Below are positions 1 to 64,000 of a stretch of 64,000 bases of DNA, piece after piece; position 1 is the first letter of the stretch, and each line of letters opens with the position of its first letter. Source of the DNA: Thermococcus celer Vu 13 = JCM 8558 (GTDB lineage: Archaea > Methanobacteriota_B > Thermococci > Thermococcales > Thermococcaceae); NCBI RefSeq assembly GCF_002214365.1, contig NZ_CP014854.1, positions 496,001 to 560,000 on the forward strand, in the 5' to 3' direction. A program made the position numbers and the translations under genes. Under the pieces are notes generated by a model. That model was given only the letters and a program-made list of their open reading frames with translations. It was not told the origin of the DNA and did not search any database.

Positions 1-397
<397 letters not shown>

Positions 398-439
398 TCA
401 CCACCATTAATTCTGGTCTCGAACTATTTAAGGCTTAGT

Positions 440-1531
440 TCAAACCAATCCCTCCCGTTCCAGCACCCGGATCACCCGCTGAAACTCCTCAAGCTTCCCA
501 CCCGTGACGACCCTTTCCGGCCGGAAGGGGCAGTCGCAGTGGGGATACTCAAGGAACGCCTCGTACGTCCCTATCCTCCTCGCTATGGCCACTATCTCCT
601 CCTTGTCCATCCCAAGGAGGGGTCTATGAACGGGAAAATCGACGCTCATCGTCTCAAAGTAGAGGTTGGTCAGTGTCTGCGACGCCACCTGCCCGAGGCT
701 ATCTCCCGTCACCACACCGAGCGCCCCCATATCCCTCGCTATCTCCGCAGCCCTCCTGAGCATCGCAACCTTGCACACCACGCACGTCCATCTCTGCATC
801 CCCACCTCGGCGAGTGCCCTCACGTAGGGCTTGAGTATCTCAAAGTGGTTCTCGATTACGAGTTCTATCGGCTCCGGGGAGTAGTCCTCGAGGACCTCAA
901 CGACCTTTTCCACAACGCTCCTCGCGTTCATGCCCTGGTCAAAGTGAACCGCCACGATTTCGGCACCGCGTTTGAGCATGAGGAAAGCGGCAACGGGGGA
1001 ATCTATGCCCCCGCTCAAAAGAGCCACGACCTTCCCTTGAGTGCCAACGGGCAAACCGCCAACGCCCCTAATTTTTTCAAAAAATACGTAAGCCTTCCCG
1101 GCAATAATCTCGATTCCGATGACGAGGTCGGGGTTCTCGAGGTCCACCTTCCATCCAAATTCATTCACAACAAACGCTCCAATCTCCCGGTTCACCTCAA
1201 CGGACGTTCTCAAGAAGGTTTTATCAAGCCTCCGGGTCTCAACTTTAAAGCTCTCCGGTGATTTGTCCTTTAAGGCTCTACGGAGGTATTCAGGAATTTC
1301 CTCGTACTCCATCACCCTCGCGGGAGATACGGAGACCACGCCGGGCACTTTGGCGATTATTCCGGCCGCCTCGTCAGGGGCGTCCACGAGTAACCTTCCC
1401 CTGATTATTTTGACCTTACATTTCATCCCTTTTCTCCGGAGTGCCTTCTCTATGTTTTCCTTAAGTTTTCTCTCGAACTCCCTTCTCTTGCCGCCTTTTA
1501 TTGCTATCTCTCCGTAGCGAACGAGAAGCAT
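440..1531 (-). CDS. thiI: tRNA 4-thiouridine synthetase ThiI
   Basis: ThiI adenylates U8 of tRNA and transfers sulfur to make 4-thiouridine; in many organisms it also feeds thiamine thiazole synthesis. The product is 363 aa. An N-terminal ferredoxin-like/THUMP region (MLLVRYGEIAIKGGKRREF) is followed near residue 170 by a PP-loop ATPase signature, ALLSGGIDSPVAA. There is no C-terminal rhodanese domain, as usual in archaea; a CDCPF motif lies near the C-terminus and VVCKVAML in the middle. The start at 1531 is preceded by GGTGGTTGAA. An upstream in-frame extension to 1588 exists but would overlap the upstream E1-like gene. It starts just 3' of that gene's stop, so the two form a likely sulfur-transfer operon. 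Confidence 0.92.
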   Translation of the reverse strand: MLLVRYGEIAIKGGKRREFERKLKENIEKALRRKGMKCKVKIIRGRLLVDAPDEAAGIIAKVPGVVSVSPARVMEYEEIPEYLRRALKDKSPESFKVETRRLDKTFLRTSVEVNREIGAFVVNEFGWKVDLENPDLVIGIEIIAGKAYVFFEKIRGVGGLPVGTQGKVVALLSGGIDSPVAAFLMLKRGAEIVAVHFDQGMNARSVVEKVVEVLEDYSPEPIELVIENHFEILKPYVRALAEVGMQRWTCVVCKVAMLRRAAEIARDMGALGVVTGDSLGQVASQTLTNLYFETMSVDFPVHRPLLGMDKEEIVAIARRIGTYEAFLEYPHCDCPFRPERVVTGGKLEEFQRVIRVLEREGLV

Positions 1532-1532
1532 T

Positions 1533-2501
1533 TCAACCACCCAGATAGCGGGCGAAGAAGTTCTTTGCCTCCTTCCCGTCCTCGACACCGCGGATTACCA
1601 TCCTCCCCGTCTTGAACACCAGTATCTCAGCGTAGTCGTCCTCGAACTGGATGAACTGGCTCGTCTTCAGGTACTCGATGCCGAGCTTTTCGAGCCTCTC
1701 CGCGAACTCGTCGAGGTCTATGCTCATTCTCTCGGGCGGCGTCACCTGGATAGAGCCGTCACACATGCGCTCGACCTTTATCCGCTTTTCGAGGAACGTG
1801 AGTTCTTTCCTCACGCAGGCAGGGCAGTCCTCCCTCCTCGGTATCCTTATCTTCTCGAAGTCCATGCTCCTGAGGTCAAAGAAGAACAGCTCGCTCCCCA
1901 CCTCCTCGCCGAGCAGGATCTTCGCGGCCAGCGCGACGGCCAGGGAAGCGGCGAAGCTCGGGACGTAGCTCATTATGCCGGCCATCGCACAGGTCGGCAT
2001 GGGTCTCTCCGGGAGTTTGGGCATCAAACAGCGGAAGCAGGTGGTTTTTCCCGGAATTACCGGCATTACGTTGCCGTAGGTCGAGAGGACGCCGACGTAA
2101 ATCCACGGCTTGTTCTCCCTTATGGCGTAGTCGTTTATCACCATGCGGGTGTAGATGTTGTCGGTTCCGTCTATTATGAGGTCTGCCCCGTCGAGCAGGC
2201 CCACCGTCCCGGGGTTGAGGTCCTCGAAGTGTCCGACGACCCCAAAGCGCTCCCTCAGAGCCTCCACCTTCGGCTTCCCGACGTCCTCTTTGGTGTATAC
2301 CGTCCTCGGGAGGTCGCTCTCGTCAACAAAATCCCTGTCGATGACGATGATCTTCCCGACACCGAGCTTGTGGAGGAAGTAAACCTCCCAGCTCCCCAGC
2401 GCGCCGGCCCCGACTACGGCGACGGTGCTCTCACCCAGCTTCCTCTGGCCTTCAATACCAATGATTGGGAAGTGTCTCGAAAAGTCCATCTCTACCTTCA
2501 T
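1533..2501 (-). CDS. ThiF/MoeB/HesA-family E1-like adenylyltransferase
   Basis: E1-like enzyme that adenylates the C-terminal glycine of a small ubiquitin-like sulfur carrier (MoaD, ThiS or SAMP type). The product is 322 aa. It has a Rossmann nucleotide motif VVGAGALGSWE near residue 30, the acidic IDRDFVDESDLPRT stretch, the DGTDNIYTRM motif, and two CxxC pairs (CFRC and CPAC) that normally hold zinc. The start has RBS GGTGGGAG. About 80 C-terminal residues after the second CxxC form an extra domain I do not recognise. It is directly upstream of thiI, so it may supply activated sulfur for tRNA thiolation or cofactors. The exact carrier cannot be read from the sequence. Confidence 0.85.
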   Translation of the reverse strand: MKVEMDFSRHFPIIGIEGQRKLGESTVAVVGAGALGSWEVYFLHKLGVGKIIVIDRDFVDESDLPRTVYTKEDVGKPKVEALRERFGVVGHFEDLNPGTVGLLDGADLIIDGTDNIYTRMVINDYAIRENKPWIYVGVLSTYGNVMPVIPGKTTCFRCLMPKLPERPMPTCAMAGIMSYVPSFAASLAVALAAKILLGEEVGSELFFFDLRSMDFEKIRIPRREDCPACVRKELTFLEKRIKVERMCDGSIQVTPPERMSIDLDEFAERLEKLGIEYLKTSQFIQFEDDYAEILVFKTGRMVIRGVEDGKEAKNFFARYLGG

Positions 2502-2621
2502 GCTCCCACCACATTCCCCTTGGGCGGGAGGATAAAAAGGGTTTTGGAAACCAAAGGTTGAGGTTCAGAAAGACCAAAAGAAATTTCTACCCCGACAACT
2601 AACCCACGGAGGGGATCAAAA

Positions 2622-3161
2622 ATGCATCGCTTCAACCCGAAACATGCGCACGTCCTGAACTCCGGGTGGAGGCAGAAAGTTTTTCCAGCGGAGGAGGTCG
2701 TGGAGTTCGCCCTCAGCGAGATGCGGAGAAAAGAAGTCGCCGTGGACGTCGGCGCCGGCACCGGCTACCTCACCGTGCCCCTTGCGAGGGCCTTTGGGAA
2801 GGTCTACGCCATCGAGATAAACCCGGAGATGGCGGGGAAACTTGAGGAGAGGCTCAGACGGGAGGGTTTAACCAACGTGGAGGTGATGGTGACGGGGGAA
2901 CCGCCCGAGCTGGAGGACTTTGACCTGGCGGTTTTCTCAAGCGTTCTCCACGAGATGGAGGACCCCCGGGAGTACCTCCGCTGGGCCGGAAACGCCCTCG
3001 TCCTCGTCGCGGAGTGGAAAAAGGAACCCATCCCCTTTGGACCGCCCGTGGAGGAGAGGCTCTCGCCGGAGGAGGTCATGGAGCTTGCCGAAAACTTCGA
3101 AGTGATAAAATACCGGGAGCTCGAGTACCACTACCTGATGCTGCTGAAACCGAAGGTGTGA
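2622..3161 (+). CDS. Class I SAM-dependent methyltransferase
   Basis: Small methyltransferase of 179 aa. The SAM-binding glycine motif VDVGAGTGYLTVPLA sits near residues 46-60, followed by the acidic YAIEINPEM strand that binds the ribose hydroxyls. After these come a DLAVFSSVLHE motif IV-like region and a short C-terminus. The ATG has a good RBS, GGAGGGG. Substrate is unknown; the family includes small-molecule and protein methylases. It is followed after 9 nt by the nitroreductase gene, so the two are probably co-transcribed. Confidence 0.8.
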   Translation: MHRFNPKHAHVLNSGWRQKVFPAEEVVEFALSEMRRKEVAVDVGAGTGYLTVPLARAFGKVYAIEINPEMAGKLEERLRREGLTNVEVMVTGEPPELEDFDLAVFSSVLHEMEDPREYLRWAGNALVLVAEWKKEPIPFGPPVEERLSPEEVMELAENFEVIKYRELEYHYLMLLKPKV

Positions 3162-3170
3162 GGTGGTAAC

Positions 3171-3707
3171 ATGGAGTTTTTTGAGGTTCTCAGAAAGAGG
3201 AGGAGCGTAAGGAGGTTTCAGGACAAACCCGTACCGCGTGAACTCGTGGAGAGACTCCTCGAGGCGGCGTTCTTGTCCCCGAGTTCCTTCAACAAAAGGC
3301 CGTGGCACTTCATCGTGATCGATGATAGGGAAAAGCTCAAGGCCCTGTCAAAGGCCAAGCTTGGGGCCGCAGGTCTGGCCACCGCACCGCTGGCGATAGT
3401 GGTGACGGCCGACGAGAGCCGGAGTGACGTCTGGGTGGAAGATGCAAGCATAGCGGCGGAGCACATTCAGCTGGCCGCCTTCGACCTCGGACTGGGCTCC
3501 TTCTGGGTGCAGATAAGGAACAGGATGCACGATGAGGGAAAGACCGCCGAGGACTACGTGAGGGAACTGCTCGATATACCGCCGAACTACCGCGTCCTCT
3601 GCATTGTAGGAATCGGCTACCCGGCGGAGAAAAAGCCACCCCACGGGGACGAGGTCTTCGAGCCGGAGAAGGTGAGCCGGAACAGCTTCGGCAAACCCTG
3701 GAAGTGA
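3171..3707 (+). CDS. Nitroreductase-family flavoprotein
   Basis: FMN-dependent oxidoreductase of the nitroreductase superfamily, 178 aa. The N-terminus MEFFEVLRKRRSVRRFQDKP carries the RRSxRxF phosphate-binding motif of the family, then SPSSFNKRPWHFIVI. A central segment, AAEHIQLAAFDLGLGSFWVQ, is the usual dimer/FMN region, and a VGIGYPAEKK motif is near the C-terminus. Family members reduce nitro compounds, quinones or flavins with NAD(P)H; the physiological substrate is not evident here. RBS is GAGGTGG. It follows the methyltransferase closely. Confidence 0.87.
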   Translation: MEFFEVLRKRRSVRRFQDKPVPRELVERLLEAAFLSPSSFNKRPWHFIVIDDREKLKALSKAKLGAAGLATAPLAIVVTADESRSDVWVEDASIAAEHIQLAAFDLGLGSFWVQIRNRMHDEGKTAEDYVRELLDIPPNYRVLCIVGIGYPAEKKPPHGDEVFEPEKVSRNSFGKPWK

Positions 3708-3813
3708 TTCCAGGGCGAAGTATTGCGGTAGCGTAGAGTACCCCTTTCAGGTTTGCAGTATGGAAAAGATAAACGTTATAACGTGCACAGGAGTAGATGG
3801 CCCGGTGATGGCA

Positions 3814-4143
3814 ATGGTCAAAGCACTTGTCATAATATCGAGCGACGATGATAAAGCCCTCGTTGGCTTCATGTGGGCCACCAACGCCCTCAAACACGGG
3901 TGGGTGGAGGATGTGGAGGTTATCCTCTTCGGTCCCATCGAGAGGGCGGTGGCGGAGGGAGACGGGCGCTTTCTCCCGTGGGTGGAGAAACTTAAGGAAT
4001 CCGGAAAGCTCCCGATAGCGTGCAGGAGACTTGCCGAGATGGAGGGCTTTGAGGTCTCCCTAAAGAAGTACACCAGAGTCGAGTACGTGGGAAAGATAAT
4101 AGCGGACTACCTCGAGAAGGGCTACGTCCCGATGACGTTTTAA
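3814..4143 (+). CDS. DsrE-like family protein
   Basis: Product of 109 aa from the ATG at 3814, which has GGTGAT ten bases before it. A longer reading to 3760 lacks an RBS and has an unfamilial N-terminus. MVKALVIISSDDDKALVGFM opens a DsrE/DsrF-like alpha/beta fold in which proteins bind sulfur or small ligands. The only Cys lies in LPIACRRLAEM. The family appears in sulfur-relay proteins, but no other dsr or tus gene is adjacent, so a sulfur role is only a possibility. Single gene between the nitroreductase and the ccdA fusion. Confidence 0.7.
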   Translation: MVKALVIISSDDDKALVGFMWATNALKHGWVEDVEVILFGPIERAVAEGDGRFLPWVEKLKESGKLPIACRRLAEMEGFEVSLKKYTRVEYVGKIIADYLEKGYVPMTF

Positions 4144-4175
4144 ATCCCCTCTTCAATCCTTTTCAGGTGAGAATA

Positions 4176-5474
4176 ATGCGCAGGATGCTTCTGATGCTCG
4201 CGGTTCTGTCGCTGTTCGTGGGGCTCGTAAGTGCGGGGACTGTAAAGTACGGAAATCTATCTTTCCACGAGGTCGATAATTCTAAGGAACTTCAGGAACT
4301 CGTTTCATCACACAACGGGGAGTACTTCTTCCTCTTCTACAACTCCCAGACCTGTCCCGCCTGCGGATACATGAAAACGGACGTCTTTCCAACACCAACC
4401 GCCGAAAAGGCGTTGAAAAACCTCGTCCTGGTGTCCATCGACGTTTACAGGGGGCGGGAGATAACAACGCTCCGGTACAGGGTCTACGACCCCGTGCTGG
4501 TCATCCAGCCGGAGAACGCCGGCTACTACAAACCCCAAAAGCCGGGGGAGGAGATAAGCGTCGGCGTTCCCGGGACTCCGACGATGGTGATCTTCAAGGC
4601 CGTCAACGGAACGATGGTCCTTAGAGGAGTGGCCGTCGGTGCCCTGAACCCCCAGGGGCTGGCTTACTTCGTCGATAGGGCAACAGGAGGTGAGATGAAA
4701 AGAACGCCCGCCAGGCCCACCTCGGATACCGGCGGTTCATCAGAACCAAAACCCTCAAACGGGAAGACCAACCTCGGCCTGGCCGTCCTGCTTCCGGTGT
4801 TCTCGGCCGGGATCCTCAGTGTCTTCTCTCCCTGCGTTCTTCCCGTGATAATCGGAACCCTCTCGCTCACATTCGCGAACAGGAACGTAGGAGCCGTAGT
4901 GGCGGGGATGGTCGCGTCCTTCGCCCTTCTCGGTGCCCTCGTTGGTGGTCTCGGGGAGTACGCCGCACAGATACAGGGGGCGCTTTACCTCCTCGGCGGG
5001 CTTGGTTTCATCGTTGTGGGCGCGAGCCTCGTCAGCGAGAGGGTGAGCGAAAGGATAGAGCGTTTTCTCAGCTTCTCCCCAGCGGATGGGGTGGCCAGGA
5101 AGAGGGGATTGGTCTACGATTTCTTCCTCGGCTCCGCGCTGGGGGCAACGTGGCTCGGCTGTATCGCGCCCTACGTGGGCTTTGCCGTTATAACCGCCGC
5201 CCTAAGCAGGAACACGCTGAGCGGGGTAATCGTGATGGGAACCTACGGGCTCGGTATGGGACTGACCGTCTACCTGCTGACGGAATCTAAGGAGCTCGGT
5301 GGGTGGGTAAACAGGAAGTTCCTCTCGGGGAGGCTCTCCCTGAGCGGCGGAGGAAAAGTCAGGTGGGAAATAGCCCTTGGAGTGACACTGATCGCCCTGG
5401 GCTTGCTGATGCTTACGGAGCTCACCCCACTCAAGCTCTGGAGCGGCCTTTTTGAATCGCTCTCTAAGCTGTGA
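4176..5474 (+). CDS. Extracytoplasmic thioredoxin domain fused to CcdA/DsbD membrane domain
   Basis: Thiol-disulfide electron conduit of 432 aa. An N-terminal signal (MRRMLLMLAVLSLFVGLVSA) leads into a thioredoxin-like domain with the CPAC redox motif at about residues 60-63. A polar linker (residues ~170-200) precedes a CcdA/DsbD-type membrane domain. Its first helix carries SVFSPCVLPVIIG (Cys ~218) and the paired Cys is in WLGCIAPYVGF (~328), the two transmembrane cysteines that carry electrons from cytoplasmic thioredoxin. Start: GGTGAG then ATG at 4176; a GTG at 4167 overlaps that RBS. The role is probably to reduce exported disulfides. It stands alone with no cytochrome c genes nearby. 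Confidence 0.85.
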   Translation: MRRMLLMLAVLSLFVGLVSAGTVKYGNLSFHEVDNSKELQELVSSHNGEYFFLFYNSQTCPACGYMKTDVFPTPTAEKALKNLVLVSIDVYRGREITTLRYRVYDPVLVIQPENAGYYKPQKPGEEISVGVPGTPTMVIFKAVNGTMVLRGVAVGALNPQGLAYFVDRATGGEMKRTPARPTSDTGGSSEPKPSNGKTNLGLAVLLPVFSAGILSVFSPCVLPVIIGTLSLTFANRNVGAVVAGMVASFALLGALVGGLGEYAAQIQGALYLLGGLGFIVVGASLVSERVSERIERFLSFSPADGVARKRGLVYDFFLGSALGATWLGCIAPYVGFAVITAALSRNTLSGVIVMGTYGLGMGLTVYLLTESKELGGWVNRKFLSGRLSLSGGGKVRWEIALGVTLIALGLLMLTELTPLKLWSGLFESLSKL

Positions 5475-5492
5475 GGGACGTTAAAAAAGAAG

Positions 5493-7004
5493 TCAACCAA
5501 TCCTCCTCAACCTTATCATCCCAAACAAATTCTTAAAACCACTGACAATCAAATCAATAAGGCTCCCATCATCACTGTAGTAAGTACCCACATAACCCCC
5601 TCCTTTTTTATATTCTTCAATTCTGGCAATAATCCAGCCTGGGGCATAATACTCACTGAATACTGGCTTTGGGTTCTTAATGAACTCTGGTGGGTTCTTC
5701 TTTTCAATGAATGGGTTGATGCTCATGACTTTCTGGAGCCTGCCCTCCTTGGCCAGCTTCTCTTTAAGCATGTTATAACTGACCACTTCCCACCATCCAT
5801 ACACATCCTCAGCCTTCACTTTGAAAGTCTCCACTTCTCCATTTCCAAGAGGAACAGTGTAAGTAATGTATTCTTCTCCTCCAGTTAAAGCAGTCACATT
5901 CTTTCTAAGTATTACATTGTGAATGTATGGGTCTTCAGGTGTTGGAAGCTCCATAAGAGAAATCACAACATATAAATTACCAAACTCATTAAATGCATCA
6001 GGGGATTTCCCATCATAACCATGCTTAAACCAGTAGAATAAGCCTCCACTATGGTGTTTAAAGTCACTGTAAATGTACCAGAAGAGTGCCTCATCAAGAC
6101 TGTCAAACTGAATCATGCCAGCAGGAACATACACTTTAGTCCCCCCATCCACAGCAAAAATGCTCTCAGAAGTTCCAAGATAATATTCAAAATTTTGAAC
6201 AGATGTGATATACTTAACTCTTGCCTCTTTAGTATATAAATACCTTTTGTAAGCAGATGAGTTGATGCCATCTGAGTATATGTAAAAGTAATTTGTAACA
6301 GCCCATTGGCTATAAATTTCCCACTTTCCAGTGTCAGGATAATAAACAAGTAAGTCAACATGGCCAACACCATAAACATTACCATCCTTGTCTGAAGGAA
6401 AAATGCTAAGTTCAAAGTATTTTGCATTTATCCCCATTAGCTTATTCAAATGATAAAGCATTGAATACTCAAACAAGTCAGTACCATCACAGTCAATACT
6501 CTTTCCCTTAATAGCATCACTTGGCAATTTAGGAGATGTATCTGAGTATGAAATTCTCCAGAACATACTGGTGCTGCCAATGATGTAAGTCCTCATGACT
6601 TCTGGAGTGTAGGGAAGCCCAAGCTCATTAAGGTCATAAAACATCCACTTTAACACATCCCTCTTGTCAACACCCATCCACTTGTTAGCCTCACCTCTTA
6701 TATCCAAAATTTTGGAAAGAATCTCAGCATCATCCTTAGTATACCTCCCATACATTCCATCCAGACTAATCTTAAAAGTATCAAGAACCAATTCACTATT
6801 TAAATCCTCAGCAAGCTTTTTAGAATCAAAGTACTCCCAGAGTGAATGGTGTGTGCCATTGCCATGAATTTCAGGTTTTGAGTTTACTGGTGATTTGGGT
6901 GGGTTCACAGGCTTTAAGAACTCATACTCATTACCCATGAATTCAAACTTACTCAAAGTGTAACCTTCAGGTGGAGCAGGAACAGCAGACCTCTTACCAA
7001 ACAT
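5493..7004 (-). CDS. Transglutaminase-like cysteine-protease-fold protein, A+T-rich
   Basis: Product of 503 aa that looks like the mature part of a secreted protein. A transglutaminase-like triad is visible: Cys in KSIDCDGTDLFEYSML (~residue 172), His in VYGVGHVDLLVYY and Asp in the following YYPDTGKWEIY. The C-terminus has aromatic-rich segments and ends in a short hydrophobic/basic tail. The DNA is clearly richer in A+T than the flanking G+C-rich genes, suggesting transfer or relaxed constraint. There is no signal peptide and no RBS at the ATG, which overlaps the stop of the upstream reading frame (TAATG). Reading the preceding codons in this frame gives NNNDYDIV joined naturally to the N-terminus. 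See the frameshift finding. Substrate unknown. Confidence 0.7.
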   Translation of the reverse strand: MFGKRSAVPAPPEGYTLSKFEFMGNEYEFLKPVNPPKSPVNSKPEIHGNGTHHSLWEYFDSKKLAEDLNSELVLDTFKISLDGMYGRYTKDDAEILSKILDIRGEANKWMGVDKRDVLKWMFYDLNELGLPYTPEVMRTYIIGSTSMFWRISYSDTSPKLPSDAIKGKSIDCDGTDLFEYSMLYHLNKLMGINAKYFELSIFPSDKDGNVYGVGHVDLLVYYPDTGKWEIYSQWAVTNYFYIYSDGINSSAYKRYLYTKEARVKYITSVQNFEYYLGTSESIFAVDGGTKVYVPAGMIQFDSLDEALFWYIYSDFKHHSGGLFYWFKHGYDGKSPDAFNEFGNLYVVISLMELPTPEDPYIHNVILRKNVTALTGGEEYITYTVPLGNGEVETFKVKAEDVYGWWEVVSYNMLKEKLAKEGRLQKVMSINPFIEKKNPPEFIKNPKPVFSEYYAPGWIIARIEEYKKGGGYVGTYYSDDGSLIDLIVSGFKNLFGMIRLRRIG

Positions 7005-7195
7005 TACAATATCATAGTCATTATTATTCTATTCTCAAAAGGCACTACAATAAACTTACCCACATGATAAAAAGCACCCATCACACCATTAGCCTCAACA
7101 TCATCAGCAGTCAATGAAGCAGGAGCAGTAACATTACCCACTATGAGAAACACAATAAACATAACAGCAAACAACTTCACCACATACCTGAACAT
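7004..7195 (-). pseudogene. Signal-peptide part of the transglutaminase-like gene, in a different frame
   Basis: Short reading frame encoding a signal peptide (MFRYVVKLFAVMFIVFLIVG) and about 40 further residues ending ...PFENRIIMTMIL. The ATG at 7195 has GGGATGG before it; an ATG at 7201 is also possible. It ends at a TAA overlapping the next gene's ATG. The downstream protein is exported-like but has no signal, and this peptide is too short to function alone. Both belong, I infer, to one secreted protein broken near an AAT repeat (7018-7031). An alternative is genuine translational coupling of two polypeptides. Confidence 0.55.
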
Positions 7196-7218
7196 TGCCA
7201 TCCCATTGTTTGACAATA

Positions 7219-7232
7219 TCTTGAAACTTATA
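7219..7232 (-). promoter_or_regulatory. TATA box for the signal-peptide/transglutaminase-like gene
   Basis: On the minus strand the sequence AAAGTATATAAG lies about 30 nt upstream of the start at 7195-7201, the position expected for an archaeal TATA box. Confidence 0.55.
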
Positions 7233-7373
7233 TACTTTATCTCCAGGGCATGTTTTTTTAATGATGGATCCAAACTTGCAACCAGTAGGGCCTGCCGGAT
7301 ATTCTCCCACCACTGAAGGTTCCGGGATTCTTTTTTAGGATTCCAGAAGAAAATTATATAAACATAATTAGCA

Positions 7374-7383
7374 AACCTTATAA
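7374..7383 (+). promoter_or_regulatory. TATA box for 2-oxoacid:ferredoxin oxidoreductase operon
   Basis: AACCTTATAAT lies about 40 nt before the GTG/ATG region of the alpha-subunit gene and fits a BRE/TATA element. A second A+T-rich TATA-like string, TTATATAA, is at about 7353. Confidence 0.5.
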
Positions 7384-7417
7384 TGTCAAAAGTCGAACTT
7401 ATGGGGAGTGATGTCAC

Positions 7418-9130
7418 ATGGTGGAGTTCAAGGAGGACGTTTCTATAGTTCTCGGCGGAGCGGCCGGGCAGGGCATCCAGACCGTCGAAGCTATTCTGAC
7501 GTACGCGCTCAAGCGCTCGGGCTACCACGTCTACGCCAACAAGGAGTACATGTCCCGCGTCAGGGGCGGCATAAACACGACGGAGATAAGGGTCTCGTCC
7601 AGGCGTGTCAGGGCCTTCGTGAGGAGGATAGACATCCTCGTCCCATTCAAGCAGGGCGTCCTGAGCTGGGTCAGGAACAGGCTGTCGGAGAGCACCGTAG
7701 TTCTCGGGGAGAAGGGCAACGTCGAGGAGGACTTTTTAGGTAAGGTAAACCTCGTCGAGGTGCCGCTGACGAAGCTCGCCCTCGAGACCGGCAGTCAGCT
7801 CTACCTCAACACCACCGCCGCTGGCTTAATCGTTGGGCTCTTCCACGGCGACTTCGAGGCGGTGGAGGAGTACGTAAGGAAGCGCTTCGAGAGCAAGGGC
7901 GAGAACGTGGTCAGGAAGAACATAGAGGCGGCCAGGAAGGGCTACGACCTCGGGGTTAAGCTCTGCGACGAGGGAACCATCAGGGTAGAGGTCGAGAGGG
8001 ACGAGAGGGTTAAGGACGAGATACTCCTCACCGGAACTGAGGCGGTGGGGATAGGCGCCCTCGCGGGTGGCATGAACTTCCTGAGCTTCTACCCGATGAG
8101 CCCGTCAACCGGCGTTTCCACCTTCGCGGCCCAGCACGCGGAGGAGTTCGGGATAGTGGTCGAGCAGGTCGAGGACGAGATATCGGCGATAAACATGGCC
8201 CTTGGGGCGTGGTTCGGTGGAGCGAGGGCCATGGTGAGCACATCTGGCGGAGGCTTCGCCCTCATGAGCGAGGCCATGAGCCTGGCGGGAATGGCGGAGA
8301 ACCCCGTTGTGGTGCACCTCGCCCAGAGGCCCGGGCCCGCAACCGGTCTGCCCACGAGGACGATGCAGGGCGACCTGAACCTCGTTCTCCACGCCGGACA
8401 CGGCGACTTCCCGAGGATAATCCTCGCCCCCGGAACGCTGGAGGAGGCCTTCTACCTGAGCGCCGAGGCCTTCAACCTGGCTGACAGGTATCAGGTTCCC
8501 CTGATAATCCTGACCGACCAGTACTTCGTTGACACCTACTACAACCTGTCCAAGCCCGACGTTGGGAAGGTGAGGTTCGAGAGGTACATCGTCGAGGCGA
8601 AGCCCGGCTACCGGCGCTACGAGCTGACAGAGGACGGGATCTCCCCGAGGGCAGTTCCTGGTTACGGCGAGGAGGTGGTTGTCGCCAACGGCAACGAGCA
8701 CGACGAGTGGGGCGACATAACCGAGGACGCGGAGTTAACGGTTAAGATGCAGGAGAAGAGGGCGAAGCTGAAGCTCGGGACCATAAGGAAGAACGCGCCC
8801 CTGCCGAAGCTCATCGGAAGCGAGGACGCGAAATACATCGTCGTCAACTGGGGCTCGACGTTCCACGTCGTCGAGGAGGCCATAAGAGAGCTCGGAAGGG
8901 ACGACGTCGCCCAGCTACACTTCAGCTGGCTCTATCCATTGAACCCGGAGGCGAGGCGGTTCTTCGAGGGCAAAACGGTGATAGTGGTGGAGAACAACAT
9001 CACCGGCCAGTTCGCTGACCTGCTTGAGAAGGAGCTTGGAGTTGAGGTCCATCACCGCATCCTGAAGTACGACGGGAGGCCCTTCTCCGTGGAGGAGGTT
9101 CTTGAGAAGCTCAGGGGGGTGGTAGAATGA
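7418..9130 (+). CDS. 2-oxoacid:ferredoxin oxidoreductase, fused gamma-alpha subunit
   Basis: Subunit of a ferredoxin-dependent 2-oxoacid oxidoreductase (2-oxoglutarate/Kor type or a broad-range 2-oxoacid enzyme): oxidative decarboxylation to an acyl-CoA with reduction of ferredoxin. The 570-aa product has an N-terminal gamma domain (VLGGAAGQGIQTVEAIL, residues 11-27; CoA-binding region) fused to an alpha domain beginning near residue 205 (LLTGTEAVGIGALAGGM). The latter holds YPMSPST and the EDEISAINMALGA segment seen in the family. Its start ATG (7418) follows GTGATG. It overlaps the beta gene by 4 nt. No separate delta ferredoxin subunit gene is present, typical of the two-subunit type. Confidence 0.9.
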   Translation: MVEFKEDVSIVLGGAAGQGIQTVEAILTYALKRSGYHVYANKEYMSRVRGGINTTEIRVSSRRVRAFVRRIDILVPFKQGVLSWVRNRLSESTVVLGEKGNVEEDFLGKVNLVEVPLTKLALETGSQLYLNTTAAGLIVGLFHGDFEAVEEYVRKRFESKGENVVRKNIEAARKGYDLGVKLCDEGTIRVEVERDERVKDEILLTGTEAVGIGALAGGMNFLSFYPMSPSTGVSTFAAQHAEEFGIVVEQVEDEISAINMALGAWFGGARAMVSTSGGGFALMSEAMSLAGMAENPVVVHLAQRPGPATGLPTRTMQGDLNLVLHAGHGDFPRIILAPGTLEEAFYLSAEAFNLADRYQVPLIILTDQYFVDTYYNLSKPDVGKVRFERYIVEAKPGYRRYELTEDGISPRAVPGYGEEVVVANGNEHDEWGDITEDAELTVKMQEKRAKLKLGTIRKNAPLPKLIGSEDAKYIVVNWGSTFHVVEEAIRELGRDDVAQLHFSWLYPLNPEARRFFEGKTVIVVENNITGQFADLLEKELGVEVHHRILKYDGRPFSVEEVLEKLRGVVE

Positions 9131-10002
9131 ACCTTCCAACCGGCTCCGAGATATTCGAGCCCAAGAGGCCGGGGAGCGAGGACGTCGCCTGGTGCCCCGG
9201 ATGCGGTAACTTCGGCATAAGGAATATACTCATCTCCGCTTTAGCCGAGCTCGGGTTGAAACCTCATCAGGTCGCCATCGTCAGCGGTATCGGGCAGGCC
9301 GCCAAGATGCCCCACTACATCAACGCCAACGGTTACCACACGCTCCACGGCAGGGCGATCCCGATAGCCACCGGCCTGAAGGCGGCGAATCCCGAGCTGA
9401 CCGTCATAGCCGAGGGCGGGGACGGCGACATGTACGCCGAGGGCGGCAACCACCTGCTCCACGCCACCAGGAGGAACCCGGACATAACCGTCCTCATCCA
9501 CGACAACCAGATATACGGCCTCACCAAGGGACAGGCGTCGCCGACGACGATGGTGGGCATGAAGACGCCGACCCAGCCCTGGGGTGTCTTCGAGGAGCCC
9601 TTCAACCCCATCGCCCTCGCGATAGCCATGGACGCCTCCTTCGTGGCGAGGACCTTCATGGGCTACTTCAGGGAGAGCGTCGAGATAATCAAGAGGGCGA
9701 TTCAGCACAGGGGTCTCGCCGTAGTCGATATCCTGCACCCCTGCGTCAGCTTCAACAAGGTGAACACCTACGCCTGGTACAGGGAGCACACCTACTGGAT
9801 GGAGGACGGGCCATTCGACAGGGAGGAAGCCTTCAAACGCGCCATAGAGACCGACCCGCTTCCGCTCGGTATATTCTACGTGAAGGAGAAGCCCACATTC
9901 GAGGAGAGCGTTCCAGCATACGGGGTCGAGAAAACACCATTGTGGAAGCGTGAGCCGAAGCTCGACCTCGTGGACGGCTTTTTGGAGGGGAAGAAGCTCT
10001 AA
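9127..10002 (+). CDS. 2-oxoacid:ferredoxin oxidoreductase, beta subunit (TPP-binding)
   Basis: The catalytic thiamine-diphosphate subunit, 291 aa. It has CPGCGNFGIRN near residues 22-32, where Cys residues ligate a [4Fe-4S] cluster; the TPP/Mg motif GGDGDMYAEGGNHLLHA near residue 97; HDNQIYGLTKGQASPT; and a conserved Cys in DILHPCVSFN. It is translationally coupled (ATGA overlap) to the gamma-alpha subunit, and together they form the active enzyme. The exact 2-oxoacid cannot be fixed from the sequence. Confidence 0.92.
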   Translation: MNLPTGSEIFEPKRPGSEDVAWCPGCGNFGIRNILISALAELGLKPHQVAIVSGIGQAAKMPHYINANGYHTLHGRAIPIATGLKAANPELTVIAEGGDGDMYAEGGNHLLHATRRNPDITVLIHDNQIYGLTKGQASPTTMVGMKTPTQPWGVFEEPFNPIALAIAMDASFVARTFMGYFRESVEIIKRAIQHRGLAVVDILHPCVSFNKVNTYAWYREHTYWMEDGPFDREEAFKRAIETDPLPLGIFYVKEKPTFEESVPAYGVEKTPLWKREPKLDLVDGFLEGKKL

Positions 10003-10055
10003 AAAGCTTTCATTTTTTGTTTCTTTCGGGTTTGAGAAACCGGAGGTGCACAGTC

Positions 10056-10508
10056 ATGGGGGTTGCTGAAAACGCCCCGGATTTCGTTCTGAAGGATCAG
10101 AAGGGTGAGGACTTTAGACTGAGCGATTTCAGGGGAAAGAAGGTCCTGCTGTCGTTCCATCCACTGGCCTGGACCGGTATATGCGAAAAGCAAATGAAGG
10201 CCCTCGAAGAGAACCACGAGCGCTTTGAGAGGCTCAACGTCGTCCCGGTCGGGATAAGCGTTGATCCCGTGCCGAGCAAGAAAGCCTGGGCCGAGCACAT
10301 GGGACTTAGAAAGCTCAGGATTCTGAGCGATTTCTGGCCGCACGGCGAGGTTGCGAAGCTCTACGGGCTGTTCCGCGAAAAGGAGGGCTTTTCGGAGAGG
10401 GCGAACGTCCTGATAGACGAAGAGGGAAAGGTGGCGTTCTTCAAGGTCTACCCGATAACGGAGGTGCCCGACCTGAAGGAGATATTCACCCTCCTTGAGG
10501 GAGAGTAA
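10056..10508 (+). CDS. Peroxiredoxin, single-cysteine
   Basis: Thiol peroxidase of the AhpC/BCP group, 150 aa. It reduces H2O2 and organic peroxides. The peroxidatic Cys is in FHPLAWTGICEKQM (residue ~47; the usual PxxxTxxC pattern with His-Pro). This is the only Cys in the protein, so recycling needs an external thiol partner. The start ATG has a strong GGAGGTG RBS, while an in-frame extension to 10017 has none. It precedes the flavodiiron protein gene, within the oxygen-defence region. Confidence 0.88.
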   Translation: MGVAENAPDFVLKDQKGEDFRLSDFRGKKVLLSFHPLAWTGICEKQMKALEENHERFERLNVVPVGISVDPVPSKKAWAEHMGLRKLRILSDFWPHGEVAKLYGLFREKEGFSERANVLIDEEGKVAFFKVYPITEVPDLKEIFTLLEGE

Positions 10509-10600
10509 AATCCTTCGAACCGGATTACCCAGCTCTGTCCTTAACCTTCCGTTGGGAAAGCCTTTTTATGCCCCCGCACCAAGTAGGTTCGGTGGTGGAA

Positions 10601-11830
10601 ATGCCGAGGATATGGGTCGAGAAGATACTCGACGAACCCGAACTCTACATAATGAGGATCGATGACGACAGGATAAGGTACTTCGAAGCCACGTGGGACA
10701 TCCCCGAGGGGATAACCTACAACGCCTACCTGATGAAGACGGGCGATGCGGTCGTTCTCTTCGACGCGTGGAAGGGGGAGTACACGGAGGAGTTCCTCGA
10801 GACGCTGAAAAAGCTGGTCGATCCAAAGGAGATAACCCACATCGTAACTCACCACACCGAACCCGACCACAGCGGCGCCATCCCCGCGCTTCTTGAGGCC
10901 AATGGGTACAGGGCCAAACTCATAGGAACCACCTTTGCCAAACGCTTCATGGAGGGCTTCTACGGGAAGAAGGTCGTCGAGAACTTCCACGCCATCAAGG
11001 ACGGCGAGGAGATGCGGATAGGGGGACGGACATTCCGCTTCATAACCGTCCCCTGGCTCCACTGGCCCGACACCATGATAACCTACGTCGTCGAGGACAA
11101 ACTCATCTTCAGTTGCGACGCGGGCGGCGGCTACGGGATGCCCGATGCAATAGACGACAGCGACGAAAAGGTCGTGCAGGAGTACCTGCCCCACGTGACG
11201 AAGTACGTCGTTACTGTCATCGGCCACTATCACAAGTACATCGTCCAGAACATCAAGAAGCTCAGGAGCCTCGGGATAGTCGAGGAGGCGAGGATGATAC
11301 TGCCAGGCCACGGCCTGATATGGCGGAGGAGCCCGACGAGGATATTCGAACACTACGAGGCCATCGGAGCCGGAAAACCGACGAAAGGCAAGGTCCTCGT
11401 CGTATACGACTCCATGTACGGCTTCGTCGAGAAGAGGATGAGGATAGTAATCGAGGAGCTCAAGAAGAACGGCCTTAACCCGGTCGTTTACAGGTTCACG
11501 GACAAGGAGGCACCGGCCGTGAGCGACGTTCTCGGAGAAGTGCCGGACAGCGAGGCTATAGTCATAGGCGCTTCCACCTACGAGGCCGAGATACACCCGA
11601 GGATACGCTACACCCTTTACGAGGTACTCGATAAAGCGAACTACGAGAAGCCCGTCCTCATCGTTGGAGCCTTCGGCTGGGCTGGCGTGGCCGGCAAGAA
11701 GATAGAGACCCTCATCTCGAGGAGCAAGTTCGACCTCGTTGACACCGTCGAGAGCCGCGGCATGCCCACGAAGGAGGACGAGGAGAAGCTCAGGGAAGGC
11801 GTCAGGAAGCTCATCACCTGGCTGGCCTGA
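10601..11830 (+). CDS. Flavodiiron protein (FprA type A flavoprotein)
   Basis: Reduces O2 to water (or NO to N2O) at a diiron site, with FMN in a flavodoxin domain; the electron donor is usually rubredoxin, encoded downstream. It is 409 aa. The N-terminal metallo-beta-lactamase domain has the diiron motif HHTEPDHSGAIP near residue 84, the PWLHWPDTM segment and a Asp in FSCDAGGGYG; GHGLIW is near residue 235. The flavodoxin domain starts near 265 with VVYDSMYGFVEK. Start: ATG at 10601 after GGTGGTGGAA. Domain order and length match the family. Confidence 0.93.
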   Translation: MPRIWVEKILDEPELYIMRIDDDRIRYFEATWDIPEGITYNAYLMKTGDAVVLFDAWKGEYTEEFLETLKKLVDPKEITHIVTHHTEPDHSGAIPALLEANGYRAKLIGTTFAKRFMEGFYGKKVVENFHAIKDGEEMRIGGRTFRFITVPWLHWPDTMITYVVEDKLIFSCDAGGGYGMPDAIDDSDEKVVQEYLPHVTKYVVTVIGHYHKYIVQNIKKLRSLGIVEEARMILPGHGLIWRRSPTRIFEHYEAIGAGKPTKGKVLVVYDSMYGFVEKRMRIVIEELKKNGLNPVVYRFTDKEAPAVSDVLGEVPDSEAIVIGASTYEAEIHPRIRYTLYEVLDKANYEKPVLIVGAFGWAGVAGKKIETLISRSKFDLVDTVESRGMPTKEDEEKLREGVRKLITWLA

Positions 11831-11860
11831 ACCTTTCATTTTTCTCGTTTCCCCAAGTAT

Positions 11861-11869
11861 GCTTAAATA
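11861..11869 (+). promoter_or_regulatory. TATA box of ferritin-like/NROR operon
   Basis: GCTTAAATA sits 41 nt before the ATG at 11903 and follows a T-rich stretch that ends the flavodiiron gene. Confidence 0.5.
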
Positions 11870-11902
11870 CCACGGATAAGATAACTAAGTGTGGTGATGC
11901 GT

Positions 11903-12442
11903 ATGGAAGATATTCTTGAGAAGCTTGCCGGACTTTCCCTCCGGGAAGTGCTGGGCTATGCGATTGCCTCGGAAGAGGGGGCAAGGGACTTTTACACACA
12001 CCTCGCGTCAAAGAGCGGCGCCCTCCTCGGGGAGTTCTTCAGGGACCTCGCCAGGGCCGAGGAGAACCACAAGAGGATACTCCTCCGGCTGTATAGCGGA
12101 CTCTTTGGAGAGGAAGAATACCCCGTCCCAGAGGGGATCCCCCTCGCGGAGACGAGCGTGAAGGTCGATACAGTCGCAAACCTCATAGAGGCCATGAGAG
12201 TTGCCCTCGAGAACGAAAAGAACGCGGAGAGGATCTACTCCCACCTCGCCGAGAGAGTCCCGGAAGAGAGGGGCATATTCAAATTCCTGGCGGCCCAGGA
12301 AAAGGCCCACTATGCGGCAATACGGAGCCATACGGAGTACCTGGAGGACGTGACCCAGGGAGAGGCTGAGTACGTGAACGCGCCGGTTGAGTTCCTCAAC
12401 ACCCAGCTGGAGCTCTACCTCGGCCCTCACACCAGGCCGTGA
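11903..12442 (+). CDS. Rubrerythrin-like ferritin-superfamily protein
   Basis: Ferritin-like four-helix protein of 179 aa with two ExxH-type repeats: EEGARDFYTHLA, RAEENHKRIL, ENEKNAERIYSHLA, and AAQEKAHYAAI. These are the spaced Glu/His ligands expected for a diiron centre. No rubredoxin domain is present. The likely role is peroxide or iron handling, electrons coming from rubredoxin or NROR. The start at 11903 is preceded by GGTGAT; the GTG at 11891 is within the RBS region. It lies 9 nt before the NROR gene and is probably in the same operon. Confidence 0.82.
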   Translation: MEDILEKLAGLSLREVLGYAIASEEGARDFYTHLASKSGALLGEFFRDLARAEENHKRILLRLYSGLFGEEEYPVPEGIPLAETSVKVDTVANLIEAMRVALENEKNAERIYSHLAERVPEERGIFKFLAAQEKAHYAAIRSHTEYLEDVTQGEAEYVNAPVEFLNTQLELYLGPHTRP

Positions 12443-12451
12443 GGTGGTAGT

Positions 12452-13534
12452 GTGGGGGTCGTCGTAGTCGGCAACGGACCCGGTGGCCTCGAGCTGGCGA
12501 AGAACTTAAGCGGAGAATTCGACGTGACCATAGTCGAGAGGGAGAGCCTCCCCGGTTACTCCAAACCGATGCTGAGCCACTACATAGCTGGCTTTATCCC
12601 CGAGGAGAAGCTCTTTCCTTATCCCCTTGACTGGTACGAGAACCGGGGAATAAAACTCCTTCTCGGTACAGAGGCGAGGCTCATCGATAGATCCCGGAAG
12701 GTTCTCGTTACAGATAGAGGTGAGGTGCCCTACGATGCCCTCGTGATAGCGACCGGTGCAAGGGCCCGGGAGCCCTCCGTTCCGGGGGGAGAGTACATCC
12801 TGACGCTCAGAACCCTCAGCGATGCCAAACGGATAAGGGCGCGCCTCGAGGATGAGGGCGAGATAACCGTCCTCGGCGGAGGTTTCATAGCGCTCGAACT
12901 CGCCGGGAACCTCGCCAAAGCTGGCTACACCGTGAAGCTAATTCACAGGGGGAGAACCCTTCTACGCTTGGATGAAGAGCTGAGCGAAATCATAAGGGCG
13001 AGGCTCGAGAACGCTGGAGTCGAGTTCCACCTTGAGACGAGCGTCCTCGGGGCCGACGAGACCGGGCTGAGAACTGATAAAGGCTACATCCCCGGAAGGC
13101 TGAAGGTCTGCGCCTTCGGAATAGTCCCCAACAGGGAACTGGCCGTGAGGAGCGGCATCCACGCCGGCAGGGGAATAATGATTGATGACCACCTTCGGAC
13201 ATCCGCAAAGGACGTCTACGCGGTGGGGGACTGCGCCGAACTTAACGGCTTTATCGGTGGAACGGCCAAGGCGGCCGTGGAGCAGGCGAGGGTTCTCTCG
13301 AGGATACTGAAGGGTGAAGACGAACGTTACGAGCCCTTCCGCTCGGCGTTCTTCAAGTTCGCCGATTTAAACGTCGCCATCATCGGAAAGACGGAGGGGC
13401 GCGGCGAGTGGCTCGATGGGAAGGCCAGGGTTTTCCGCGAGGGGGAAAAAGTCGTTGGAGCCGTCGTTTTCGATGACCTAAGGGAGGCAATGAAGCTCGA
13501 AAGGACCATCAAAGAGGGTTTACCCGTTAACTGA
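12452..13534 (+). CDS. NAD(P)H:rubredoxin oxidoreductase
   Basis: FAD protein that passes electrons from NAD(P)H to rubredoxin, feeding superoxide reductase, rubrerythrin and flavodiiron protein. It is 360 aa, close to the Pyrococcus enzyme. FAD dinucleotide motif [16 protein letters not shown] at the N-terminus; second NAD(P) motif [17 protein letters not shown] near residue 138; FAD-binding [11 protein letters not shown] near 255. GTG start with GAGGTGGTAG before it. A small C-terminal domain is present. Members of this pyridine nucleotide disulfide family can use other partners, but the neighbourhood strongly supports rubredoxin. Confidence 0.88.
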
Positions 13535-13569
13535 ATCAAGGGGTTCATTAAACCTCTGGTTTGGAAAAT

Positions 13570-13579
13570 CGTTATATAC
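13570..13579 (+). promoter_or_regulatory. TATA box of rubrerythrin gene
   Basis: CGTTATATACC, with purine-rich AAAA upstream, lies about 50 nt before the rubrerythrin start. Confidence 0.5.
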
Positions 13580-13624
13580 CCCCTGCACCGAAATACCAAT
13601 GCAACGACTCTGCAGGTGGGACTT

Positions 13625-14140
13625 ATGGTTGTGAAAAAGAAGATGACCCGGAAGTTTCTGGAGGAAGCCTTCGCCGGCGAAAGCATGGCCCACATGAGGT
13701 ACCTCATCTTCGCAGAGCAGGCGGAGAGGGAAGGGTTCCCCAACATAGCCAAGCTCTTCAGGGCCATCGCCCACGCCGAGTTCGTCCATGCCAAGAACCA
13801 CTTCAGGGCCTTGGGAAACATCGGGAAGACCCCCGAGAACCTTCAGGCGGGCATTGACGGCGAGACCTACGAGGTCGAGGAGATGTACCCCGTCTTCCAC
13901 AACGCCGCCGAGTTCCAGGGCGAGAAGGAAGCGGTTAGGACGACCCACTACGCCCTCGAGGCGGAGAAGATACACGCCGGGCTCTACGCCAGGGCCAAAG
14001 AGATGGCCGAGAGCGGGAAGGACGTCGAAATAAAGAAGGTCTACATCTGCCCCGTTTGCGGATACACCGCCGTTGACGAGGCCCCCGAGTACTGCCCGGT
14101 CTGCGGGGCACCAAGGGACAAGTTCGTGGTCTTCGAGTGA
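13625..14140 (+). CDS. Rubrerythrin
   Basis: Peroxide reductase of anaerobes, 171 aa. The N-terminal diiron four-helix domain has FAGESMAHMRYLIFA and AIAHAEFVHAKNHF (first ExxH), then MYPVFHNAAEFQ and YALEAEKIHAGLY (second ExxH). The C-terminal rubredoxin-like domain has two CPVCG knuckles (CPVCGYTAVDEAPEYCPVCG, residues ~143-163). Start ATG at 13625 with AGGTGGG. It heads the rubrerythrin-rubredoxin-SOR group. Confidence 0.95.
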   Translation: MVVKKKMTRKFLEEAFAGESMAHMRYLIFAEQAEREGFPNIAKLFRAIAHAEFVHAKNHFRALGNIGKTPENLQAGIDGETYEVEEMYPVFHNAAEFQGEKEAVRTTHYALEAEKIHAGLYARAKEMAESGKDVEIKKVYICPVCGYTAVDEAPEYCPVCGAPRDKFVVFE

Positions 14141-14160
14141 ACTTTTCGCTTTTTCATTTC
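14141..14160 (+). terminator. T-rich terminator after rubrerythrin
   Basis: Three T runs (CTTTTCGC, TTTTTC, ATTTC) follow the stop and precede a new TATA box; archaeal transcription commonly ends in such T-rich tracts. Confidence 0.4.
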
Positions 14161-14176
14161 TCGGGTTTGAGGCGCA

Positions 14177-14188
14177 AACCTTATAAGG
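14177..14188 (+). promoter_or_regulatory. TATA box of rubredoxin-superoxide reductase operon
   Basis: AAACCTTATAAG matches BRE/TATA and lies about 35-40 nt before the rubredoxin ATG. Confidence 0.6.
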
Positions 14189-14220
14189 TTGGACTAATAA
14201 CATTAGGGTGGTGAAAGGAA

Positions 14221-14382
14221 ATGGCCAAGTGGAAATGCATAGTCTGTGGATACATCTACGACGAGGACGAGGGCGACCCCGACAGTGGGATCGAGCCCGG
14301 AACCAAGTTCGAGGACCTCCCTGACGACTGGGTCTGCCCGCTCTGCGGGGCCCCGAAGGACATGTTTGAAAAGATAGAGTGA
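14221..14382 (+). CDS. Rubredoxin
   Basis: Small one-iron electron carrier of 53 aa. It starts [20 protein letters not shown] and has a second knuckle [13 protein letters not shown], giving the four Cys (CxxCG ... CPxCGAP) that bind iron. RBS GGTGGTGAAAGG precedes the ATG. It overlaps the leader of the superoxide reductase gene, and should donate electrons to it and to the flavodiiron protein and rubrerythrin, itself reduced by NROR. Confidence 0.96.
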
Positions 14383-14392
14383 GGTGGTGGAG

Positions 14393-14740
14393 ATGCTGAG
14401 CGGAACCATAAAGAGTGGTGATTGGACCGGGGAGAAGCACGTCCCCGTTATAGAGTACGAGAAGGAGGGGGACCTCGTCAAGGTCGAGGTTCAGGTCGGC
14501 AAGGAGATACCGCACCCGAACACCCCCGAGCACCACATCGCATGGATAGAGCTCTACTTCCACCCCGAGGACGGAAACTTCCCGATACTCGTCGGCAGGG
14601 CCGAGTTCACGAACCACACCGACCCGCTCACCGAGCCGAGGGCGGTCTTCTTCTTCAGGACTGGCAAGAAGGGCAAGCTCCAGGCCCTGAGCTACTGCAA
14701 CATCCACGGCCTCTGGGAGAACGAGGTCGCGCTCGAGTGA
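14393..14740 (+). CDS. Superoxide reductase (neelaredoxin type)
   Basis: Reduces superoxide to H2O2 at a mononuclear Fe(His)4Cys centre. The product is 115 aa, one domain, without the desulforedoxin N-terminus. Ligands visible: E and H in TGEKHVPVIEY (~14-16), HPNTPEHHIAWIEL (~41-48) and CNIHG near residue 103. Start ATG at 14393 after GAGGTGGTGGAG. It sits 10 nt after rubredoxin, its reductant, in a classic anaerobic superoxide-defence operon. Confidence 0.95.
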   Translation: MLSGTIKSGDWTGEKHVPVIEYEKEGDLVKVEVQVGKEIPHPNTPEHHIAWIELYFHPEDGNFPILVGRAEFTNHTDPLTEPRAVFFFRTGKKGKLQALSYCNIHGLWENEVALE

Positions 14741-14828
14741 TCTTTCGTTTCGCCCCAACCCCGTTCTATTTTTGTCTTTCCGGAAGGTTTATCTACGGCG
14801 CCGTTGAAGTATCCTAAATCGTTACGGG

Positions 14829-15443
14829 ATGAAGATGATGAACCCATACCACGTTATCATGAGCATCGGGGGACTCCTCGTCCTCACGGGCATTTTTCTA
14901 ACCTGGAACCTATCCCGGGAGATCGAGAGGTTCCGACTTGGGACCAGGCGCGTCTCAGCCTTCATGTTCCTCGGCGGCCTTCTGACGGCACTGGCGTTCG
15001 TTGAGCTGATGGCCGGAATGGGAACGGAGACGATGGCACTTCCCGCCATCCTCGGGCCGGCACTGATAGTCTACGCCCTCTCTGAGAGCGGTCTCGTGAG
15101 GGCAAAGCTCGAAATGCTCCTTCAGGTGGCCGTAATAGTGGGCTCGCTCGTGCTGGGCGGGAACGGGACCCTCTACCTAATCGAGTCGTTCTCGGCGATG
15201 GCCATCGTGGTTCTCATGGACGCGGTGGCGTTCTACGTCCACACGCCCGAGCGGTACGGAAGGCTCGCGAGGCTCTCGGCATGGACGTTTACCCTCTTCG
15301 TACCGTTGAACATGCTGGAACCCGGAAACGTGGCGGCCATGGTGCTGTACCTCTCCTCGACGGTTCTCTGGGTCTCGATACTCGCTGGACTCCACGGCGT
15401 CCTGAGGGAGCGCTTCCCCAGAACTGTCCAGGAAAGCTTATAA
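14829..15443 (+). CDS. Polytopic membrane protein of unknown function
   Basis: Protein of about 204 aa with some six hydrophobic segments, beginning MIS GGLLVLTGIFL-type and including LLQVAVIVGSLVLGG and TLFVPLNMLEPGNVAAMVL. No catalytic motif is seen. The start is uncertain: ATGs at 14829, 14835 and 14838 are close together and the RBS is weak. TATA-like GGTTTATC is near 14785. It lies upstream of two MIP18-family genes and a ferritin-like gene with small gaps, so an operon linked to Fe-S or iron handling is possible. I do not recognise the family. Confidence 0.7.
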   Translation: MKMMNPYHVIMSIGGLLVLTGIFLTWNLSREIERFRLGTRRVSAFMFLGGLLTALAFVELMAGMGTETMALPAILGPALIVYALSESGLVRAKLEMLLQVAVIVGSLVLGGNGTLYLIESFSAMAIVVLMDAVAFYVHTPERYGRLARLSAWTFTLFVPLNMLEPGNVAAMVLYLSSTVLWVSILAGLHGVLRERFPRTVQESL

Positions 15444-15474
15444 CCGTGCAATCCAACGTTCACAGGGTGAGAAG

Positions 15475-15834
15475 ATGAAGGTTTACATGCCGGGTAGGGA
15501 GTGGCCGGAGCACTACAGGGCCGTTTTAAACGAGCTCGCGGGGATAATCGACCCCGTAACCGGGGGGGACATCCTGGATTCAGGGGTCGTTGCCGGTCTG
15601 GAGGTTGGCGATGATACCCTGAAGGTCTGGCTCAACTTCGAGAGCCACGCGGAGTACAACATGACCGGGGAGAGCGCGATAGCTTACTCAAAGATAATCG
15701 GCGACATAATCGAGCGCTTCGCCCTTGTGAAGTTCCAGAACGTCTACGTTTACGACCTCAAGAACAATCCGGTGGGGGTTTTTGAGAACAGGGGGAGATA
15801 CACCATCGAGGAAGTAACCCCGGAGAGGGTGTGA
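15475..15834 (+). CDS. MIP18/DUF59-family protein, Cys-less
   Basis: Product of 119 aa. EWPEHYRAVLNELAGIIDPVTGGDILDSGVVAGLEV matches the DUF59/MIP18 N-terminal pattern (xxIxDPExGxxIxxxGLVxxxxV). In family members working in Fe-S assembly a Cys follows the second beta-strand; here the region reads NFESHAEYNMTGES without Cys. RBS is GGTGAGAAG. One nucleotide separates it from the next MIP18 gene. The role is probably Fe-S protein maturation or a non-catalytic partner. Confidence 0.7.
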   Translation: MKVYMPGREWPEHYRAVLNELAGIIDPVTGGDILDSGVVAGLEVGDDTLKVWLNFESHAEYNMTGESAIAYSKIIGDIIERFALVKFQNVYVYDLKNNPVGVFENRGRYTIEEVTPERV

Positions 15835-15835
15835 C

Positions 15836-16183
15836 ATGGGCCTTTTCGGATTCCTAAAGAAAAAGGCGCCCGAGAGGGGACCCAAGAAGGAACTGCCCCC
15901 TGAGGTCTCGAGGGTCGTTGAGACCCTCCGGAACGTTAAAGATCCTGAGACGGGACTGGACATAGTGGATGAGGGCCTCGTTTACGGACTGACCGTGAAC
16001 GGCGATGAAGTTGATGTTTTCCTCCTCCTGGCCCGCTCAACGCCGGAGTGCCACTTCTGCCAGGTGCTGGCGGTAAACGTTCAGAGGAGGATCCTCGAGG
16101 ACACGGTCCGGATTCTCAAGGAGGAAGGGTTTAAGAGGGTTAAGATCTATAATGAACTCGGACTGCTGCTTGAGGAGGGATAA
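15836..16183 (+). CDS. MIP18/DUF59-family Fe-S assembly protein with Cys pair
   Basis: Product of 115 aa. After a basic N-terminus (MGLFGFLKKKAPERGPKKEL) it has the family signature NVKDPETGLDIVDEGLVYGLTV, then LLARSTPECHFCQVL with two Cys where family members keep the cluster-binding Cys. Predicted to act in Fe-S cluster assembly or transfer. It follows the Cys-less paralogue and precedes a ferritin-like gene by 2 nt. Together they form a compact iron/Fe-S operon from 14.8 to 16.7 kb. Confidence 0.78.
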   Translation: MGLFGFLKKKAPERGPKKELPPEVSRVVETLRNVKDPETGLDIVDEGLVYGLTVNGDEVDVFLLLARSTPECHFCQVLAVNVQRRILEDTVRILKEEGFKRVKIYNELGLLLEEG

Positions 16184-16185
16184 CT

Positions 16186-16707
16186 ATGGTTCCAGAACTT
16201 GATGAGGGGCTTCCCCTCGAGAGGATTAAGGACTTCTCCCTTGAGGAACTCCTCGGGATGGCCATAAAGGCCGAGATAGGCGCCAGGAAGTTCTACGAAA
16301 GCCTCGCCGAGAGGATTGATATCGAGGCCCTGAAGGAGAAGATCCAGTGGCTGGCAGGGGAGGAGGGCAAACACGAGGCCCTGCTGAGGAGGATGTACGG
16401 GACGATGTTCCCGGGGAAGGAAGTCGTCTTCCCGAAGGAGCACATAGGGCCCGAACTGAGACCCGTCGCCAGGGAGCTCCATGGCGTACAGGACATCATA
16501 GACCTCATCCGCTGGGCCATGAAGGCCGAGGAGATAGCCGCCCACTTCTACGAGGAGCTTGAGAAGATAGTTGACACGGAGGAGAAGAAGAGGCTCATGC
16601 GCTACCTCAGCGACATGGAGAAGGGCCACTACTACACCCTCAGGGCGGAGTACGAGCTCCTCCTCGACTGGGAGATGTACGGCCAGATGATGCACGTCGG
16701 CCCGTGA
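16186..16707 (+). CDS. Rubrerythrin-like ferritin-superfamily protein
   Basis: Product of 173 aa with two helix-pair repeats: KAEIGARKFYESLAERI, LAGEEGKHEALLRRMYG, KAEEIAAHFYEELEKI and LSDMEKGHYYTLRAEYELL. The Glu/ExxH pattern is that of a diiron ferritin-like domain; no rubredoxin domain. Start ATG at 16186 after GAGGAGGGATAACT. The C-terminus ends EMYGQMMHVGP, where an intrinsic hairpin terminator overlaps the stop codon. It could be a peroxidase or iron sequestration protein. It resembles the proteins at 11903 and 17667. Confidence 0.8.
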   Translation: MVPELDEGLPLERIKDFSLEELLGMAIKAEIGARKFYESLAERIDIEALKEKIQWLAGEEGKHEALLRRMYGTMFPGKEVVFPKEHIGPELRPVARELHGVQDIIDLIRWAMKAEEIAAHFYEELEKIVDTEEKKRLMRYLSDMEKGHYYTLRAEYELLLDWEMYGQMMHVGP

Positions 16708-16720
16708 TCGGGCGTTTTTT
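16700..16720 (+). terminator. Hairpin plus T-run terminator
   Basis: GCCCG (16700-16704), loop TGAT, CGGGC (16709-16713), then G and six T. The stem overlaps the stop of the ferritin-like gene, and the T run gives a clear end to the 14.8-16.7 kb operon. Confidence 0.65.
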
Positions 16721-16781
16721 GAATTTTATCGAAATTTTGTAAACCGTGAACCATCTAAGGAAAATTTTAAAGAAGAGCGGT

Positions 16782-17225
16782 TCACTCTTTATACTTCGCT
16801 ATCAGCTCGGCCAGAATCCTGTGGTGCTCCCTCTCGTTCTCGACGAGAGCCTCGGCGATACCCTTGAAGAGCGGGTGGGTCATCTTCTCGGCCATCTTCT
16901 GGTAAGTTTTTATCATGTCCTTCTCTATCTCGAGGTGCATCTCGGCGAAGCGCTTGACGAGGGCCCTCTGCTCTGGGGTGAGCTCCACCTCCTTAAGCTC
17001 TGAAACGGCCCCTTCTCCGGCGAGCTTCTCCAGCTCCTTTTGGGCCTCCAGAATGGCCTGCATCAGGTGCTTGTGGATCACCGTGTCGACCGCTATCCTG
17101 CCGACGCCCTCCTCTACCTTCGTATACCTGAGACCCTGCCCTCGGATGAGGCCGAGCCCATCGGTGTAGCTCGCGGCGGCCTTCTTTTCTATCTCGTAGG
17201 CCTTCTTAACAAGGGGTTCAACCAT
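16782..17225 (-). CDS. Ferritin-like domain protein
   Basis: Product of 147 aa, highly helical. Segments KAYEIEKKAAASYTDGL, AVDTVIHKHLMQAI, EMHLEIEKDMIKTYQKMAEK and LVENEREHHRIL give the ferritin-like Glu/His spacing, though the first ligand set is less canonical than in the neighbours. The start at 17225 has GGTGATG six nt before it; in-frame GTG/ATG codons further upstream lack an RBS. Transcribed opposite to the preceding operon. The function is probably iron or peroxide related; not assigned further. Confidence 0.72.
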   Translation of the reverse strand: MVEPLVKKAYEIEKKAAASYTDGLGLIRGQGLRYTKVEEGVGRIAVDTVIHKHLMQAILEAQKELEKLAGEGAVSELKEVELTPEQRALVKRFAEMHLEIEKDMIKTYQKMAEKMTHPLFKGIAEALVENEREHHRILAELIAKYKE

Positions 17226-17349
17226 GGACATCACCATAACCATATGAACATCGAACCCTAATAACGTTTTTCATTGGCCACAACGGTTCATCAAGATGAG
17301 TTCAATGGACGGGAATCGAAGGAACGGCACAGAAAAGGGAAGGGAGAGC

Positions 17350-17652
17350 TCACAGTTCAACCTTTATGCCCGTCTCCTCCTCGACTTCCTTAAAGCCGCC
17401 CTTCATGTACCTCGCGAGCTCCTCGTCGACGGTGAAGAGGGCCGCAAGGAACTCCCCAAAGTGCTCCTTCTCCTCGTTGGCAACGTCGTGGAAGATGTGC
17501 CTTATCCTCTCGTCCTCTATGTGATCGGCCAGCTGTTCATAGAAGCTTATCGCGTCGAGCTCCGCCTCAACGGCCCAGCGCAGGGCCTGGGCGATCTCCC
17601 TCTTTGAGAGGGGCCTGTCCTTCGGGAGTTCAAAGGGGTACTTCGCGAGCAT
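17350..17652 (-). CDS. EncFtn-like ferritin domain protein without encapsulin shell
   Basis: Product of 100 aa. REIAQALRWAVEAELDAISF, YEQLADHIEDERIRHIF and VANEEKEHFGEFLAAL carry the E...ExxH arrangement of encapsulated ferritins. KGGFKEVEEETGI matches, from memory, the N-terminal ferritin-like domain of the Pyrococcus furiosus virus-like-particle/encapsulin protein. Here the frame stops right after that domain (ETGIKVEL) and no HK97-fold shell protein follows anywhere in the window. Start at 17652 follows GGGAGGTGATACC; upstream codons to 17706 would overlap the neighbour. It is 14 nt downstream of the 17667-18146 gene, so the two form an operon. EncFtn proteins oxidise iron but need a cage to store it. 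Confidence 0.75.
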   Translation of the reverse strand: MLAKYPFELPKDRPLSKREIAQALRWAVEAELDAISFYEQLADHIEDERIRHIFHDVANEEKEHFGEFLAALFTVDEELARYMKGGFKEVEEETGIKVEL

Positions 17653-17666
17653 GGTATCACCTCCCA

Positions 17667-18146
17667 TCAGTCCACCTCGAGGCTGAAGTCCTGGTAGTCC
17701 ATCCATATGCCCGTCTTCATGACGGCGTCGTACTGGGCCTTCAGGAGCTCGTAGTGGGCCTTCTCAACCTTAGCCAGCTCCTCGAAGACCCGCCTTACTG
17801 CCTCGTGCTCCGCCTCCTTCGCCGCCCCCTCATAGAACTCCCACGTGAGCTTTTCCTGCTCCATCCCTATCTTCACCGCGTCGACCTCGCTCAGGCTCTC
17901 CCCGTCCGTGCCGGGGACGAGCTTCTCCAGCATGGCCTTATCAACGGCCGGGAGCTCGCACTCTTCCACGAGCTTCTCGACGAACTTCTCCTCGAAGATG
18001 TCCCAGTGCTCCGCCTCCTGCCCCGCGAGGAACAGGAACATCTTCCTCGCCCTCTCGTCCTTCGCCCTCTTCGCGAGCTTTATGTAGAAGTTGAGCTCCG
18101 CCTTCTCAACCTCGAGTGCCAGGGCCAGTGCCTCAAGTTCGTTCAT
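17667..18146 (-). CDS. Rubrerythrin-like ferritin-superfamily protein
   Basis: Product of 159 aa starting MNELEALALALEVEKAELNF. Repeated motifs EVEKAELNFYIKLAKRA, LAGQEAEHWDIFEEKF, GMEQEKLTWEFYEGAAKEA and LAKVEKAHYELLKAQY are typical diiron ferritin-like helices. RBS GGTGATACC precedes the ATG at 18146; reading frames extending upstream cross the divergent promoter and are unlikely. First gene of a two-gene operon with the EncFtn-like gene. Confidence 0.8.
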   Translation of the reverse strand: MNELEALALALEVEKAELNFYIKLAKRAKDERARKMFLFLAGQEAEHWDIFEEKFVEKLVEECELPAVDKAMLEKLVPGTDGESLSEVDAVKIGMEQEKLTWEFYEGAAKEAEHEAVRRVFEELAKVEKAHYELLKAQYDAVMKTGIWMDYQDFSLEVD

Positions 18147-18200
18147 GGTATCACCAAAAGGTTTTAGCCCCCCTGGCCTAATTAACCTTTGGGGGTAAAG

Positions 18201-18728
18201 GTGAGGATCGAACGGGTGGAGGAGCCACTGGCCCTCAAGGAGGAACTGGTTCACTTCGTCTTCCGCGTCTACCGCGGGACGGGTGGCGCTTACCCAGCGC
18301 TGGAGTGGGTGGAGGAAAAGCCCTCCGTGGACGACTTCGAGGGATTCAGGAAAGTGTACGAGCCCTTCCTGGAGTTCCGGCTCGGGAAGGAGTTCGATGA
18401 GCTCTACATCCTGAGGGACAACGAAGGGAAGATAGCGGGAACGGTGGCCCTCGTCTACAACCTCGAGGGGAAGGACATCCCGTGGGTGCCCGAGGAGATA
18501 AAGAACGAGAGAACCGGGCTGATAGAGTTCTTCATGGTCGACCCAGCCTATCAGGGCAAGGGCTACGGCTCAAAACTCCTCGAGTTCGCCGTGAGAAGGT
18601 TAAAAGCTCTCGGCAAGACCCCCTACGTGGTAACCTTCCCGGAGCTTGAGGCTTATTCATACTATATGAAGAAGGGCTTCATCAAGGTGATGGACTACAA
18701 GGAGTTTGTTGTTCTGAAAAAGGGTTAA
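18201..18728 (+). CDS. GNAT-family N-acetyltransferase
   Basis: Product of 175 aa. The acetyl-CoA binding signature is IEFFMVDPAYQGKGYGSKLLEFAVRRLKALG (Q/RxxGxG/A type, QGKGYG near residue 118). The C-terminus ends in EAYSYYMKKGFIKVMDYKEFVVL, the usual GNAT tail. The start is GTG at 18201 preceded by GGGGGT. A TTG at 18189 is possible but overlaps the RBS. Substrate unknown. It is divergent from the ferritin-like operon and convergent with the broken b561-like gene. Confidence 0.85.
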   Translation: MRIERVEEPLALKEELVHFVFRVYRGTGGAYPALEWVEEKPSVDDFEGFRKVYEPFLEFRLGKEFDELYILRDNEGKIAGTVALVYNLEGKDIPWVPEEIKNERTGLIEFFMVDPAYQGKGYGSKLLEFAVRRLKALGKTPYVVTFPELEAYSYYMKKGFIKVMDYKEFVVLKKG

Positions 18729-18745
18729 AGAACAAAAAGCCGGCG

Positions 18746-19102
18746 TTACCCGAGAACGAAAAGGTATAACCCCAGAGCTATCTGAAGGAAAAGAAGCAGG
18801 ATAGCGGAGAGGGCGATAGCCCTGTGGGTGTTCCTGGAGAGCTTCCCTTTCAGGAAAAGCTTCCCGCTGAACGCCGTCAGGACCACGTAGGCGTAGATCA
18901 CAAGCCCAAGGGCTCAGTGGGGTGTGCGAACGCCCCCAACGGTGTACAGCATGTAGGCGACTCCGATGGTCAGCAGGAGAACCGCACTGTAAACCATCAG
19001 GTGGTGCACCTTAAGCCTGTGGTCACGGGCGTAGTACGCACCCAGCAGGAAGAGGAGGAGGGCGGAGATCTGGACTATCGCGTGAACCTGGAAGGGCTCC
19101 AT
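18746..19102 (-). pseudogene. Cytochrome b561-like membrane protein with in-frame TGA
   Basis: One continuous frame except for a TGA at 18914-18916. The N-terminal part is MEPFQVHAIVQISALLLFLL to VGGVRTPH. After the TGA the frame continues ALGLVIYAYVVLTAFSGKLF and ends LQIALGLYLFVLG at 18746. Without the TGA it would be 118 aa with four membrane helices and His residues in VHAIVQ, VHHLMVY, TPH and THRAIA suited to haem b. A TGG (Trp) to TGA change at RTPH-W-ALGL is the simplest cause. The RBS GGAGGG suits the ATG at 19102. The gene overlaps the end of the DOMON gene. Either a recent nonsense mutation or a sequencing error. Confidence 0.75.
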
Positions 19103-19104
19103 CG

Positions 19105-19748
19105 TCATCCCTCCAGGGTTAATTTGCCGTATCCCTTGGCGATGTTGTGCTTCGCAGTGAAATCGTCCGAATCGGCCATGGCGTAGATGAACTTCACGGT
19201 CTTCCCGGGCGTTAGTACCTTGTCGTATTTATCCCCCGTGTTGAGCTTCCTCTTGAACTCTATGACGGTGTAGCCGTTCTCCTCCCTTCCGGCTTTTTCG
19301 AGTATGTCGTCACTTCCCCCGAGCTTTGTATCGGGAGGATGCGGGCCGTAGGTTCCGGTGGAGTACGCATCGATCACGACTACCCCTCCATCCTGAACCC
19401 ACCGATTACCATGTCAGCGTCCTTCATGGCGTAACTCGGCTCAAAGCCAATCGCAACCCAGCCCGTTGTTTTTCCCTTAAGAGCCATGTAGAGGTACTCA
19501 CCGTCGTTCCTCCAGTAAACCTCCAGCTTTCCTTCCGCCAGTGAAAGGCTGCGGGAGTATTCGTTGGCCCCGATAACCCCGTCGGTCTTCCAGGGGGAGA
19601 GCGCCTTAGTAACCGGGGGTGTATTTGTCCCGGTGGTTGGTGTAGTGGTCTGCGCCGTGGCCGGCGTAGTGCTCGACTGTGAACTCCCCATGCACCCCGC
19701 CACCAGAACCACCAACAGCAGGGCAAATATTGGGAATACCTTCTTCAT
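19105..19748 (-). pseudogene. DOMON-domain lipoprotein, frameshifted
   Basis: The first part (19380-19748) is a lipoprotein signal, MKKVFPIFALLLVVLVAGCMG, a Thr-rich linker, and the start of a DOMON beta-sandwich (YLYMALKGKTTGWVAIGFEP, DADMVIGGFRMEG). It stops at TAG. The rest, VVVIDAYSTGTYGPHPPDTK through FIYAMADSDDFTAKHNIAKG and ending at 19105, is in the next frame. Adding one G to the GGGG run at 19382-19385 joins the two into a normal DOMON domain of about 214 aa. DOMON domains bind haem or sugars and often pair with cytochrome b561. ATG at 19748 has AGGTGA; GTG at 19757 is less likely. Confidence 0.8.
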
Positions 19749-19801
19749 GCAATTCACCTGATTCGTTCTTTGTCTTTATTCTACTTAAGATTTTCCATTT
19801 G

Positions 19802-19841
19802 TGTTACATTTGTACCCAATTTATACCCAAATAATGTAACA
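19802..19841. promoter_or_regulatory. Inverted repeat operator in divergent promoter region
   Basis: TGTTACATT (19802-19810) and AATGTAACA (19833-19841) are perfect 9-bp inverted arms. Between them are two direct copies of TACCCAA (19813-19819, 19824-19830) 11 bp apart. The element lies between the divergent DOMON operon and the secreted-repeat operon, just upstream of the latter's TATA box. Candidate binding site for the ArsR-type regulator encoded at 21178. Confidence 0.6.
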
Positions 19842-19855
19842 TAACTAAAAAATAC

Positions 19856-19866
19856 TTTTATATTAA
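19856..19866 (+). promoter_or_regulatory. TATA box of the secreted-repeat operon
   Basis: CTTTTATATTA lies about 40 nt before the ATG at 19901, directly beside the inverted repeat. Confidence 0.6.
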
Positions 19867-19900
19867 TAAAACGAATAGTTCCACGAAGGAGATGTTAAGA

Positions 19901-21139
19901 ATGAACGAAAAGTTTTGGGCAATGCTTGTTGTGGGCCTCGTGATCGGGGGTCTCCTCGGCTACGGGCTCGCGCCCAAGGGAGTAAGCCAGGCCGAGTACC
20001 AGAGCGTCGAGAAGAAGGTCTCGGACCTTCAGAGTCAGCTCAGCGACCTTCAGGGAAAGGTTCAGGACTATCAAAGCCAGGTAAACCAGCTCCAGAGCGA
20101 GGTTTCGAAGTATAAAGCCGAAGCAATGGCCCTCGAAAACAGGAACTACACCGTGATGATAGCCTACGACGGGAAGGTCGGTTACTACCTCACCGACGGC
20201 AACGGTCGGACCCTCTACTACTTCGCAAAGGACGTGCCCGGCTCGGGCAAAAGCGCCTGTTACGGGGCATGCGCAGAGAAGTGGCCCGTATTCTACACGG
20301 ACAAGCTCGTTCTTCCGCAGGGCCTGAAGGCCAGCGACTTCTCGGTGATAACGAGGGAAGACGGCAAAAAGCAACTCGCCTACAAAGGATGGCCGCTCTA
20401 CTACTTCTTCAAGGACGAAAAAGCCGGCGACATAAACGGTGAGGGAGTTAAAGGTGTCTGGTTCGTGATGAAGCCCGACTACACGCTGATGATAGCCTAC
20501 AAGGAGGGTATAGGGACCTACTTCGTTGACCCGAAGGGGATGGCACTCTACTACTTCGCAAAGGACGTAAACGGGAGCAGCGTCTGCTACGGTGACTGCG
20601 CCCAGAAGTGGCCTACATTCGGTCCGGAGCACGTCTCGGTGCCATCAACGCTCGACTTGGCGGACTTCAGCTACGTTGAGAGGGAAGACGGAACCTATCA
20701 GCTGGCATACAAAGGATGGCCGCTCTACTACTTCTTCAAAGACGAGAAACCCGGGGACACCAACGGCGAGGGCGTCAAGGACGTCTGGTACGTCATGAAA
20801 CCGGACTACGCCGTGATGATAGCATATAAGGAAGGCCTCGGAACGTACCTAACCGACGACGAAGGCAGAACGCTCTACTACTTCGCCAAGGACTCGGTTA
20901 ATATGAGTGCGTGCACGGGTGGATGCCTGGAGAAGTGGCCGCCATTTTACAGGGCGAACCCGGTTGCCCCGTCGGTCATCCGGGGATACTTCGGGGAGCT
21001 CGACGCCAACGGCACGAAGTTCACGACCTTCAGGGGCTACCCGCTCTACTACTTCTTCAAGGACGCGAGGAGGGGTGAGACGAACGGACAGGGTGTAAAG
21101 GACGTCTGGTTCGTCGTGGATCCGTTCAACTTCCCGTGA
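19901..21139 (+). CDS. Membrane-anchored protein with three secreted-repeat (YxxD-type) domains
   Basis: Product of 412 aa. An N-terminal membrane anchor (FWAMLVVGLVIGGLLGYGLA) is followed by a coiled coil (~residues 30-75, LQSQLSDLQGKVQDY heptads). Three tandem copies of about 110 aa follow. Each has a TLYYFAKD-like strand, a CxxxC(A/L)EKWP motif (CYGACAEKWP, CYGDCAQKWP, CTGGCLEKWP, near residues 117, 227, 335) and a GWPLYYFFKDEKPGDTNGEG-type motif ending in KDVWYVM. This matches the secreted repeat family (PF03640) of bacterial lipoproteins linked to electron transfer; function unproven. Start ATG 19901 fits the GGAG spacing better than ATG 19892. Probably a surface redox or ligand-binding protein. 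Confidence 0.82.
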   Translation: MNEKFWAMLVVGLVIGGLLGYGLAPKGVSQAEYQSVEKKVSDLQSQLSDLQGKVQDYQSQVNQLQSEVSKYKAEAMALENRNYTVMIAYDGKVGYYLTDGNGRTLYYFAKDVPGSGKSACYGACAEKWPVFYTDKLVLPQGLKASDFSVITREDGKKQLAYKGWPLYYFFKDEKAGDINGEGVKGVWFVMKPDYTLMIAYKEGIGTYFVDPKGMALYYFAKDVNGSSVCYGDCAQKWPTFGPEHVSVPSTLDLADFSYVEREDGTYQLAYKGWPLYYFFKDEKPGDTNGEGVKDVWYVMKPDYAVMIAYKEGLGTYLTDDEGRTLYYFAKDSVNMSACTGGCLEKWPPFYRANPVAPSVIRGYFGELDANGTKFTTFRGYPLYYFFKDARRGETNGQGVKDVWFVVDPFNFP

Positions 21140-21177
21140 GCCAAACCTTTATTTATTTTTTAATTAAACAATGAAAC

Positions 21178-21468
21178 ATGGACAGAGACCTCAGAAACCT
21201 CATCCTGTGGCTCTTCGTGGGATCAAAGGGCGGGCCGACCCGGGCAAGGATTCTCTTCCTGATAAGAGAATCGCCGATGAACGTTCATAGAATAGCCAAG
21301 GAGCTTGAGCTCAACTACCGAACCGTCAAGTACCACCTGGAGCTGATGCGGGAGCACGGCATCGTCGAAAGGGTCGGGAACGATTACGGGGCCATATACG
21401 TGCCGAGCGAGGTTGTGGAGAAGAACTGGGGAGAGATAGAATCCATATTAAGGAGGAATGGTCTATGA
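21178..21468 (+). CDS. ArsR-type winged-helix transcription regulator
   Basis: Product of 96 aa. RARILFLIRESPMNVHRIAKELELNYRTVKYHLELMREHGIVERV is a winged helix-turn-helix (residues ~22-66), followed by the wing NDYGAIYVPSE. No obvious metal-binding Cys cluster. The gene starts at an ATG about 38 nt after the repeat protein, with TTTATTTA upstream. It overlaps the next gene by 4 nt. It is the likely local regulator of this redox locus. Confidence 0.85.
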   Translation: MDRDLRNLILWLFVGSKGGPTRARILFLIRESPMNVHRIAKELELNYRTVKYHLELMREHGIVERVGNDYGAIYVPSEVVEKNWGEIESILRRNGL

Positions 21469-21746
21469 TGGGACCTTACTGGATCGGGAACATATTCATA
21501 GTCTTAATTGAACTCGCACTGGCCCTCATGCTACTCAGGAACTACCACCCCCTGAGGAGAACGGGGATAGGGAAGAGACTCTTCGGGGTGGCCCTCGTCT
21601 TCGTCTTCCAGAGCATCCTGGCGATAGTCTTCTACGTCCACTGGGCCGAGATGGGGTTTGGAAAGAGCGTCGCCGGGCCGTTGCTCGTCCTCTCGCTGAG
21701 CGGCCTGGTTGGAGTTGGATTACTCTATTCGATATCGAGGATGTGA
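21465..21746 (+). CDS. Small membrane protein (3 TM)
   Basis: Product of 93 aa with three hydrophobic helices: GNIFIVLIELALALMLL, VALVFVFQSILAIVFYV and LLVLSLSGLVGVGLLYSI. RBS GGAGGAATGG precedes the ATGATG. Overlaps the regulator gene by 4 nt. Unknown family; one His in the second helix region (YVHWAEMGFG). It may be part of the membrane electron path or a sensor partner of the regulator. Confidence 0.7.
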   Translation: MMGPYWIGNIFIVLIELALALMLLRNYHPLRRTGIGKRLFGVALVFVFQSILAIVFYVHWAEMGFGKSVAGPLLVLSLSGLVGVGLLYSISRM

Positions 21747-21750
21747 GGTT

Positions 21751-22332
21751 ATGAGAAAAGAAATCTTTGCAGTTCTGGTTCTTCTCCTCCTGCTCGGCGG
21801 TACCTACCTGTTCAAGGGCGGGGGAGAAAAATCCGGGAACGATAATACTAACCCTCCTGACCAGATGACGGGGGTTATTCAGGTTACGGGACTGGTCGAG
21901 AAACCCTACAACGTAACCTACGAGGGGCTCTCAAAGCTCCCCTCGCGGGAAGTTAACGCGCCGCTCTACTGCGTCGGTGCGCCGGGAAAGGTACTGAAAA
22001 ACGGAACCTGGAAGGGCGTTCCGTTGAAGACCCTGCTTGAGCTTGCGAAGCCGACCGGAGGGGCGTTCAAGGTGGCCCTCTACGCGAGTGATGGCTACAC
22101 GACCGACTTCTACTTCGACACAGTGATGAGGGAGGAGGACATAATCGTGGCCTACGAGTTCAACGGCAAGCCGATAACGCCGAGGGTGGTAGCTCCTAAC
22201 AGGTGGGGCTACAAGTGGATAAAGGGCCTCACCAGGATCGAGCTCGTGAGCTACGACTTCAAGGGCACGTGGGAGAGCTCGGGTTATCCTGACGATGCCC
22301 GCATAACCGGGGACTCATCGCCGGGCAGGTGA
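21751..22332 (+). CDS. Exported sulfite-oxidase-fold molybdopterin-binding protein
   Basis: Product of 193 aa. N-terminal signal/anchor EIFAVLVLLLLLGGTYLF, then a compact molybdopterin oxidoreductase domain (PF00174 type). IQVTGLVEKPYNVTYEGLSK, the Cys in NAPLYCVGAPG (candidate Mo-ligand Cys, ~residue 72), WKGVPLKTLLELA, VALYASDGYTTDFYF and RVVAPNRWGYKWIKGLTRIEL are all family features. Start ATG 21751 has GAGGTT; the upstream in-frame codon at 21709 lies inside the previous gene. Downstream partner is a small His-containing membrane protein, resembling molybdo-protein/haem membrane pairs. Confidence 0.8.
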   Translation: MRKEIFAVLVLLLLLGGTYLFKGGGEKSGNDNTNPPDQMTGVIQVTGLVEKPYNVTYEGLSKLPSREVNAPLYCVGAPGKVLKNGTWKGVPLKTLLELAKPTGGAFKVALYASDGYTTDFYFDTVMREEDIIVAYEFNGKPITPRVVAPNRWGYKWIKGLTRIELVSYDFKGTWESSGYPDDARITGDSSPGR

Positions 22333-22336
22333 GGGC

Positions 22337-22678
22337 ATGAGGGCAAAAACGGCCGTGGCGATAGTTGAGTGGACCTCCCTTCCTTTGCTTCTCTTTGCGG
22401 GGCTCATGGTGATAAGCGGCTACGGGCTGACGAGCGAAGCGGCGAGGAACGCCTCCCTCGGCCTTTTGACATTCTCCCGCTCCCGGGTCATCCACCTGAG
22501 CAGGATGGCAAGGCTGAGCTTCGTCTCCCTCCTCCTGCTCCACACCTACGCGGGGACGGAGATACTGGCGAAGAAGGTGGAGAAAAGCAACGGAAGGCTC
22601 GCGAGACTCGTGGAGTACTCCGTGCTCGCCTTCCTGCTCTACGTCGGCTGGATAGTGTTTAACGGGGAGCTTGACTGA
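22337..22678 (+). CDS. Small membrane protein, possible cytochrome b-like partner
   Basis: Product of 113 aa with three hydrophobic helices (EWTSLPLLLFAGLMVISGYG; LSFVSLLLLHTYAGTEIL; YSVLAFLLYVGWIVFNG). Two His (SRVIHLSRMARL and LLLLHTYAG) about 17 residues apart could ligate haem b. RBS GGTGAGGGC. It follows the molybdopterin-fold gene by 4 nt and closes the operon. By analogy to MsrP/MsrQ and sulfite-oxidase membrane partners it may carry electrons through the membrane; this is inference. Confidence 0.65.
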   Translation: MRAKTAVAIVEWTSLPLLLFAGLMVISGYGLTSEAARNASLGLLTFSRSRVIHLSRMARLSFVSLLLLHTYAGTEILAKKVEKSNGRLARLVEYSVLAFLLYVGWIVFNGELD

Positions 22679-22699
22679 GTAAAAATAGAAAGCGAGGGC

Positions 22700-23224
22700 T
22701 CAGAAGTTGAAGTTTATGTCCTTCATCAGCTGGTCGTAGAACTCCTCCCTGTAGACGTCCGGGTAGCGGGTTATGTAGTCGTACTGCTTGCGGAGGATGT
22801 TGTAGTGGTTCCGTTCCATGTCCGCGAGCATCTCGAGGAGGAGCTTCGTCTTCTCGGTGGCGGCGTAGCCGGCGAGCTCCCTGTAGAGCTTCTCGCTGAC
22901 GAGCTCGGCCTCCATGGCTATCTCGTAGATCTCGTCGAGGTTGACGTCGGGCTTCTTAATGGCCTCGGCCATCTTCTCCGCTACCACCTTGAACTCCGCC
23001 ATGACGTCTATCTCTATCTTCCGGGGTTCAGCCTTCTCACCCTCGAACCTCTCGGCCATCCTCTCGACTATCTGGCGGTGTTTGTCCTCCTCCTTCGCCA
23101 GAAAGAGAAGCTCGTCCCTTATGATGTCGCTCTTGGTCAGCGAGGCGAGTTTTTCGTAGGCCTCCTTGGCCCTTATCTCGGAGTTTACGGCAATCTCAAA
23201 AACTTCCTTGTCCGTCACTTCCAT
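22700..23224 (-). CDS. Rubrerythrin-like ferritin-superfamily protein
   Basis: Product of 174 aa. NSEIRAKEAYEKLASLT, LAKEEDKHRQIVERMAERF, AMEAELVSEKLYRELAGY and LADMERNHYNILRKQYDYI give two Glu/ExxH repeats of a diiron four-helix bundle. No rubredoxin domain. ATG at 23224 has GGTGATT. Convergent with the redox operon. Eighth ferritin-like gene in the window. Confidence 0.82.
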   Translation of the reverse strand: MEVTDKEVFEIAVNSEIRAKEAYEKLASLTKSDIIRDELLFLAKEEDKHRQIVERMAERFEGEKAEPRKIEIDVMAEFKVVAEKMAEAIKKPDVNLDEIYEIAMEAELVSEKLYRELAGYAATEKTKLLLEMLADMERNHYNILRKQYDYITRYPDVYREEFYDQLMKDINFNF

Positions 23225-23605
23225 CAAGAATCACCGTTACATTATACGCGCGGGGGAATATTAATCTTTTGGAACAATTCTGGAACGTCTTTTAGACGGA
23301 TGGAGGCTTCTATAGGGACAGGAGGCTGACATAATAACGTTAATCCAACAAAAAATTGACTAAACGTCTAAAAATTCTGGGATAGGTTATTAAATCCTTC
23401 CAGCCTACGGGCACCGATGGGGGTAAACGAGATGTTCCGGAAAAAGACGACGGTTGGAAAGGACTTTGGGGAGTTAAAGGCGAGGTTCCTTACCCTACCC
23501 GCCCTTTCGGTGAGCTACCGCCATCATTGACTCTTCTGAAACTTCGTTAACCCCGGATAACCCAGTTGCGGCGTGTTCTGTGGACAAAAATCAGGAGGGG
23601 TTAGT
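23225..23605. promoter_or_regulatory. Intergenic region and long leader of the his operon
   Basis: Divergent promoter region of 381 bp. It has a CGTCT-TTT-AGACG palindrome at 23286-23298 and a related ACGTCTA at 23365. A TATA-like element (GGTTATTAAATCC, 23387-23398) implies transcription from about 23420, leaving a leader of some 185 nt before hisZ, long for an archaeal mRNA. Inside it a 37-codon frame (23417-23530) starts ATGGGGGTAAACGAG and ends in SYRHH-stop; see finding. No RBS clearly precedes it. Confidence 0.5.
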
Positions 23606-24496
23606 GTGAGAAAGGGCTTACTCGCCGAATCCGGGAGGCTATCCGGTATCGGAATGTACCTCAGGAGAACCTTCGAACTCTGGGGCTACCGTGAGGTTTT
23701 CCTTCCCACCATCGAGGAGTATCGCGAGGGCCTGAGGAAGGGAACGAGGTTCGCGTACAACAACGGCTTCTACGTCATAAAGCCCGACGTAACCTCGCAG
23801 ATACTCGGGAGCATCAGGGAGCTGGACGGAAGGCTCAAGCTCTACTACATCGGCGAGGTTCTGGATGGGGGAACCAGGGGACGGTGGCAAGCCGGCGTGG
23901 AGTACATCGGGGGCGAGCCGACGAAGATGGCGGTGGAGGTTATCCTAACGGCGATAACCGGCCTCGAGGCCCTCGGAATTGAGGAGTTCTACGTGGACGT
24001 CGGGAGTCTGAAGGTCTGGGAGGAGGCGACCGAAGGGATAAGCGAGTTCCGGGGGGAGGTCCACCGGGCGCTCGTGAGGAGGAACTTCGAGATGGTGGAG
24101 CACCTTCCCATCGCCCGGGAGAAGAAGGAGGAGCTGTGGAAGCTCTTCAACTTCCGGGGAAAGAGGAGCGGCCGCGAGAAGCTCGACAGAATAGCCGATG
24201 CCGTTGACGACGAAAGGGTCTTCATAGACTTCGGCACGGTGAGGCCCCTTCCCTACTACAGCGACGTCCTCTTCGAGGTCTACTCACCGGAGCTCGGAAA
24301 GCCCATCGGCGGAGGCGGGGAGTACACCTTCAGGGGAAAGCCCGCCTTCGGTTTCGCCTTCGACATGGGGGCGCTCTCGAGGCTCTCCCGGAAGGAAAGG
24401 GGCGGAAACAGGAAGAGATTGAGCGGGGAGCCGAAAAAGGTCTTCGCCGAGGCAAAGAGACTCGTGAGGATGGGCGTCCCGGTGGAGGTGGTGTGA
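23606..24496 (+). CDS. hisZ: HisZ-like ATP phosphoribosyltransferase regulatory subunit
   Basis: Catalytically inactive relative of histidyl-tRNA synthetase that partners short-form HisG. Product of 296 aa. It has class II synthetase-like segments: [20 protein letters not shown] near the N-terminus, [22 protein letters not shown] and [22 protein letters not shown] near the C-terminus. There is no anticodon-binding domain. GTG start at 23606 is preceded by GGAGGGGTT. First gene of the his operon, immediately upstream of the short hisG, as expected for the HisZG hetero-oligomer. Confidence 0.85.
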
Positions 24497-24498
24497 GG

Positions 24499-25137
24499 AT
24501 GCTCTCCAACGGTTCGCTCATAAGATTCGTCCTTCCCAAGGGACGGCTCCTCAGGGGCTCGCTGGAAGTCCTTCAAAGGGCCGGGATCGAGCTGAGACCA
24601 CCGGGCGAGAGGAGGCTCGTCGAGAGGGTTGGCAACCATGAGGTTCTCCTCGCAAGGGCCTTTGACGTTCCCGTTTACGTTGAGTACGGGGTCGACGTCG
24701 GCATCACGGGGAGCGACGTCGTTGAGGAGAGGGGAAGCGACGTCCTCGTGCCCCTCGAACTACCCTTCGGGAAGTGCAGGCTCAGCCTGGCAATGCCCAA
24801 CGAGAACAGGGTTGATCCGGAGGACATGGACGGTTACAGGGTGGCCACGAAGTACCCAAACGTAACGGGGCGCTTCTTCGAAAAACTCGACGTGGAGGTT
24901 GATATACTGAGGCTCAGCGGGAGCATCGAGCTGGCGCCCAAGGTAGGAATCGCGGACGCGATAGTCGACATCGTCGAGACCGGGACCACGCTCCGGGCGA
25001 ACGGGCTCGTCGAGGTTGCAAGGGTTATGGACGTCTCGGCACTGCTCCTCGTCAACAGGATAGCCCAGAAGACGAAGTTCGAGGAGATAAACGGGCTCGT
25101 CCTTGGGATAAAGGAGGCGATTGAGAATGGAAGTTGA
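24499..25137 (+). CDS. hisG: ATP phosphoribosyltransferase, short form
   Basis: First step of histidine synthesis: ATP + PRPP to phosphoribosyl-ATP. Product of 212 aa, lacking the C-terminal regulatory domain of long His[22 protein letters not shown] opens the protein, [16 protein letters not shown] and [23 protein letters not shown] (PRPP-binding, ~145-165) follow. Needs HisZ. ATG at 24499 follows GGTGTGAGG. It overlaps hisD by 11 nt. Confidence 0.93.
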
Positions 25138-26260
25138 ACTTGAGGAATACGTGGGGAAGATCCTGCGGGATATCCGCAAGAGAGGAATCGAAGCCGTGAG
25201 GGAGTACTCGGAGAGGTTCGACGGCTACTCCGGAGACTTCCGCGTGAGCGAGGAGGAGTTCGAGGAGGCCGTGGAGAGCGTGCCCGAGGGGGACCGCGAG
25301 GTGATCCTGCGCACCGTTGAACGCCTCTGGGAGTACCACGAGAGGCAAAAACCGAAGGAGGAGCTCTTCATCAAGAACGGCTCCCTCTACGGCCTGATTT
25401 ACCGCCCGATAAGGAGGATAGGGATCTACGTCCCCGGCGGGAAGCCGCTCCCATCGACGCTGATGATGGTCGGGGTGCCCGCCAGGATAGCCGGGGTTAA
25501 GGAGATGGCCGTAACGACGCCGCCGAAGGACGGAAAGGTGAACCCCTACGTGCTCTACGTGGCTCAGCTACTCGGGATAGACGAGGTCTACAAGCTCGGT
25601 GGGGTGCAGGCGATAGGGGCCATGGCCTACGGGGTCGGAATGAAGAAAGTCGACAAGATATTCGGTCCCGGGAACAGGTTCGTCAACGAGGCGAAGAGGC
25701 AGGTCTTCGGCGTTGTGGGCATAGACGGCCTCGCCGGCCCATCCGAGATAGCGGTGATAGCGGACGGAAGCGCCGAGGGGGAGTACGTCCTGGCCGACCT
25801 GCTCAGCCAGCTCGAGCACGGGAGGGAGAGCAGGGCGTGGCTACTGACGACGTCGCGGGAACTCGCGGAGTACTGCTCGCGCGATGGGGTGGAGGTCGTC
25901 CTCTGCGGAACCCTCGAGGAATGCGCGGAGAAGGCCAACGAAATTGCCCCAGAGCACCTCGAGATAATCACCGAGAGGCCGATGGAGCTCGTTGAGCTAA
26001 TCGAGAACGCGGGGGCGGTGTACCTCGGCCCATACACGCCCGTCCCTGCGGCCGACTACTTCCTCGGCGTCAACCACGTCCTTCCGACGGGAGGGGCGGC
26101 GAGGTTCGGCGGCGTCCTCAAGGTGAGGGACTTCGTGAAGCCGGTGAGCCTCGCGATGGTGGGCAGAGAGGAGTTCCTGAGGGAGAGGGAACTCGGGATC
26201 CGTCTGGCCGAGGTTGAGGGTATGGAACTGCACAGGAGGAGCATGGAGGTTCGGAGATGA
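25127..26260 (+). CDS. hisD: Histidinol dehydrogenase
   Basis: Last two steps: NAD-dependent oxidation of histidinol to histidine. Product of 377 aa, slightly short of the common 420-430. [26 protein letters not shown] is the NAD-region signature; [16 protein letters not shown] and [14 protein letters not shown] are family motifs; SQLEHGRES and [12 protein letters not shown] contain the zinc/catalytic His. ATG at 25127 within the end of hisG; a TTG at 25121 is less likely. Confidence 0.94.
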
Positions 26261-26799
26261 GGCGCGAGACGGGGGAGACGGAGGTAACGGTGGAGCTCGA
26301 CGTGGCGGGCGGGATAAGGACGGGCGATGGAGTTCTCGACCACCTGCTCACCGCCCTCTTCTTCTACATGGGGCGGGAGGCGAGGGTCGAGGCGAGCTAC
26401 GACCTCAGGCACCACCTCTGGGAGGACGTCGGGATAACCCTCGGCGGGGAGTTGAGGGGAAAGCTCCCCGAGAGGTTTGCGCGCTTTGGGAACGCGGTGA
26501 TGCCGATGGACGACGCACTGGTACTCGTGGCGGTGGACGTCTCGGGGAGGCCCTACGCGGCCGTTGAGCTTTCCTTCGAGGAGGGCGAGGAGGGTTTCGA
26601 GAAGGCCCTCGTCCGGGAGTTCCTCTGGGGGCTGGCGAGGGGTCTGAAGGCAACGATTCACGTGAAGACCCTGAGCGGAACCAACGCCCACCACGTCATC
26701 GAGGCGGCCTTCAAGGGGCTCGGCGTGGCGCTCGGAAAGGCCGTTCGGGAGAGCGGGAAGGTGGAGAGCACGAAGGGCCTGCTGGAGGTGTGGGATTGA
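26257..26799 (+). CDS. hisB: Imidazoleglycerol-phosphate dehydratase
   Basis: Mn-dependent dehydratase, 180 aa, monofunctional. Two copies of the metal motif are visible: [13 protein letters not shown] and [14 protein letters not shown], plus [18 protein letters not shown]. It overlaps hisD by 4 nt (ATGA). The length is a little short of usual (about 190-200 aa), due to compact termini. Confidence 0.93.
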
Positions 26800-27386
26800 T
26801 AGCGATAGTGGACCTGGGGATAGGCAACCTCGCCAGCGTGAGGAAGGCCCTGGGGGGAACCGTAACCAGCGACCCCTACGAGATGGAGAGGGCTGAAAAG
26901 CTCGTCCTGCCCGGCGTCGGGAACTTCGGGGCGGTCGTTGAGAGGCTCGAGCCGCTGAGGGGGGTCATACTCGATGCCATCAACGACGGAAAGCCCTTCC
27001 TCGGGATATGCCTCGGTCTCCAGCTCCTCTTCGAGGGGAGCGAGGAGAGCCCCGGGAGCGAGGGGCTTGGTGTCTTCAGGGGCAGGGTAGTGCGCTTTAG
27101 GGGGGTCAGAACCCCCCACATCGGCTGGAACCAGCTCTGGAAGAGGAAAGAGTGCCCGCTCTTCGAGGGGATCCGCGACGGGGCTTACTTCTACTTCGTC
27201 CACTCCTATTATGCTGTTCCGGAAGAGGGGGACATCGTCGCGGGAGTCACCGACTACGGGTCGGGGGGCAGGAGGGTCGTCTTCACCTCGGCCGTCTGCA
27301 GGGAGAACGTCTACGCCGTCCAGTTCCACCCCGAGAAGAGCGGGAGGAACGGACTGCTCGTCATGAGGAACTTCAGGGGGCTCTGA
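26796..27386 (+). CDS. hisH: Imidazole glycerol phosphate synthase, glutaminase subunit
   Basis: Class I glutamine amidotransferase, 196 aa, supplying ammonia to His[19 protein letters not shown] at the N-terminus, nucleophile Cys in PFLGICLGLQLLFEGS (~residue 72), and the His-Glu pair in VYAVQFHPEKSG. Start: the TTG at 26796 has GGAGGTG seven nt before it, while the GTG at 26790 abuts the RBS. It overlaps the end of hisB. Confidence 0.92.
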   Translation: MIAIVDLGIGNLASVRKALGGTVTSDPYEMERAEKLVLPGVGNFGAVVERLEPLRGVILDAINDGKPFLGICLGLQLLFEGSEESPGSEGLGVFRGRVVRFRGVRTPHIGWNQLWKRKECPLFEGIRDGAYFYFVHSYYAVPEEGDIVAGVTDYGSGGRRVVFTSAVCRENVYAVQFHPEKSGRNGLLVMRNFRGL

Positions 27387-27387
27387 G

Positions 27388-28086
27388 ATGGAGGTTTACC
27401 CGGCGATAGACCTGATGGGCGGAAGGGCCGTGCGGCTGTACAGGGGGAGGAGGGATTCGGTTAAGGTCTACGGCGACCCGGTGGAGATAGCGGAGCGCTT
27501 CGCGGGGCTGATCGATAAAATCCACGTGGTGGACCTCGACGGTGCCTTCGGGGGCTTTCCGAGGAACCTCGACGTGGTGAAGGAGATAATCAACGAGACC
27601 GGCCTCAGAGTCCAGTTCGGCGGCGGGCTGAGGAGTTACGGGGCGGTGGCGAGGGCCTACGAGATCGGGGTGGAGAACGCCATAATCGGAACGCGGGCCT
27701 TCGACGTTGAGTTCCTCGAACGGATCACGGGGGATTTTGACGGGATAACCGTAAGCCTCGACTCCAGGGCCGGAAGGGTGGCCGTGAAAGGCTGGCTCGA
27801 GGAGGGAATGGACGTCAGAGAGGCCTACGATTTCCTGAGGAAGCACGTGAACAGGTTCATCTACACCTCTGTGGAGAGGGACGGAACGCTGACCGGAATA
27901 GAGGAAATCGAGCGCTTCTGGGGGGACGGCGAGTTCATCTACGCCGGGGGCGTCTCGAGCGTCGGGGACGTGGAAAAACTGATGGAGATAGGCTTCTCGG
28001 GAGTGGTCGTGGGGAAGGCCCTCTACGAGGGTAAAATTGGACTGGAGGAGCTCCTGGAGGCGGTGAGATGTTGGCCAAGAGGATAA
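27388..28086 (+). CDS. hisA: ProFAR isomerase HisA
   Basis: Amadori isomerase of the TIM-barrel HisA/HisF group, 232 aa. [18 protein letters not shown] with the catalytic Asp at ~8; [42 protein letters not shown] with the second Asp (~130); [17 protein letters not shown] immediately after hisH; ends overlapping hisF by 19 nt. Confidence 0.94.
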
Positions 28087-28826
28087 TCGCGGCCCTCGAC
28101 GTGAGGAACGGCCGGGTCGTGAAGGGGATAAGGTTCGGGAACATCAGGGACGCCGGGGATCCGGTGGAGCTGGCGAGGCGCTACGAAGGGGAGGGGATAG
28201 ACGAGATAGTCTTCCTCGACATAACCGCCTCGCACGAGGGGCGGGGGATCCTTCTGAGGCTCGTCGAGAGGATAGCGGAGGAGATATACGTCCCCTTCAC
28301 GGTCGGGGGCGGAATAAGGACGGTGGAGGAGGCCAGGGAGATAATCAAGCGCGGCGCCGACAAGGTCTTCATCAACACCGCCGCGGTGGAGAGGCCGGGG
28401 CTCGTGAGGGAGATAGCGGAGGTGGTTGGAACCGCGAACCTCGTCGTCGCGATAGACGCGAAGTGGAACGGGAGGTTCTGGGAGGTCCACACCCACGGCG
28501 GAAGGAGGGCGAGGGGAATAGATGCCGTGGAGTGGGCCAGAACCGTTGAACAGCTTGGGGCCGGCGAGATACTCCTGACGAGCATGGACACCGACGGAAC
28601 GAAGAACGGCTTTGACGTACCGCTGACAAGGGCGGTCGTCGATGCCGTTGACATCCCCGTGATAGCCTCGGGAGGCGCTGGAAAGCCCGAGCACTTCTAC
28701 GAGGCCTTCAAGGCTGGAGCCGAGGCGGCGCTCGCCGCTTCCATCTTCCACTACGGCGAGTACACCGTCGGCGAGCTCAAGGGGTTCCTCGCGGAGAGGG
28801 GAGTCCCGGTGAGGCTGGACTACTGA
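28068..28826 (+). CDS. hisF: Imidazole glycerol phosphate synthase, cyclase subunit
   Basis: TIM-barrel cyclase, 252 aa. [20 protein letters not shown] has the catalytic Asp (~11); [22 protein letters not shown] and [15 protein letters not shown] with the second Asp (~130); [16 protein letters not shown]. Works with HisH. The ATG lies inside the end of hisA, with GGAGG upstream. Confidence 0.95.
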
Positions 28827-28835
28827 GGTGATGGC

Positions 28836-29459
28836 ATGGATGACTTAATCGAGAAGGTCGACTGGGAGAAGAACAATGGGATCGTCCCGGTCGTCGTCCA
28901 GGATACGAACGGGGAGGTTCTAACGCTGGCCTACGTGGACAGGGAAGCGTTGAAGAGAACCCTCGAGACGGGCTACGCCCACTACTACTCGCGGAGCAAG
29001 AAGCGGGTAAGGATGAAGGGGGAGGTCAGCGGGAACACCCAGAGGGTTCGGGAGGTCAGGGTGGACTGCGACAGCGACGCCCTGCTCTTCATAGTGGAGC
29101 AGAAGGGCGTTGCATGCCACACTGGGAACTACTCCTGCTTTTACAGGAAGCTGGGCGAGCCCGAGCGGGTCCTGCCGATGGACTACTCGCTGGAGGTCCT
29201 TCGAGAGCTCGAGGAGCTGATAAGGGACAGGAAAGGGAACCCGAAGGAGGGTTCCTACACGTCGAAGCTCTTCAGGGAGGGCAGGGAGAGGATATACAAG
29301 AAGTTCGGGGAGGAGGCGGTCGAGGTTCTCGTGGCGGAGACGAGGGAGGGCCTGATATACGAGACCGCTGACGCGCTCTACCACCTGCTCGTTCTCCTCG
29401 CCTACAACGACGTTTCCCTCGGAGAGGTGATGGCCGAGCTCAGGAGGCGGAGGGGATGA
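28836..29459 (+). CDS. hisI: Bifunctional PR-AMP cyclohydrolase / PR-ATP pyrophosphatase
   Basis: HisIE fusion, 207 aa, catalysing steps 2 and 3. The HisI half has GEVLTLAYVDREALKRTLET, HYYSRSKKRVRMKGEVSGN and zinc Cys in VDCDSDALLFIVEQKGVACHTG and YSCFY. The HisE half begins near residue 120 (LRELEELIRDRK) with KFGEEAVEVLVAE and LIYETADALYHLLVLL. ATG after GAGGTGATGGC; overlaps hisC by 4 nt. Confidence 0.94.
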   Translation: MDDLIEKVDWEKNNGIVPVVVQDTNGEVLTLAYVDREALKRTLETGYAHYYSRSKKRVRMKGEVSGNTQRVREVRVDCDSDALLFIVEQKGVACHTGNYSCFYRKLGEPERVLPMDYSLEVLRELEELIRDRKGNPKEGSYTSKLFREGRERIYKKFGEEAVEVLVAETREGLIYETADALYHLLVLLAYNDVSLGEVMAELRRRRG

Positions 29460-30472
29460 TAGACCCGCTGGTTAAGTCCTTCGAGCCCTACCGCGTCGTT
29501 GAGGGGAACTACAGGATACGGCTCGACAAGAACGAGAACCCATACGACCTGCCGGACTGGGTGAAGGAGGAGATGTTCGAGGAGCTGAGGGAGCTTTCCC
29601 TCAACCGCTACCCGCACGTAACCTCAATGCCGGCGAGGGAGGCGATAGCCGACTTCTACGGGCTCTCACCCGAGAACGTCGCCGTGGGAAACGGCGGAGA
29701 CGAGCTGATAGGCCACCTCGTCAGGCTCTTCAGGGGAAACCACGTTGTCGTGACGCCGCCGACCTTCGGCATGTACACCTTTTACGCAAGGCTGAACGGC
29801 TTCCCCCTCGTCGAGGTGCCCCTGAGGGAGGACTTCACGCTGGACGGTGGAGCCGTGGCGGAGAGGTCGAAGAACGCGAAGGTCATATTCATAGCCTCAC
29901 CCAACAACCCAACCGGAAACCTCCAGCCAGAGGAGGAGATAATCGAGGTGCTCGAGACGGGAAAACCCGTGGTGCTTGACGAGGCCTACGCCGAGTTCGC
30001 GGGAAAGAGCCTCTGGAGGCTCATCGAGGAGTATCCCAACCTCGTGGTGCTGAGGACGTTCTCCAAGGCCTTCGGTCTGGCCGGCGTCAGGGCGGGCTAC
30101 TTCCTCGCGGGAGAAGAGGTCGTGGAAGCGCTCTACAGGATAAAGTCCCCCTTCAGCGTTGGGGTGATGACAATGGCCGCCGTAGGAGTCGTTCTCAGGC
30201 ATCCCGCCCTCATGGAAAAGCGCGTGGCTAAGATCATCGAGGAGAGGGAGAGGATAAGGAGGAAATTCGGGGAGTTCACCTACCCGAGCGACGCCAACTT
30301 TCTGCTGATGCGGCTGAACGCCCACGGCTTCCTTCTAAAGAGGGGGATAGTGGTCAGAAAGCTCGCCGGAAGGCTGGAGGGGCACATACGGGTCACGGTC
30401 GGGCGGAGGTGGGAGAACGACGAGCTCATCCGGGCCCTCAAGGACTACCTGGAGGCGGAAGGGTGTGGGTAG
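29456..30472 (+). CDS. hisC: Histidinol-phosphate aminotransferase
   Basis: PLP enzyme, 338 aa. IRLDKNENPYDLPDWVKEE at the N-terminus, VGNGGDELIGHLVRLF, SPNNPTGNLQ, DEAYAEF, and the PLP Lys in TFSKAFGLAGVRAGYFLA (~residue 202). Overlaps hisI by 4 nt and the following phosphatase gene by about 10 nt. Confidence 0.93.
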   Translation: MIDPLVKSFEPYRVVEGNYRIRLDKNENPYDLPDWVKEEMFEELRELSLNRYPHVTSMPAREAIADFYGLSPENVAVGNGGDELIGHLVRLFRGNHVVVTPPTFGMYTFYARLNGFPLVEVPLREDFTLDGGAVAERSKNAKVIFIASPNNPTGNLQPEEEIIEVLETGKPVVLDEAYAEFAGKSLWRLIEEYPNLVVLRTFSKAFGLAGVRAGYFLAGEEVVEALYRIKSPFSVGVMTMAAVGVVLRHPALMEKRVAKIIEERERIRRKFGEFTYPSDANFLLMRLNAHGFLLKRGIVVRKLAGRLEGHIRVTVGRRWENDELIRALKDYLEAEGCG

Positions 30473-31182
30473 TCTTTGACGTCGACGGCGTTCTCATAGA
30501 CGTGAGCGGGAGCTACGACCAGGCGGTAAAGCTCACCGTCGAGTACCTCCTGAGGCTGTTCGGAATCGAAAGGGAGGTAAAGCCCGAATGGGTCAGGGAG
30601 CTAAGGAGAAAGGGCTCCTTCGGGGACGACTTCAAGGTCAGCGAAGCCTTAATACTGTTCTCCCTCGCGGGGGACGTGGAGGAACTCGTGGAGGAGTTCC
30701 CGGCGGGGGGGACGATAGACTGGGTTCGGGAGAGGTTCGGCTTCGAGGTTCACGACGGGAGCATCGAGAGGGTCTTCAACACCTTCTACCTCGGGATGGA
30801 ATACGGTGGGAGGATCTTCGACTTTCCGGGGCTGTGGAGGCGGGAGAGGCCCATCGTTAAAAGGGAACTCCTCGAGGAGGCGTCGAAGCGCTTCAAACTC
30901 GGGGTGGTCACTGGGAGGAGTTCCCTCGAGATGGAACTCGCCGAGAGGGTAATCGGTTTCCACTTCGAGAAGGCCGCCACGCGGGAGCTCTACCTGAAGC
31001 CCGACCCGCGAGCGCTCCGGGAGCTCGTGAATGGCGAGCCGGGGGTTTACGTGGGCGACACCCTCAACGACGAGCTCTTCATCGAGAACTACAGGAGAAA
31101 GTACGGGGAGTTCGATTTCGTGATGGTCGGACGGGAAGTTGGGGACGTTAACGAGTTCCTTGAAAGGATACTGGAGGGATAG
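30463..31182 (+). CDS. HAD-superfamily phosphatase, candidate histidinol-phosphate phosphatase
   Basis: Product of 239 aa. HAD motif I is WVVFDVDGVLIDVSGSY at the very N-terminus; motif II VVTGRSSLEM near 147; the KPDP Lys segment; motif IV GVYVGDTLNDELFI. The operon otherwise lacks a histidinol-phosphatase (no hisB N-terminal domain, no PHP-type hisJ), so this gene fills the gap. From memory, a HAD-type histidinol phosphatase has been described in Thermococcus. GTG start at 30463 within the end of hisC, RBS GGAGGCGGAAG. Confidence 0.8.
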   Translation: MWVVFDVDGVLIDVSGSYDQAVKLTVEYLLRLFGIEREVKPEWVRELRRKGSFGDDFKVSEALILFSLAGDVEELVEEFPAGGTIDWVRERFGFEVHDGSIERVFNTFYLGMEYGGRIFDFPGLWRRERPIVKRELLEEASKRFKLGVVTGRSSLEMELAERVIGFHFEKAATRELYLKPDPRALRELVNGEPGVYVGDTLNDELFIENYRRKYGEFDFVMVGREVGDVNEFLERILEG

Positions 31183-31184
31183 GA

Positions 31185-31964
31185 ACGAGGATAGCCGTTG
31201 TAGGTGCCGGAACGATTGGAGGGGCCATCGCGGTCGCGCTGAAGGAGGCGGGGCACGAGGTGGTGGCGACGAGGAGGAACGTGGAGAAGGCCTCGTGGCT
31301 GAAGGAGAAGGGAGTAACCGTTACCCGGGACAACAGGAAGGCCGCAGGGGAAGCGGACGTCGTCTTCCTCGCGGTCAAGCCCGGCAAGGTCGGGGCCGTC
31401 CTCGGGGAGATAGCGGACGTCGTCGAGGGCAAGCTCGTGATATCGGTTGTCGCGGGCGTATCGCTGAAGGAACTCAAGAGGCTCGCCAGCGCGAAGTTCG
31501 TCAGGGCCATGCCCAACATAGCCATCCTCGCCCGCGAGTCCTTCACGGCCTACTCCACCGACGACCTCGATGGGGATGAGGTGGAACTCGTCGAAAGGCT
31601 TTTGAGGACGTTCGGGGCGTGCGTAAGGGTCGAAGAGGAGCACATGGATGCAATAACCGGACTGAGCGGCTCCGGACCGGCTTACGTCACGGTCTTCCTC
31701 GAGGCGATGGTGTACGGCGGCCTGAGGGTGGGCCTGCCGAGGGACGTGGCGAAGCTCGCCGCGCTCCAGACCCTGCTCGGGACGGCCAAACTGCTCATGG
31801 AGACGGAGGCCCATCCCGCGGAGGTCAGGGAGTGGGTCATAACACCAGAGGGAACGACAATAGACGGCGTCTTCGAGCTCGAGGAGGGGAAGATACGGAC
31901 GGCGGTGATGAAGGCCGTCGACGCCGCTACCAAGAAGTCGAGGATACTCTCAAAGAAGGTATGA
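31185..31964 (+). CDS. proC: Pyrroline-5-carboxylate reductase, start codon not canonical
   Basis: Last step of proline synthesis. About 259 aa. The Rossmann motif RIAVVGAGTIGGAIAVALKEAGHE begins right after the previous stop; RAMPNIAILARES and the C-terminal GLSGSGPAYVTVFLEAM and LRVGLPRDVAKLAALQTLLGTAKLL are ProC hallmarks. The expected ATG before RIAVV is ACG (31185-31187), with GGAGGG (31173-31178) perfectly placed before it. No ATG, GTG or TTG occurs in this frame between a TGA at 31161 and GTG 31260, and that GTG would delete the dinucleotide-binding motif. It may start at ACG (or ATA 31179/31191), or carry a start mutation. Confidence 0.85.
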   Translation, partial: TRIAVVGAGTIGGAIAVALKEAGHEVVATRRNVEKASWLKEKGVTVTRDNRKAAGEADVVFLAVKPGKVGAVLGEIADVVEGKLVISVVAGVSLKELKRLASAKFVRAMPNIAILARESFTAYSTDDLDGDEVELVERLLRTFGACVRVEEEHMDAITGLSGSGPAYVTVFLEAMVYGGLRVGLPRDVAKLAALQTLLGTAKLLMETEAHPAEVREWVITPEGTTIDGVFELEEGKIRTAVMKAVDAATKKSRILSKKV

Positions 31965-31968
31965 GAAG

Positions 31969-31978
31969 CCTTAAAAAC
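31969..31978 (+). promoter_or_regulatory. TATA box of the trmG10 gene
   Basis: CCTTAAAAAC lies about 25 nt before the ATG at 31999, so the transcript is nearly leaderless. Confidence 0.5.
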
Positions 31979-31998
31979 CCGGCCGGAAAGCTCCACCC

Positions 31999-32991
31999 AT
32001 GCTCTACGTGGAGATACTCGGGAACCTCCCGGAGATGGCGCGGGACGAGGTAAGGGCGATGCTCGAGCTCGCCGGCGGGGAGATAGTCAGCCGGGACTAC
32101 CTCCTTCTCGGGGTTAACGCCGGCGAGGAGGCCCTCCCCTTTCTGGACAGGCTCGGCCTCTCCCACGAGTACGGGAAGCTCGTGATCGAAGCCGATTCCG
32201 TGGAGGAGCTCCTCGAGAAGGCGAGAGGGGTGGAGTGGCCCATTGGGGGAACCTTCAAGGTGGACACCGAGACGATGGCCAACTGCAGGCACAACGTCCT
32301 CGACCTTCCGCGGAAGCTCGGGGCGGTTATCCACTCGAAGGGCTTTCGGGTTAACCTCTCAAGGCCGGACACCCTCGTGAGGGTCTACTGCGGCGAGAGG
32401 CTCCACGCCGGGGTAAGGCTCCGCTTCTTCGATCCCAAGGACTTTGAGAGGAGGAAGGCCCACCACAGGCCCTTCTTCCGGCCGATTTCACTCCACCCGA
32501 GGATCTCCCGCGCTCTGGTGAACCTGACTAAGGCCAGGCGCGAGCTCCTCGACCCCATGATGGGGGCAGGTGGGATACTCATCGAGGCCGGCCTCCTCGG
32601 GTTGAGGGTCTACGGCGTTGACATAAGGCCCGAGATGGTCGAGGGGGCAGGGATGAACCTGAGGCACTACGGAATAACGAACTACGAGCTTAGACAGGGG
32701 GACGCCACGGGACTGGCGGGGCTCTTCCATAAACGGTTCGAGGCCGTCGCGACCGACCCGCCCTACGGCACATCCGCGACCTTGGCCGGAAGGAAGAGGG
32801 ACGAGCTGTATCGCGACGTTCTCGGGAGCATCCACGACGTTCTCGAGCCCGGCGGCAGGCTGGCGATAGCCTTTCCGGCCGACTTCGACGGGGAAGAAGA
32901 GGCGGAGAGGGTTGGTTTTAAACCCGTAGGCAGGTACTACCAGCGGGTCCACAAGAGCCTTGAGAGGTACTTCTACGTTTTCGAGCGATGA
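31999..32991 (+). CDS. trmG10: tRNA (guanine10-N2)-dimethyltransferase
   Basis: Makes m2,2G at position 10 of tRNA. Product of 330 aa, the length of the Pyrococcus enzyme. N-terminal THUMP domain (to ~residue 150; [34 protein letters not shown]), then [26 protein letters not shown]. The class I methyltransferase domain has [19 protein letters not shown] and the catalytic [12 protein letters not shown] (~residue 252). TATA box close upstream, no strong RBS. Confidence 0.92.
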
Positions 32992-33497
32992 GGCCGCGGT
33001 GGCATCCTCGGAAAGAAGAGGAATTTAGCGGGCGTTGGCGACCGACGGGTTTCCTGTCTGATTGGAACACAGTATCATTGTCTTTTTCACGCCCCGTTTC
33101 CAGTTTAAAGTGCCCGGGAGTCGGTTTCCTTCTCGATTACCTACCCGGTGGTAATTTTTCTTCAGATGTGTGCATTTTAACGTGGGAGGTTACACGGAGC
33201 CCAAATAGCGAACGGGGCATTTTCGAGGCATTTTAGATGGTAGAGAATCAACGGGAGGGGACCGTTAGTCTCCCCATCTCCTGTTTGGACGTTAAATCCG
33301 GTGAAGGGGATTTCGATTTCCCTGAATTGTTTAAGAACCTCCACCGTGCCACCACCCGGTTAACGAGGAATCGTAAGGCCTTTGAATTTTTGCGGATACC
33401 TTTTTAAATGAAGCGCGTTGACACGGGTTCCCGGAGAAAGTCTTAAATAGGAGTTACTGCATTCCTCTAATTGCCAGATGGAAGGTAAAAGTCAAGG
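32992..33497 (+). promoter_or_regulatory. CRISPR leader and flanking non-coding DNA
   Basis: About 500 bp with no supported gene. The part next to the array (about 33240-33497) holds A/T-richer stretches and a TATA-like CTTAAATAG (33442-33450), placing transcription start near 33470, about 30 nt before the first repeat. The crRNA-tag end of the repeat (GTGGAAAG) also says the array is read on the plus strand, so the leader is here. An open frame from 32988 to 33236 has no RBS and unprotein-like composition and is not called. Confidence 0.6.
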
Positions 33498-34473
33498 GTT
33501 TCCGTAGAACGGTATCGTGTGGAAAGGTTTTCAAAGTTTATAAACTTTTCGATCTTTGGCAAGAAGTTTCCGTAGAACGGTATCGTGTGGAAAGTAGTCC
33601 CCTATCGAGATTATGTCCGCCCTCTTGACGAGAGTTTCCGTAGAACGGTATCGTGTGGAAAGGTGGAAATACCGCAGTGGTCGATAGATTTAGTTTTTGG
33701 CTTTCCACACGGTTTCCGTAGAACGGTATCGTGTGGAAAGCTCATCACCTCAATACTCAACAACTTCACCATCAACCTGTGTTTCCGTAGAACGGTATCG
33801 TGTGGAAAGCCGCTTTTCCCGTTGATCCGTTCCATTACGTCGAAAAGTTTCCGTAGAACGGTATCGTGTGGAAAGATGAGCTCATCTATCCGCTCTTCAT
33901 ATATCAGATCTAAGTTTCCGTAGAACGGTATCGTGTGGAAAGGAATAGTCAACAAATTACCACCGTTATAGGAGAAAAGGTTTCCGTAGAACGGTATCGT
34001 GTGGAAAGCGAGATAAAAACCTCCAAACACATGCTTGAATGTCACAGTTTCCGTAGAACGGTATCGTGTGGAAAGGGGTCCCGGGTAATCATATATATAT
34101 GGCCCGGGTAAGTTTCCGTAGAACGGTATCGTGTGGAAAGACCACGACCCCCCCAGCGAGGCGGGGGTCGTACGTGGCCAGTTTCCGTAGAACGGTATCG
34201 TGTGGAAAGTTAATTCTTCCCGTTCCTGCATTTGCGAGTACCGCCGGAATGTTTCCGTAGAACGGTATCGTGTGGAAAGTGCGATACCGATATACCCTTT
34301 CAATCAACTGTAGGTTTCCGTAGAACGGTATCGTGTGGAAAGACTTCGTCGTGGGACGGGAGTAATCCCGTTCCCATGTTTCCGTAGAACGGTATCGTGT
34401 GGAAAGTCTCCTCCCCCCAATCGCAGCAGTTTACGAGATCCCAGGTTTCCGTAGAACGGTATCGTGTGGAAAG
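33498..34473 (+). CRISPR. CRISPR array, 15 repeats and 14 spacers
   Basis: Fifteen identical 29-bp repeats beginning GTTTCCGTAG, middle AACGGTATC, ending GTGTGGAAAG. Repeat starts: 33498, 33566, 33634, 33712, 33781, 33847, 33914, 33980, 34047, 34112, 34181, 34251, 34314, 34378, 34445. Spacers are 34-41 bp except spacer 3 (33663-33711), which is 49 bp. No repeat is degenerate, even the last, suggesting an active or recently copied array. The 3' end GTGGAAAG matches the 8-nt 5' crRNA tag of Thermococcales type I systems. cas1-cas2-cas4-cas3 lie 277 bp downstream. Confidence 0.98.
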
Positions 34474-34489
34474 GAGCTGGAATCAGCTC
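34474..34489 (+). other. Hairpin directly after last CRISPR repeat
   Basis: GAGCTG, loop GAAT, CAGCTC: a perfect 6-bp stem abutting the last repeat. It has no T run behind it. It could end or stabilise the pre-crRNA. Confidence 0.45.
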
Positions 34490-34750
34490 GCACTTAGGGG
34501 TCCTTCGGGCAACAACGTATAATCACGCCTGCTGGGGAGGGGTTTAACTCCGAGGATAACCACCGGCAGGTTTCGACATTTTATCCGCGCTCAACAGGCG
34601 CCCTTGGAGGACGAAACTCCGTAAACAAGCGATTCAAAGATTAAACCCAAAAATGAGACTAACCACATAGATGCACTAAAATTTCCGCCATCCACCAGGA
34701 TGTTCGGTGAGAAGGGCGCTTGCGAGGCAGGCTGTTAAGGGGGCCTTTCC
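34490..34750 (+). other. Non-coding stretch between CRISPR array and cas1
   Basis: About 260 bp without a gene or RNA I can support. An A-rich portion (GATTAAACCCAAAAATGAG, ~34639-34657) may carry the cas promoter. The 3' part is G+C-rich and runs into the GTG start of cas1. Confidence 0.4.
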
Positions 34751-35704
34751 GTGAAGAAGCCGTATTACATCACCCGGATGGGGGTTCTCGAGAGGAGGGG
34801 GAACACCCTCTTCTTCGAGAACGAGGAGATGAGGAAGGCCATACCCATCAACTCGACGAGCGAGGTGCACTGCTTCAGGCCGGTTACCCTGACGAGCGGG
34901 GCGATAAAGCTCCTCTCCGAGAAGAACGTTCCGGTCCACTTCTACAACAAGTACGGCTACTACCGCGGCTCCTACATGCCGATCGAGGGGCAGGTGAGCG
35001 GGACGGTTGTGATAAAGCAGGCCGAGCACTACCTCAACCCCGGGAAGAGGATGTACATAGCCAAACAGTTCGTGGAGGGGATAAAGGCATCGATGGTGGC
35101 GCTGCTCAGGGCCCACAAAACCGACTACGGGGCGATCTCGGAGGTCGAGGTTGAGGGCTACACTCCAGCGGAGCTCATGGGTGTCGAGAGCACCCTATGG
35201 AAGGAGTTCTACGGCCTCTTCGCGTCCCTGCTGAAGCACTTCGAGTTCAGGGAGAGGAACAGGAACCCGCCGAGGGACGAGGTGAACGCGCTCATCAGCC
35301 TCGGAAACTCGGTCCTCTACACCGTGGCCCTCTCGGAGATACGGAAGACCTACCTCCACCCCGCCATAAGCTTCCTCCACGAGCCCCTCGAGCGGCGCTA
35401 CTCCCTCTCCCTCGACCTCGCGGACGTCTTCAAGCCGGTTACGGTCTTCCGCGTGATCCTCCGCCTTGTGAACAGGGGGCAGATCCGGGAGGAGCACTTC
35501 AGGGACGACGTTGGCGTGATGCTCACCGACGAGGGCCTGAGGCTCTTCATCTCGGAACTCAACTCCGAGTTTTCCCGAAAGGTTCTCCACCCCCGATTCA
35601 GGAGGAACGTCTCCATCCGCTACCTGATGCGCCTTGAGGGGTACTCCCTCGTCAGGCACTTCCTGGGGGACTCCACCTACAGGTCGCTGAGGGCGTGGTG
35701 GTAA
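34751..35704 (+). CDS. cas1: CRISPR integrase Cas1
   Basis: Metal-dependent integrase that, with Cas2, inserts new spacers. Product of 317 aa. N-terminal beta domain (GVLERRGNTLFFENEEMRKAIPI), then the helical catalytic domain with Glu in MGVESTLWKEFYG (~residue 144), His in AISFLHEPLERR (~residue 208), and Asp in SLSLDLADVFKP (~222). GTG start at 34751 preceded by a weak RBS. The Cas1 sequence looks type I-B-like. Its stop overlaps the cas2 ATG (TAATG). Confidence 0.96.
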   Translation: MKKPYYITRMGVLERRGNTLFFENEEMRKAIPINSTSEVHCFRPVTLTSGAIKLLSEKNVPVHFYNKYGYYRGSYMPIEGQVSGTVVIKQAEHYLNPGKRMYIAKQFVEGIKASMVALLRAHKTDYGAISEVEVEGYTPAELMGVESTLWKEFYGLFASLLKHFEFRERNRNPPRDEVNALISLGNSVLYTVALSEIRKTYLHPAISFLHEPLERRYSLSLDLADVFKPVTVFRVILRLVNRGQIREEHFRDDVGVMLTDEGLRLFISELNSEFSRKVLHPRFRRNVSIRYLMRLEGYSLVRHFLGDSTYRSLRAWW

Positions 35705-35961
35705 TGTACGTGATAGTCGTCTACGACGTCGACGTTAAGCGGGTCGCGAGGGTTCACCGCTTCCTTAGAACGCACCTCCACTGGCGCCAGAACAGCGTCT
35801 TCGAGGGTGAGGTAACGAGGAGCCAGCTCTACGAGATAAAACAGACCCTGGCGGAACTCATCGACGGCGACGACTCGGTCCTAATCTACGAACTTCCGCG
35901 GGAGAACTTCAACCTGCACGTGATCGGAACCGACAGGAACCCAACGGGGGAGATAATTTGA
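35704..35961 (+). CDS. cas2: CRISPR-associated Cas2
   Basis: Small ferredoxin-fold partner of Cas1, 85 aa. MYVIVVYDVDVKRVARVHRFL has the conserved Asp after the first strand; VFEGEVTRSQLYEIK and DSVLIYELP follow. ATG at 35704 after GGTGGTA. Overlaps cas1 by 1 nt and cas4 by 4 nt. Confidence 0.96.
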   Translation: MYVIVVYDVDVKRVARVHRFLRTHLHWRQNSVFEGEVTRSQLYEIKQTLAELIDGDDSVLIYELPRENFNLHVIGTDRNPTGEII

Positions 35962-36446
35962 GGGTAACCGGCGTTATGGTTCAGTACTACTTCACGTGTC
36001 CAAGGGAGCTGTGGTTCTTCTCGAGGAGCATAACATTCGACTTTGAGAACGAGGACATGCTTATCGGCCGGTTGATCCACGAGGAGAGCTTTGAACGCGG
36101 CTGGAAGGAGGTTTCACTGGGGGGCGCGAAGCTCGACGTCGTCTTTCAGGGTGAGGGGGTTAGGGTGGTGGAGGTTAAGAAGAGCTCGAAGCTGAAGGAG
36201 CCCGCCAGGTGGCAGCTTAAGTACTACCTCTACCTCTTGCGGAAGGTGGGGGTCGAGGCGGTCGGGGTTATTTCCTACCCGAAGGAGGGAACGCGCGAGG
36301 AAATTGAACTCACGGATGAGGATGTAAGGACACTTGAAGGGGCCCTGAAAGAAATAGAAAGGATTATATCCCTTGAGAATCCACCCCCTGCCGAGAAAAA
36401 GCCCTACTGTCGGCGCTGTGCGTACAGGGACTTCTGCTGGGTGTGA
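35958..36446 (+). CDS. cas4: CRISPR-associated Cas4 nuclease
   Basis: RecB-family nuclease with a [4Fe-4S] cluster that trims pre-spacers and selects PAM. Product of 162 aa from TTG 35958. First cluster Cys in YYFTCPRELWFF, last three in YCRRCAYRDFCWV. Nuclease motifs: GRLIHEESF, LDVVFQ (Asp) and VRVVEVKKSSKLKEPARWQLKYYLYLL (E-x-K and Q-x-x-Y). Overlaps cas2 by 4 nt. Confidence 0.93.
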   Translation: MRVTGVMVQYYFTCPRELWFFSRSITFDFENEDMLIGRLIHEESFERGWKEVSLGGAKLDVVFQGEGVRVVEVKKSSKLKEPARWQLKYYLYLLRKVGVEAVGVISYPKEGTREEIELTDEDVRTLEGALKEIERIISLENPPPAEKKPYCRRCAYRDFCWV

Positions 36447-36449
36447 ATC

Positions 36450-38549
36450 ATGGAACGGGATGAACTCGAAAAGCTGATGAAAGAAAAACTGGCGAAGCCG
36501 GACAGGAGCCTATACGATCACTCCCTCGGGGCCATGAGGATAGCACGTGAACTGCTGAGGAAAATCCCCCACGACCCGGAGCTGGAAGACTGCCTCCTCG
36601 AGCACGTCTTCCTCCACGACGTCGGCAAGCTTGACGACAGGTTCCAGGAGAAACTTCATGGGGAAAGAAAAAAGGCACCACCCCACGCTTACCTCGGGAT
36701 GGAGCTGGCGTCCCGCTTCCTCGACTGCCCCGAGCCTTACAGGACGGTGGCGCTGGCATCTATACTCACCCACCACACGGACCTTCATCCGATGCTCTAC
36801 AGCGATGAACTCGATGGAAAGACCACACTCTTGATCAACCGCATCACCGTCTCAAACCCCACCGAGGTCGCAAGGAACGTCCGCAACAGCCTCACGACGG
36901 GCAAGCTCGCGAGGAAGCACGGGTTCAAGGGACCAGAGGGGAAGGTTAAGTTCAGGGCCCTCTACACCCTCTTCAACGGCCTCCTGAGGGTCTCGGACTG
37001 GCTCGACAGCGCGGGCCTAACTGCCAGCTCCTATCACCTCGAAAGCGGCTCAGCCGTGAGGCTCGCCGTCTTGAACTACCTTAAATCAAGGGGCTTCACA
37101 CCGAGGGGCTACCAGGTGGAGATCACGGGAAGGGGCGGTGGCTACTTCCGCCTCCCGACGGGCGACGGGAAGACCGAGACGAGCCTGCTCGCAACCCCAG
37201 ACGAAGCCTCGAAGGTGGTTTACTCCCTCCCCACGATAACCACGACCGAGGCTATGAGAAGGCGCTTCGAATCCATCTTCGGGAGGGACAACGTCTCCTT
37301 CTCCCACGGGATGCTCTTCCTAAGCCTCTATCACCGTGGAGAGCTCGATGGGAAGTTGATTCACCGTTACGCGATGAGGCCCGTCTTCGTGTCGACCGTC
37401 GACCAGGTCCTGCTCGCGTTCCTCAACTACCCGCGCTTCCCCGTGAGGGAGTTCGCCCTCCGCGGGGCCCACTGGATAGTGGATGAGATCCACGCCTACA
37501 CCCCCTTCACCCTCTCCCTCATCCTCGACGGAATCGAGTACGCGGCGAAGCACCTCGGAACCAAAGTTACCGTCATGTCGGCCACCCTCCCGGGGCCACT
37601 GAGGGAGGAGCTCGAGAAGAGGGGCCTGAAGGAGCTCCTGCCCCCACGGGTGGTGGAGCCAAGGTACGGCTCCAGGAAAAGGGTGAAGGTCAAAGTCCGG
37701 GATGGAAGCCTCCTCGATGCCGTCGATGAAATCGCCCGGGCGAGGGGAAAGGTTCTGGTGGTGGCCAACACCGTCGGCAGGGCAAGGAAGGTTTACGAAG
37801 AGCTGAGCAAGAAAAGGAAAGACGTCCACCTCCTCCACTCCCGCTTCATAAACGCGGATAAACGGAGAAAGATGGAGCTCGTGGAGTCCATCGAGAGCGG
37901 AATCCTCGTGGCCACCCAGGTGGTCGAGGTCTCCCTTGACATAGACTACGACGTCATTTACACGGAGGTCGCCCCGATCGACGCGCTCATCCAGCGTTTC
38001 GGGAGGGTCAACCGGCGCGGCAGGAAGAATGGGGTAGCCTACCTGTTCGAGCCCGAGGGAAAGGAAAAGCACCTCCCCTACGATAAGAGAGCCTTCGAGG
38101 AAACCCTTACCCTCCTGAGTGAGCTTGAAGGGATCGAAAACGAGCTCGACCTCCTGAAACTGAACGACCGCTTTTACGAATCCATCTGGGGCGGGTACGA
38201 GAAGAAGCTGAAGGAAAGGTTTCTCTGGAGGAGCACGGACGGACTGGGCAGGATAACGAGGTGGTCGAAGGGAGGAAAACTGCTCTCCACGCGGGACACC
38301 TTCATAAGCCTCCCCGCGGTTCCGGAACCCTTCCTGGAAAAGGCCATAGAGTGCGCGAGCATGTGGGAGGAGATGAGTAACGAGGAGAGGCTCAGAGCCA
38401 CGGTCTACGTCATCGAGCACACGGTGAACGTCCCCATCTGGACCTTGAGGGGACACCTCCACGACAACGACGATCTAAGAGAGCACTTCGGGATCTTTGG
38501 AATCAATCTGGGATACGACGAAGATAAAGGCTTGCTGGAAGAACCCTGA
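36450..38549 (+). CDS. cas3: Cas3 HD nuclease-helicase
   Basis: Type I effector nuclease/helicase, 699 aa. N-terminal HD domain with LYDHSLGAMRIA and HVFLHDVGKLDDRF (~residue 57). Helicase: Walker A RLPTGDGKTETSLL (~233), DEIHAYTPFTLSL (DExH box, ~348), SATLP, and motif VI QRFGRVNRRG (~515). It degrades DNA recruited by Cascade. It follows cas4 by 3 nt, so it is in the cas operon. No Cas5, Cas6, Cas7 or Cas8 gene follows, so targeting needs an effector encoded elsewhere. Confidence 0.95.
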   Translation: MERDELEKLMKEKLAKPDRSLYDHSLGAMRIARELLRKIPHDPELEDCLLEHVFLHDVGKLDDRFQEKLHGERKKAPPHAYLGMELASRFLDCPEPYRTVALASILTHHTDLHPMLYSDELDGKTTLLINRITVSNPTEVARNVRNSLTTGKLARKHGFKGPEGKVKFRALYTLFNGLLRVSDWLDSAGLTASSYHLESGSAVRLAVLNYLKSRGFTPRGYQVEITGRGGGYFRLPTGDGKTETSLLATPDEASKVVYSLPTITTTEAMRRRFESIFGRDNVSFSHGMLFLSLYHRGELDGKLIHRYAMRPVFVSTVDQVLLAFLNYPRFPVREFALRGAHWIVDEIHAYTPFTLSLILDGIEYAAKHLGTKVTVMSATLPGPLREELEKRGLKELLPPRVVEPRYGSRKRVKVKVRDGSLLDAVDEIARARGKVLVVANTVGRARKVYEELSKKRKDVHLLHSRFINADKRRKMELVESIESGILVATQVVEVSLDIDYDVIYTEVAPIDALIQRFGRVNRRGRKNGVAYLFEPEGKEKHLPYDKRAFEETLTLLSELEGIENELDLLKLNDRFYESIWGGYEKKLKERFLWRSTDGLGRITRWSKGGKLLSTRDTFISLPAVPEPFLEKAIECASMWEEMSNEERLRATVYVIEHTVNVPIWTLRGHLHDNDDLREHFGIFGINLGYDEDKGLLEEP

Positions 38550-38637
38550 CCCCCAGAATGGCGGACAACCCGCACCGGAACCGAAGGTTTTATCGGGAGA
38601 AGCCACAAAGGACAACCGTTACGCCGGTGGTAGCATG

Positions 38638-38778
38638 ATGGAGTACATCGTGGGCTTCATCGGATTGGTCCTCATAATCGGCTTCATTCTACTCTTCATA
38701 GCGACCCTAACGGCGTGGGTGGAGGAGTTTCTGGGTTCCCTCCTGAACTGTCTCATGGACGGAAACGATGAGGAATGA
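38638..38778 (+). CDS. Single-pass membrane microprotein
   Basis: Product of 46 aa, MEYIVGFIGLVLIIGFILLF with one long hydrophobic helix and an acidic tail ending LMDGNDEE. GGTGGTAGC upstream suits ATG 38638 (38635 is also possible). TATA-like GGTTTTATC near 38585. No family recognised. It stands alone between cas3 and alaX; composition matches the surroundings. Confidence 0.6.
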   Translation: MEYIVGFIGLVLIIGFILLFIATLTAWVEEFLGSLLNCLMDGNDEE

Positions 38779-38819
38779 GGGAGGGGCGAAGATGGGAAAC
38801 GAAGGACGACCCCGGGCCT

Positions 38820-39461
38820 TCAGTCCTCGAGCCACAGCTCAAGCCTCTGCTTCCCCTTCCCGAGACTGGAGCGCTTGAGCTTCCTCAGGTGGCCTATCTC
38901 CTTTATGTCCCTCACGTGCGTCCCGCCGCAGGGTATGACCTCGAAGTCCCTTATCTGCGTGTACCGCGTTTCCCCCTCCCACCATATCCTCATCTCGCCG
39001 CCCTCGTCGACGAAGCGGTTGAACGTCTCGATTATCTCGTTCTTCCACTGGTTAACGTTCTCCGGATAGAGGATGTCGTACCTGCCCTTCTCGGCGCTCA
39101 TGCCGCTCCCGTAGAGCTCCCACTCGCCGGGCAGGACGACGTTGAGGACGTGCTCGAGAAGGTGCATGGCGGAGTGGATCCTCATCAGTCTGTAGCGGTA
39201 GCCCCAGTCTATTTTAAGCTCGACCTCGTCCCCAACCTTGAACCTCTCCGGTTCAGAAACAACGTGCCAGACGTTTCCGCTCTCGTCCTTGTAGACGTCG
39301 AGGACCTCGACGCCGTTTATCGTCCCCCTGTCGTGCGGCTGGCCACCGCCGGTCGGGTAGAACACCGTCTGGTCGAGGAGGAGGGCGTTGTCCCTTATCT
39401 CGAGAATCCTCGCCTTCGCCTCCTTCAGGTATGCGTCCTCGTAGTAGAGCTTGCGCGTCAT
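38820..39461 (-). CDS. alaX: AlaX alanyl-tRNA editing protein
   Basis: Trans-editing domain that hydrolyses Ser (or Gly) mischarged on tRNA-Ala. Product of 213 aa, AlaX-M size. LLDQTVFYPTGGGQPHDRG is the family glycine motif; RIHSAMHLLEHVL supplies HxxxH and VIPCGGTHVRDI the Cys and His that complete the zinc site. Start at 39461 has GGTGATGGAG; in-frame codons upstream lack support. Confidence 0.92.
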   Translation of the reverse strand: MTRKLYYEDAYLKEAKARILEIRDNALLLDQTVFYPTGGGQPHDRGTINGVEVLDVYKDESGNVWHVVSEPERFKVGDEVELKIDWGYRYRLMRIHSAMHLLEHVLNVVLPGEWELYGSGMSAEKGRYDILYPENVNQWKNEIIETFNRFVDEGGEMRIWWEGETRYTQIRDFEVIPCGGTHVRDIKEIGHLRKLKRSSLGKGKQRLELWLED

Positions 39462-39545
39462 CTCCATCACCCCGGAAGAATTGGGCCCCGGCATTTAAAT
39501 GAATATCGAAAAAGGCCGGAAAGGCGGAATGGAAGATGGAAGGGC

Positions 39546-41012
39546 TCAGCGCCTCTTCCATAAGACGACCGCACCCACGAGGAGCACCAGGGCAACGGCC
39601 ACCGCTATAGCCTGCATTGTCTCGCTTGGACGTCCCTTCTCCTCGGGAATCGTGTACCTTATCGTCGCGGTGGTGTGGTTGGAGAGCAGTTTGGTCACGT
39701 CCTCCGCCGGGGCGCCGTAACGGATGAAGACGTTGGAGGTGATCCTGAGGCTCCTCCCTTCTTCCACAACGGTCACCGTGAGCCTGTTGCCGTTGAGTTC
39801 CTCGCTTAATTTGTCCGGCACCTCAAGGAACTTCCCACCGTCTGGGAGGTTTATCGTGAGGTAGAGCGTGTGGTTGACCTCGTACTCAAGCCTGCCGCTG
39901 AGCCCGTTCGCAAGGCCGAGCGTCGGGTCGAACTGGTAAACGTAGGAGCCGTTCTCGAAGGTCGTGAAGTTCCTCAGCATATACTCGGCATCGACGACCA
40001 GCGGGGCATCCGTCTCGTTGAGGCCGAGTATCTTAACTTTTCCACCGTCCACAAGGGCCCCCCTGTAGCCAAGGGCTATCGAGTACGTCCGCAGGATGTA
40101 TTCGGTGGCGTTCTCAACGCCGTAGGCGAGTATCTCCTGCTTTCTGGCCTCGACCTCTGACTTGGGCCCGATGTACTCGTCCCTCATGTGGAGTCTCACG
40201 CTGCCGTTGGTGTAGACGTCCAGAGTGACGTACTCGTTCATCACGCTGCTCTGGTAGTGTTCCTGGCCCTTATACGGGGCCCTGTAGAGGATGTAGTAGT
40301 CCTGGTAGTCCCCGAAGAGGGCTTTGTAGCCATCGGGCGGAAGGAAGGGCTCGAGGTAGATGTACGAGTTCACCACAACGGTGTCACCCCTGACCTCCGA
40401 GCTCACGAAGAACTTGCTCGTGTTGTACTGCCGGGCGAAGGGTTTGGGGTACCCGATCAGGGTCGCGTTCTCCGGGAGCTTGACGACGAAGGTGCTATTG
40501 ATGTCCACCCCGAAGGGGAGGCCCGTATCGGGGACGTTCATCGAGGCGTAGCCCCTCGTGGGGTCTATGCGAACCTCCCAGTGGTCGTCGTAGGAGTAGT
40601 ACCTTGAAAAGTTGAGGGCTATGGCGTTGAAAACGATGGTTATGTTGTCGCCCCCGGCGATGCCGTAGGACTTAAGGCTCTCGTTGGTGAGGCTCATCCC
40701 TGACTGGGTGAGGCTCTGGACGTACCCCCGGAGCTGTTCCTCCTCGAACTTCGCTATGGCCTCCTCCACGGTTACGTTGCCGCTATGGGTCTCGTTGAGG
40801 ATCTTTTCGATCTGCTTCTGAATCTCGTCCCTGGGCCCGAGCCAGGTGGTTTTGAGCGTGATGTTGGCGTTCCCGTTGGGCATAACCTCTATGGTAAAAA
40901 CGAAGGCCTGCCTGTAAATTTTCGGCTGAAAATCCTCCGCAAGTCCGAGATTTGAAGCGATGAGGGGAGCCATGATGATCACGGCGAGAATGGTCGCAAG
41001 CACCCTTTTCAT
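39546..41012 (-). CDS. Secreted, membrane-anchored surface protein with internal duplication
   Basis: Product of 488 aa. Signal peptide MKRVLATILAVIIMAPLIAS, many N-glycosylation sequons (NIT, NVT, NES, NYT-like) and a C-terminal anchor AIAVAVALVLLVGAVVLWKRR. The ectodomain is two related halves: VMPNGNANITLKTTWLGPRD..IQKQIEKIL resembles VYTNGSVRLHMRDEYIGPKS..EARKQEIL; RIDPTRGYASMNV resembles QFDPTLGLANGLS; and both end in a long beta-rich stretch. RBS GGAGGTAA. Not assigned to a function. Probably on the cell surface. Confidence 0.8.
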   Translation of the reverse strand: MKRVLATILAVIIMAPLIASNLGLAEDFQPKIYRQAFVFTIEVMPNGNANITLKTTWLGPRDEIQKQIEKILNETHSGNVTVEEAIAKFEEEQLRGYVQSLTQSGMSLTNESLKSYGIAGGDNITIVFNAIALNFSRYYSYDDHWEVRIDPTRGYASMNVPDTGLPFGVDINSTFVVKLPENATLIGYPKPFARQYNTSKFFVSSEVRGDTVVVNSYIYLEPFLPPDGYKALFGDYQDYYILYRAPYKGQEHYQSSVMNEYVTLDVYTNGSVRLHMRDEYIGPKSEVEARKQEILAYGVENATEYILRTYSIALGYRGALVDGGKVKILGLNETDAPLVVDAEYMLRNFTTFENGSYVYQFDPTLGLANGLSGRLEYEVNHTLYLTINLPDGGKFLEVPDKLSEELNGNRLTVTVVEEGRSLRITSNVFIRYGAPAEDVTKLLSNHTTATIRYTIPEEKGRPSETMQAIAVAVALVLLVGAVVLWKRR

Positions 41013-41133
41013 TACGCTTTACCTCCTTTCAATTCCTATGCATAACAGCGCCACGTTGGAGTATTTAACTTTATCCCAGGGACGGGGAAGAAAACCGGAT
41101 AAAGGGACAAGAAAAGGCAGAAGGAATCGGAAA

Positions 41134-42408
41134 TCACTCCTTCCACTTGGAGGTATCCAGCTCCCCTTCCGTTTTGGCCACTATGGTTGTCCCTGTTAAA
41201 TCGCCGGTGACGTTGACCATCGTCCTGCCCATGTCAAGGATGGCGTCGATGCCGAGTATCATCGCATACGCAAGGGCAACTGGACTTCCCTCGGTCAGGT
41301 TAAGGCCGACGCTCTGGAGGACCATGGCGAGCATTATTGCACCAGCCCCGGGAACGCCGGCGGTTCCTATCGAAGCCAGCACGGCCGTGAGTATAACCAC
41401 GAGCTGCTGCCCGAGGGTGAGCGGCTGGCCGATGGCGTAGGCCACGAAGAGCACCGTGACACCCTGATAAAGCGCTGTGCCGTCCATGTTTATCGTCGCA
41501 CCGAGGGGCAGGGTGAAGGAGTATATCCCCTTGTCGATACCCATTTCCTCGTCGGCAACGCGCATGGTGACCGGCAGGGTTCCGCTGGAGCTCCTCGTAA
41601 CGAAGGCCGTAATCATGGCATCCTTGGCCTTCTTGAGGAATTTAACGGGGTCGAGGCCGAAGACCTTCAGGAGGAGGCCGTAGACGAGTACTATCTGGAG
41701 CGTGAGACCGATGTAAACGGCAACCACAACCTTGACGAGGGGGCCGGCCACGTTCGGTCCGAACTTGCCAATGACGTAGTAGATGAGGGCAAAGACACCT
41801 ATCGGGGCGTACTGCATAACCCCTGCGACTATCCTGTACATCGCCTCGGCGGAGGCGTCAACGACCTTGTAGAGGGTTTCGGACGCGGTTCTGAGTCTCT
41901 CGTCCTCGCTGTTCATGAGGTAGCTGATGGCTATGCCGAAGACTATGGCGAAGAATATCGTGGGAAGAACCTGGCCCTGAGAGAGCGCGGCGAAGGGGTT
42001 GGTAGGCACTATGTTGAGGAGGGTCTGAACGAGGGAAGGTGATTGGGCCTGGATGGCCTTTCCTGCACCGGTTCCGAGCTCTATGCCGCTGCCCGGCTTG
42101 AAGATGTTGCCCATCAGCAGGCCAAAGAACACGGCGAAGGCAGACGTGAGGAGGTAGTAAACTATTATCTTAACGCCGACCCTTCCGAGCCTCGCCGGGT
42201 TGATGCTGGCGGAGCCGACTATCAGGGAGAACAGCACAATTGGCATCACCAGCATCTTCAGCAGGCGAACGAAGAGGTCGCCGAGGGGCTTGAGGGTGCC
42301 CGCGTAACCTGGCACCAGGATCCCTGCCACGATACCCAGAATCAGCCCCGCGAGGATCTTCTGAAGCACGGGTACGTCCAGATACGCCCTGAGTACACCC
42401 TTTTCCAT
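41134..42408 (-). CDS. Sodium-coupled aspartate/dicarboxylate symporter (GltTk/GltPh family)
   Basis: Trimeric elevator transporter, 424 aa. Hairpin HP1 [16 protein letters not shown] (~residues 268-283), [15 protein letters not shown] in TM7 (Na+ and substrate), HP2 [19 protein letters not shown] and the TM8 [17 protein letters not shown] with the Asp and Arg that bind the amino acid. Strong match to GltTk of Thermococcus. RBS GGTGATATCC. Imports aspartate (or glutamate) with Na+. Confidence 0.92.
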
Positions 42409-42510
42409 TGGATATCACCCCGCTCAATCGGATCTAAACATCAACAAAAGACTTGTATTTGATTAGATATTAATCTTTCGGGTAAAATATGGATAAAACA
42501 ACAAATAGCT

Positions 42511-43230
42511 TTAAAAAAATCTTAGCGAGACATCCCCGTAAAGAACCCGCCTCAACTCTCCGTTAACATCGAGCAACAGGGAGCCGTCGTCCAGAACGTC
42601 CAGAGCACGCCCCACGAGTTCATCGCTGTCCTCGATAACCCTTACCGTCCTCCCGAGGATGAAGGTCCTCTCGCGAACCTTAGCCATCATCAGCTCCGGT
42701 CTCCCCTTAAAAACGCGGTACCAGCCGTCCAGATGGAAAAGGAGCCTCTCACGGACCCGTTCCAGTGGCAGTGGCCTACCGATGAAGTTAACCATGGCCG
42801 TCGCGCTCCCCTCCAGCTCCTTCGGGATCGGGTTGTTCACGTTCAGGCCGATACCGAGAACCGCGTACTCGCCCGCCTTTCCCTCCGTCAGAAACCCGGC
42901 TATCTTCCTGCCCCCCACCCAGACGTCGTTCGGCCACTTTATTCCCGAGTCAATGCCGAAGTCGGCTAGGGTGTCCGTAACCGCCAAGGCCCCGACGAAG
43001 ACGATCCTCCCGTCAACCCGCGGGGGCTTCAGGATCACGCTCAGCCAGAGCCCGCCCTCGGGAGAGGCCCAGCTTCGCCCCTTCCGACCCCTCCCGGCGG
43101 TCTGCCTCTTAGCCACCACCACCGTGCCCTCCGGAACCCCCGGGGCGATTCGCCTGGCGTACTCGTTGGTCGAGTCCACCTCGTCGAGGGTGATGACTTT
43201 GAGGCCCACTATTCGATTCATCTTCTCCAT
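42511..43230 (-). CDS. birA: Biotin-protein ligase BirA
   Basis: Attaches biotin to the carrier domain of its target, very likely the pyruvate/oxaloacetate carboxylase-type protein encoded at 44274. Product of 239 aa. VDSTNEYARR, QTAGRGRKGRSWASPEGGLWLSVI (biotin/ATP loop), GIKWPNDVWVGGRKIAGFLTE (catalytic Lys) and GIGLNVNN. No N-terminal HTH, so it is not a repressor. ATG with GGTGATT. Confidence 0.92.
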   Translation of the reverse strand: MEKMNRIVGLKVITLDEVDSTNEYARRIAPGVPEGTVVVAKRQTAGRGRKGRSWASPEGGLWLSVILKPPRVDGRIVFVGALAVTDTLADFGIDSGIKWPNDVWVGGRKIAGFLTEGKAGEYAVLGIGLNVNNPIPKELEGSATAMVNFIGRPLPLERVRERLLFHLDGWYRVFKGRPELMMAKVRERTFILGRTVRVIEDSDELVGRALDVLDDGSLLLDVNGELRRVLYGDVSLRFF

Positions 43231-43278
43231 CCAATCACCGTTAAGAACTCGGGCCCCATCTTAAAGGCCTTTGCCCAA

Positions 43279-43289
43279 AAACCTTAAAT
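43279..43289 (+). promoter_or_regulatory. TATA box of aldolase gene
   Basis: AAACCTTAAATC about 35-40 nt before the aldolase ATG; the birA gene diverges upstream. Confidence 0.5.
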
Positions 43290-43321
43290 CCTCAATGGAT
43301 ATATCACTCCCGGTGGTTAAG

Positions 43322-44167
43322 ATGGACGCGTACCAGAACGTTGGTATAAAGCGCAGGCTTGGCAGGTTCTTCCGCAGGGACGGGAGGGCCCTCATATTCG
43401 CCATGGACCACGGCTTCGAGCACGGGCCGACCGACTTCGAGGAGCACTGGGAGCACGTTAACCCGAGGGTCATCATAAAGAAGGTCATGAGGGCGGGTGT
43501 GGACGGCGTCATGATGCTCCCCGGAATCGCCAGAATCGCAGGAAACGATGTAAGGCCCGACCGCGGGTTGATGATAAAGCTCACCAGCAAGACGAACCTC
43601 CGCCCGAAGGACGCCCAGCTCCTCCAGAGCCAGCTGGGCTTCGTTGAGGATGCTATAAAGCTCGGGGCGGACGCCATAGCGGCTACCGTCTACTGGGGCT
43701 CCCCGCAGGAGGACGTCATGATGCGCCAGTTCGCCGAGATAGCGAGCTACGCCCACGACCTCGGCTTCCCCGTCGTCCAGTTCGCCTACCCGCGCGGCCC
43801 CTACATCGACGAGAAGTACGGAAGCAAGGAGGACTACCGCGTCGTCATGTACGGGGCGAGGGCGGCCGCCGAGAGCGGAGCGGACATGATAAAGACCTAC
43901 TGGACGGGCTCGAGCGAGACCTTCGCGAAGGTCGTCGACGCCGCGGCCGGCGTTCCGGTTCTCCTCAGCGGCGGCGCCAAGGCCGAGAACCCCGTCGACT
44001 TCCTGAAGGTCGTCTACGGCGTTGTCGAGGCGGGCGGAGCCGGGGCCGTCGTCGGCAGGAACATCTTCCAGCGCGAGAACCCAGAACCGCTTATAAAGAC
44101 CCTCATAAGGGTCATCCACCGCAACGAGGAACCTGAAGAGGCCGCGAAAGCTGAGGGGCTCATCTGA
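43322..44167 (+). CDS. Fructose-1,6-bisphosphate aldolase, archaeal class I
   Basis: Reversible aldol cleavage of fructose-1,6-bisphosphate in the modified glycolysis/gluconeogenesis of Thermococcales. Product of 281 aa, the length of the Pyrococcus enzyme. [17 protein letters not shown] near residue 24, [12 protein letters not shown], Schiff-base Lys in [12 protein letters not shown] (~residue 191), LLSGGAK and [16 protein letters not shown] (phosphate binding). ATG 43322 with GGTGGTTAAG; the longer frame to 43271 is not supported. Confidence 0.93.
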
Positions 44168-44192
44168 ACCTTTTTTGACCCCTTTTTCTCGA
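44168..44192 (+). terminator. T-rich terminator after aldolase gene
   Basis: CCTTTTTTGACCCCTTTTTCTC directly after the stop, followed by a new promoter region. Confidence 0.45.
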
Positions 44193-44273
44193 TCGAGGTT
44201 TTTACCCATAACTGGGTCATTAGGCTTTTATATCGGCGCGCTTACCATCCGTTATACATGAGGAGGGATGGCA

Positions 44274-46094
44274 ATGACAAGGGTTGAGATCATCGACACG
44301 ACCTTTAGAGACGCTCACCAGTCGCTGATAGCAACGCGCCTGCAGACCGAGGACATGCTGCCGATAGCCGAGAAGATGGACAGGATTGGCTTCTACTCGA
44401 TGGAGGTCTGGGGAGGGGCGACCTTCGACGTCTGCATCCGCTACCTCAACGAGGACCCGTGGGAGAGGCTGAGACTCCTCAGGGAGCACATCAGGAAGAC
44501 GAAACTGCAGATGCTCCTCAGGGGGCAGAACGTCGTAGGCTACCGCCACTATCCCGACGACGTCGTTGAAAAGTTCGTCGAGCTGGCGCACAGGAACGGC
44601 ATAGACATCTTCCGCGTCTTCGACGCCCTGAACGACGTCAGGAACATGGAGGTTGCGATAAGGAAGGCCAAGGAGGTTGGAGCCGAGGTTCAGGGTGCGA
44701 TAGCCTACACGACGGGGAAGGTGTTCACCACCGAGTACTACCTGAAGAAGGTGGAGGAACTCCTCGCGCTCGACGTCGATGTAATAACGATAAAGGACAT
44801 GGCGGGCCTGCTCACCCCGTGGAAGGCCTACGAGCTGGTGAGCGAGATAAAGGAGAACTACGGCGTTCCAGTCGATGTTCACACGCACTCGACGACTGGA
44901 ATGGCGGTGGCGACCTACCTCAAGGCTGTCGAGGCCGGGGCGGACTACATAAACACCGCGATAAGCCCGCTGGCCTTCGGAACCGCCCAGCCGGGCATAC
45001 AGACGATATGGCACGCCCTTCCCGAGGCGATCGGGACTCACCTGGACAGGGAGCTGATCCACGAGGTCTCGCGCTACCTGAAGAGGCTCTTAGACGAGAA
45101 GTACTCAGGGATGTTATCGAAGGAAGCGCTGATGGTGAACCCCTACGTCCTCAGGTATCAGGTTCCCGGGGGCATGTACTCCAACCTCATAGCCCAGCTC
45201 AAGGAGATGAGGGCACTGGATAAACTCGATGAGGTCCTTAACGAGATTCCAAGGGTCAGGGAGGACCTCGGCTGGCCACCGCTCGTCACCCCGACGAGCC
45301 AGATAGTCGGAACTCAGGCGGTGCTAAACGTCCTCTTCGGGAGGTACGAGAGAATAACGGAGGAGGTCAAGAACTACATCAGGGGACTCTACGGGAGGCC
45401 GCCGGCGGGGATAAACCCCGAGCTTAAGAGGAGGGTCCTCGGGGAAGAGGAACCGATAGGCGTGAGGCCGGGCGAGCTCCTTGAGCCACGGCTGGAGAAA
45501 TGCAGAAGGGAGCTCGAGGAACTCGGCTACCTTGAGAAGGAGGAGGACGTCCTGACCTACTGCCTCTTCCCGCAGGTGGCGAAGGAGTTCTTTGAGGCCA
45601 GGAAGAGAGGGAGAAAGGGCCCGAGGGTGCCGTCGGGCGTTCAGAGGTTCAAGCTCCACATCAACGGTGTCGAGTTCGAGGTCGGCGTCGAGGGCGTTGA
45701 CCTGAGCGCGCTGAAGTATCTACCCCAGATTTCGAGCGGGGCCACCGTCCCGGCGCAGGTTCAAGCCTCCCCATCTGCCCCGGCTCCCACGCAGACTCAG
45801 GTGGCGGCTCCTGGTCCGGCTTCCACAACCCCGATTACCCCGACCACGGTTCCAGCAACTCCTTCGGCGGCTCCGGGTGGTGAGGGTGTTGTTACGGCTC
45901 CGATGCCGGGGAAGATCCTCAGGATCCTTGTTAACGAGGGGGAGAAGGTTAAAACCGGGCAGGGGTTGCTCGTTTTAGAAGCAATGAAGATGGAGAACGA
46001 GATTCCATCCCCAAAAGACGGCGTAATCAAAAAAATCCTCGTAAAAGAAGGCGACACCGTGGACACAGGACAGGCACTCGTGGAGCTTGCATAA
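44274..46094 (+). CDS. Biotinylated oxaloacetate decarboxylase / pyruvate carboxylase B-type subunit
   Basis: Carboxyltransferase with fused biotin carrier, 606 aa. HMGL-like domain: IIDTTFRDAHQSLIATRL (metal Asp), FYSMEVWGGATFDVC, LRGQNVVGYRHYPDD, VITIKDMAGLLTP, VDVHTHSTTGMA. A Pro/Ala/Thr-rich linker (~residues 505-540) leads to the biotinyl domain with EAMKMENEIPSP (biotin Lys, ~573). Could be the alpha subunit of Na+-pumping decarboxylase or subunit B of pyruvate carboxylase; no companion is adjacent. Start ATG 44274 (GGAGGG nine nt upstream). BirA is encoded nearby. Confidence 0.88.
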   Translation: MTRVEIIDTTFRDAHQSLIATRLQTEDMLPIAEKMDRIGFYSMEVWGGATFDVCIRYLNEDPWERLRLLREHIRKTKLQMLLRGQNVVGYRHYPDDVVEKFVELAHRNGIDIFRVFDALNDVRNMEVAIRKAKEVGAEVQGAIAYTTGKVFTTEYYLKKVEELLALDVDVITIKDMAGLLTPWKAYELVSEIKENYGVPVDVHTHSTTGMAVATYLKAVEAGADYINTAISPLAFGTAQPGIQTIWHALPEAIGTHLDRELIHEVSRYLKRLLDEKYSGMLSKEALMVNPYVLRYQVPGGMYSNLIAQLKEMRALDKLDEVLNEIPRVREDLGWPPLVTPTSQIVGTQAVLNVLFGRYERITEEVKNYIRGLYGRPPAGINPELKRRVLGEEEPIGVRPGELLEPRLEKCRRELEELGYLEKEEDVLTYCLFPQVAKEFFEARKRGRKGPRVPSGVQRFKLHINGVEFEVGVEGVDLSALKYLPQISSGATVPAQVQASPSAPAPTQTQVAAPGPASTTPITPTTVPATPSAAPGGEGVVTAPMPGKILRILVNEGEKVKTGQGLLVLEAMKMENEIPSPKDGVIKKILVKEGDTVDTGQALVELA

Positions 46095-46186
46095 CGCCCT
46101 TTTCTCACCATTTTATTCCAACATGAAATGGAACTCATATTTTTCGGGTCTATAAGAGAAGTTCGAAACCATCAGTTTAAAATCGA

Positions 46187-46224
46187 AAATGCTTCAGCTT
46201 TCTGCCGAAAAGCATTTATATTTA
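46187..46224 (+). promoter_or_regulatory. cstA promoter with inverted repeat
   Basis: AAATGCTT (46187-46194) and AAGCATTT (46210-46217) are perfect 8-bp inverted arms; the second arm runs into the TATA element ATTTATATTTATATCC. A bound regulator would block TBP access. Confidence 0.5.
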
Positions 46225-46267
46225 TATCCTGTACATTGAAGTGCAGAACTTAAATGGAGGTGCAACA

Positions 46268-47998
46268 ATGAACTCTGCTGTAGCCGTATTGATAGCGGCG
46301 GCCATATACCTTGGAATGTATTTCACATATGGAAAGGCTCTGCAGAACAAGGTCGTTAGAGCCGACCCCAACAGGCCCACACCGGCCCACAAGCTCTTTG
46401 ATGGAGTTGACTACGTCCCAGCGCACCCGCTCGTCCTCTACGGCCACCACTTCGCGTCGATAGCTGGAGCAGGCCCGATAGTGGGCCCGGCCGTGGCAAT
46501 GGCGTGGGGCTGGCTTCCGGGTCTCATCTGGGTCTGGTTCGGAAACGTCTTCATCGGTGCGGTGCACGACTACCTGGCCCTCATGTCATCGGTTCGCTAC
46601 GATGGCAAGTCCGTCCAGTGGATCGCAGGAAAGCTGATGAGCAGGAGGACGGGAATAGCCTTCGAGCTCTACATATGGTTCGCCCTGTTACTGGTTGTGG
46701 CGGCCTTCACGGCGGTCATCGCTGGAATCTTCAAGGGAACTCCAGAAGCGGCAACGGCTTCGATACTGTTCCTGATCTCGGCGGTTATCGTCGGCTGGCT
46801 GATGTACAAGACGAGCCTCCACTTTGCCGGCGCAACGCTCGTCGGACTGATACTCCTCGCCATATCTGTATGGCTTGGCTTCAAGTACCCGATACAAGCT
46901 TCCTACCATACGTGGGCACTGTTCCTCCTGGTGTACATCATCATCGCGGCATCGCTCCCGGTGTGGGTTCTGCTCCAGCCAAGGGATTACCTCAACGCCT
47001 ATATCCTCTGGTTGGGACTCATCCTGGGTGCGGTTGCGTTCACCCTCCTCGGTTCCAAGGGAACCTTCACCGCCCCCGCATACACCACCTGGTCAGCGAA
47101 CGTCGTCGGTGGAAAGCCCTCACCCTTCTGGCCAACGATACCACTCGTCATAGCCTGCGGTTCCCTCAGCGGTTTCCACTCCATCGTGGGTTCCGGAACC
47201 TCATCAAAACAGCTTGACAACGAGATCCACGGCCTCATGGTCGGCTACGGTGGAATGTTCACCGAGGGCTTCCTCTCAACCATAGTCATAGCCTCGATAG
47301 CCATCTACGGATTCAAGGTCTTCGCGGACGCCGGAGTTGACATCACCGCCTCCAACTGGGGAGCGATCTACGCCCCCAAAGTCGCGAGCGTGGTTGGTAA
47401 AGTTGGCATCTTCTCCAAGAGCTACGCCTACGGCCTGCAGGACGCCCTCGGAGTGCCCTTCAAGACGGGTGCGGTGTTCGCGAGCCTCTGGGTTTCAGCG
47501 TTTGCCCTGACCAGTCTCGACACCGCCACCAGGCTCGGAAGGTTCGCCTGGCAGGAGCTCCTCGGCATGGTAACCGACACCAGCAAGGGGACTGGAAAAG
47601 CGCTCGCTAACAAATGGCTCGCCTCTACGGTGATAGCGATCCTCGGTGTCTGGCTCGCCTGGGGCAACAACTGGCTCATCCTCTGGCCGGCGTTCAGCGG
47701 TATGAACCAGATGCTGGCCAGCATAGCCATGATGACCGGTGCGCTCTGGGTCACGAAAGTGCAGAGGGCAGGCAAGTGGAGCTACGCCGTCCTGATTCCG
47801 GCGCTGTTCCTCTGGATAACGGTGACGCTCGCCCTGCTCTGGTTCCTTGTGGTGGTTGTTCCGGGAATCGGAGATGTCGGAACCAAGTACGCCGTCGGCA
47901 TCATAACCCTGACGGGTCTGCTGCTGAACTTCCTGCTGGCCTTCGACTTCTATGCGGCCTGGAAGAAGCCAGCGGAAGAGTACGCGGCGGCTTCATGA
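46268..47998 (+). CDS. cstA: CstA-family carbon starvation / pyruvate or peptide transporter
   Basis: Polytopic inner-membrane transporter, 576 aa, about 16 hydrophobic helices. DYVPAHPLVLYGHHFASIAGAGPIVGPA (residues ~48-75) is the CstA signature; GSGTSSKQLDNE, LTSLDTATRLGRFAWQE and GMNQMLASIA follow. Bacterial members take up peptides or pyruvate. RBS GGAGGTGC. The gap to the next gene is only 38 nt and holds a T-rich tract, so read-through may vary expression of the downstream operon. Confidence 0.88.
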   Translation: MNSAVAVLIAAAIYLGMYFTYGKALQNKVVRADPNRPTPAHKLFDGVDYVPAHPLVLYGHHFASIAGAGPIVGPAVAMAWGWLPGLIWVWFGNVFIGAVHDYLALMSSVRYDGKSVQWIAGKLMSRRTGIAFELYIWFALLLVVAAFTAVIAGIFKGTPEAATASILFLISAVIVGWLMYKTSLHFAGATLVGLILLAISVWLGFKYPIQASYHTWALFLLVYIIIAASLPVWVLLQPRDYLNAYILWLGLILGAVAFTLLGSKGTFTAPAYTTWSANVVGGKPSPFWPTIPLVIACGSLSGFHSIVGSGTSSKQLDNEIHGLMVGYGGMFTEGFLSTIVIASIAIYGFKVFADAGVDITASNWGAIYAPKVASVVGKVGIFSKSYAYGLQDALGVPFKTGAVFASLWVSAFALTSLDTATRLGRFAWQELLGMVTDTSKGTGKALANKWLASTVIAILGVWLAWGNNWLILWPAFSGMNQMLASIAMMTGALWVTKVQRAGKWSYAVLIPALFLWITVTLALLWFLVVVVPGIGDVGTKYAVGIITLTGLLLNFLLAFDFYAAWKKPAEEYAAAS

Positions 47999-48036
47999 CC
48001 TCTTTCCCTTTTTTACAACCTTTTGAGGGGAGAGGA

Positions 48037-48324
48037 ATGAAAAAACTGCTCCGGGATGTATTCTCCTCGTTATCACTGCCATTTAGAGTACTGCTGGAAT
48101 TCCACAAGGGTTTTGAGCTCCACTACCTTCAGGGGATCAAATGGGAGGAGGAAGAGCTCGAGAACGTGTTCGCGCTCATCCTGTTCGGGGACTACATAGG
48201 GCTTCCCCATCCCCCAACCGAGCTGAGCTTCAGACTGCTTCCCCACGTTATAAGGGAGCTCTACGTGATGGAGGAGAAGAGCACCAAGGAGGTCTCGATA
48301 AAAACCGGCTGGATAGGCGTATGA
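48037..48324 (+). CDS. Small uncharacterised protein, first of two tandem paralogues
   Basis: Product of 95 aa. The core EEEELENVFALILFGDYIGLPHPPTELSFRLLPHVIRELYVMEEKS matches the next gene's product in the same order. Predicted helical, one conserved amphipathic stretch; no signal peptide. RBS GGGGAGAGG. It lies between cstA and the ATPase gene, in a five-gene operon. Function unknown. Confidence 0.75.
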   Translation: MKKLLRDVFSSLSLPFRVLLEFHKGFELHYLQGIKWEEEELENVFALILFGDYIGLPHPPTELSFRLLPHVIRELYVMEEKSTKEVSIKTGWIGV

Positions 48325-48337
48325 GGAGGAATAAGGA

Positions 48338-48619
48338 ATGGTGAAAAAGATACTGGATGATGTCCGGGCCTTCCTGAAGGGGTTCGGAAGCTCGTTTAAG
48401 GATCAGTCAACCGAATACATCGAGTTTGAGGAGAGAGAACTCGAGAACGTGTTCGCACTCCTACTAATGGGTTCCTTCGTTGGCATACCTTCACCCCCCA
48501 CGACCCTCGTGGTCAGGCTCATGCCCCACATGATAAGGGAGATGCACGTGATGCAGCAGAGGGCGATCGATCTGGACGACGTCTTCGGGGAAGTGGCGGG
48601 AATGTTCGATATAGACTGA
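48338..48619 (+). CDS. Small uncharacterised protein, second tandem paralogue
   Basis: Product of 93 aa. EERELENVFALLLMGSFVGIPSPPTTLVVRLMPHMIREMHVMQQRA is about half identical to the paralogue at 48037. Both have an F-A-L-x-L-M/F-G-x-hydrophobic-G-x-P-x-PP-T core, which might be a client-like hydrophobic helix for the downstream ATPase (inference). RBS GAGGAATAAGGA. Nine nt before the ATPase gene. Confidence 0.75.
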   Translation: MVKKILDDVRAFLKGFGSSFKDQSTEYIEFEERELENVFALLLMGSFVGIPSPPTTLVVRLMPHMIREMHVMQQRAIDLDDVFGEVAGMFDID

Positions 48620-48628
48620 GGTGATGGC

Positions 48629-49621
48629 ATGAGGGAGTTCCTGATTCCGAAGGAAGGTTTCAGAACGATCTTCGTGATAGGCAAAGGGGGAGTCGGTAAG
48701 ACGACCACCAGCGCCTCCCTGGCGATGGCGCTCGCTAAAGCTAAGTACAGGACGCTCATAGTGTCCCTCGATCCAGCCCATAACCTCGGCGACGTCTTCA
48801 TGGTGAAGCTCTCCGACAAACCGAAGAAACTGGCGGAGAACCTCTACGCGAGCGAGCTCGACATGGATAAACTCATAAAGGGCTACCTCAAGCACCTGGA
48901 GAACAACCTCAAGAACATGTACCGCTACCTCACGGTGATAAACCTCGAGAAGTACTTCGAGGTCCTCAGCTTTTCCCCGGGAATAGAGGAGTACGCGACG
49001 CTTGAGGCCATAAGGAACATCCTCCTCGAGGGAGACGAATGGGACGTGATAGTCTTCGACACACCCCCCACCGGCCTGACCCTCCGCGTTCTGGCCCTAC
49101 CGAGGATATCTCTGATATGGGCCGATAAGCTCATGGAGATAAGGCGGAAGATACTCGAACGGAGGAGGATGATCGCCAAGATTCAGGGGGAGCAGAGGTT
49201 CCAGGTCGACGGCCATGAGTTCGTTCTGCCGAAGGACGAGGAAGAGGATCCGGTCATGAAGGAGCTCCGCGAGTACCGGGAAGAGGTGAAGTTCGTGGAG
49301 GACGTGATAACGAACCCCAACAAAACCAGCGTCGTTGCCGTCATGAACCCGGAGATGCTCCCCCTCTACGAGACGGAGAGGGCCCACGAGAGCCTCAGGA
49401 AGTTCGGTGTCTCCCTCAACATGGTGGTGGTAAACAAGGTGATAACCGTCGAGAAGGACATCCCGGAGATAAGGGTCAAGCTCGAGGCTCAGAGGAAGGT
49501 TCTCGAGGAAATCGAGAAGAAATTCCGTGGAATCGAGATAATCAGGGTCCCCATGTTCCCCGAGGAACCCAGGGGATTGGACTGGCTTGAAAAGCTTGGG
49601 GGCATGATAGTTGAGGGCTGA
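48629..49621 (+). CDS. Get3/ArsA-like P-loop ATPase without cysteines
   Basis: Product of 330 aa. Deviant Walker A FVIGKGGVGKTTTSASLAMALA (residues ~16-37), switch I-like SLDPAHNLGDVF, and DTPPTGLTLRVLALP (switch II/Walker B). Single ATPase domain. It contains no Cys, so neither the arsenite-binding site of ArsA nor the CxxC dimer zinc site of Get3 is possible. The helical region ~175-215 is charged and could bind a partner. It overlaps the MIP18-family gene. Role unknown: candidate targeting or loading ATPase for membrane or metal-cluster proteins. Confidence 0.82.
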   Translation: MREFLIPKEGFRTIFVIGKGGVGKTTTSASLAMALAKAKYRTLIVSLDPAHNLGDVFMVKLSDKPKKLAENLYASELDMDKLIKGYLKHLENNLKNMYRYLTVINLEKYFEVLSFSPGIEEYATLEAIRNILLEGDEWDVIVFDTPPTGLTLRVLALPRISLIWADKLMEIRRKILERRRMIAKIQGEQRFQVDGHEFVLPKDEEEDPVMKELREYREEVKFVEDVITNPNKTSVVAVMNPEMLPLYETERAHESLRKFGVSLNMVVVNKVITVEKDIPEIRVKLEAQRKVLEEIEKKFRGIEIIRVPMFPEEPRGLDWLEKLGGMIVEG

Positions 49622-49913
49622 GGAAATCCTCGAGCTCCTGAGGAAGGTGGAGAACCCCTTCACGAACATGGACATAGTCAGCGAGGGGCTGGTTAGCAAG
49701 GTCGTCGTTGAGGAGGACAGGGTTACCATCTACGTTGCCTTCGCACGCAACACACCGGTGCATCCCTTCGCCATGGCCGTCAACTGGCCCCTGCAGGCGA
49801 GGATCGTGAGGGACATGGTAAAGGTTTTAGAGGACAAACTCGGATACTTCGAGATAGTCGATGACACCTCTCTGCAACGATACTACCCGCTGGATGATGA
49901 AGAGGAGGTATAA
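49611..49913 (+). CDS. MIP18/DUF59-family protein
   Basis: Product of 100 aa from TTG 49611. KVENPFTNMDIVSEGLVSKVVVEEDRVTIYV is the DUF59 signature, and FARNTPVHPFAMAVNWPLQARIV follows, where a cluster-binding Cys is usual; here no Cys occurs. Start overlaps the ATPase stop by 11 nt, implying translational coupling. Pairing of a DUF59 protein with a P-loop ATPase is typical of Fe-S carriers (Mrp/Nbp35 with MIP18). Confidence 0.78.
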   Translation: MRAEEILELLRKVENPFTNMDIVSEGLVSKVVVEEDRVTIYVAFARNTPVHPFAMAVNWPLQARIVRDMVKVLEDKLGYFEIVDDTSLQRYYPLDDEEEV

Positions 49914-49915
49914 CC

Positions 49916-50572
49916 ATGGAACTTTCGTCCGCATGGATACTGGCCATAATGGTCCTCGCGGCCATAGCCTCGCTCCAGTTTTACAAAGGAAGGAAGCTGA
50001 ACCTTCAGCTTATGTACCATTACCTCCAGACCATCGAGGAGGTCGTCAAGCCGGAGGACAAGGAGTACGTGTGGCTCGGCGGTTACATAGGATTTCGGGC
50101 TAACTACAAGGTCAACCGGGACAACGTAAGGAAATTCGAGTACACCCTGACGTTGCTCCCGAGGCACAGCATCCTATACTTCCCGATAGCGCTTGTAACG
50201 AGCAGGCACGACAAGCTCTACATCGTGGTGAGACCCTTCGCCGGGATAAAGCGCGAGGCCCACCTGATCCAGAAGGGTTACTATCGCCTGAAACCGGAAA
50301 TAGAGAACGAGCCCCTCCTCCAGAGGGAGGTGGTCGAGATAGCCGGAAAGAAGTACGAGGCGCTCTACGAGAAAAGGAGGGACATCGACAACCTCAAGGC
50401 CCTCATCGAGAGTCTCTCAAAACCCCACAACGTCAAGCACGTCGCGTTAACCCCGAAGACGAACGTGTTCTACGTGCTCATGAAGCCAGAGCCGGACACG
50501 ATAAAGGAAGACGTGGAGAGAATCGTCCGCTTCACCAACGAGAAGATAAGGGAGAGCCCGTTCTCCTCATGA
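49916..50572 (+). CDS. N-terminally membrane-anchored uncharacterised protein
   Basis: Product of 218 aa. One N-terminal helix (SAWILAIMVLAAIASLQFY) followed by KGRKLNLQLM and a large cytoplasmic-type domain with strands such as FRANYKVNRDNVRKFEYTLTLLPRH and HDKLYIVVRPFAGIKREAHL. No catalytic motif seen. It starts 2 nt after the MIP18 gene. Closes the cstA-ATPase operon. May tether the ATPase/MIP18 pair to the membrane. Confidence 0.72.
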   Translation: MELSSAWILAIMVLAAIASLQFYKGRKLNLQLMYHYLQTIEEVVKPEDKEYVWLGGYIGFRANYKVNRDNVRKFEYTLTLLPRHSILYFPIALVTSRHDKLYIVVRPFAGIKREAHLIQKGYYRLKPEIENEPLLQREVVEIAGKKYEALYEKRRDIDNLKALIESLSKPHNVKHVALTPKTNVFYVLMKPEPDTIKEDVERIVRFTNEKIRESPFSS

Positions 50573-50715
50573 TCACCCTTTTTGAGGTTGCACCAGCGCA
50601 TACCTCACCTTTTGTTGGTATGTCCCGTTAATCAGGAGCCCAAGACAGAAACACGCGGACGGCTATGGGGCGATGGTTTTAAGATCATCAACGGAAAATA
50701 CGATACGGTGGTGGT

Positions 50716-51501
50716 ATGGAGGTTTATAAGGCCAAATTCGGGGAACCGAGGCTCGGCTGGGTGGTTCTCGTCCACGGCCTCGGTGAGCACAGCGGGAGGT
50801 ACGGGAGGCTAATCCGGGACCTAAACGACGCTGGCTTCGCCGTCTACGCCTTCGACTGGCCCGGCCACGGGAAGAGCCCGGGAAAGAGGGGCCACACGAG
50901 CATCGAAGAGGCAATGGAAATCATCGATGGAATAATCGAGGAGATCGGGGAAAAGCCCTTCCTCTTCGGTCACAGCCTTGGCGGCCTGACAGTCATCCGC
51001 TACGCCGAGACGAGACCCGCTAAGATAAGGGGGGTAATTGCCTCGTCGCCGGCACTCGCCAGGAGCCCCGAAACGCCGGGCCTCATGGTGGCCCTCGCGA
51101 AGTTCCTCGGAAGGATCGCCCCCGGCGTAACCCTCTCCAACGGCATCGACCCAAAACTTCTCTCAAGGAACCCGGAGGCCGTTAAAAGGTACGTGGAGGA
51201 TCCACTCGTCCACGACAGGATATCCGCGAAGCTCGGGAGGAGCATCTTCGTTAACATGGGGCTGGCGCACGAAGATGCCGGAAGAATAACAGCCCCCATC
51301 CTTCTCCTGGTCGGCACCGGCGACGTCGTAACACCTCCCGAGGGCTCGCGGAGGCTCTTCGAGGAGCTAAGGGTTGGGGATAAAACGATAAGGGAGTTCG
51401 AGGGAGCCTACCACGAGGTATTCGAGGACCCTGAATGGGCGGACGAGTTCCACAAGGCTATAGTCGACTGGCTTGTAAAAAGGGCGGAGGGGACTAAATG
51501 A
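50716..51501 (+). CDS. Alpha/beta-hydrolase, monoacylglycerol lipase-like
   Basis: Esterase or lysophospholipase of 261 aa. Oxyanion [11 protein letters not shown] near residue 18; nucleophile elbow [12 protein letters not shown] (Ser ~88); Asp in [13 protein letters not shown]; catalytic His in [12 protein letters not shown] (~236). Strongly like bacterial/archaeal monoglyceride lipases. RBS GGTGGTGGT. Overlaps the convergent purA end by 8 nt. Confidence 0.87.
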
Positions 51502-52513
51502 CGTCCCTCCTGTCTATTATATGCTCAAGCCCAGGTCCCGTTTTGATGAGACCAACCGGGACGCCAACGCGCTCCTCTATCTCCTCTATGAACTCCTTGG
51601 CCTTTGCCGGCAGTTTATCGTAGTTGGTGACCCCGAAGGCGTCTTTGTCGTACTTGTCGAGCATCGTTATCGCGAGCATCGTGGCCCCGTTCACCCGGGC
51701 GGAGTAGCGGGCGAAGTCGAAGTCGAAGCGGCCGACCCTTCTTCTCCTGCCGGTCACCGTCCCGTACTCGATGAGCCCCAGCCTCTCCGCTTCCTCCTCG
51801 CCCATCTCCGTTGGGAACGGACCGGCCCCGACCCTCGTCGGAAAGCTCTTGAAGACGACGATGACGTCGTCGACCCTCGTCGGCCCTATCCCAACGTCGC
51901 TCGCTATGGCCGAAGCGGTGGTGTCTTTTGAGGTCACGTAGGGGTAGGTTCCGTAGTAGAGGCTAAGCCCGAAGCCCTGGGTCCCCTCCACCAGCACGAG
52001 CTTGCCCTCGTCGAGGGCATCGTTCACCTCCCGCGCCACGTCCGTCAGATAGGGCCCGAGCTCCGGAACCTCCCTCGCAAGCCTCGCCCGCCTCATGACC
52101 CTGTCGGCGTTCGCCGGCCCGCAACCGCTCCCGGTCGTACCTATCTCTTTGTGAAGGTGGCCGTTGGTCCTGTCGAGTCTCCTGTGCTCCTCCTCGATTA
52201 TGGAACAGCGGTAATCTATGCCCACCCTCCCGGCAACGTCGAAGTCCCTCAGGTGCTCAAGCTCGTGGAAGAAGACCTCCGGATCGACGAGAACCCCGGC
52301 GCCGACGAGAAGTCTTGCCTTCCTCTGAACGAAACCGGTCGGAAGCTGTCTCACGGCGTACTTTTTTCCACCGATAAAAACGCTGTGCCCCGCGTTGGTT
52401 CCTACGCCGCCGCGCGCTATCACCTCGGGCTCGTCCTTCAGGGCGAGGTACGCTATGATAGCGCCCTTGCCCTCGTCACCCCATTGACCGCCAACGACGA
52501 TGTAACCCGGCAT
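51494..52513 (-). CDS. purA: Adenylosuccinate synthetase, archaeal short form
   Basis: IMP + Asp + GTP to adenylosuccinate, AMP branch of purine synthesis. Product of 339 aa, shorter than the bacterial 430, as in Pyrococcus. [18 protein letters not shown] (P-loop and catalytic Asp) at residues ~7-24; [10 protein letters not shown] with the catalytic His; [10 protein letters not shown] (IMP loop); [25 protein letters not shown]. Ends convergent with the hydrolase. Confidence 0.94.
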
Positions 52514-52644
52514 GGCTCCTTACCCAGGTTTAAGTCAATAGGGGGCTTATAACAGTTTCGAATTTGATAAAAATCAGTCAAAAAATTGGGTCCTGGTTGG
52601 CGAAAGGTTAAAACCCCCTGCAAACACTATCAACGGGGGTAGCG

Positions 52645-53568
52645 ATGAGGAACAAGCTAATAGTCGTCACGGGTGGCGCGGGCTTCATAGGCTCCCACAT
52701 AGCCTGGGAGCTGGTGAAGGACAACGAGGTAATAATCATCGACAACCTCTACACTGGAAAGGAGGAGAACGTCCCGCCCGGGGCGAAGCTCGTTAGGGCC
52801 GACATAAGGGACTACGACGCGATAGCCGAGTTGATAAGCCACGCCGATTACGTCTTCCACGAGGCGGCGCAGGTTAGCGTCGTTGAGAGCGTGAGGGACC
52901 CGGTCTTCACGGAGGAGGTGAACGTCCTCGGGACCATCAACGTCCTCAGGGCGCTCCTTGAAGGGCACGGAAAGCTGATATTCGCCTCTTCAGCGGCGGT
53001 CTATGGCGACAACCCCAACCTGCCGCTGAGGGAAACGGAGAGGCCGAGGCCCCTCTCGCCCTACGGGGTCACGAAATGGGCCGCCGAGGAGTACCTGCGC
53101 GTCTTCCACGAGCTCTACGGTCTTCCGGTCGTTGCCCTCCGCTACTTCAACGTCTTTGGCCCGAGGCAGGGCGCGAACCAGTACGCGGGGGTCATAAGCA
53201 TCTTCATCAACCGCGCGCTGGGGAACGAGCCGCTTGTAATCTTCGGCGACGGAAAGCAGACGAGGGACTTCGTCTACGTGAAGGACGTGGTTAGGGCCAA
53301 CGTACTCGTCGCGGAGAGCCGGCGGAGCAACGGGCGGGTCTTCAACGTCGCGACAGGAAGGGCGACGAGCGTCCTCGAGCTCGCCACGAAGATAATCGAG
53401 ATAACCGGGGCGAACACGTCGATAATCTTCGATAAGCCGAGACCGGGTGATATAAGGCACAGCCTCGCTGATATAAGCGAGATAAGGAAGCTCGGCTTCG
53501 AGCCGGAGTTCTCGTTGGAGGAGGGGCTCAAGAGGACTGTGGAGTGGTACAAAAATATCAGCCATTAG
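52645..53568 (+). CDS. NAD-dependent sugar epimerase/dehydratase (UDP-glucose 4-epimerase-like)
   Basis: Extended SDR, 307 aa. TGGAGFIGSHIAWELV (NAD binding, residues ~10-25), DIRDYDAI, ASSAAVYGDNPNLPL, catalytic YxxxK in PLSPYGVTKWAAEEY (~residue 146), FNVFGPRQGANQYAG and PRPGDIRHSLADIS. Most like archaeal GalE. Likely role: nucleotide sugars for surface glycans. GGGGGTAGCG upstream of the ATG. Its end overlaps the convergent secreted-protein gene by 11 nt. Confidence 0.88.
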   Translation: MRNKLIVVTGGAGFIGSHIAWELVKDNEVIIIDNLYTGKEENVPPGAKLVRADIRDYDAIAELISHADYVFHEAAQVSVVESVRDPVFTEEVNVLGTINVLRALLEGHGKLIFASSAAVYGDNPNLPLRETERPRPLSPYGVTKWAAEEYLRVFHELYGLPVVALRYFNVFGPRQGANQYAGVISIFINRALGNEPLVIFGDGKQTRDFVYVKDVVRANVLVAESRRSNGRVFNVATGRATSVLELATKIIEITGANTSIIFDKPRPGDIRHSLADISEIRKLGFEPEFSLEEGLKRTVEWYKNISH

Positions 53569-54406
53569 AAGCAGAGCTCTCTTCTTTCAGTTTTTCCATT
53601 ACCTCCCTTCTGGCTTTGTGGACTATCCCTTTGATAAAGGGAGATTCCCTAACAACAACGGGAAGGTTACCCAATTCCTGACGGGGGCATTCAGTTCCTT
53701 CTGTGAAATCAAGGGGTACTGTGTCATTTCCTGGCTTAACCCCATTATCCAGAATCAGTAAGGCGGGCCCCAGGCTTACAGCACCTCCGGCTGAGAGGGC
53801 AGGGGGCACAAAGAGCAACCCGTAACATCTCAATACAATATACACCCGGTACAAACCGCCATCGTAGGCGAGTACCGCGTAATCGTTGTACCTCCCCGTA
53901 GGTTTACCGGTGCCAATTTCCTGGATCAGGAGGGACACGATCCCCGCTGAGGAGGACGTGTAGTTCGGCGGTTGAACCGTCACGTGAAAATCACTGTTAA
54001 GTGCCTGATTTCCGTCAATTGACGGGTTGATGCTAACGTTAGTGTAGTAACCCACCTGAAGGGTACCAGCCAGAGTTTTGGTTCCTGTTGAGATCAAACT
54101 TGAAGAACTATAGATGGCCACGGAGACGTTCGTTCCCGTGTAGAGGGAAGCCGTGAAATTACCGGGGTATACCTCCGAGATGTTGCTAAGGAGATACGGA
54201 CCGAACCATCGGCCGAAGAGGGATATGTAAATCAGGTATCCATAGGGCACACAGATGGTTCCCGTTGAGGCAGGGCTAAAAACGTTCCCTCGGCCGCTCC
54301 CGAGCCCCTGAACGTTCACCGTAACCGCGGGCACGGCTAACCCAAAGCCCGCAAGGAGCACGATTAGAACCAGCAGGATTGAAACGAGTCTCAGTCGGTC
54401 GTTCAT
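53558..54406 (-). CDS. Secreted protein of unknown function
   Basis: Product of 282 aa. Signal peptide VSILLVLIVLLAGFGLAVPAVTV, then a Ser/Thr/Asn/Gly-rich ectodomain with several N-glycosylation sequons (NIS, NFT, NVS, NYT) and three Cys (TICVPYG, LRCYGLL, TECPRQ). The C-terminus is charged (VMEKLKEESSASNG). Base composition is visibly less G+C-rich than the adjoining epimerase and purA genes. No domain recognised. Confidence 0.72.
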   Translation of the reverse strand: MNDRLRLVSILLVLIVLLAGFGLAVPAVTVNVQGLGSGRGNVFSPASTGTICVPYGYLIYISLFGRWFGPYLLSNISEVYPGNFTASLYTGTNVSVAIYSSSSLISTGTKTLAGTLQVGYYTNVSINPSIDGNQALNSDFHVTVQPPNYTSSSAGIVSLLIQEIGTGKPTGRYNDYAVLAYDGGLYRVYIVLRCYGLLFVPPALSAGGAVSLGPALLILDNGVKPGNDTVPLDFTEGTECPRQELGNLPVVVRESPFIKGIVHKARREVMEKLKEESSASNG

Positions 54407-54481
54407 ACCAAATTCCGGTTGAGGTAAAAAGTTTAAACGTTATCTCCAGAATTTTGGAGGGTTTTCAATAAAATTTGGGGG

Positions 54482-54925
54482 TCACTTCTTCAGGCTGAAG
54501 CCCATCGCCCCCTTCTGCTGGAGCTCCTGCGCCTTCCTCGCCAGCTCCCCAAGCTGGGCCTCGAGCTTCTTCAGGCCCTCCTGGGTCCTGGCTATCGCGT
54601 CGTCGTACTCCCTGATGCGCTCCTCGAGGTAGCTTATCGCATCGTCGAGGTTCTTCTCTATGGCGTAGCCTGCGCCAACGCTGACTATCGCGTTTTCCCT
54701 GTCCTCGATCCTCGCCTTCAGGAACGAACCGGCACCGAGGGGCAGGAGAACCTCCGGCTTCTCCCCTTCCACCCTCTTAAGCCCTTCCAGCGTCTCCTTA
54801 ACCGCCTGGAACTCATTCCTCCCCATTGTGAGCAGTTCGAGGTTCTGCGATAACAGCTGGGCCTGGGCCTGCAGGAGCTGGTACTCGTAAGCGAGCCTTT
54901 CAAGCTGCTCGTTGCTCTCCGCCAT
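54482..54925 (-). CDS. pfdA: Prefoldin alpha subunit
   Basis: Chaperone subunit that captures unfolded protein and hands it to the thermosome. Product of 147 aa: N-terminal coiled coil ([25 protein letters not shown]), central beta hairpins ([35 protein letters not shown]), and C-terminal coiled coil ending [20 protein letters not shown]. Confidence 0.94.
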
Positions 54926-55053
54926 TTCACACCACCGGAAGGACTACGCCGGGGGGCTTTTAAGGTTTGGGTTGTCACCACCCATCCGGGGTTAAACGTA
55001 AAACCTTAAACCAAAAATTAAGGGGAAGAAGGGCCTTTGAGGGGAATCCAGGT

Positions 55054-55941
55054 TTACCCAAGGATCTCCTCCTTCACCCTCTCCGCTATCGCCCTCATCG
55101 CATCGGCCGCCTTTGAGTCCGGGAACGCCTCAACGAAGGGCTTTAACATGCCCATGCTCTCCGGAATCGCCCTGTCGTAGGGAATCTCACCGAGTATCGG
55201 GATCCCCTCTGCCTCGGCCCACTCCCTCAGGGCCGTAAAGCCGGGGTTTAGGTCGGCCTTGTTGATTATCAGGTGGGCGGGCTGTCTGAAGTGCTGGACG
55301 ACCCTGTAAACGCGCTGAACGTCGCTCAGGGAAGCGGGCGTCGGTTCCGCAACGAGTATCGTCAGATCCGCCCCGCCCACGCTCGCTATGACCTGACAAC
55401 CGATTCCAGCGGCGCTGTCCACTATCATGTGCTCCAGGCCGAGTTCCCTCATAAGACTCTTTGCCCACTCTTTCTCCTTGGTGACGAGCTTTCCGCTCTC
55501 GGGCCTCCCAACGTCGAGCTGGGCAGAGACCAGGGGAAAGCCGTAGCGCGTCATAGCCTTCCTGACAATACCTGAGCGCACTTCCTCGAGCGTTATCGTT
55601 CCCGGAACCGGACAGACGAGACCGCAGACGTTGCAACCCTCGCAGGTGAGCTCGTTGACAACGTAGTCCCCGTCGATTACCTTGATGCAATCGTAGGGGC
55701 ACCTCTCGGCACAGATGCCGCACCTCACGCAGCTCTCCGCGTTTATCCTCGCCACCTTTGCGCCTATGAGTTCCCTCTCCTCTTCCCACTCACCAACGCC
55801 GAGGAGCAGGCCGAGGTTCGGGGCGTCGGCGTCGGCGTCGACCGCCACCAGTCTGTACTCGTCCTTCAGGAGGTAGAGGAGTGATGCCGTCACCGTGCTC
55901 TTTCCAACGCCGCCCTTGCCGCTCGCTATCGCCACCTGCAT
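55054..55941 (-). CDS. MinD-family ATPase with inserted ferredoxin domain (2)
   Basis: Product of 295 aa. P-loop IASGKGGVGKSTVTASLLYLL at the N-terminus; an inserted dicluster ferredoxin-like segment (SCVRCGICAERCPYDCI and CEGCNVCGLVCPVPG, residues ~70-125); IVDSAAGIGCQVIASVGGADLTILVAEPTP closing the ATPase. Members of this pair occur across anaerobic archaea with NifX-family proteins; the proposed role is Fe-S cluster or electron-related cofactor assembly. Starts at ATG 55941 (or 55944) overlapping the upstream gene's stop. Confidence 0.87.
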   Translation of the reverse strand: MQVAIASGKGGVGKSTVTASLLYLLKDEYRLVAVDADADAPNLGLLLGVGEWEEERELIGAKVARINAESCVRCGICAERCPYDCIKVIDGDYVVNELTCEGCNVCGLVCPVPGTITLEEVRSGIVRKAMTRYGFPLVSAQLDVGRPESGKLVTKEKEWAKSLMRELGLEHMIVDSAAGIGCQVIASVGGADLTILVAEPTPASLSDVQRVYRVVQHFRQPAHLIINKADLNPGFTALREWAEAEGIPILGEIPYDRAIPESMGMLKPFVEAFPDSKAADAMRAIAERVKEEILG

Positions 55942-56810
55942 CATTCACCACCCCTGAGAAACTCAACGACCTTCGAGGCGATGTCCCTGAAGAGGCCCGC
56001 CTCGGGATGGTGAGTAAGGACTATGGGCCTTCCCTCAACGTAGCTCCGGATGATGTTCTCGCTGTAGGGTATCTCCGCTATCACCTCGGCACCGTGCCTC
56101 TCGGCCACCTCGCGAACCCTGCCCACGTCCCCGAGGTCGGAGCGGTTCACGACGACCACAGCCGGAACCTCCATAAGCTCCGCCAGCCTGAGTATCAGCT
56201 CGCCGTCGTGGATGCCGAGGGGGGTTGGCTCCGTTACGGCCACGATAAGCCTCGAATCCTCGAGGGCCTTCGAAACGGTGTTGCCCGTTCCAGCGGCGGT
56301 GTCCACCACCAGGAGCTCCTTTCCAAGGCTCTGTGCGCGCCTCTTGGCCCACGCAACCACTGGCATGGCCCTGTCCTCGCCTTCCCTGAGCTTTCCGGTA
56401 ACGAGGGGGAAACCGTAGGGCGTCTCGGTGAGGTAGGTGTGCCCCATGAGCTTTTTGCCCGGCAGGATCGCCCCCGGAACCGGGCAGGCTATCTCACAGG
56501 CGGCGCAGCCCGAGCAGAGGTTCGGCATCAGGAAGGGCGTCCCGTCCTGCATCGTTATTATCGCGTGCTCCTCGCAAACCTCCGCACACTTCCTGCAGCG
56601 GGCACACCTCTGGTAGTCAAAGCGGGGCATGAAAAGTTCGACCGGTTCCTCGTTGGTGGGTTCCAGGCCGAGGAGAATGTGGTCGTTCGGCGCCTCGACG
56701 TCGAGGTCGGCCAGAGCGAGGTCGTATCTTTCCGCTAAGGCTATCGTCAGGTTGATCGCGACCGTTGATTTCCCCGTTCCTCCCTTTCCACCGCTCACCG
56801 CTATCTGCAA
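55941..56810 (-). CDS. MinD-family ATPase with inserted ferredoxin domain (1)
   Basis: Product of 289 aa, paralogue of the next gene. VSGGKGGTGKSTVAINLTIAL P-loop, LADLDVEAPND, ferredoxin insert CARCRKCAEVCEEH and CSGCAACEIACPVPG (~residues 67-113), VVDTAAGTGNTVSKALEDS. TTG start at 56810 with a strong GGAGGTGA. It is divergent from the NifX-family gene at 56881, sharing a 70-bp promoter region. Confidence 0.88.
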   Translation of the reverse strand: MQIAVSGGKGGTGKSTVAINLTIALAERYDLALADLDVEAPNDHILLGLEPTNEEPVELFMPRFDYQRCARCRKCAEVCEEHAIITMQDGTPFLMPNLCSGCAACEIACPVPGAILPGKKLMGHTYLTETPYGFPLVTGKLREGEDRAMPVVAWAKRRAQSLGKELLVVDTAAGTGNTVSKALEDSRLIVAVTEPTPLGIHDGELILRLAELMEVPAVVVVNRSDLGDVGRVREVAERHGAEVIAEIPYSENIIRSYVEGRPIVLTHHPEAGLFRDIASKVVEFLRGGE

Positions 56811-56854
56811 GCTCTCACCTCCGGAGTTAGGGCGGCCTAAAAGCTTTTAAGCTT

Positions 56855-56868
56855 TGTGCATACGCTCA
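56855..56868. promoter_or_regulatory. Operator-like motif upstream of NifX-family gene
   Basis: TGTGCATACGCTCA, 12 of 14 identical to the perfect palindrome TGTGCATATGCACA found at 57376. Lies just after the plus-strand TATA-like CTTTTAAG, between the divergent MinD and NifX-family genes. Confidence 0.55.
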
Positions 56869-56880
56869 AGGGGTGATAAC

Positions 56881-57279
56881 TTGAGGTGCCTTAAGGTGGC
56901 CTTCGGGATGGAGAACGACGAGACGCTCGTGGACGCCCACTACGGGGATTCCGAGTTCTTCGCGATATACGAGGTCTGCGAGGACGGGAGCGTGAGGTCC
57001 CTCGAGAAAAGGATCAACGGAGCGAAGAATTTCGAGGAAGAGGACGACGGGCACGGCGACCCGAGGAAGTTCAGGGCGGTGATAGGTCAGCTGCTGGACG
57101 TGGACGTCTTGGCGGCCTTCAGGATGGGCCCCAACTTCCTGAGGATACGGGATGGAACGAACAAGGTGGTCTTCTTCACGAGGACGAGGGAGCTGAGCGT
57201 GGCGCTCCAGCGGCTCCTTGAGAACTTCGATGGGCTGTGGGAACAGGTTCAGGAGAAGAATCGGGGAGAGGAGGCCTAA
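56881..57279 (+). CDS. NifX/NifB-type dinitrogenase cofactor-domain protein (a)
   Basis: Product of 132 aa from TTG 56881 (GGGGTGAT before). LKVAFGMENDETLVDAHYGDSEFFAIYEV has the His typical of this RNase H-like cofactor-binding fold; VIGQLLDVDVLAAFRMGPNFLRI follows. Unlike its relatives downstream, it has an acidic insert (EEEDDGHGDP). No nitrogenase genes are present; the family binds Fe-S or Fe-Mo-type clusters. Likely partner of the MinD-ferredoxin ATPases. Confidence 0.82.
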   Translation: MRCLKVAFGMENDETLVDAHYGDSEFFAIYEVCEDGSVRSLEKRINGAKNFEEEDDGHGDPRKFRAVIGQLLDVDVLAAFRMGPNFLRIRDGTNKVVFFTRTRELSVALQRLLENFDGLWEQVQEKNRGEEA

Positions 57280-57365
57280 ACCAGCTTAACGACAACCGTC
57301 CATTGACTCCACAATTACAGTTTCATCACCAGGGAAACCAACTTTCGATTTGGAACGACCGAAAA

Positions 57366-57389
57366 CTTTAAATACTGTGCATATGCACA
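57366..57389 (+). promoter_or_regulatory. Promoter with perfect 14-bp palindromic operator
   Basis: TATA CTTTAAATACT (57366-57376) followed by TGTGCATATGCACA (57376-57389), which would cover the transcription start. A near-copy is at 56855. Confidence 0.65.
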
Positions 57390-57418
57390 TAATAATCGAA
57401 AGTGAGGAGGTGAGGAGT

Positions 57419-57916
57419 ATGAAGATTGCGATACCCACGAACGGTGGAGGGGTTGGGGACACCGTTGCCCCCGTCTTTGCGAGGGCGCCGGCCTTCCTGA
57501 TAGCGGACGTCGATGAGAACGGCAACGTCATCAACAGTAAGGTCGTTCAGAACAGCGCCGCCATGGCCGGTGGAGGCGCGGGACCCATGGCGGTGCAGAC
57601 CCTCATAAACGAGAAGGTCGAGGGAGTGATAGTCCCGCAGCTCGGGCCCAACGCACTCGGAGCGCTTCAGGCCGCGGGAGTAAAAGTCTACCAAGTTGCC
57701 CCAGGAACGCCAGTTGGGGAGGCCATAAAAGCCGTTGTCGGGGGTAGGGTTCCCCAGTTCGCCGTACCGCAGCCGGTAGCTCCGGTCGCTCCAGTACCAG
57801 CCCCTGCATACCCGGCTTATCCAGCCTACGGCTACGGCTTCGGTCCCGGCAGGGGCTGGGGCCGCGGCAGAGGATGGGGACGCAGGAGAGGATGCTGGGC
57901 CCGCGGCTGGTGGTGA
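57419..57916 (+). CDS. NifX-family protein with Gly/Arg/Trp-rich tail (b)
   Basis: Product of 165 aa. MKIAIPTNGGGVGDTVAPVFARAPAFLIADV and VQNSAAMAGGGAGPMAVQTLINEKVEGVIVPQLGPNALGAL form the NifX/NafY-like cofactor domain (residues 1-115). A Pro/Ala/Val-rich hinge (PQPVAPVAPVPAPAYPAYP) leads to a tail of GRGWGRGRGWGRRRGC type. The tail could bind nucleic acid, metal or membrane. ATG with GAGGAGGTGAGG. Downstream of the operator. Confidence 0.85.
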   Translation: MKIAIPTNGGGVGDTVAPVFARAPAFLIADVDENGNVINSKVVQNSAAMAGGGAGPMAVQTLINEKVEGVIVPQLGPNALGALQAAGVKVYQVAPGTPVGEAIKAVVGGRVPQFAVPQPVAPVAPVPAPAYPAYPAYGYGFGPGRGWGRGRGWGRRRGCWARGWW

Positions 57917-57961
57917 ACACCGATTTTCTCTCTTTTTTAATAATTAAGGAGGGAGCGAGCA

Positions 57962-58180
57962 ATGCCAAGGGGAATATGGAGGGGTTACGGCCGGGGTTAC
58001 AGGGTAGGCCCGCATTCCCTCGGGGGATTTTACACGCTCTTAGATCTGCTTATCCTTATCGGGATCCTGTACTTCCTGATCAAACTCTTCCTTGTGGCCC
58101 TTCCCTACGCCCTCGGTTTAACCGTACTCCTTGTCCTGAGGGCCTTCCTGAGGGGCCCGGGGTTCCACAGGTTCTTCTGA
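57962..58180 (+). CDS. Small Arg/Gly-rich membrane protein
   Basis: Product of 72 aa: a Gly/Arg/Tyr-rich N-terminus (MPRGIWRGYGRGYRVGPHSL), then two hydrophobic helices (LLDLLILIGILYFLIKLFLVAL; LGLTVLLVLRAF), ending GPGFHRFF. RBS GGAGGGAGCG. It lies between two NifX-family genes whose tails are also Gly/Arg-rich. Unknown family. Confidence 0.7.
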   Translation: MPRGIWRGYGRGYRVGPHSLGGFYTLLDLLILIGILYFLIKLFLVALPYALGLTVLLVLRAFLRGPGFHRFF

Positions 58181-58201
58181 GATTATGCAAACTTTTTTAA
58201 G

Positions 58202-58215
58202 TTAGGGAACCCTAA
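58202..58215. promoter_or_regulatory. Palindrome after TATA of third NifX-family gene
   Basis: TTAGGG-AA-CCCTAA, six-base arms, right after TATA-like CTTTTTTAAG (58190-58200). Confidence 0.4.
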
Positions 58216-58235
58216 ATCAGGCGGAGGTGACGTGA

Positions 58236-58685
58236 ATGAGGGTCATCGTGTCCACGACAAACGGGGGACTTGAAGACCGTGTTAATCCAGCCTTCGGCAG
58301 AACCCCGACTTTCACGATAGTCGACGTCGAGAACGGGAGCATAATCAACGTTCAGGTCGTTCCCAACCCGGGTTACAGCCAGCCCAAGGGGGCGGGCGTT
58401 ACCGCGGCCCAGTTCGTGATAGATCGGGGTGCCAACGCCGTCATATCCGGCCAGTTCGGGCCGAACTCCTCGAGGGTTCTCCAGGCGGCCGGGATAAGGA
58501 TGGTCTCCGCCCCGGCAACCATGACCGTGAGGGAAGCCGTCGAAGCCTTCCTCAGGGGCGAGCTAACCGGGGCCACTTTCGGTCCCGAGGGCGGAGGCTA
58601 CGGAAGAGGAATGGGTAGAGGCATGGGAAGCGGCAGAGGAAGGGGAATGGGACGGGGCGGAGGATACGGTCCCGGTAACCGGTGA
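58236..58685 (+). CDS. NifX-family protein with Gly/Met/Arg-rich tail (c)
   Basis: Product of 149 aa. MRVIVSTTNGGLEDRVNPAFGRTPTFTIVDVE opens the NifX-like domain; VIDRGANAVISGQFGPNSSRVLQAAGI continues it to ~residue 110. The tail is GYGRGMGRGMGSGRGRGMGRG-type. RBS GGAGGTGACG. Third cofactor-domain protein in the MinD cluster. Confidence 0.85.
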   Translation: MRVIVSTTNGGLEDRVNPAFGRTPTFTIVDVENGSIINVQVVPNPGYSQPKGAGVTAAQFVIDRGANAVISGQFGPNSSRVLQAAGIRMVSAPATMTVREAVEAFLRGELTGATFGPEGGGYGRGMGRGMGSGRGRGMGRGGGYGPGNR

Positions 58686-58770
58686 TTCGACCTTTCCCCT
58701 GATATTTTCTTGTGAACCGACTTCTGCGGGCGGAAGGTTCTTATGTGACGTCTTCTATACTCCCTCGGTG

Positions 58771-59085
58771 ATGCCGTTGGCGATTATGAGACTCTGGCAC
58801 GGAAGGGTGCCCCTTGAGAAGGCCGATGAGTACGAGAGGTTCCTCATCGAACGCGCCGTTCCCGACTACGGCTCCGTTGACGGGCTTCTGAAGATCTACT
58901 TCACGAGGAAGGACGAGGAAGGCGTTGCCCACTTCCTTCTCGTGACGGTATGGGACTCAATGGAGTCCATCAAGAAGTTCGCCGGGGAGAACCCGGAGAT
59001 GGCGAAGTACTACCCGGAGGACGACGATTTCCTGCTGGAGAAGGAGAAGTACGTTCAGCACTACAGGGTCTTCTACGAGGGGTGA
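58771..59085 (+). CDS. Antibiotic-biosynthesis-monooxygenase-like (ABM/dimeric alpha-beta barrel) protein
   Basis: Product of 104 aa (start uncertain: GTG 58768, ATG 58771 or ATG 58786; TATA-like TTCTTATG near 58738 favours a short leader). MRLWHGRVPLEKADEYERFL, VPDYGSVDGLLKIYFTRK and LVTVWDSMESIKKFAGENPEMAKYYP give the ABM fold with a YYPED core and a C-terminal HYRVFYEG. Cofactorless monooxygenases or haem-degrading homologues share this fold; no function assigned. Confidence 0.75.
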   Translation: MPLAIMRLWHGRVPLEKADEYERFLIERAVPDYGSVDGLLKIYFTRKDEEGVAHFLLVTVWDSMESIKKFAGENPEMAKYYPEDDDFLLEKEKYVQHYRVFYEG

Positions 59086-59147
59086 GGGACACAGCTGTCC
59101 AGAAAAGTTATTCAATACCAAAATCAACAACGAAACGGTGGGTACCC

Positions 59148-59939
59148 ATGCTGACCATCGACCTGTCCGGACGGCTCGCCTTCACGACCGCATCGAGCAA
59201 GGGCATAGGCTTCGGGGTCGCCAGAACGCTGGCCAAAGCCGGCGCGGACGTCGTGCTCCTCTCGAGGAGCGAGGAGAACCTGAAAAAGGCCAGGGAGAAA
59301 ATAAAGGCCGAGAGCGACGTCGATGTTCATTATATAGCGGCGGACCTGACGAAGAGGGAGGACCTTGAGAGAACGGTGAAGGAACTCGAAGACATCGGGG
59401 AGCCGGATACGTTCTTCTTCTCTACGGGTGGACCAAAGCCGGGCTACTTCATGGAGATGAGCATGGAGGACTGGGAAAAGGCCGTCGATTTACTCCTCTA
59501 CCCGGCGGTTTACCTCACGAGGGCCCTCGTGCCCGCCATGAAACGGAGGGGCTTTGGAAGAATAGTCTACTCCACCAGCGTCGCCATAAAGGAGCCGATA
59601 CCCAACATAGCCCTCAGCAACGTGGTCAGGATCTCGATGGCGGGCCTCGTCAGAACCCTGGCCAAGGAGCTCGGACCGAAAGGGATAACCGTCAACGGGA
59701 TAATGCCCGGAATCATCCGAACCGACAGGATGATCCAGCTCGCCAGAGACAGGGCGGAGAGGGAAGGGAAGACGGTCGAGGAAGCCCTCAGGGAGTACGC
59801 CAGGCCCATACCCCTCGGAAGGCTCGGGGAACCCGAGGAGATAGGCTACCTCGTGGCGTTTCTCGCGAGTGAACTTGGGGCCTACATAAACGGTGCCATG
59901 ATCCCGGTTGACGGCGGGAGGCTGAACTCCGTCTTCTGA
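59148..59939 (+). CDS. Short-chain dehydrogenase/reductase, atypical active site
   Basis: Product of 263 aa. NAD(P) motif TTASSKGIGFGVARTLAKAG near the N-terminus; AADLTKREDL; FFFSTGGPKPGYF; IVYSTSVAIKEPIPNIALSNVVRISMAGLVRTLAKELGPKGITVNGIMPGII; and IGYLVAFLASELGAYINGAMIPVDGG. The usual YxxxK is not present: the spot reads ALSNVVR. The canonical Ser is in YSTSVAI. Such SDRs may use a different acid/base or be non-canonical. ATG 59148 with GGTGGGTACCC. Confidence 0.82.
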   Translation: MLTIDLSGRLAFTTASSKGIGFGVARTLAKAGADVVLLSRSEENLKKAREKIKAESDVDVHYIAADLTKREDLERTVKELEDIGEPDTFFFSTGGPKPGYFMEMSMEDWEKAVDLLLYPAVYLTRALVPAMKRRGFGRIVYSTSVAIKEPIPNIALSNVVRISMAGLVRTLAKELGPKGITVNGIMPGIIRTDRMIQLARDRAEREGKTVEEALREYARPIPLGRLGEPEEIGYLVAFLASELGAYINGAMIPVDGGRLNSVF

Positions 59940-59975
59940 GAAACCTTTATCTATTTTCCCACCCATCCAAGAAAC

Positions 59976-60545
59976 ATGAGGAAAGACCAACTCCTCGCGG
60001 GCATCCTCTCACCGCTCATAGCCCTTACTGGAATAGGTGCCGCCATAGCCATAAACCGCTCCTGGTGGCGGCTCACGGACAACGCGATAAGCGACCTGGG
60101 AAGGGTCGGCCTCCAATACAACTGGGTGATGAACGTCCCCCTGCTCATCACGGCACTCCTGGCGATCTACTACGCCACAGGCCTTCTCAAAGAATTCAAA
60201 AATCCAGTTACGAGGGTCGGGGTGGGCATTTTCATACTCGGCCTTGTCTTTCTGGCAGGGATAGCGCTCTTCCCCGAGGGAACCGAGCCCCACTATTGGG
60301 TAAGCTGGGGCTTCTTCATCGCCGGGAGCGTGGGGTTTCTGATAGCTGGAATCGGGCTGTGGATGGAAGGCCTGGGGAAGTTCGGGTTGTTCACCGTTCT
60401 GCTCTTCACCGCAGAGGTCATCCTCGCGAAGTGGGCCTTCGGGGCTTTCAGCGGGGTCGCCATACCGGAGTTCATCGGGGTCTTCGCAATAGCAGCGTGG
60501 CACTACGCGCTGATATGGAGCGTGTTCTTCCCGAAAAGAAGATGA
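59976..60545 (+). CDS. DUF998-family membrane protein
   Basis: Product of 189 aa with about six helices. ITGIGAAIAINRSWWRLTDNAISDLGR, FPEGTEPHYWVSWGFFIAGSVGFLIAGIGLW and EFIGVFAIAAWHYALIWSVFF match DUF998 (NxxSDLG and FPE motifs). The TATA-like CCTTTATC lies about 33 nt before the ATG, so the mRNA is nearly leaderless. Function unknown. Confidence 0.78.
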   Translation: MRKDQLLAGILSPLIALTGIGAAIAINRSWWRLTDNAISDLGRVGLQYNWVMNVPLLITALLAIYYATGLLKEFKNPVTRVGVGIFILGLVFLAGIALFPEGTEPHYWVSWGFFIAGSVGFLIAGIGLWMEGLGKFGLFTVLLFTAEVILAKWAFGAFSGVAIPEFIGVFAIAAWHYALIWSVFFPKRR

Positions 60546-60549
60546 AGGG

Positions 60550-60972
60550 TCAGATGCGGGTTTCGTCCCACAGTGTCAAGCCGTTTCCCTGAGGTTTTCT
60601 CTCGAGGGGTTCCCCAAGGAGTTCCCCGATGAAGACCTCGGCCACGAAGACCTCGCCTTCGATCAGATGGCCGCCGTGGAGCTTCCCACTGGAATCCCCG
60701 AGGGCAACGTGGATGTGCGCGAAAGGTTCGCCGTCCTTCACGCTTATGTTGCCCGAAAGGGAGACCAGCTCGTAGGTTCCGCTGAGCGAAATAACCCTGT
60801 ACTTCCCGGCCTTTTCGTCGAAGTAGCCGATCTTCGGGTTCCTCAGGCTGCCTATCGCGCTAACCGTACCTATGAGGACGTTGTTCTCCTTCACGAATCG
60901 ATTGATAAAGCTAAGGAGCTCCTCCCCCTCGGGAACTCGGAAGAGAAAGTTCCGTCCCCTTGAAAATCTCAT
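60550..60972 (-). CDS. PPC/DUF296 domain protein
   Basis: Product of 140 aa. RVPEGEELLSFINRFVKENNVLIGTVSAIGSL, LVSLSGNISVKDGEPFAHIHVALGD and HGGHLIEGEVFVAEVFI are the PPC (plant and prokaryote conserved) fold with its HxH...HGGH histidines. Often DNA-linked in plants; the prokaryotic role is unknown. RBS GAGGTGAGC. Convergent with the DUF998 gene. Confidence 0.85.
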   Translation of the reverse strand: MRFSRGRNFLFRVPEGEELLSFINRFVKENNVLIGTVSAIGSLRNPKIGYFDEKAGKYRVISLSGTYELVSLSGNISVKDGEPFAHIHVALGDSSGKLHGGHLIEGEVFVAEVFIGELLGEPLERKPQGNGLTLWDETRI

Positions 60973-61027
60973 ACGCTCACCTCAAAGCTAATAAGCACAC
61001 CACGATTTAACCCTTTGGGTGAAGGGA

Positions 61028-61597
61028 ATGGAGATCAAGAAGGCCATTATGGCAGTACTCCCCGAGATTCCCGAACTTGAAGAGGTTGACTTTTCGAGGT
61101 ATTCGACCCCCTTACCGGGACTTCTTGAGGGTTTCGAGAGGTGTGGTGGAAGGGGACTCCCCGAGTTCCAGAGGTTCGTTGAGGAGAAGAGCGATAAGTC
61201 AGTCGTTGGCAGGTTTCTGATTTCCCTCCTTCAATACCTGCTCATCAGGTACCGGCGCTACGGTGAGTACTCCACGGTAAAGCCCGCCATCAAGATATTC
61301 ATAACCCTCAAGGGCTGGCTCAACGAGAACGGCTATGGGAAAGACTGGCTTAACCTCCTCCACAGCTTTCTGGGTTATCTCGTGGACATGATGCCCGCCA
61401 TAGCTGAACGCGAGGAATGTGACGTTGCCAACGCCTACCTGACGCTGATTCACGACCTGACTCTCGAGGCGAAGAAGGCGTTTCCGGAGCCATACTACGG
61501 GGAGCTCGAAAAAAAGGCCATCAGCAACCTCAGGGACCTACGGGAGAGGTGCGGCATTCAAGAGGAGACCTCGAGGGAAAAGATGAGGGGCTGTTAA
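61028..61597 (+). CDS. Uncharacterised alpha-helical protein
   Basis: Product of 189 aa, almost all helical by composition, with no signal or membrane segment. Distinct parts: GFERCGGRGLPEFQRFVEEK, FLISLLQYLLIRYRRYGEY, WLNLLHSFLGYLVDMMPAIAE. Cys are scattered (RCGGRG, EECDV, RCGIQ, RGC). ATG 61028 with GGGTGAAGGG. I do not recognise it; it sits convergent with queD. Confidence 0.6.
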   Translation: MEIKKAIMAVLPEIPELEEVDFSRYSTPLPGLLEGFERCGGRGLPEFQRFVEEKSDKSVVGRFLISLLQYLLIRYRRYGEYSTVKPAIKIFITLKGWLNENGYGKDWLNLLHSFLGYLVDMMPAIAEREECDVANAYLTLIHDLTLEAKKAFPEPYYGELEKKAISNLRDLRERCGIQEETSREKMRGC

Positions 61598-61603
61598 GCA
61601 GAG

Positions 61604-62062
61604 CTACCTCTCGAGGGTTACCTCGGCGTAGCTCCGGGGGTCCTCCCATATCTTCACCCGGATTCTCCTCACGTTGTCGCCGGCCTTCTCGGCGATCTTT
61701 TCGGCGAACCACTCGGCTATGTACTCGGCCGTGACGTTGGGCTTATTGAGAACGACCGCCTCCCCCTCGGGAAGCTCGAGCCTCTTTCCGTTCTTCTCCA
61801 CGACGATCCTGCCGTTCGCCCTATCCACAACCCATCTTTCGCTCACGAGGATCCTGTGGTCGAGGAGCTTTACGAGGTTACTGAGGTGGTTAAAGTCGAA
61901 TATCATGCCGTTCTCGTTGAGCTCGCCCCATATCTCGACGTCGACGTTGTACGTGTGCCCGTGGATCCTGAGGCATTTGCTCTCGTAGGGCAACGATAGA
62001 AAATGCGAACTGTCGAAGTCCTTGTGCCATCCTATCTTCCTCTCGGTCGGATGGAAGTTCAC
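61604..62062 (-). CDS. queD: 6-pyruvoyltetrahydropterin synthase/QueD-family protein
   Basis: 6-carboxytetrahydropterin synthase-like enzyme of the archaeosine/7-deazaguanine pathway. Product of 152 aa from GTG 62062 (AGGTGAG upstream); a GTG at 62071 is less well placed. The zinc His are in DSSHFLSLPYESKCLRIHGHTYNVDV, with the CxxxHGH motif of QueD. FDFNHLSNLVKLLDHRIL and TAEYIAEWFAEKIA follow. Archaeal PTPS paralogues with other roles exist, so QueD is probable rather than certain. Confidence 0.82.
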   Translation of the reverse strand: MNFHPTERKIGWHKDFDSSHFLSLPYESKCLRIHGHTYNVDVEIWGELNENGMIFDFNHLSNLVKLLDHRILVSERWVVDRANGRIVVEKNGKRLELPEGEAVVLNKPNVTAEYIAEWFAEKIAEKAGDNVRRIRVKIWEDPRSYAEVTLER

Positions 62063-62120
62063 GTCTCTCACCTATAGGTGGTTCGCTGGAGTGGTTATAA
62101 CCGTTACTGGAAGGGGAAGG

Positions 62121-62130
62121 CATATAAACC
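62121..62130 (+). promoter_or_regulatory. TATA box of DUF134 gene, leaderless start
   Basis: GCATATAAACC lies about 25 nt before ATG 62148, so transcription and translation probably begin together. Confidence 0.55.
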
Positions 62131-62147
62131 CCAAAGCTCAATGGCCT

Positions 62148-62513
62148 ATGATAACGATGCCGATGGGGATGGGACCTGGATGGGGGCCCAGACGGGGCAG
62201 AAAAAGGAAGATGAGGATGATAGGGGTTATCCCCGAGGTTAGACATTTCTATCCGGCGTTACCGCCGATGGGTCAGCCGAAACCACCGATTTTCATGACC
62301 TACGAGGAGTTCGAGGCCCTTCGGCTGGTGGACCACGAGGGTCTAACCCAGGAGGAGGCCGGGAAGAGAATGGGCGTCTCCCGTGGCACCGTGTGGAGGG
62401 CCCTGAGCTCGGCCAGAAAAAAAGTGGCACAGATGCTGGTGGAAGGCAGGGAGCTCGTGATACTGCCCCAGGGGAATGAGGTCCCTAGGAGATCGGATGA
62501 AGAAGAGCCTTAA
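62148..62513 (+). CDS. DUF134-family HTH DNA-binding protein
   Basis: Product of 121 aa. A Met/Gly/Pro- and Arg-rich N-terminus (MITMPMGMGPGWGPRRGRKR) resembles the tails of the NifX-family proteins upstream. The core GVIPEVRHFYPALPP, YEEFEALRLVDHEGLTQEEAGKRMGVSRGTVWRALSSARKKVAQML is a sigma-70 region-4-like HTH. DUF134 proteins co-occur with NifX-type and MinD-type genes in anaerobes, so it may control them. Start 62148 by leaderless logic; ATG 62157 is also possible. Confidence 0.85.
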   Translation: MITMPMGMGPGWGPRRGRKRKMRMIGVIPEVRHFYPALPPMGQPKPPIFMTYEEFEALRLVDHEGLTQEEAGKRMGVSRGTVWRALSSARKKVAQMLVEGRELVILPQGNEVPRRSDEEEP

Positions 62514-62519
62514 TGGATT

Positions 62520-62850
62520 ATTCGTCTTTTTGGAGCTTCTTCTGTCCACTGTTACTTTATCGGGGGTATTTTGGACCTTTTTTGAATTTTAGGTTTCCCT
62601 AATTCGCGTCTCCATTTCATCCCTCAAAATTTCCGGTGAATTATTACGTTCTTATAGCAATATAAAACTTTAAACTTAAAATATTACATAAGAATCATTT
62701 TAAAATAAAATTTTATATCAAGACTAAACAATCTAAAGACTGTTATAAACTAATATCGCGTTAAAAATACAATTATAAATATTAAAAAATTCCAAAAATT
62801 TACTATTCCACATTTAAATATAAACCTTGGATACACATAATTGGTACTCG
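62520..62850. other. Strongly A+T-rich intergenic DNA
   Basis: After the DUF134 gene the sequence becomes markedly A+T-rich (especially 62640-62830, with AATATTA and TTTAAAATAAAATT-type runs). No gene, tRNA or repeat array is supported. A promoter-like TTTAAATATAAACC is at about 62813-62826. Confidence 0.5.
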
Positions 62851-63202
62851 ATGAAGAGGAGGCGAAAAACTCACCTATGCTAAGGGCCCGAATAAACTCT
62901 TTTCCGGCGTATTCAAGAAGATAAACCGACGGGGTTCGGTCGATGAGGGTAATGATGTCCGCTTCCTAAAGGGAAATGGGCCTGAGGAACTGGCCTGGAA
63001 TGTTCTCGTATCTTTGGAGAAAGCCTGCGAACATGTGTCTGTGGAGGGTGGACAACGACCCTGGACGGCCACCCGTGAAGTCCTCGATGTTTATATCAAA
63101 CTTCTCTTTCGAGTTGCCCCCGGCAACATTGTTGTCGCAGGTTTCGAACGTCCGACAGACGCTCATGAAGGTGTCATGAAAGCGTATCCATCGGCACCCT
63201 GA
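62851..63202 (+). pseudogene. Decayed coding remnant without start codon
   Basis: A frame open for about 117 codons, containing KGPNKLFSGVFKKINRRGS and NGPEELAWNVLVSLEKACEH, VLDVYIKLLFRVAPGNIVV, ending AYPSAP-stop. It lacks ATG/GTG/TTG near its start. An ATG at 62850 (MKRRRKTHLC-stop) overlaps in the next frame behind a TATA box, so a one-base shift could have split a small gene. Protein-like codon use is modest. No family recognised. Confidence 0.35.
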
Positions 63203-63278
63203 AAGGCTTCAACGATAGCGGGTCGCTTTCATGGTCCCCCCCAAATCTTTGCCTCTTCGTGATTATTTGTGTGCAGTA
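63203..63278. other. Non-coding DNA left of dif candidate
   Basis: No coding or repeat signal seen. Confidence 0.4.
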
Positions 63279-63310
63279 ATTTTGGATATAATGTACCTTA
63301 TATCCAAAAT
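63279..63310. other. dif: dif-like chromosome dimer resolution site (XerA)
   Basis: ATTTTGGATATAA (63279-63291), spacer TGTACC, TTATATCCAAAAT (63298-63310): perfect 13-bp inverted arms around a 6-nt centre. The 28-bp core (63281-63308) matches in layout and nearly in sequence the dif site I recall for Pyrococcus abyssi (TTGGATATAAT, short centre, CTTATATC). XerA recombines such sites near the replication terminus. No xerA gene is in the window; dif and xerA need not be adjacent. Confidence 0.85.
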
Positions 63311-64000
63311 AGGCGCACTAACATGTACATAAAAGGGGACCGTAAGCACCCCCAAGTCTAAACTCAGGGCCCTCATCCCAGATGCCACTAAATCACCGCT
63401 AACCGGCCATCACTCACAATGACGGGCCAAAGGCCGGAAGGTATCCAGAGGCTATACGCTTACAGGGCAGCCCTAAGATCCATCCCCGCAGGGGGTTAAC
63501 AGGATCTTCCTTCAAGATCCCGACCCGTATATATACCACCTTTGATTGTAATCAAATTTTGTCCCATGAAAGCCCGATCTCGGAACAAACTTTTGGCGCT
63601 CTGAGAAACCGGTCGACAACATCGGTACGGCCCTTTAGGGACTTCATACAAAGGAACAGCATCGCGAGGCAACCGTTCTGGCCACTGTATTCTGAAAGTT
63701 TATATTCCATAGTGGATGACTTCCACCCCTCGGTTTTGGGAGGCTTCCCGGGGCATTGATTCACCATGCCTTGTTTCCAGGTCCCGTTGTTTAACCTGAA
63801 CGTTTCTACACACTTAGTCGGGATAATACTCTTGTTGATAGTTAGAAATAGCAAAAATTTAATCTTTTAATACGTATTTTATAACCCATCTTTAATTCTC
63901 AATAAAATGAATATGTTAAATCTTAATAAAATAACTAATAAAATCCATTTAACTAATAACTAATCTAACACGTAACAAATCACCGAAAAATTTGAGAGTC
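63311..64000. other. Gene-poor region right of dif candidate
   Basis: No gene supported. A promoter-like CCGTATATATACC (63524-63536) is followed by the palindrome TTTGATT-GT-AATCAAA (63541-63556). Open frames on both strands from 63552 to 63854 lack RBS and family resemblance. The final 150 bp are very A+T-rich. Confidence 0.45.

Follow-up and report, generated by a model that had tools for sequence, protein, structure and literature searches.

The seven genes at positions 18746-22678 of the DNA that we have analyzed (the window, 64,000 nucleotides comprising positions 496001-560000 of the single-contig genome of Thermococcus celer, 1,866,819 bases, here G000) fall into three modules. These combine freely at one site in the Thermococcales, where for the most part each is acquired, lost or disrupted without regard to the others. 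We view the locus as an accessory, modular and ROS-linked extracytoplasmic redox island in the oxygen-defence region of these archaea, made of independent modules rather than one fixed complex. Together with the mechanism proposed below, involving haem, a sulfite-oxidase-fold (SUOX) protein and an ArsR-like regulator, this reading is tentative, and we give it slightly less than an even chance. In T. celer the module comprising a DOMON lipoprotein and a four-helix (4TM) b561-like protein is a pseudogene pair, probably of recent origin, to judge from its alignment with relatives.

The positions and the divergent layout of the seven genes were correctly described in an earlier sequence-only reading, and are borne out by open reading frames and Pfam searches (Table 1). 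All five genes of the right arm are intact. Pfam identified DOMON (PF03351, E = 2e-26 with the two frames joined), PF03640 (E = 1.5e-82), HTH_5/ArsR (E = 1.3e-10) and PF00174 (E = 4e-23), and none of the three small membrane proteins of the locus reached a Pfam cut-off. The layout is not a matter of chance, because the gene order is repeated in a second genome (G047) at 67-77% identity by tblastn, with all seven genes intact and colinear with those of the window.

Table 1. Features of the locus and its surroundings, in coordinates of the window
Feature	Position	Strand	Basis
Oxygen-defence cluster nearby	10059..14740	+	Peroxiredoxin, flavodiiron protein, rubrerythrin-like, NAD(P)H:rubredoxin oxidoreductase, rubrerythrin, superoxide reductase
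GNAT acetyltransferase, conserved flank bounding the island	18201..18728	+	Loci compared
4-helix b561-like membrane protein, pseudogene with in-frame TGA	18746..19108	-	Full-length match with one TGA; relatives GGN
Nonsense lesion, TGA for conserved Gly after third conserved His	18914..18916	-	Nucleotide alignment, seven relatives
DOMON-domain lipoprotein, pseudogene, frames 19380-19757 and 19105-19377	19105..19757	-	ORFs, PF03351 when joined, alignment
One-base deletion site, between these bases (+ positions)	19401..19402	-	Nucleotide alignment, seven relatives
26-nt operator-like motif TGTTACATTTGTACCCAATTTATACC, divergent intergenic region	19802..19827	+	Once per PF03640-bearing genome, alignment
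Membrane-anchored coiled coil with three PF03640 domains, invariant CxxxC	19892..21139	+	ORF, Pfam, 45-domain alignment
ArsR/HTH_5-type regulator without cysteines	21178..21468	+	ORF, Pfam
93-aa three-helix membrane protein, putative sensor partner, overlapping ArsR stop	21465..21746	+	ORF, Pfam, genome search
N-anchored sulfite-oxidase-fold (PF00174) protein with conserved Cys	21751..22332	+	Pfam, alignment, profile match to solved structures
3-TM protein, candidate haem-b anchor; pair of invariant His with a spacing of 16 residues	22337..22678	+	Alignment, structure model
Rubrerythrin-like gene, conserved flank bounding the island	22700..23227	-	Pfam, loci compared

Distribution was surveyed in 94 Thermococcales genomes. 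PF03640 is found in seven and the 93-aa three-helix (3TM) protein in nine, giving seven and up to nine occurrences of the PF03640-ArsR-3TM module. Strong matches to SUOX occur in 28 genomes, every one of which also has its own 3TM partner (29 genomes). In three further genomes the SUOX matches are weaker and fragmentary, and probably belong to other PF00174 proteins. The DOMON-4TM module, searched for by its 4TM protein, is present in 23/94. All nine genomes with the 93-aa protein also have SUOX. Fisher tests gave p = 4e-23 for SUOX with its 3TM partner, 6e-6 for the 93-aa protein with SUOX, 3e-5 for the 93-aa protein with 4TM and 3e-4 for SUOX with 4TM, values that overstate the association since the genomes are related. 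The sequence-only reading had staked its proposal on the genes co-occurring outside this genome; they do so, among the 94 genomes and on a metagenomic (MAG) contig.

The modules are nevertheless independent of one another. DOMON-4TM faces SUOX-3TM without PF03640 in three genomes (G001, G068, G069), the right arm stands without DOMON in G046, DOMON-4TM is alone in G025 and others, and in G074 about 95 kb separates SUOX-3TM from the PF03640 module. Two Desulfurococcales MAGs (L123 and L124) carry PF03640-ArsR-3TM alone. On the MAG contig (L122), labelled Bipolaricaulota, PF03640 is directly followed by SUOX (PF00174 E = 4e-45) and then by a two-His 3TM protein (HMM E = 7.5e-9). The modules also decay repeatedly across genomes. 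DOMON and 4TM are both damaged in G028, and DOMON is damaged in G069 (by a stop) and G084, while in G055 and G089 the 4TM gene is present and the adjoining DOMON is missing. SUOX is damaged by a frameshift in G001, by TAA in G013, by TAG in G031 and by loss of its 5′ part in G037 and G076; G080 retains relics of PF03640 and its 3TM neighbor.

Most of the loci read have the modules flanked on one side by a GNAT gene with rubrerythrin-like genes, and on the other by a further rubrerythrin-like gene. The island is about 4 kb from a superoxide-reductase/rubrerythrin/flavodiiron cluster, and the genes at 10059-14740 correspond to those reported for oxygen detoxification in T. onnurineus (PMC4463584). 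An ABC-transporter operon occupies the same site in the five relatives for which the complete interval was read, and an MscS channel with a large exported protein is found there in G001, from which we conclude that the GNAT-rubrerythrin interval is prone to insertion. A rather unlikely explanation is that this interval simply gathers unrelated accessory cassettes and that the three modules are functionally unlinked. The transporter and channel genes, the occurrence of every module alone, the separation in G074 and the repeated decay are all consistent with this, and proximity may partly reflect an insertion hotspot because the modules are often apart and unrelated cassettes share the site. Against a lack of any functional link, PF03640, SUOX and 3TM are together again on a contig labelled as another phylum, the 93-aa protein is always accompanied by SUOX in the Thermococcales genomes, and the promoter that separates the two arms contains one operator-like motif.

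The repeat protein has six half-repeats making three PF03640 domains (271 bits, compared with a gathering cut-off of 24.4), and is assigned by NCBIfam as SCO0930_lipo (E = 1.9e-86, above cut-off). Translation may in fact begin at the in-frame ATG at 19901. Three CxxxC/EKWP repeats had been proposed; all three domains contain CxxxC (CYGAC, CYGDC and CTGGC), with EKWP exact in two and replaced by QKWP in the other. CxxxC and WP are invariant in an alignment of 45 domains. The protein shares its repeated domain with the SCO0930/PF03640 lipoproteins (COG4315), but differs from them in having three domains on a coiled-coil membrane anchor and in forming a trio with ArsR and 3TM genes. A search by sequence for solved relatives returned chance coiled-coil matches only. 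AlphaFold2 gave a confident model of one domain (pLDDT 95), with no analogue in the PDB (best E = 1.0, TM about 0.17). We found no paper on PF03640 function in the open-access literature. In Bacillus sp. FJAT-27264, PF03640 is fused to plastocyanin (PF00127 E = 1.1e-13). The PF03640 stalk protein could serve the SUOX-fold protein as a redox partner working through cysteines or a metal, as a substrate or as a sensor.

The ArsR-like protein of 96 aa matches HTH_5 and contains no cysteine, hence none of the metal-binding Cys sites of ArsR/SmtB metalloregulators; the NCBIfam metalloregulator model is below cut-off. Lacking Cys, it is not a classical metal sensor. The membrane region of archaeal histidine kinases is matched weakly by the 93-aa protein, short of the cut-off (PF16926, E = 3e-4). 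A 26-nt motif, TGTWACATTYRTACCYAATTTRTACC, lies upstream of the PF03640 gene and is conserved across six aligned loci. Allowing up to three mismatches, it has a single occurrence in each of the seven genomes with PF03640, within the divergent promoter, and is absent from five other genomes searched, two of which (G050 and G056) have the 93-aa gene at a contig edge with the promoter outside the assembly. The reversed pattern used as control gave zero matches. In G060 the motif is upstream of DOMON, at a contig end. We infer that the ArsR-like protein binds this candidate operator, and with its overlapping 3TM partner it would constitute a membrane-coupled regulator acting on a single 26-nt site.

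Could the PF03640-ArsR-3TM trio be a self-contained surface sensor and regulator, in which the stalk senses redox state or a metal, the 93-aa protein relays the signal and ArsR controls its own divergent promoter? The trio's occurrence without SUOX or DOMON in the Desulfurococcales MAGs, the overlap of the ArsR stop with the 3TM start, the lack of Cys in the regulator, the weakly kinase-like membrane region and the single motif all point that way. However, a redox role for PF03640 itself is suggested by its occurrence without the regulator, both next to SUOX on the MAG contig and as a plastocyanin fusion in Bacillus, and we consider a self-contained sensor and regulator to be on the unlikely side.

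The SUOX protein has the PF00174 fold together with the Mo-ligand Cys of MsrP, Cys74 being invariant in 23 sequences. Its closest solved structures are SorA-type (profile E = 2.5e-18), and in this it resembles the SorAB-type sulfite dehydrogenases, but the operon lacks a c-type cytochrome subunit and the SUOX part is about half as long. Three aligned Thermococcales sequences have a 6-residue gap beside a conserved Arg where a bacterial relative reads EHGFPL. TatC was not found in G000, G047, G070 or G074, in a search that detected it in 11/14 control genomes, and none of the SUOX N-termini inspected has an RR motif, so that there is no sign of the Tat export of MsrP. The deleted motif and the absence of TatC weaken the description as a molybdoenzyme, and it is doubtful that SUOX is, outside the cell, a molybdo- or tungstoenzyme with its cofactor in place.

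The 3TM partner of SUOX has two invariant histidines, H53 and H69, 16 residues apart, and gave a confident structure model (pLDDT 94.6) for which the best Foldseek matches were SdhD-type three-helix haem anchors, not significantly (E = 1.4). No relatives were detected outside the Thermococcales in the other genomes searched from the phylum. Comparison with MsrPQ, to which the pair had been likened, is no more than an analogy. As in that system, a SUOX-fold protein with a conserved Cys, probably extracytoplasmic, is associated with a His-bearing membrane protein. Unlike it, SUOX is short and lacks an N-terminal twin-arginine motif, and also the 6-residue stretch of the bacterial relative, no TatC was found, and the partner has three helices with only the two invariant His in place of the Ferric_reduct/FRD membrane domain of MsrQ (PF01794 had no match in G000, G047, G070 and G074). 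In the mechanism that we propose, the partner would carry haem b, probably as a dimer, and move electrons between the membrane and the anchored protein with the SUOX fold. This last protein would act much as MsrP-MsrQ does, on some oxidised substrate at the surface of the cell, a putative link to oxidative damage. A more ambitious possibility, in which we have rather little confidence, is that hyperthermophiles possess, in PF03640-SUOX-3TM, an undescribed redox or repair system outside the cytoplasm, in which the two-His haem anchor replaces MsrQ, there is no Tat export and a dedicated membrane-coupled ArsR regulator acts as the switch.

The analogy of the left arm with the CYBDOM proteins (cytochrome b561 + DOMON; HYP1, CRR, SDR2) is borne out at the level of the putative haem ligands in relatives where the genes are intact. 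M103 and H196 of DOMON are invariant in 16 intact relatives, and a Met/His DOMON is the haem-type signature in CYBDOM and cellobiose dehydrogenase (PMC10691727, PMC10784544). In the 4TM protein, His 7, 28, 33, 34, 62 and 93 are invariant in 18 intact relatives, placing one His in each of the four core helices (H7, H33/34, H62, H93), with helices located from sequence. Cytochrom_B561 is matched weakly by 13/18 members, and DUF420 by 16/18. Unlike CYBDOM, the locus has no fusion in one polypeptide but two adjacent genes, a lipoprotein DOMON and a four-helix b561-like part below Pfam cut-offs, and in T. celer both frames are broken. No paper on Thermococcus DOMON proteins or archaeal DOMON-b561 pairs was found in the open-access literature. 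Where the left arm is intact, DOMON and 4TM would make up a haem wire of their own, resembling CYBDOM and controlled by the same 26-nt operator. Such a split CYBDOM might even act as an outward-facing ferric or cupric reductase with a part in iron handling, beside ferritin-like genes. This is improbable: the ligands are as in CYBDOM ferric reductases (PMC10784544, PMC10691727), the b561 match is present if weak and rubrerythrin-like genes adjoin, but the flanking proteins are rubrerythrin-like and not proven iron stores, the substrate assignment is putative, and the idea is inapplicable to this genome.

In T. celer the DOMON gene has lost a single base relative to seven aligned relatives, reading ATCGG-TGGGTTC where these carry one extra base, e.g., ATCGGATGGGTTC, and is thereby split in two. 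The 4TM gene is interrupted by TGA directly after an invariant His, where most relatives have GGN (Gly). Searching the complete genome recovered 4TM once, with the one TGA inside, and DOMON as two pieces only; there is no second copy of either. Left-arm dN/dS is 0.10-0.16 where unsaturated, and a test for relaxed selection gave no clear signal. The loss is probably recent, because the genes look constrained outside the lesions. Recoding of TGA as selenocysteine or Trp is ruled out by the Gly encoded there in most relatives. A functional left arm, maintained by programmed frameshifting and stop readthrough or only apparently broken through assembly errors, is very improbable in spite of the conservation of both genes outside the lesions (dN/dS about 0.10-0.13 versus G047), given two independent types of lesion in adjacent genes with the neighboring genes examined reading through, a TGA that stands for neither Trp nor Cys, and similar independent decay in other genomes.

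The left arm had been taken as working, and since it is disrupted the machine that was proposed cannot operate as described in this genome. The broader suggestion of one membrane electron-transfer or repair system with its own regulator draws support from the co-occurrence, the PF03640-SUOX-3TM contig and the operator-like motif in the divergent promoter; against it, DOMON-4TM and SUOX-3TM each often occur without the other, PF03640-ArsR-3TM stands alone in Desulfurococcales and the left arm here is dead. It is thus partly supported for intact relatives and unsupported for T. celer. We favor a modular redox island because of the order in G047, the MAG contig, the pairing of SUOX with 3TM and of the 93-aa protein with SUOX, the oxygen-defence location and rubrerythrin-like flanks, the single motif per genome, the plastocyanin fusion, the invariant CxxxC, DOMON Met/His and 4TM His, and the decay. 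Counted against this reading are the failure to find TatC and Ferric_reduct, the missing EHGFPL stretch and the non-significant SdhD match.

We found no description of this gene combination in the open-access literature, subscription papers being outside the search. PF03640 occurs widely; sequence searches reached no solved structure for it, and the literature searched gives it no function. Here a compact archaeal locus links the domain with a SUOX-fold protein, a putative haem anchor, a single operator-like motif and oxygen-defence genes, making its function directly testable. Work on the left arm calls for a relative in which the genes are intact, such as G047, rather than T. celer. A review of archaeal methionine sulfoxide reductases notes that hyperthermophiles are mostly without MsrA/B and may use an undiscovered enzyme (PMC6211008). 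SUOX-3TM, present in about 30% of the Thermococcales genomes searched, is a candidate for such an enzyme. If the proposal for PF03640-SUOX-3TM is true, it could be a missing methionine-sulfoxide or surface-damage repair system of hyperthermophilic archaea.

The island is flanked by five rubrerythrin-like genes, themselves conserved throughout Thermococcales, and lies about 4 kb from a complete superoxide-reduction set at 10059-14740. In relatives (loci L072, L080, L092, L093 and L099) an ABC-transporter operon that the window lacks is inserted between the 3TM gene, encoding the three-helix partner of the sulfite-oxidase-fold (SUOX) protein, and the rubrerythrin-like gene.

Coordinates of features in and beyond the window
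Sequence	Position	Feature
Window	4167-5474	Thioredoxin-like domain joined to CcdA/DsbD-type-looking membrane part
Window	10059-14740	Peroxiredoxin, flavodiiron protein, rubrerythrin-like protein, NROR, rubrerythrin, superoxide reductase
Window	16186-18254, 22700-23227	Rubrerythrin-like genes
Window	19892-21139	Three PF03640 domains
L072	8772-11726	ABC-transporter operon
L125 (Bacillus sp. FJAT-27264)	7314-8948	PF03640 repeats fused to plastocyanin-type copper domain

Comparison of L079 and L073 with the window shows that PF03640 proteins of relatives have either two or three domains; in Bacillus the repeats share a single protein with a copper domain. PF03640-SUOX-3TM is also seen on L122, a MAG contig labeled Candidatus Bipolaricaulota. 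The contig may be mislabeled, or the trio may result from gene transfer.

The SUOX-fold proteins appear to be exported, despite the fact that no TatC was found in the whole genomes of T. celer (G000) and its relatives G047, G070 and G074. A possible source of reductant for the outside is the single protein combining the thioredoxin-like and CcdA/DsbD-type-looking parts.
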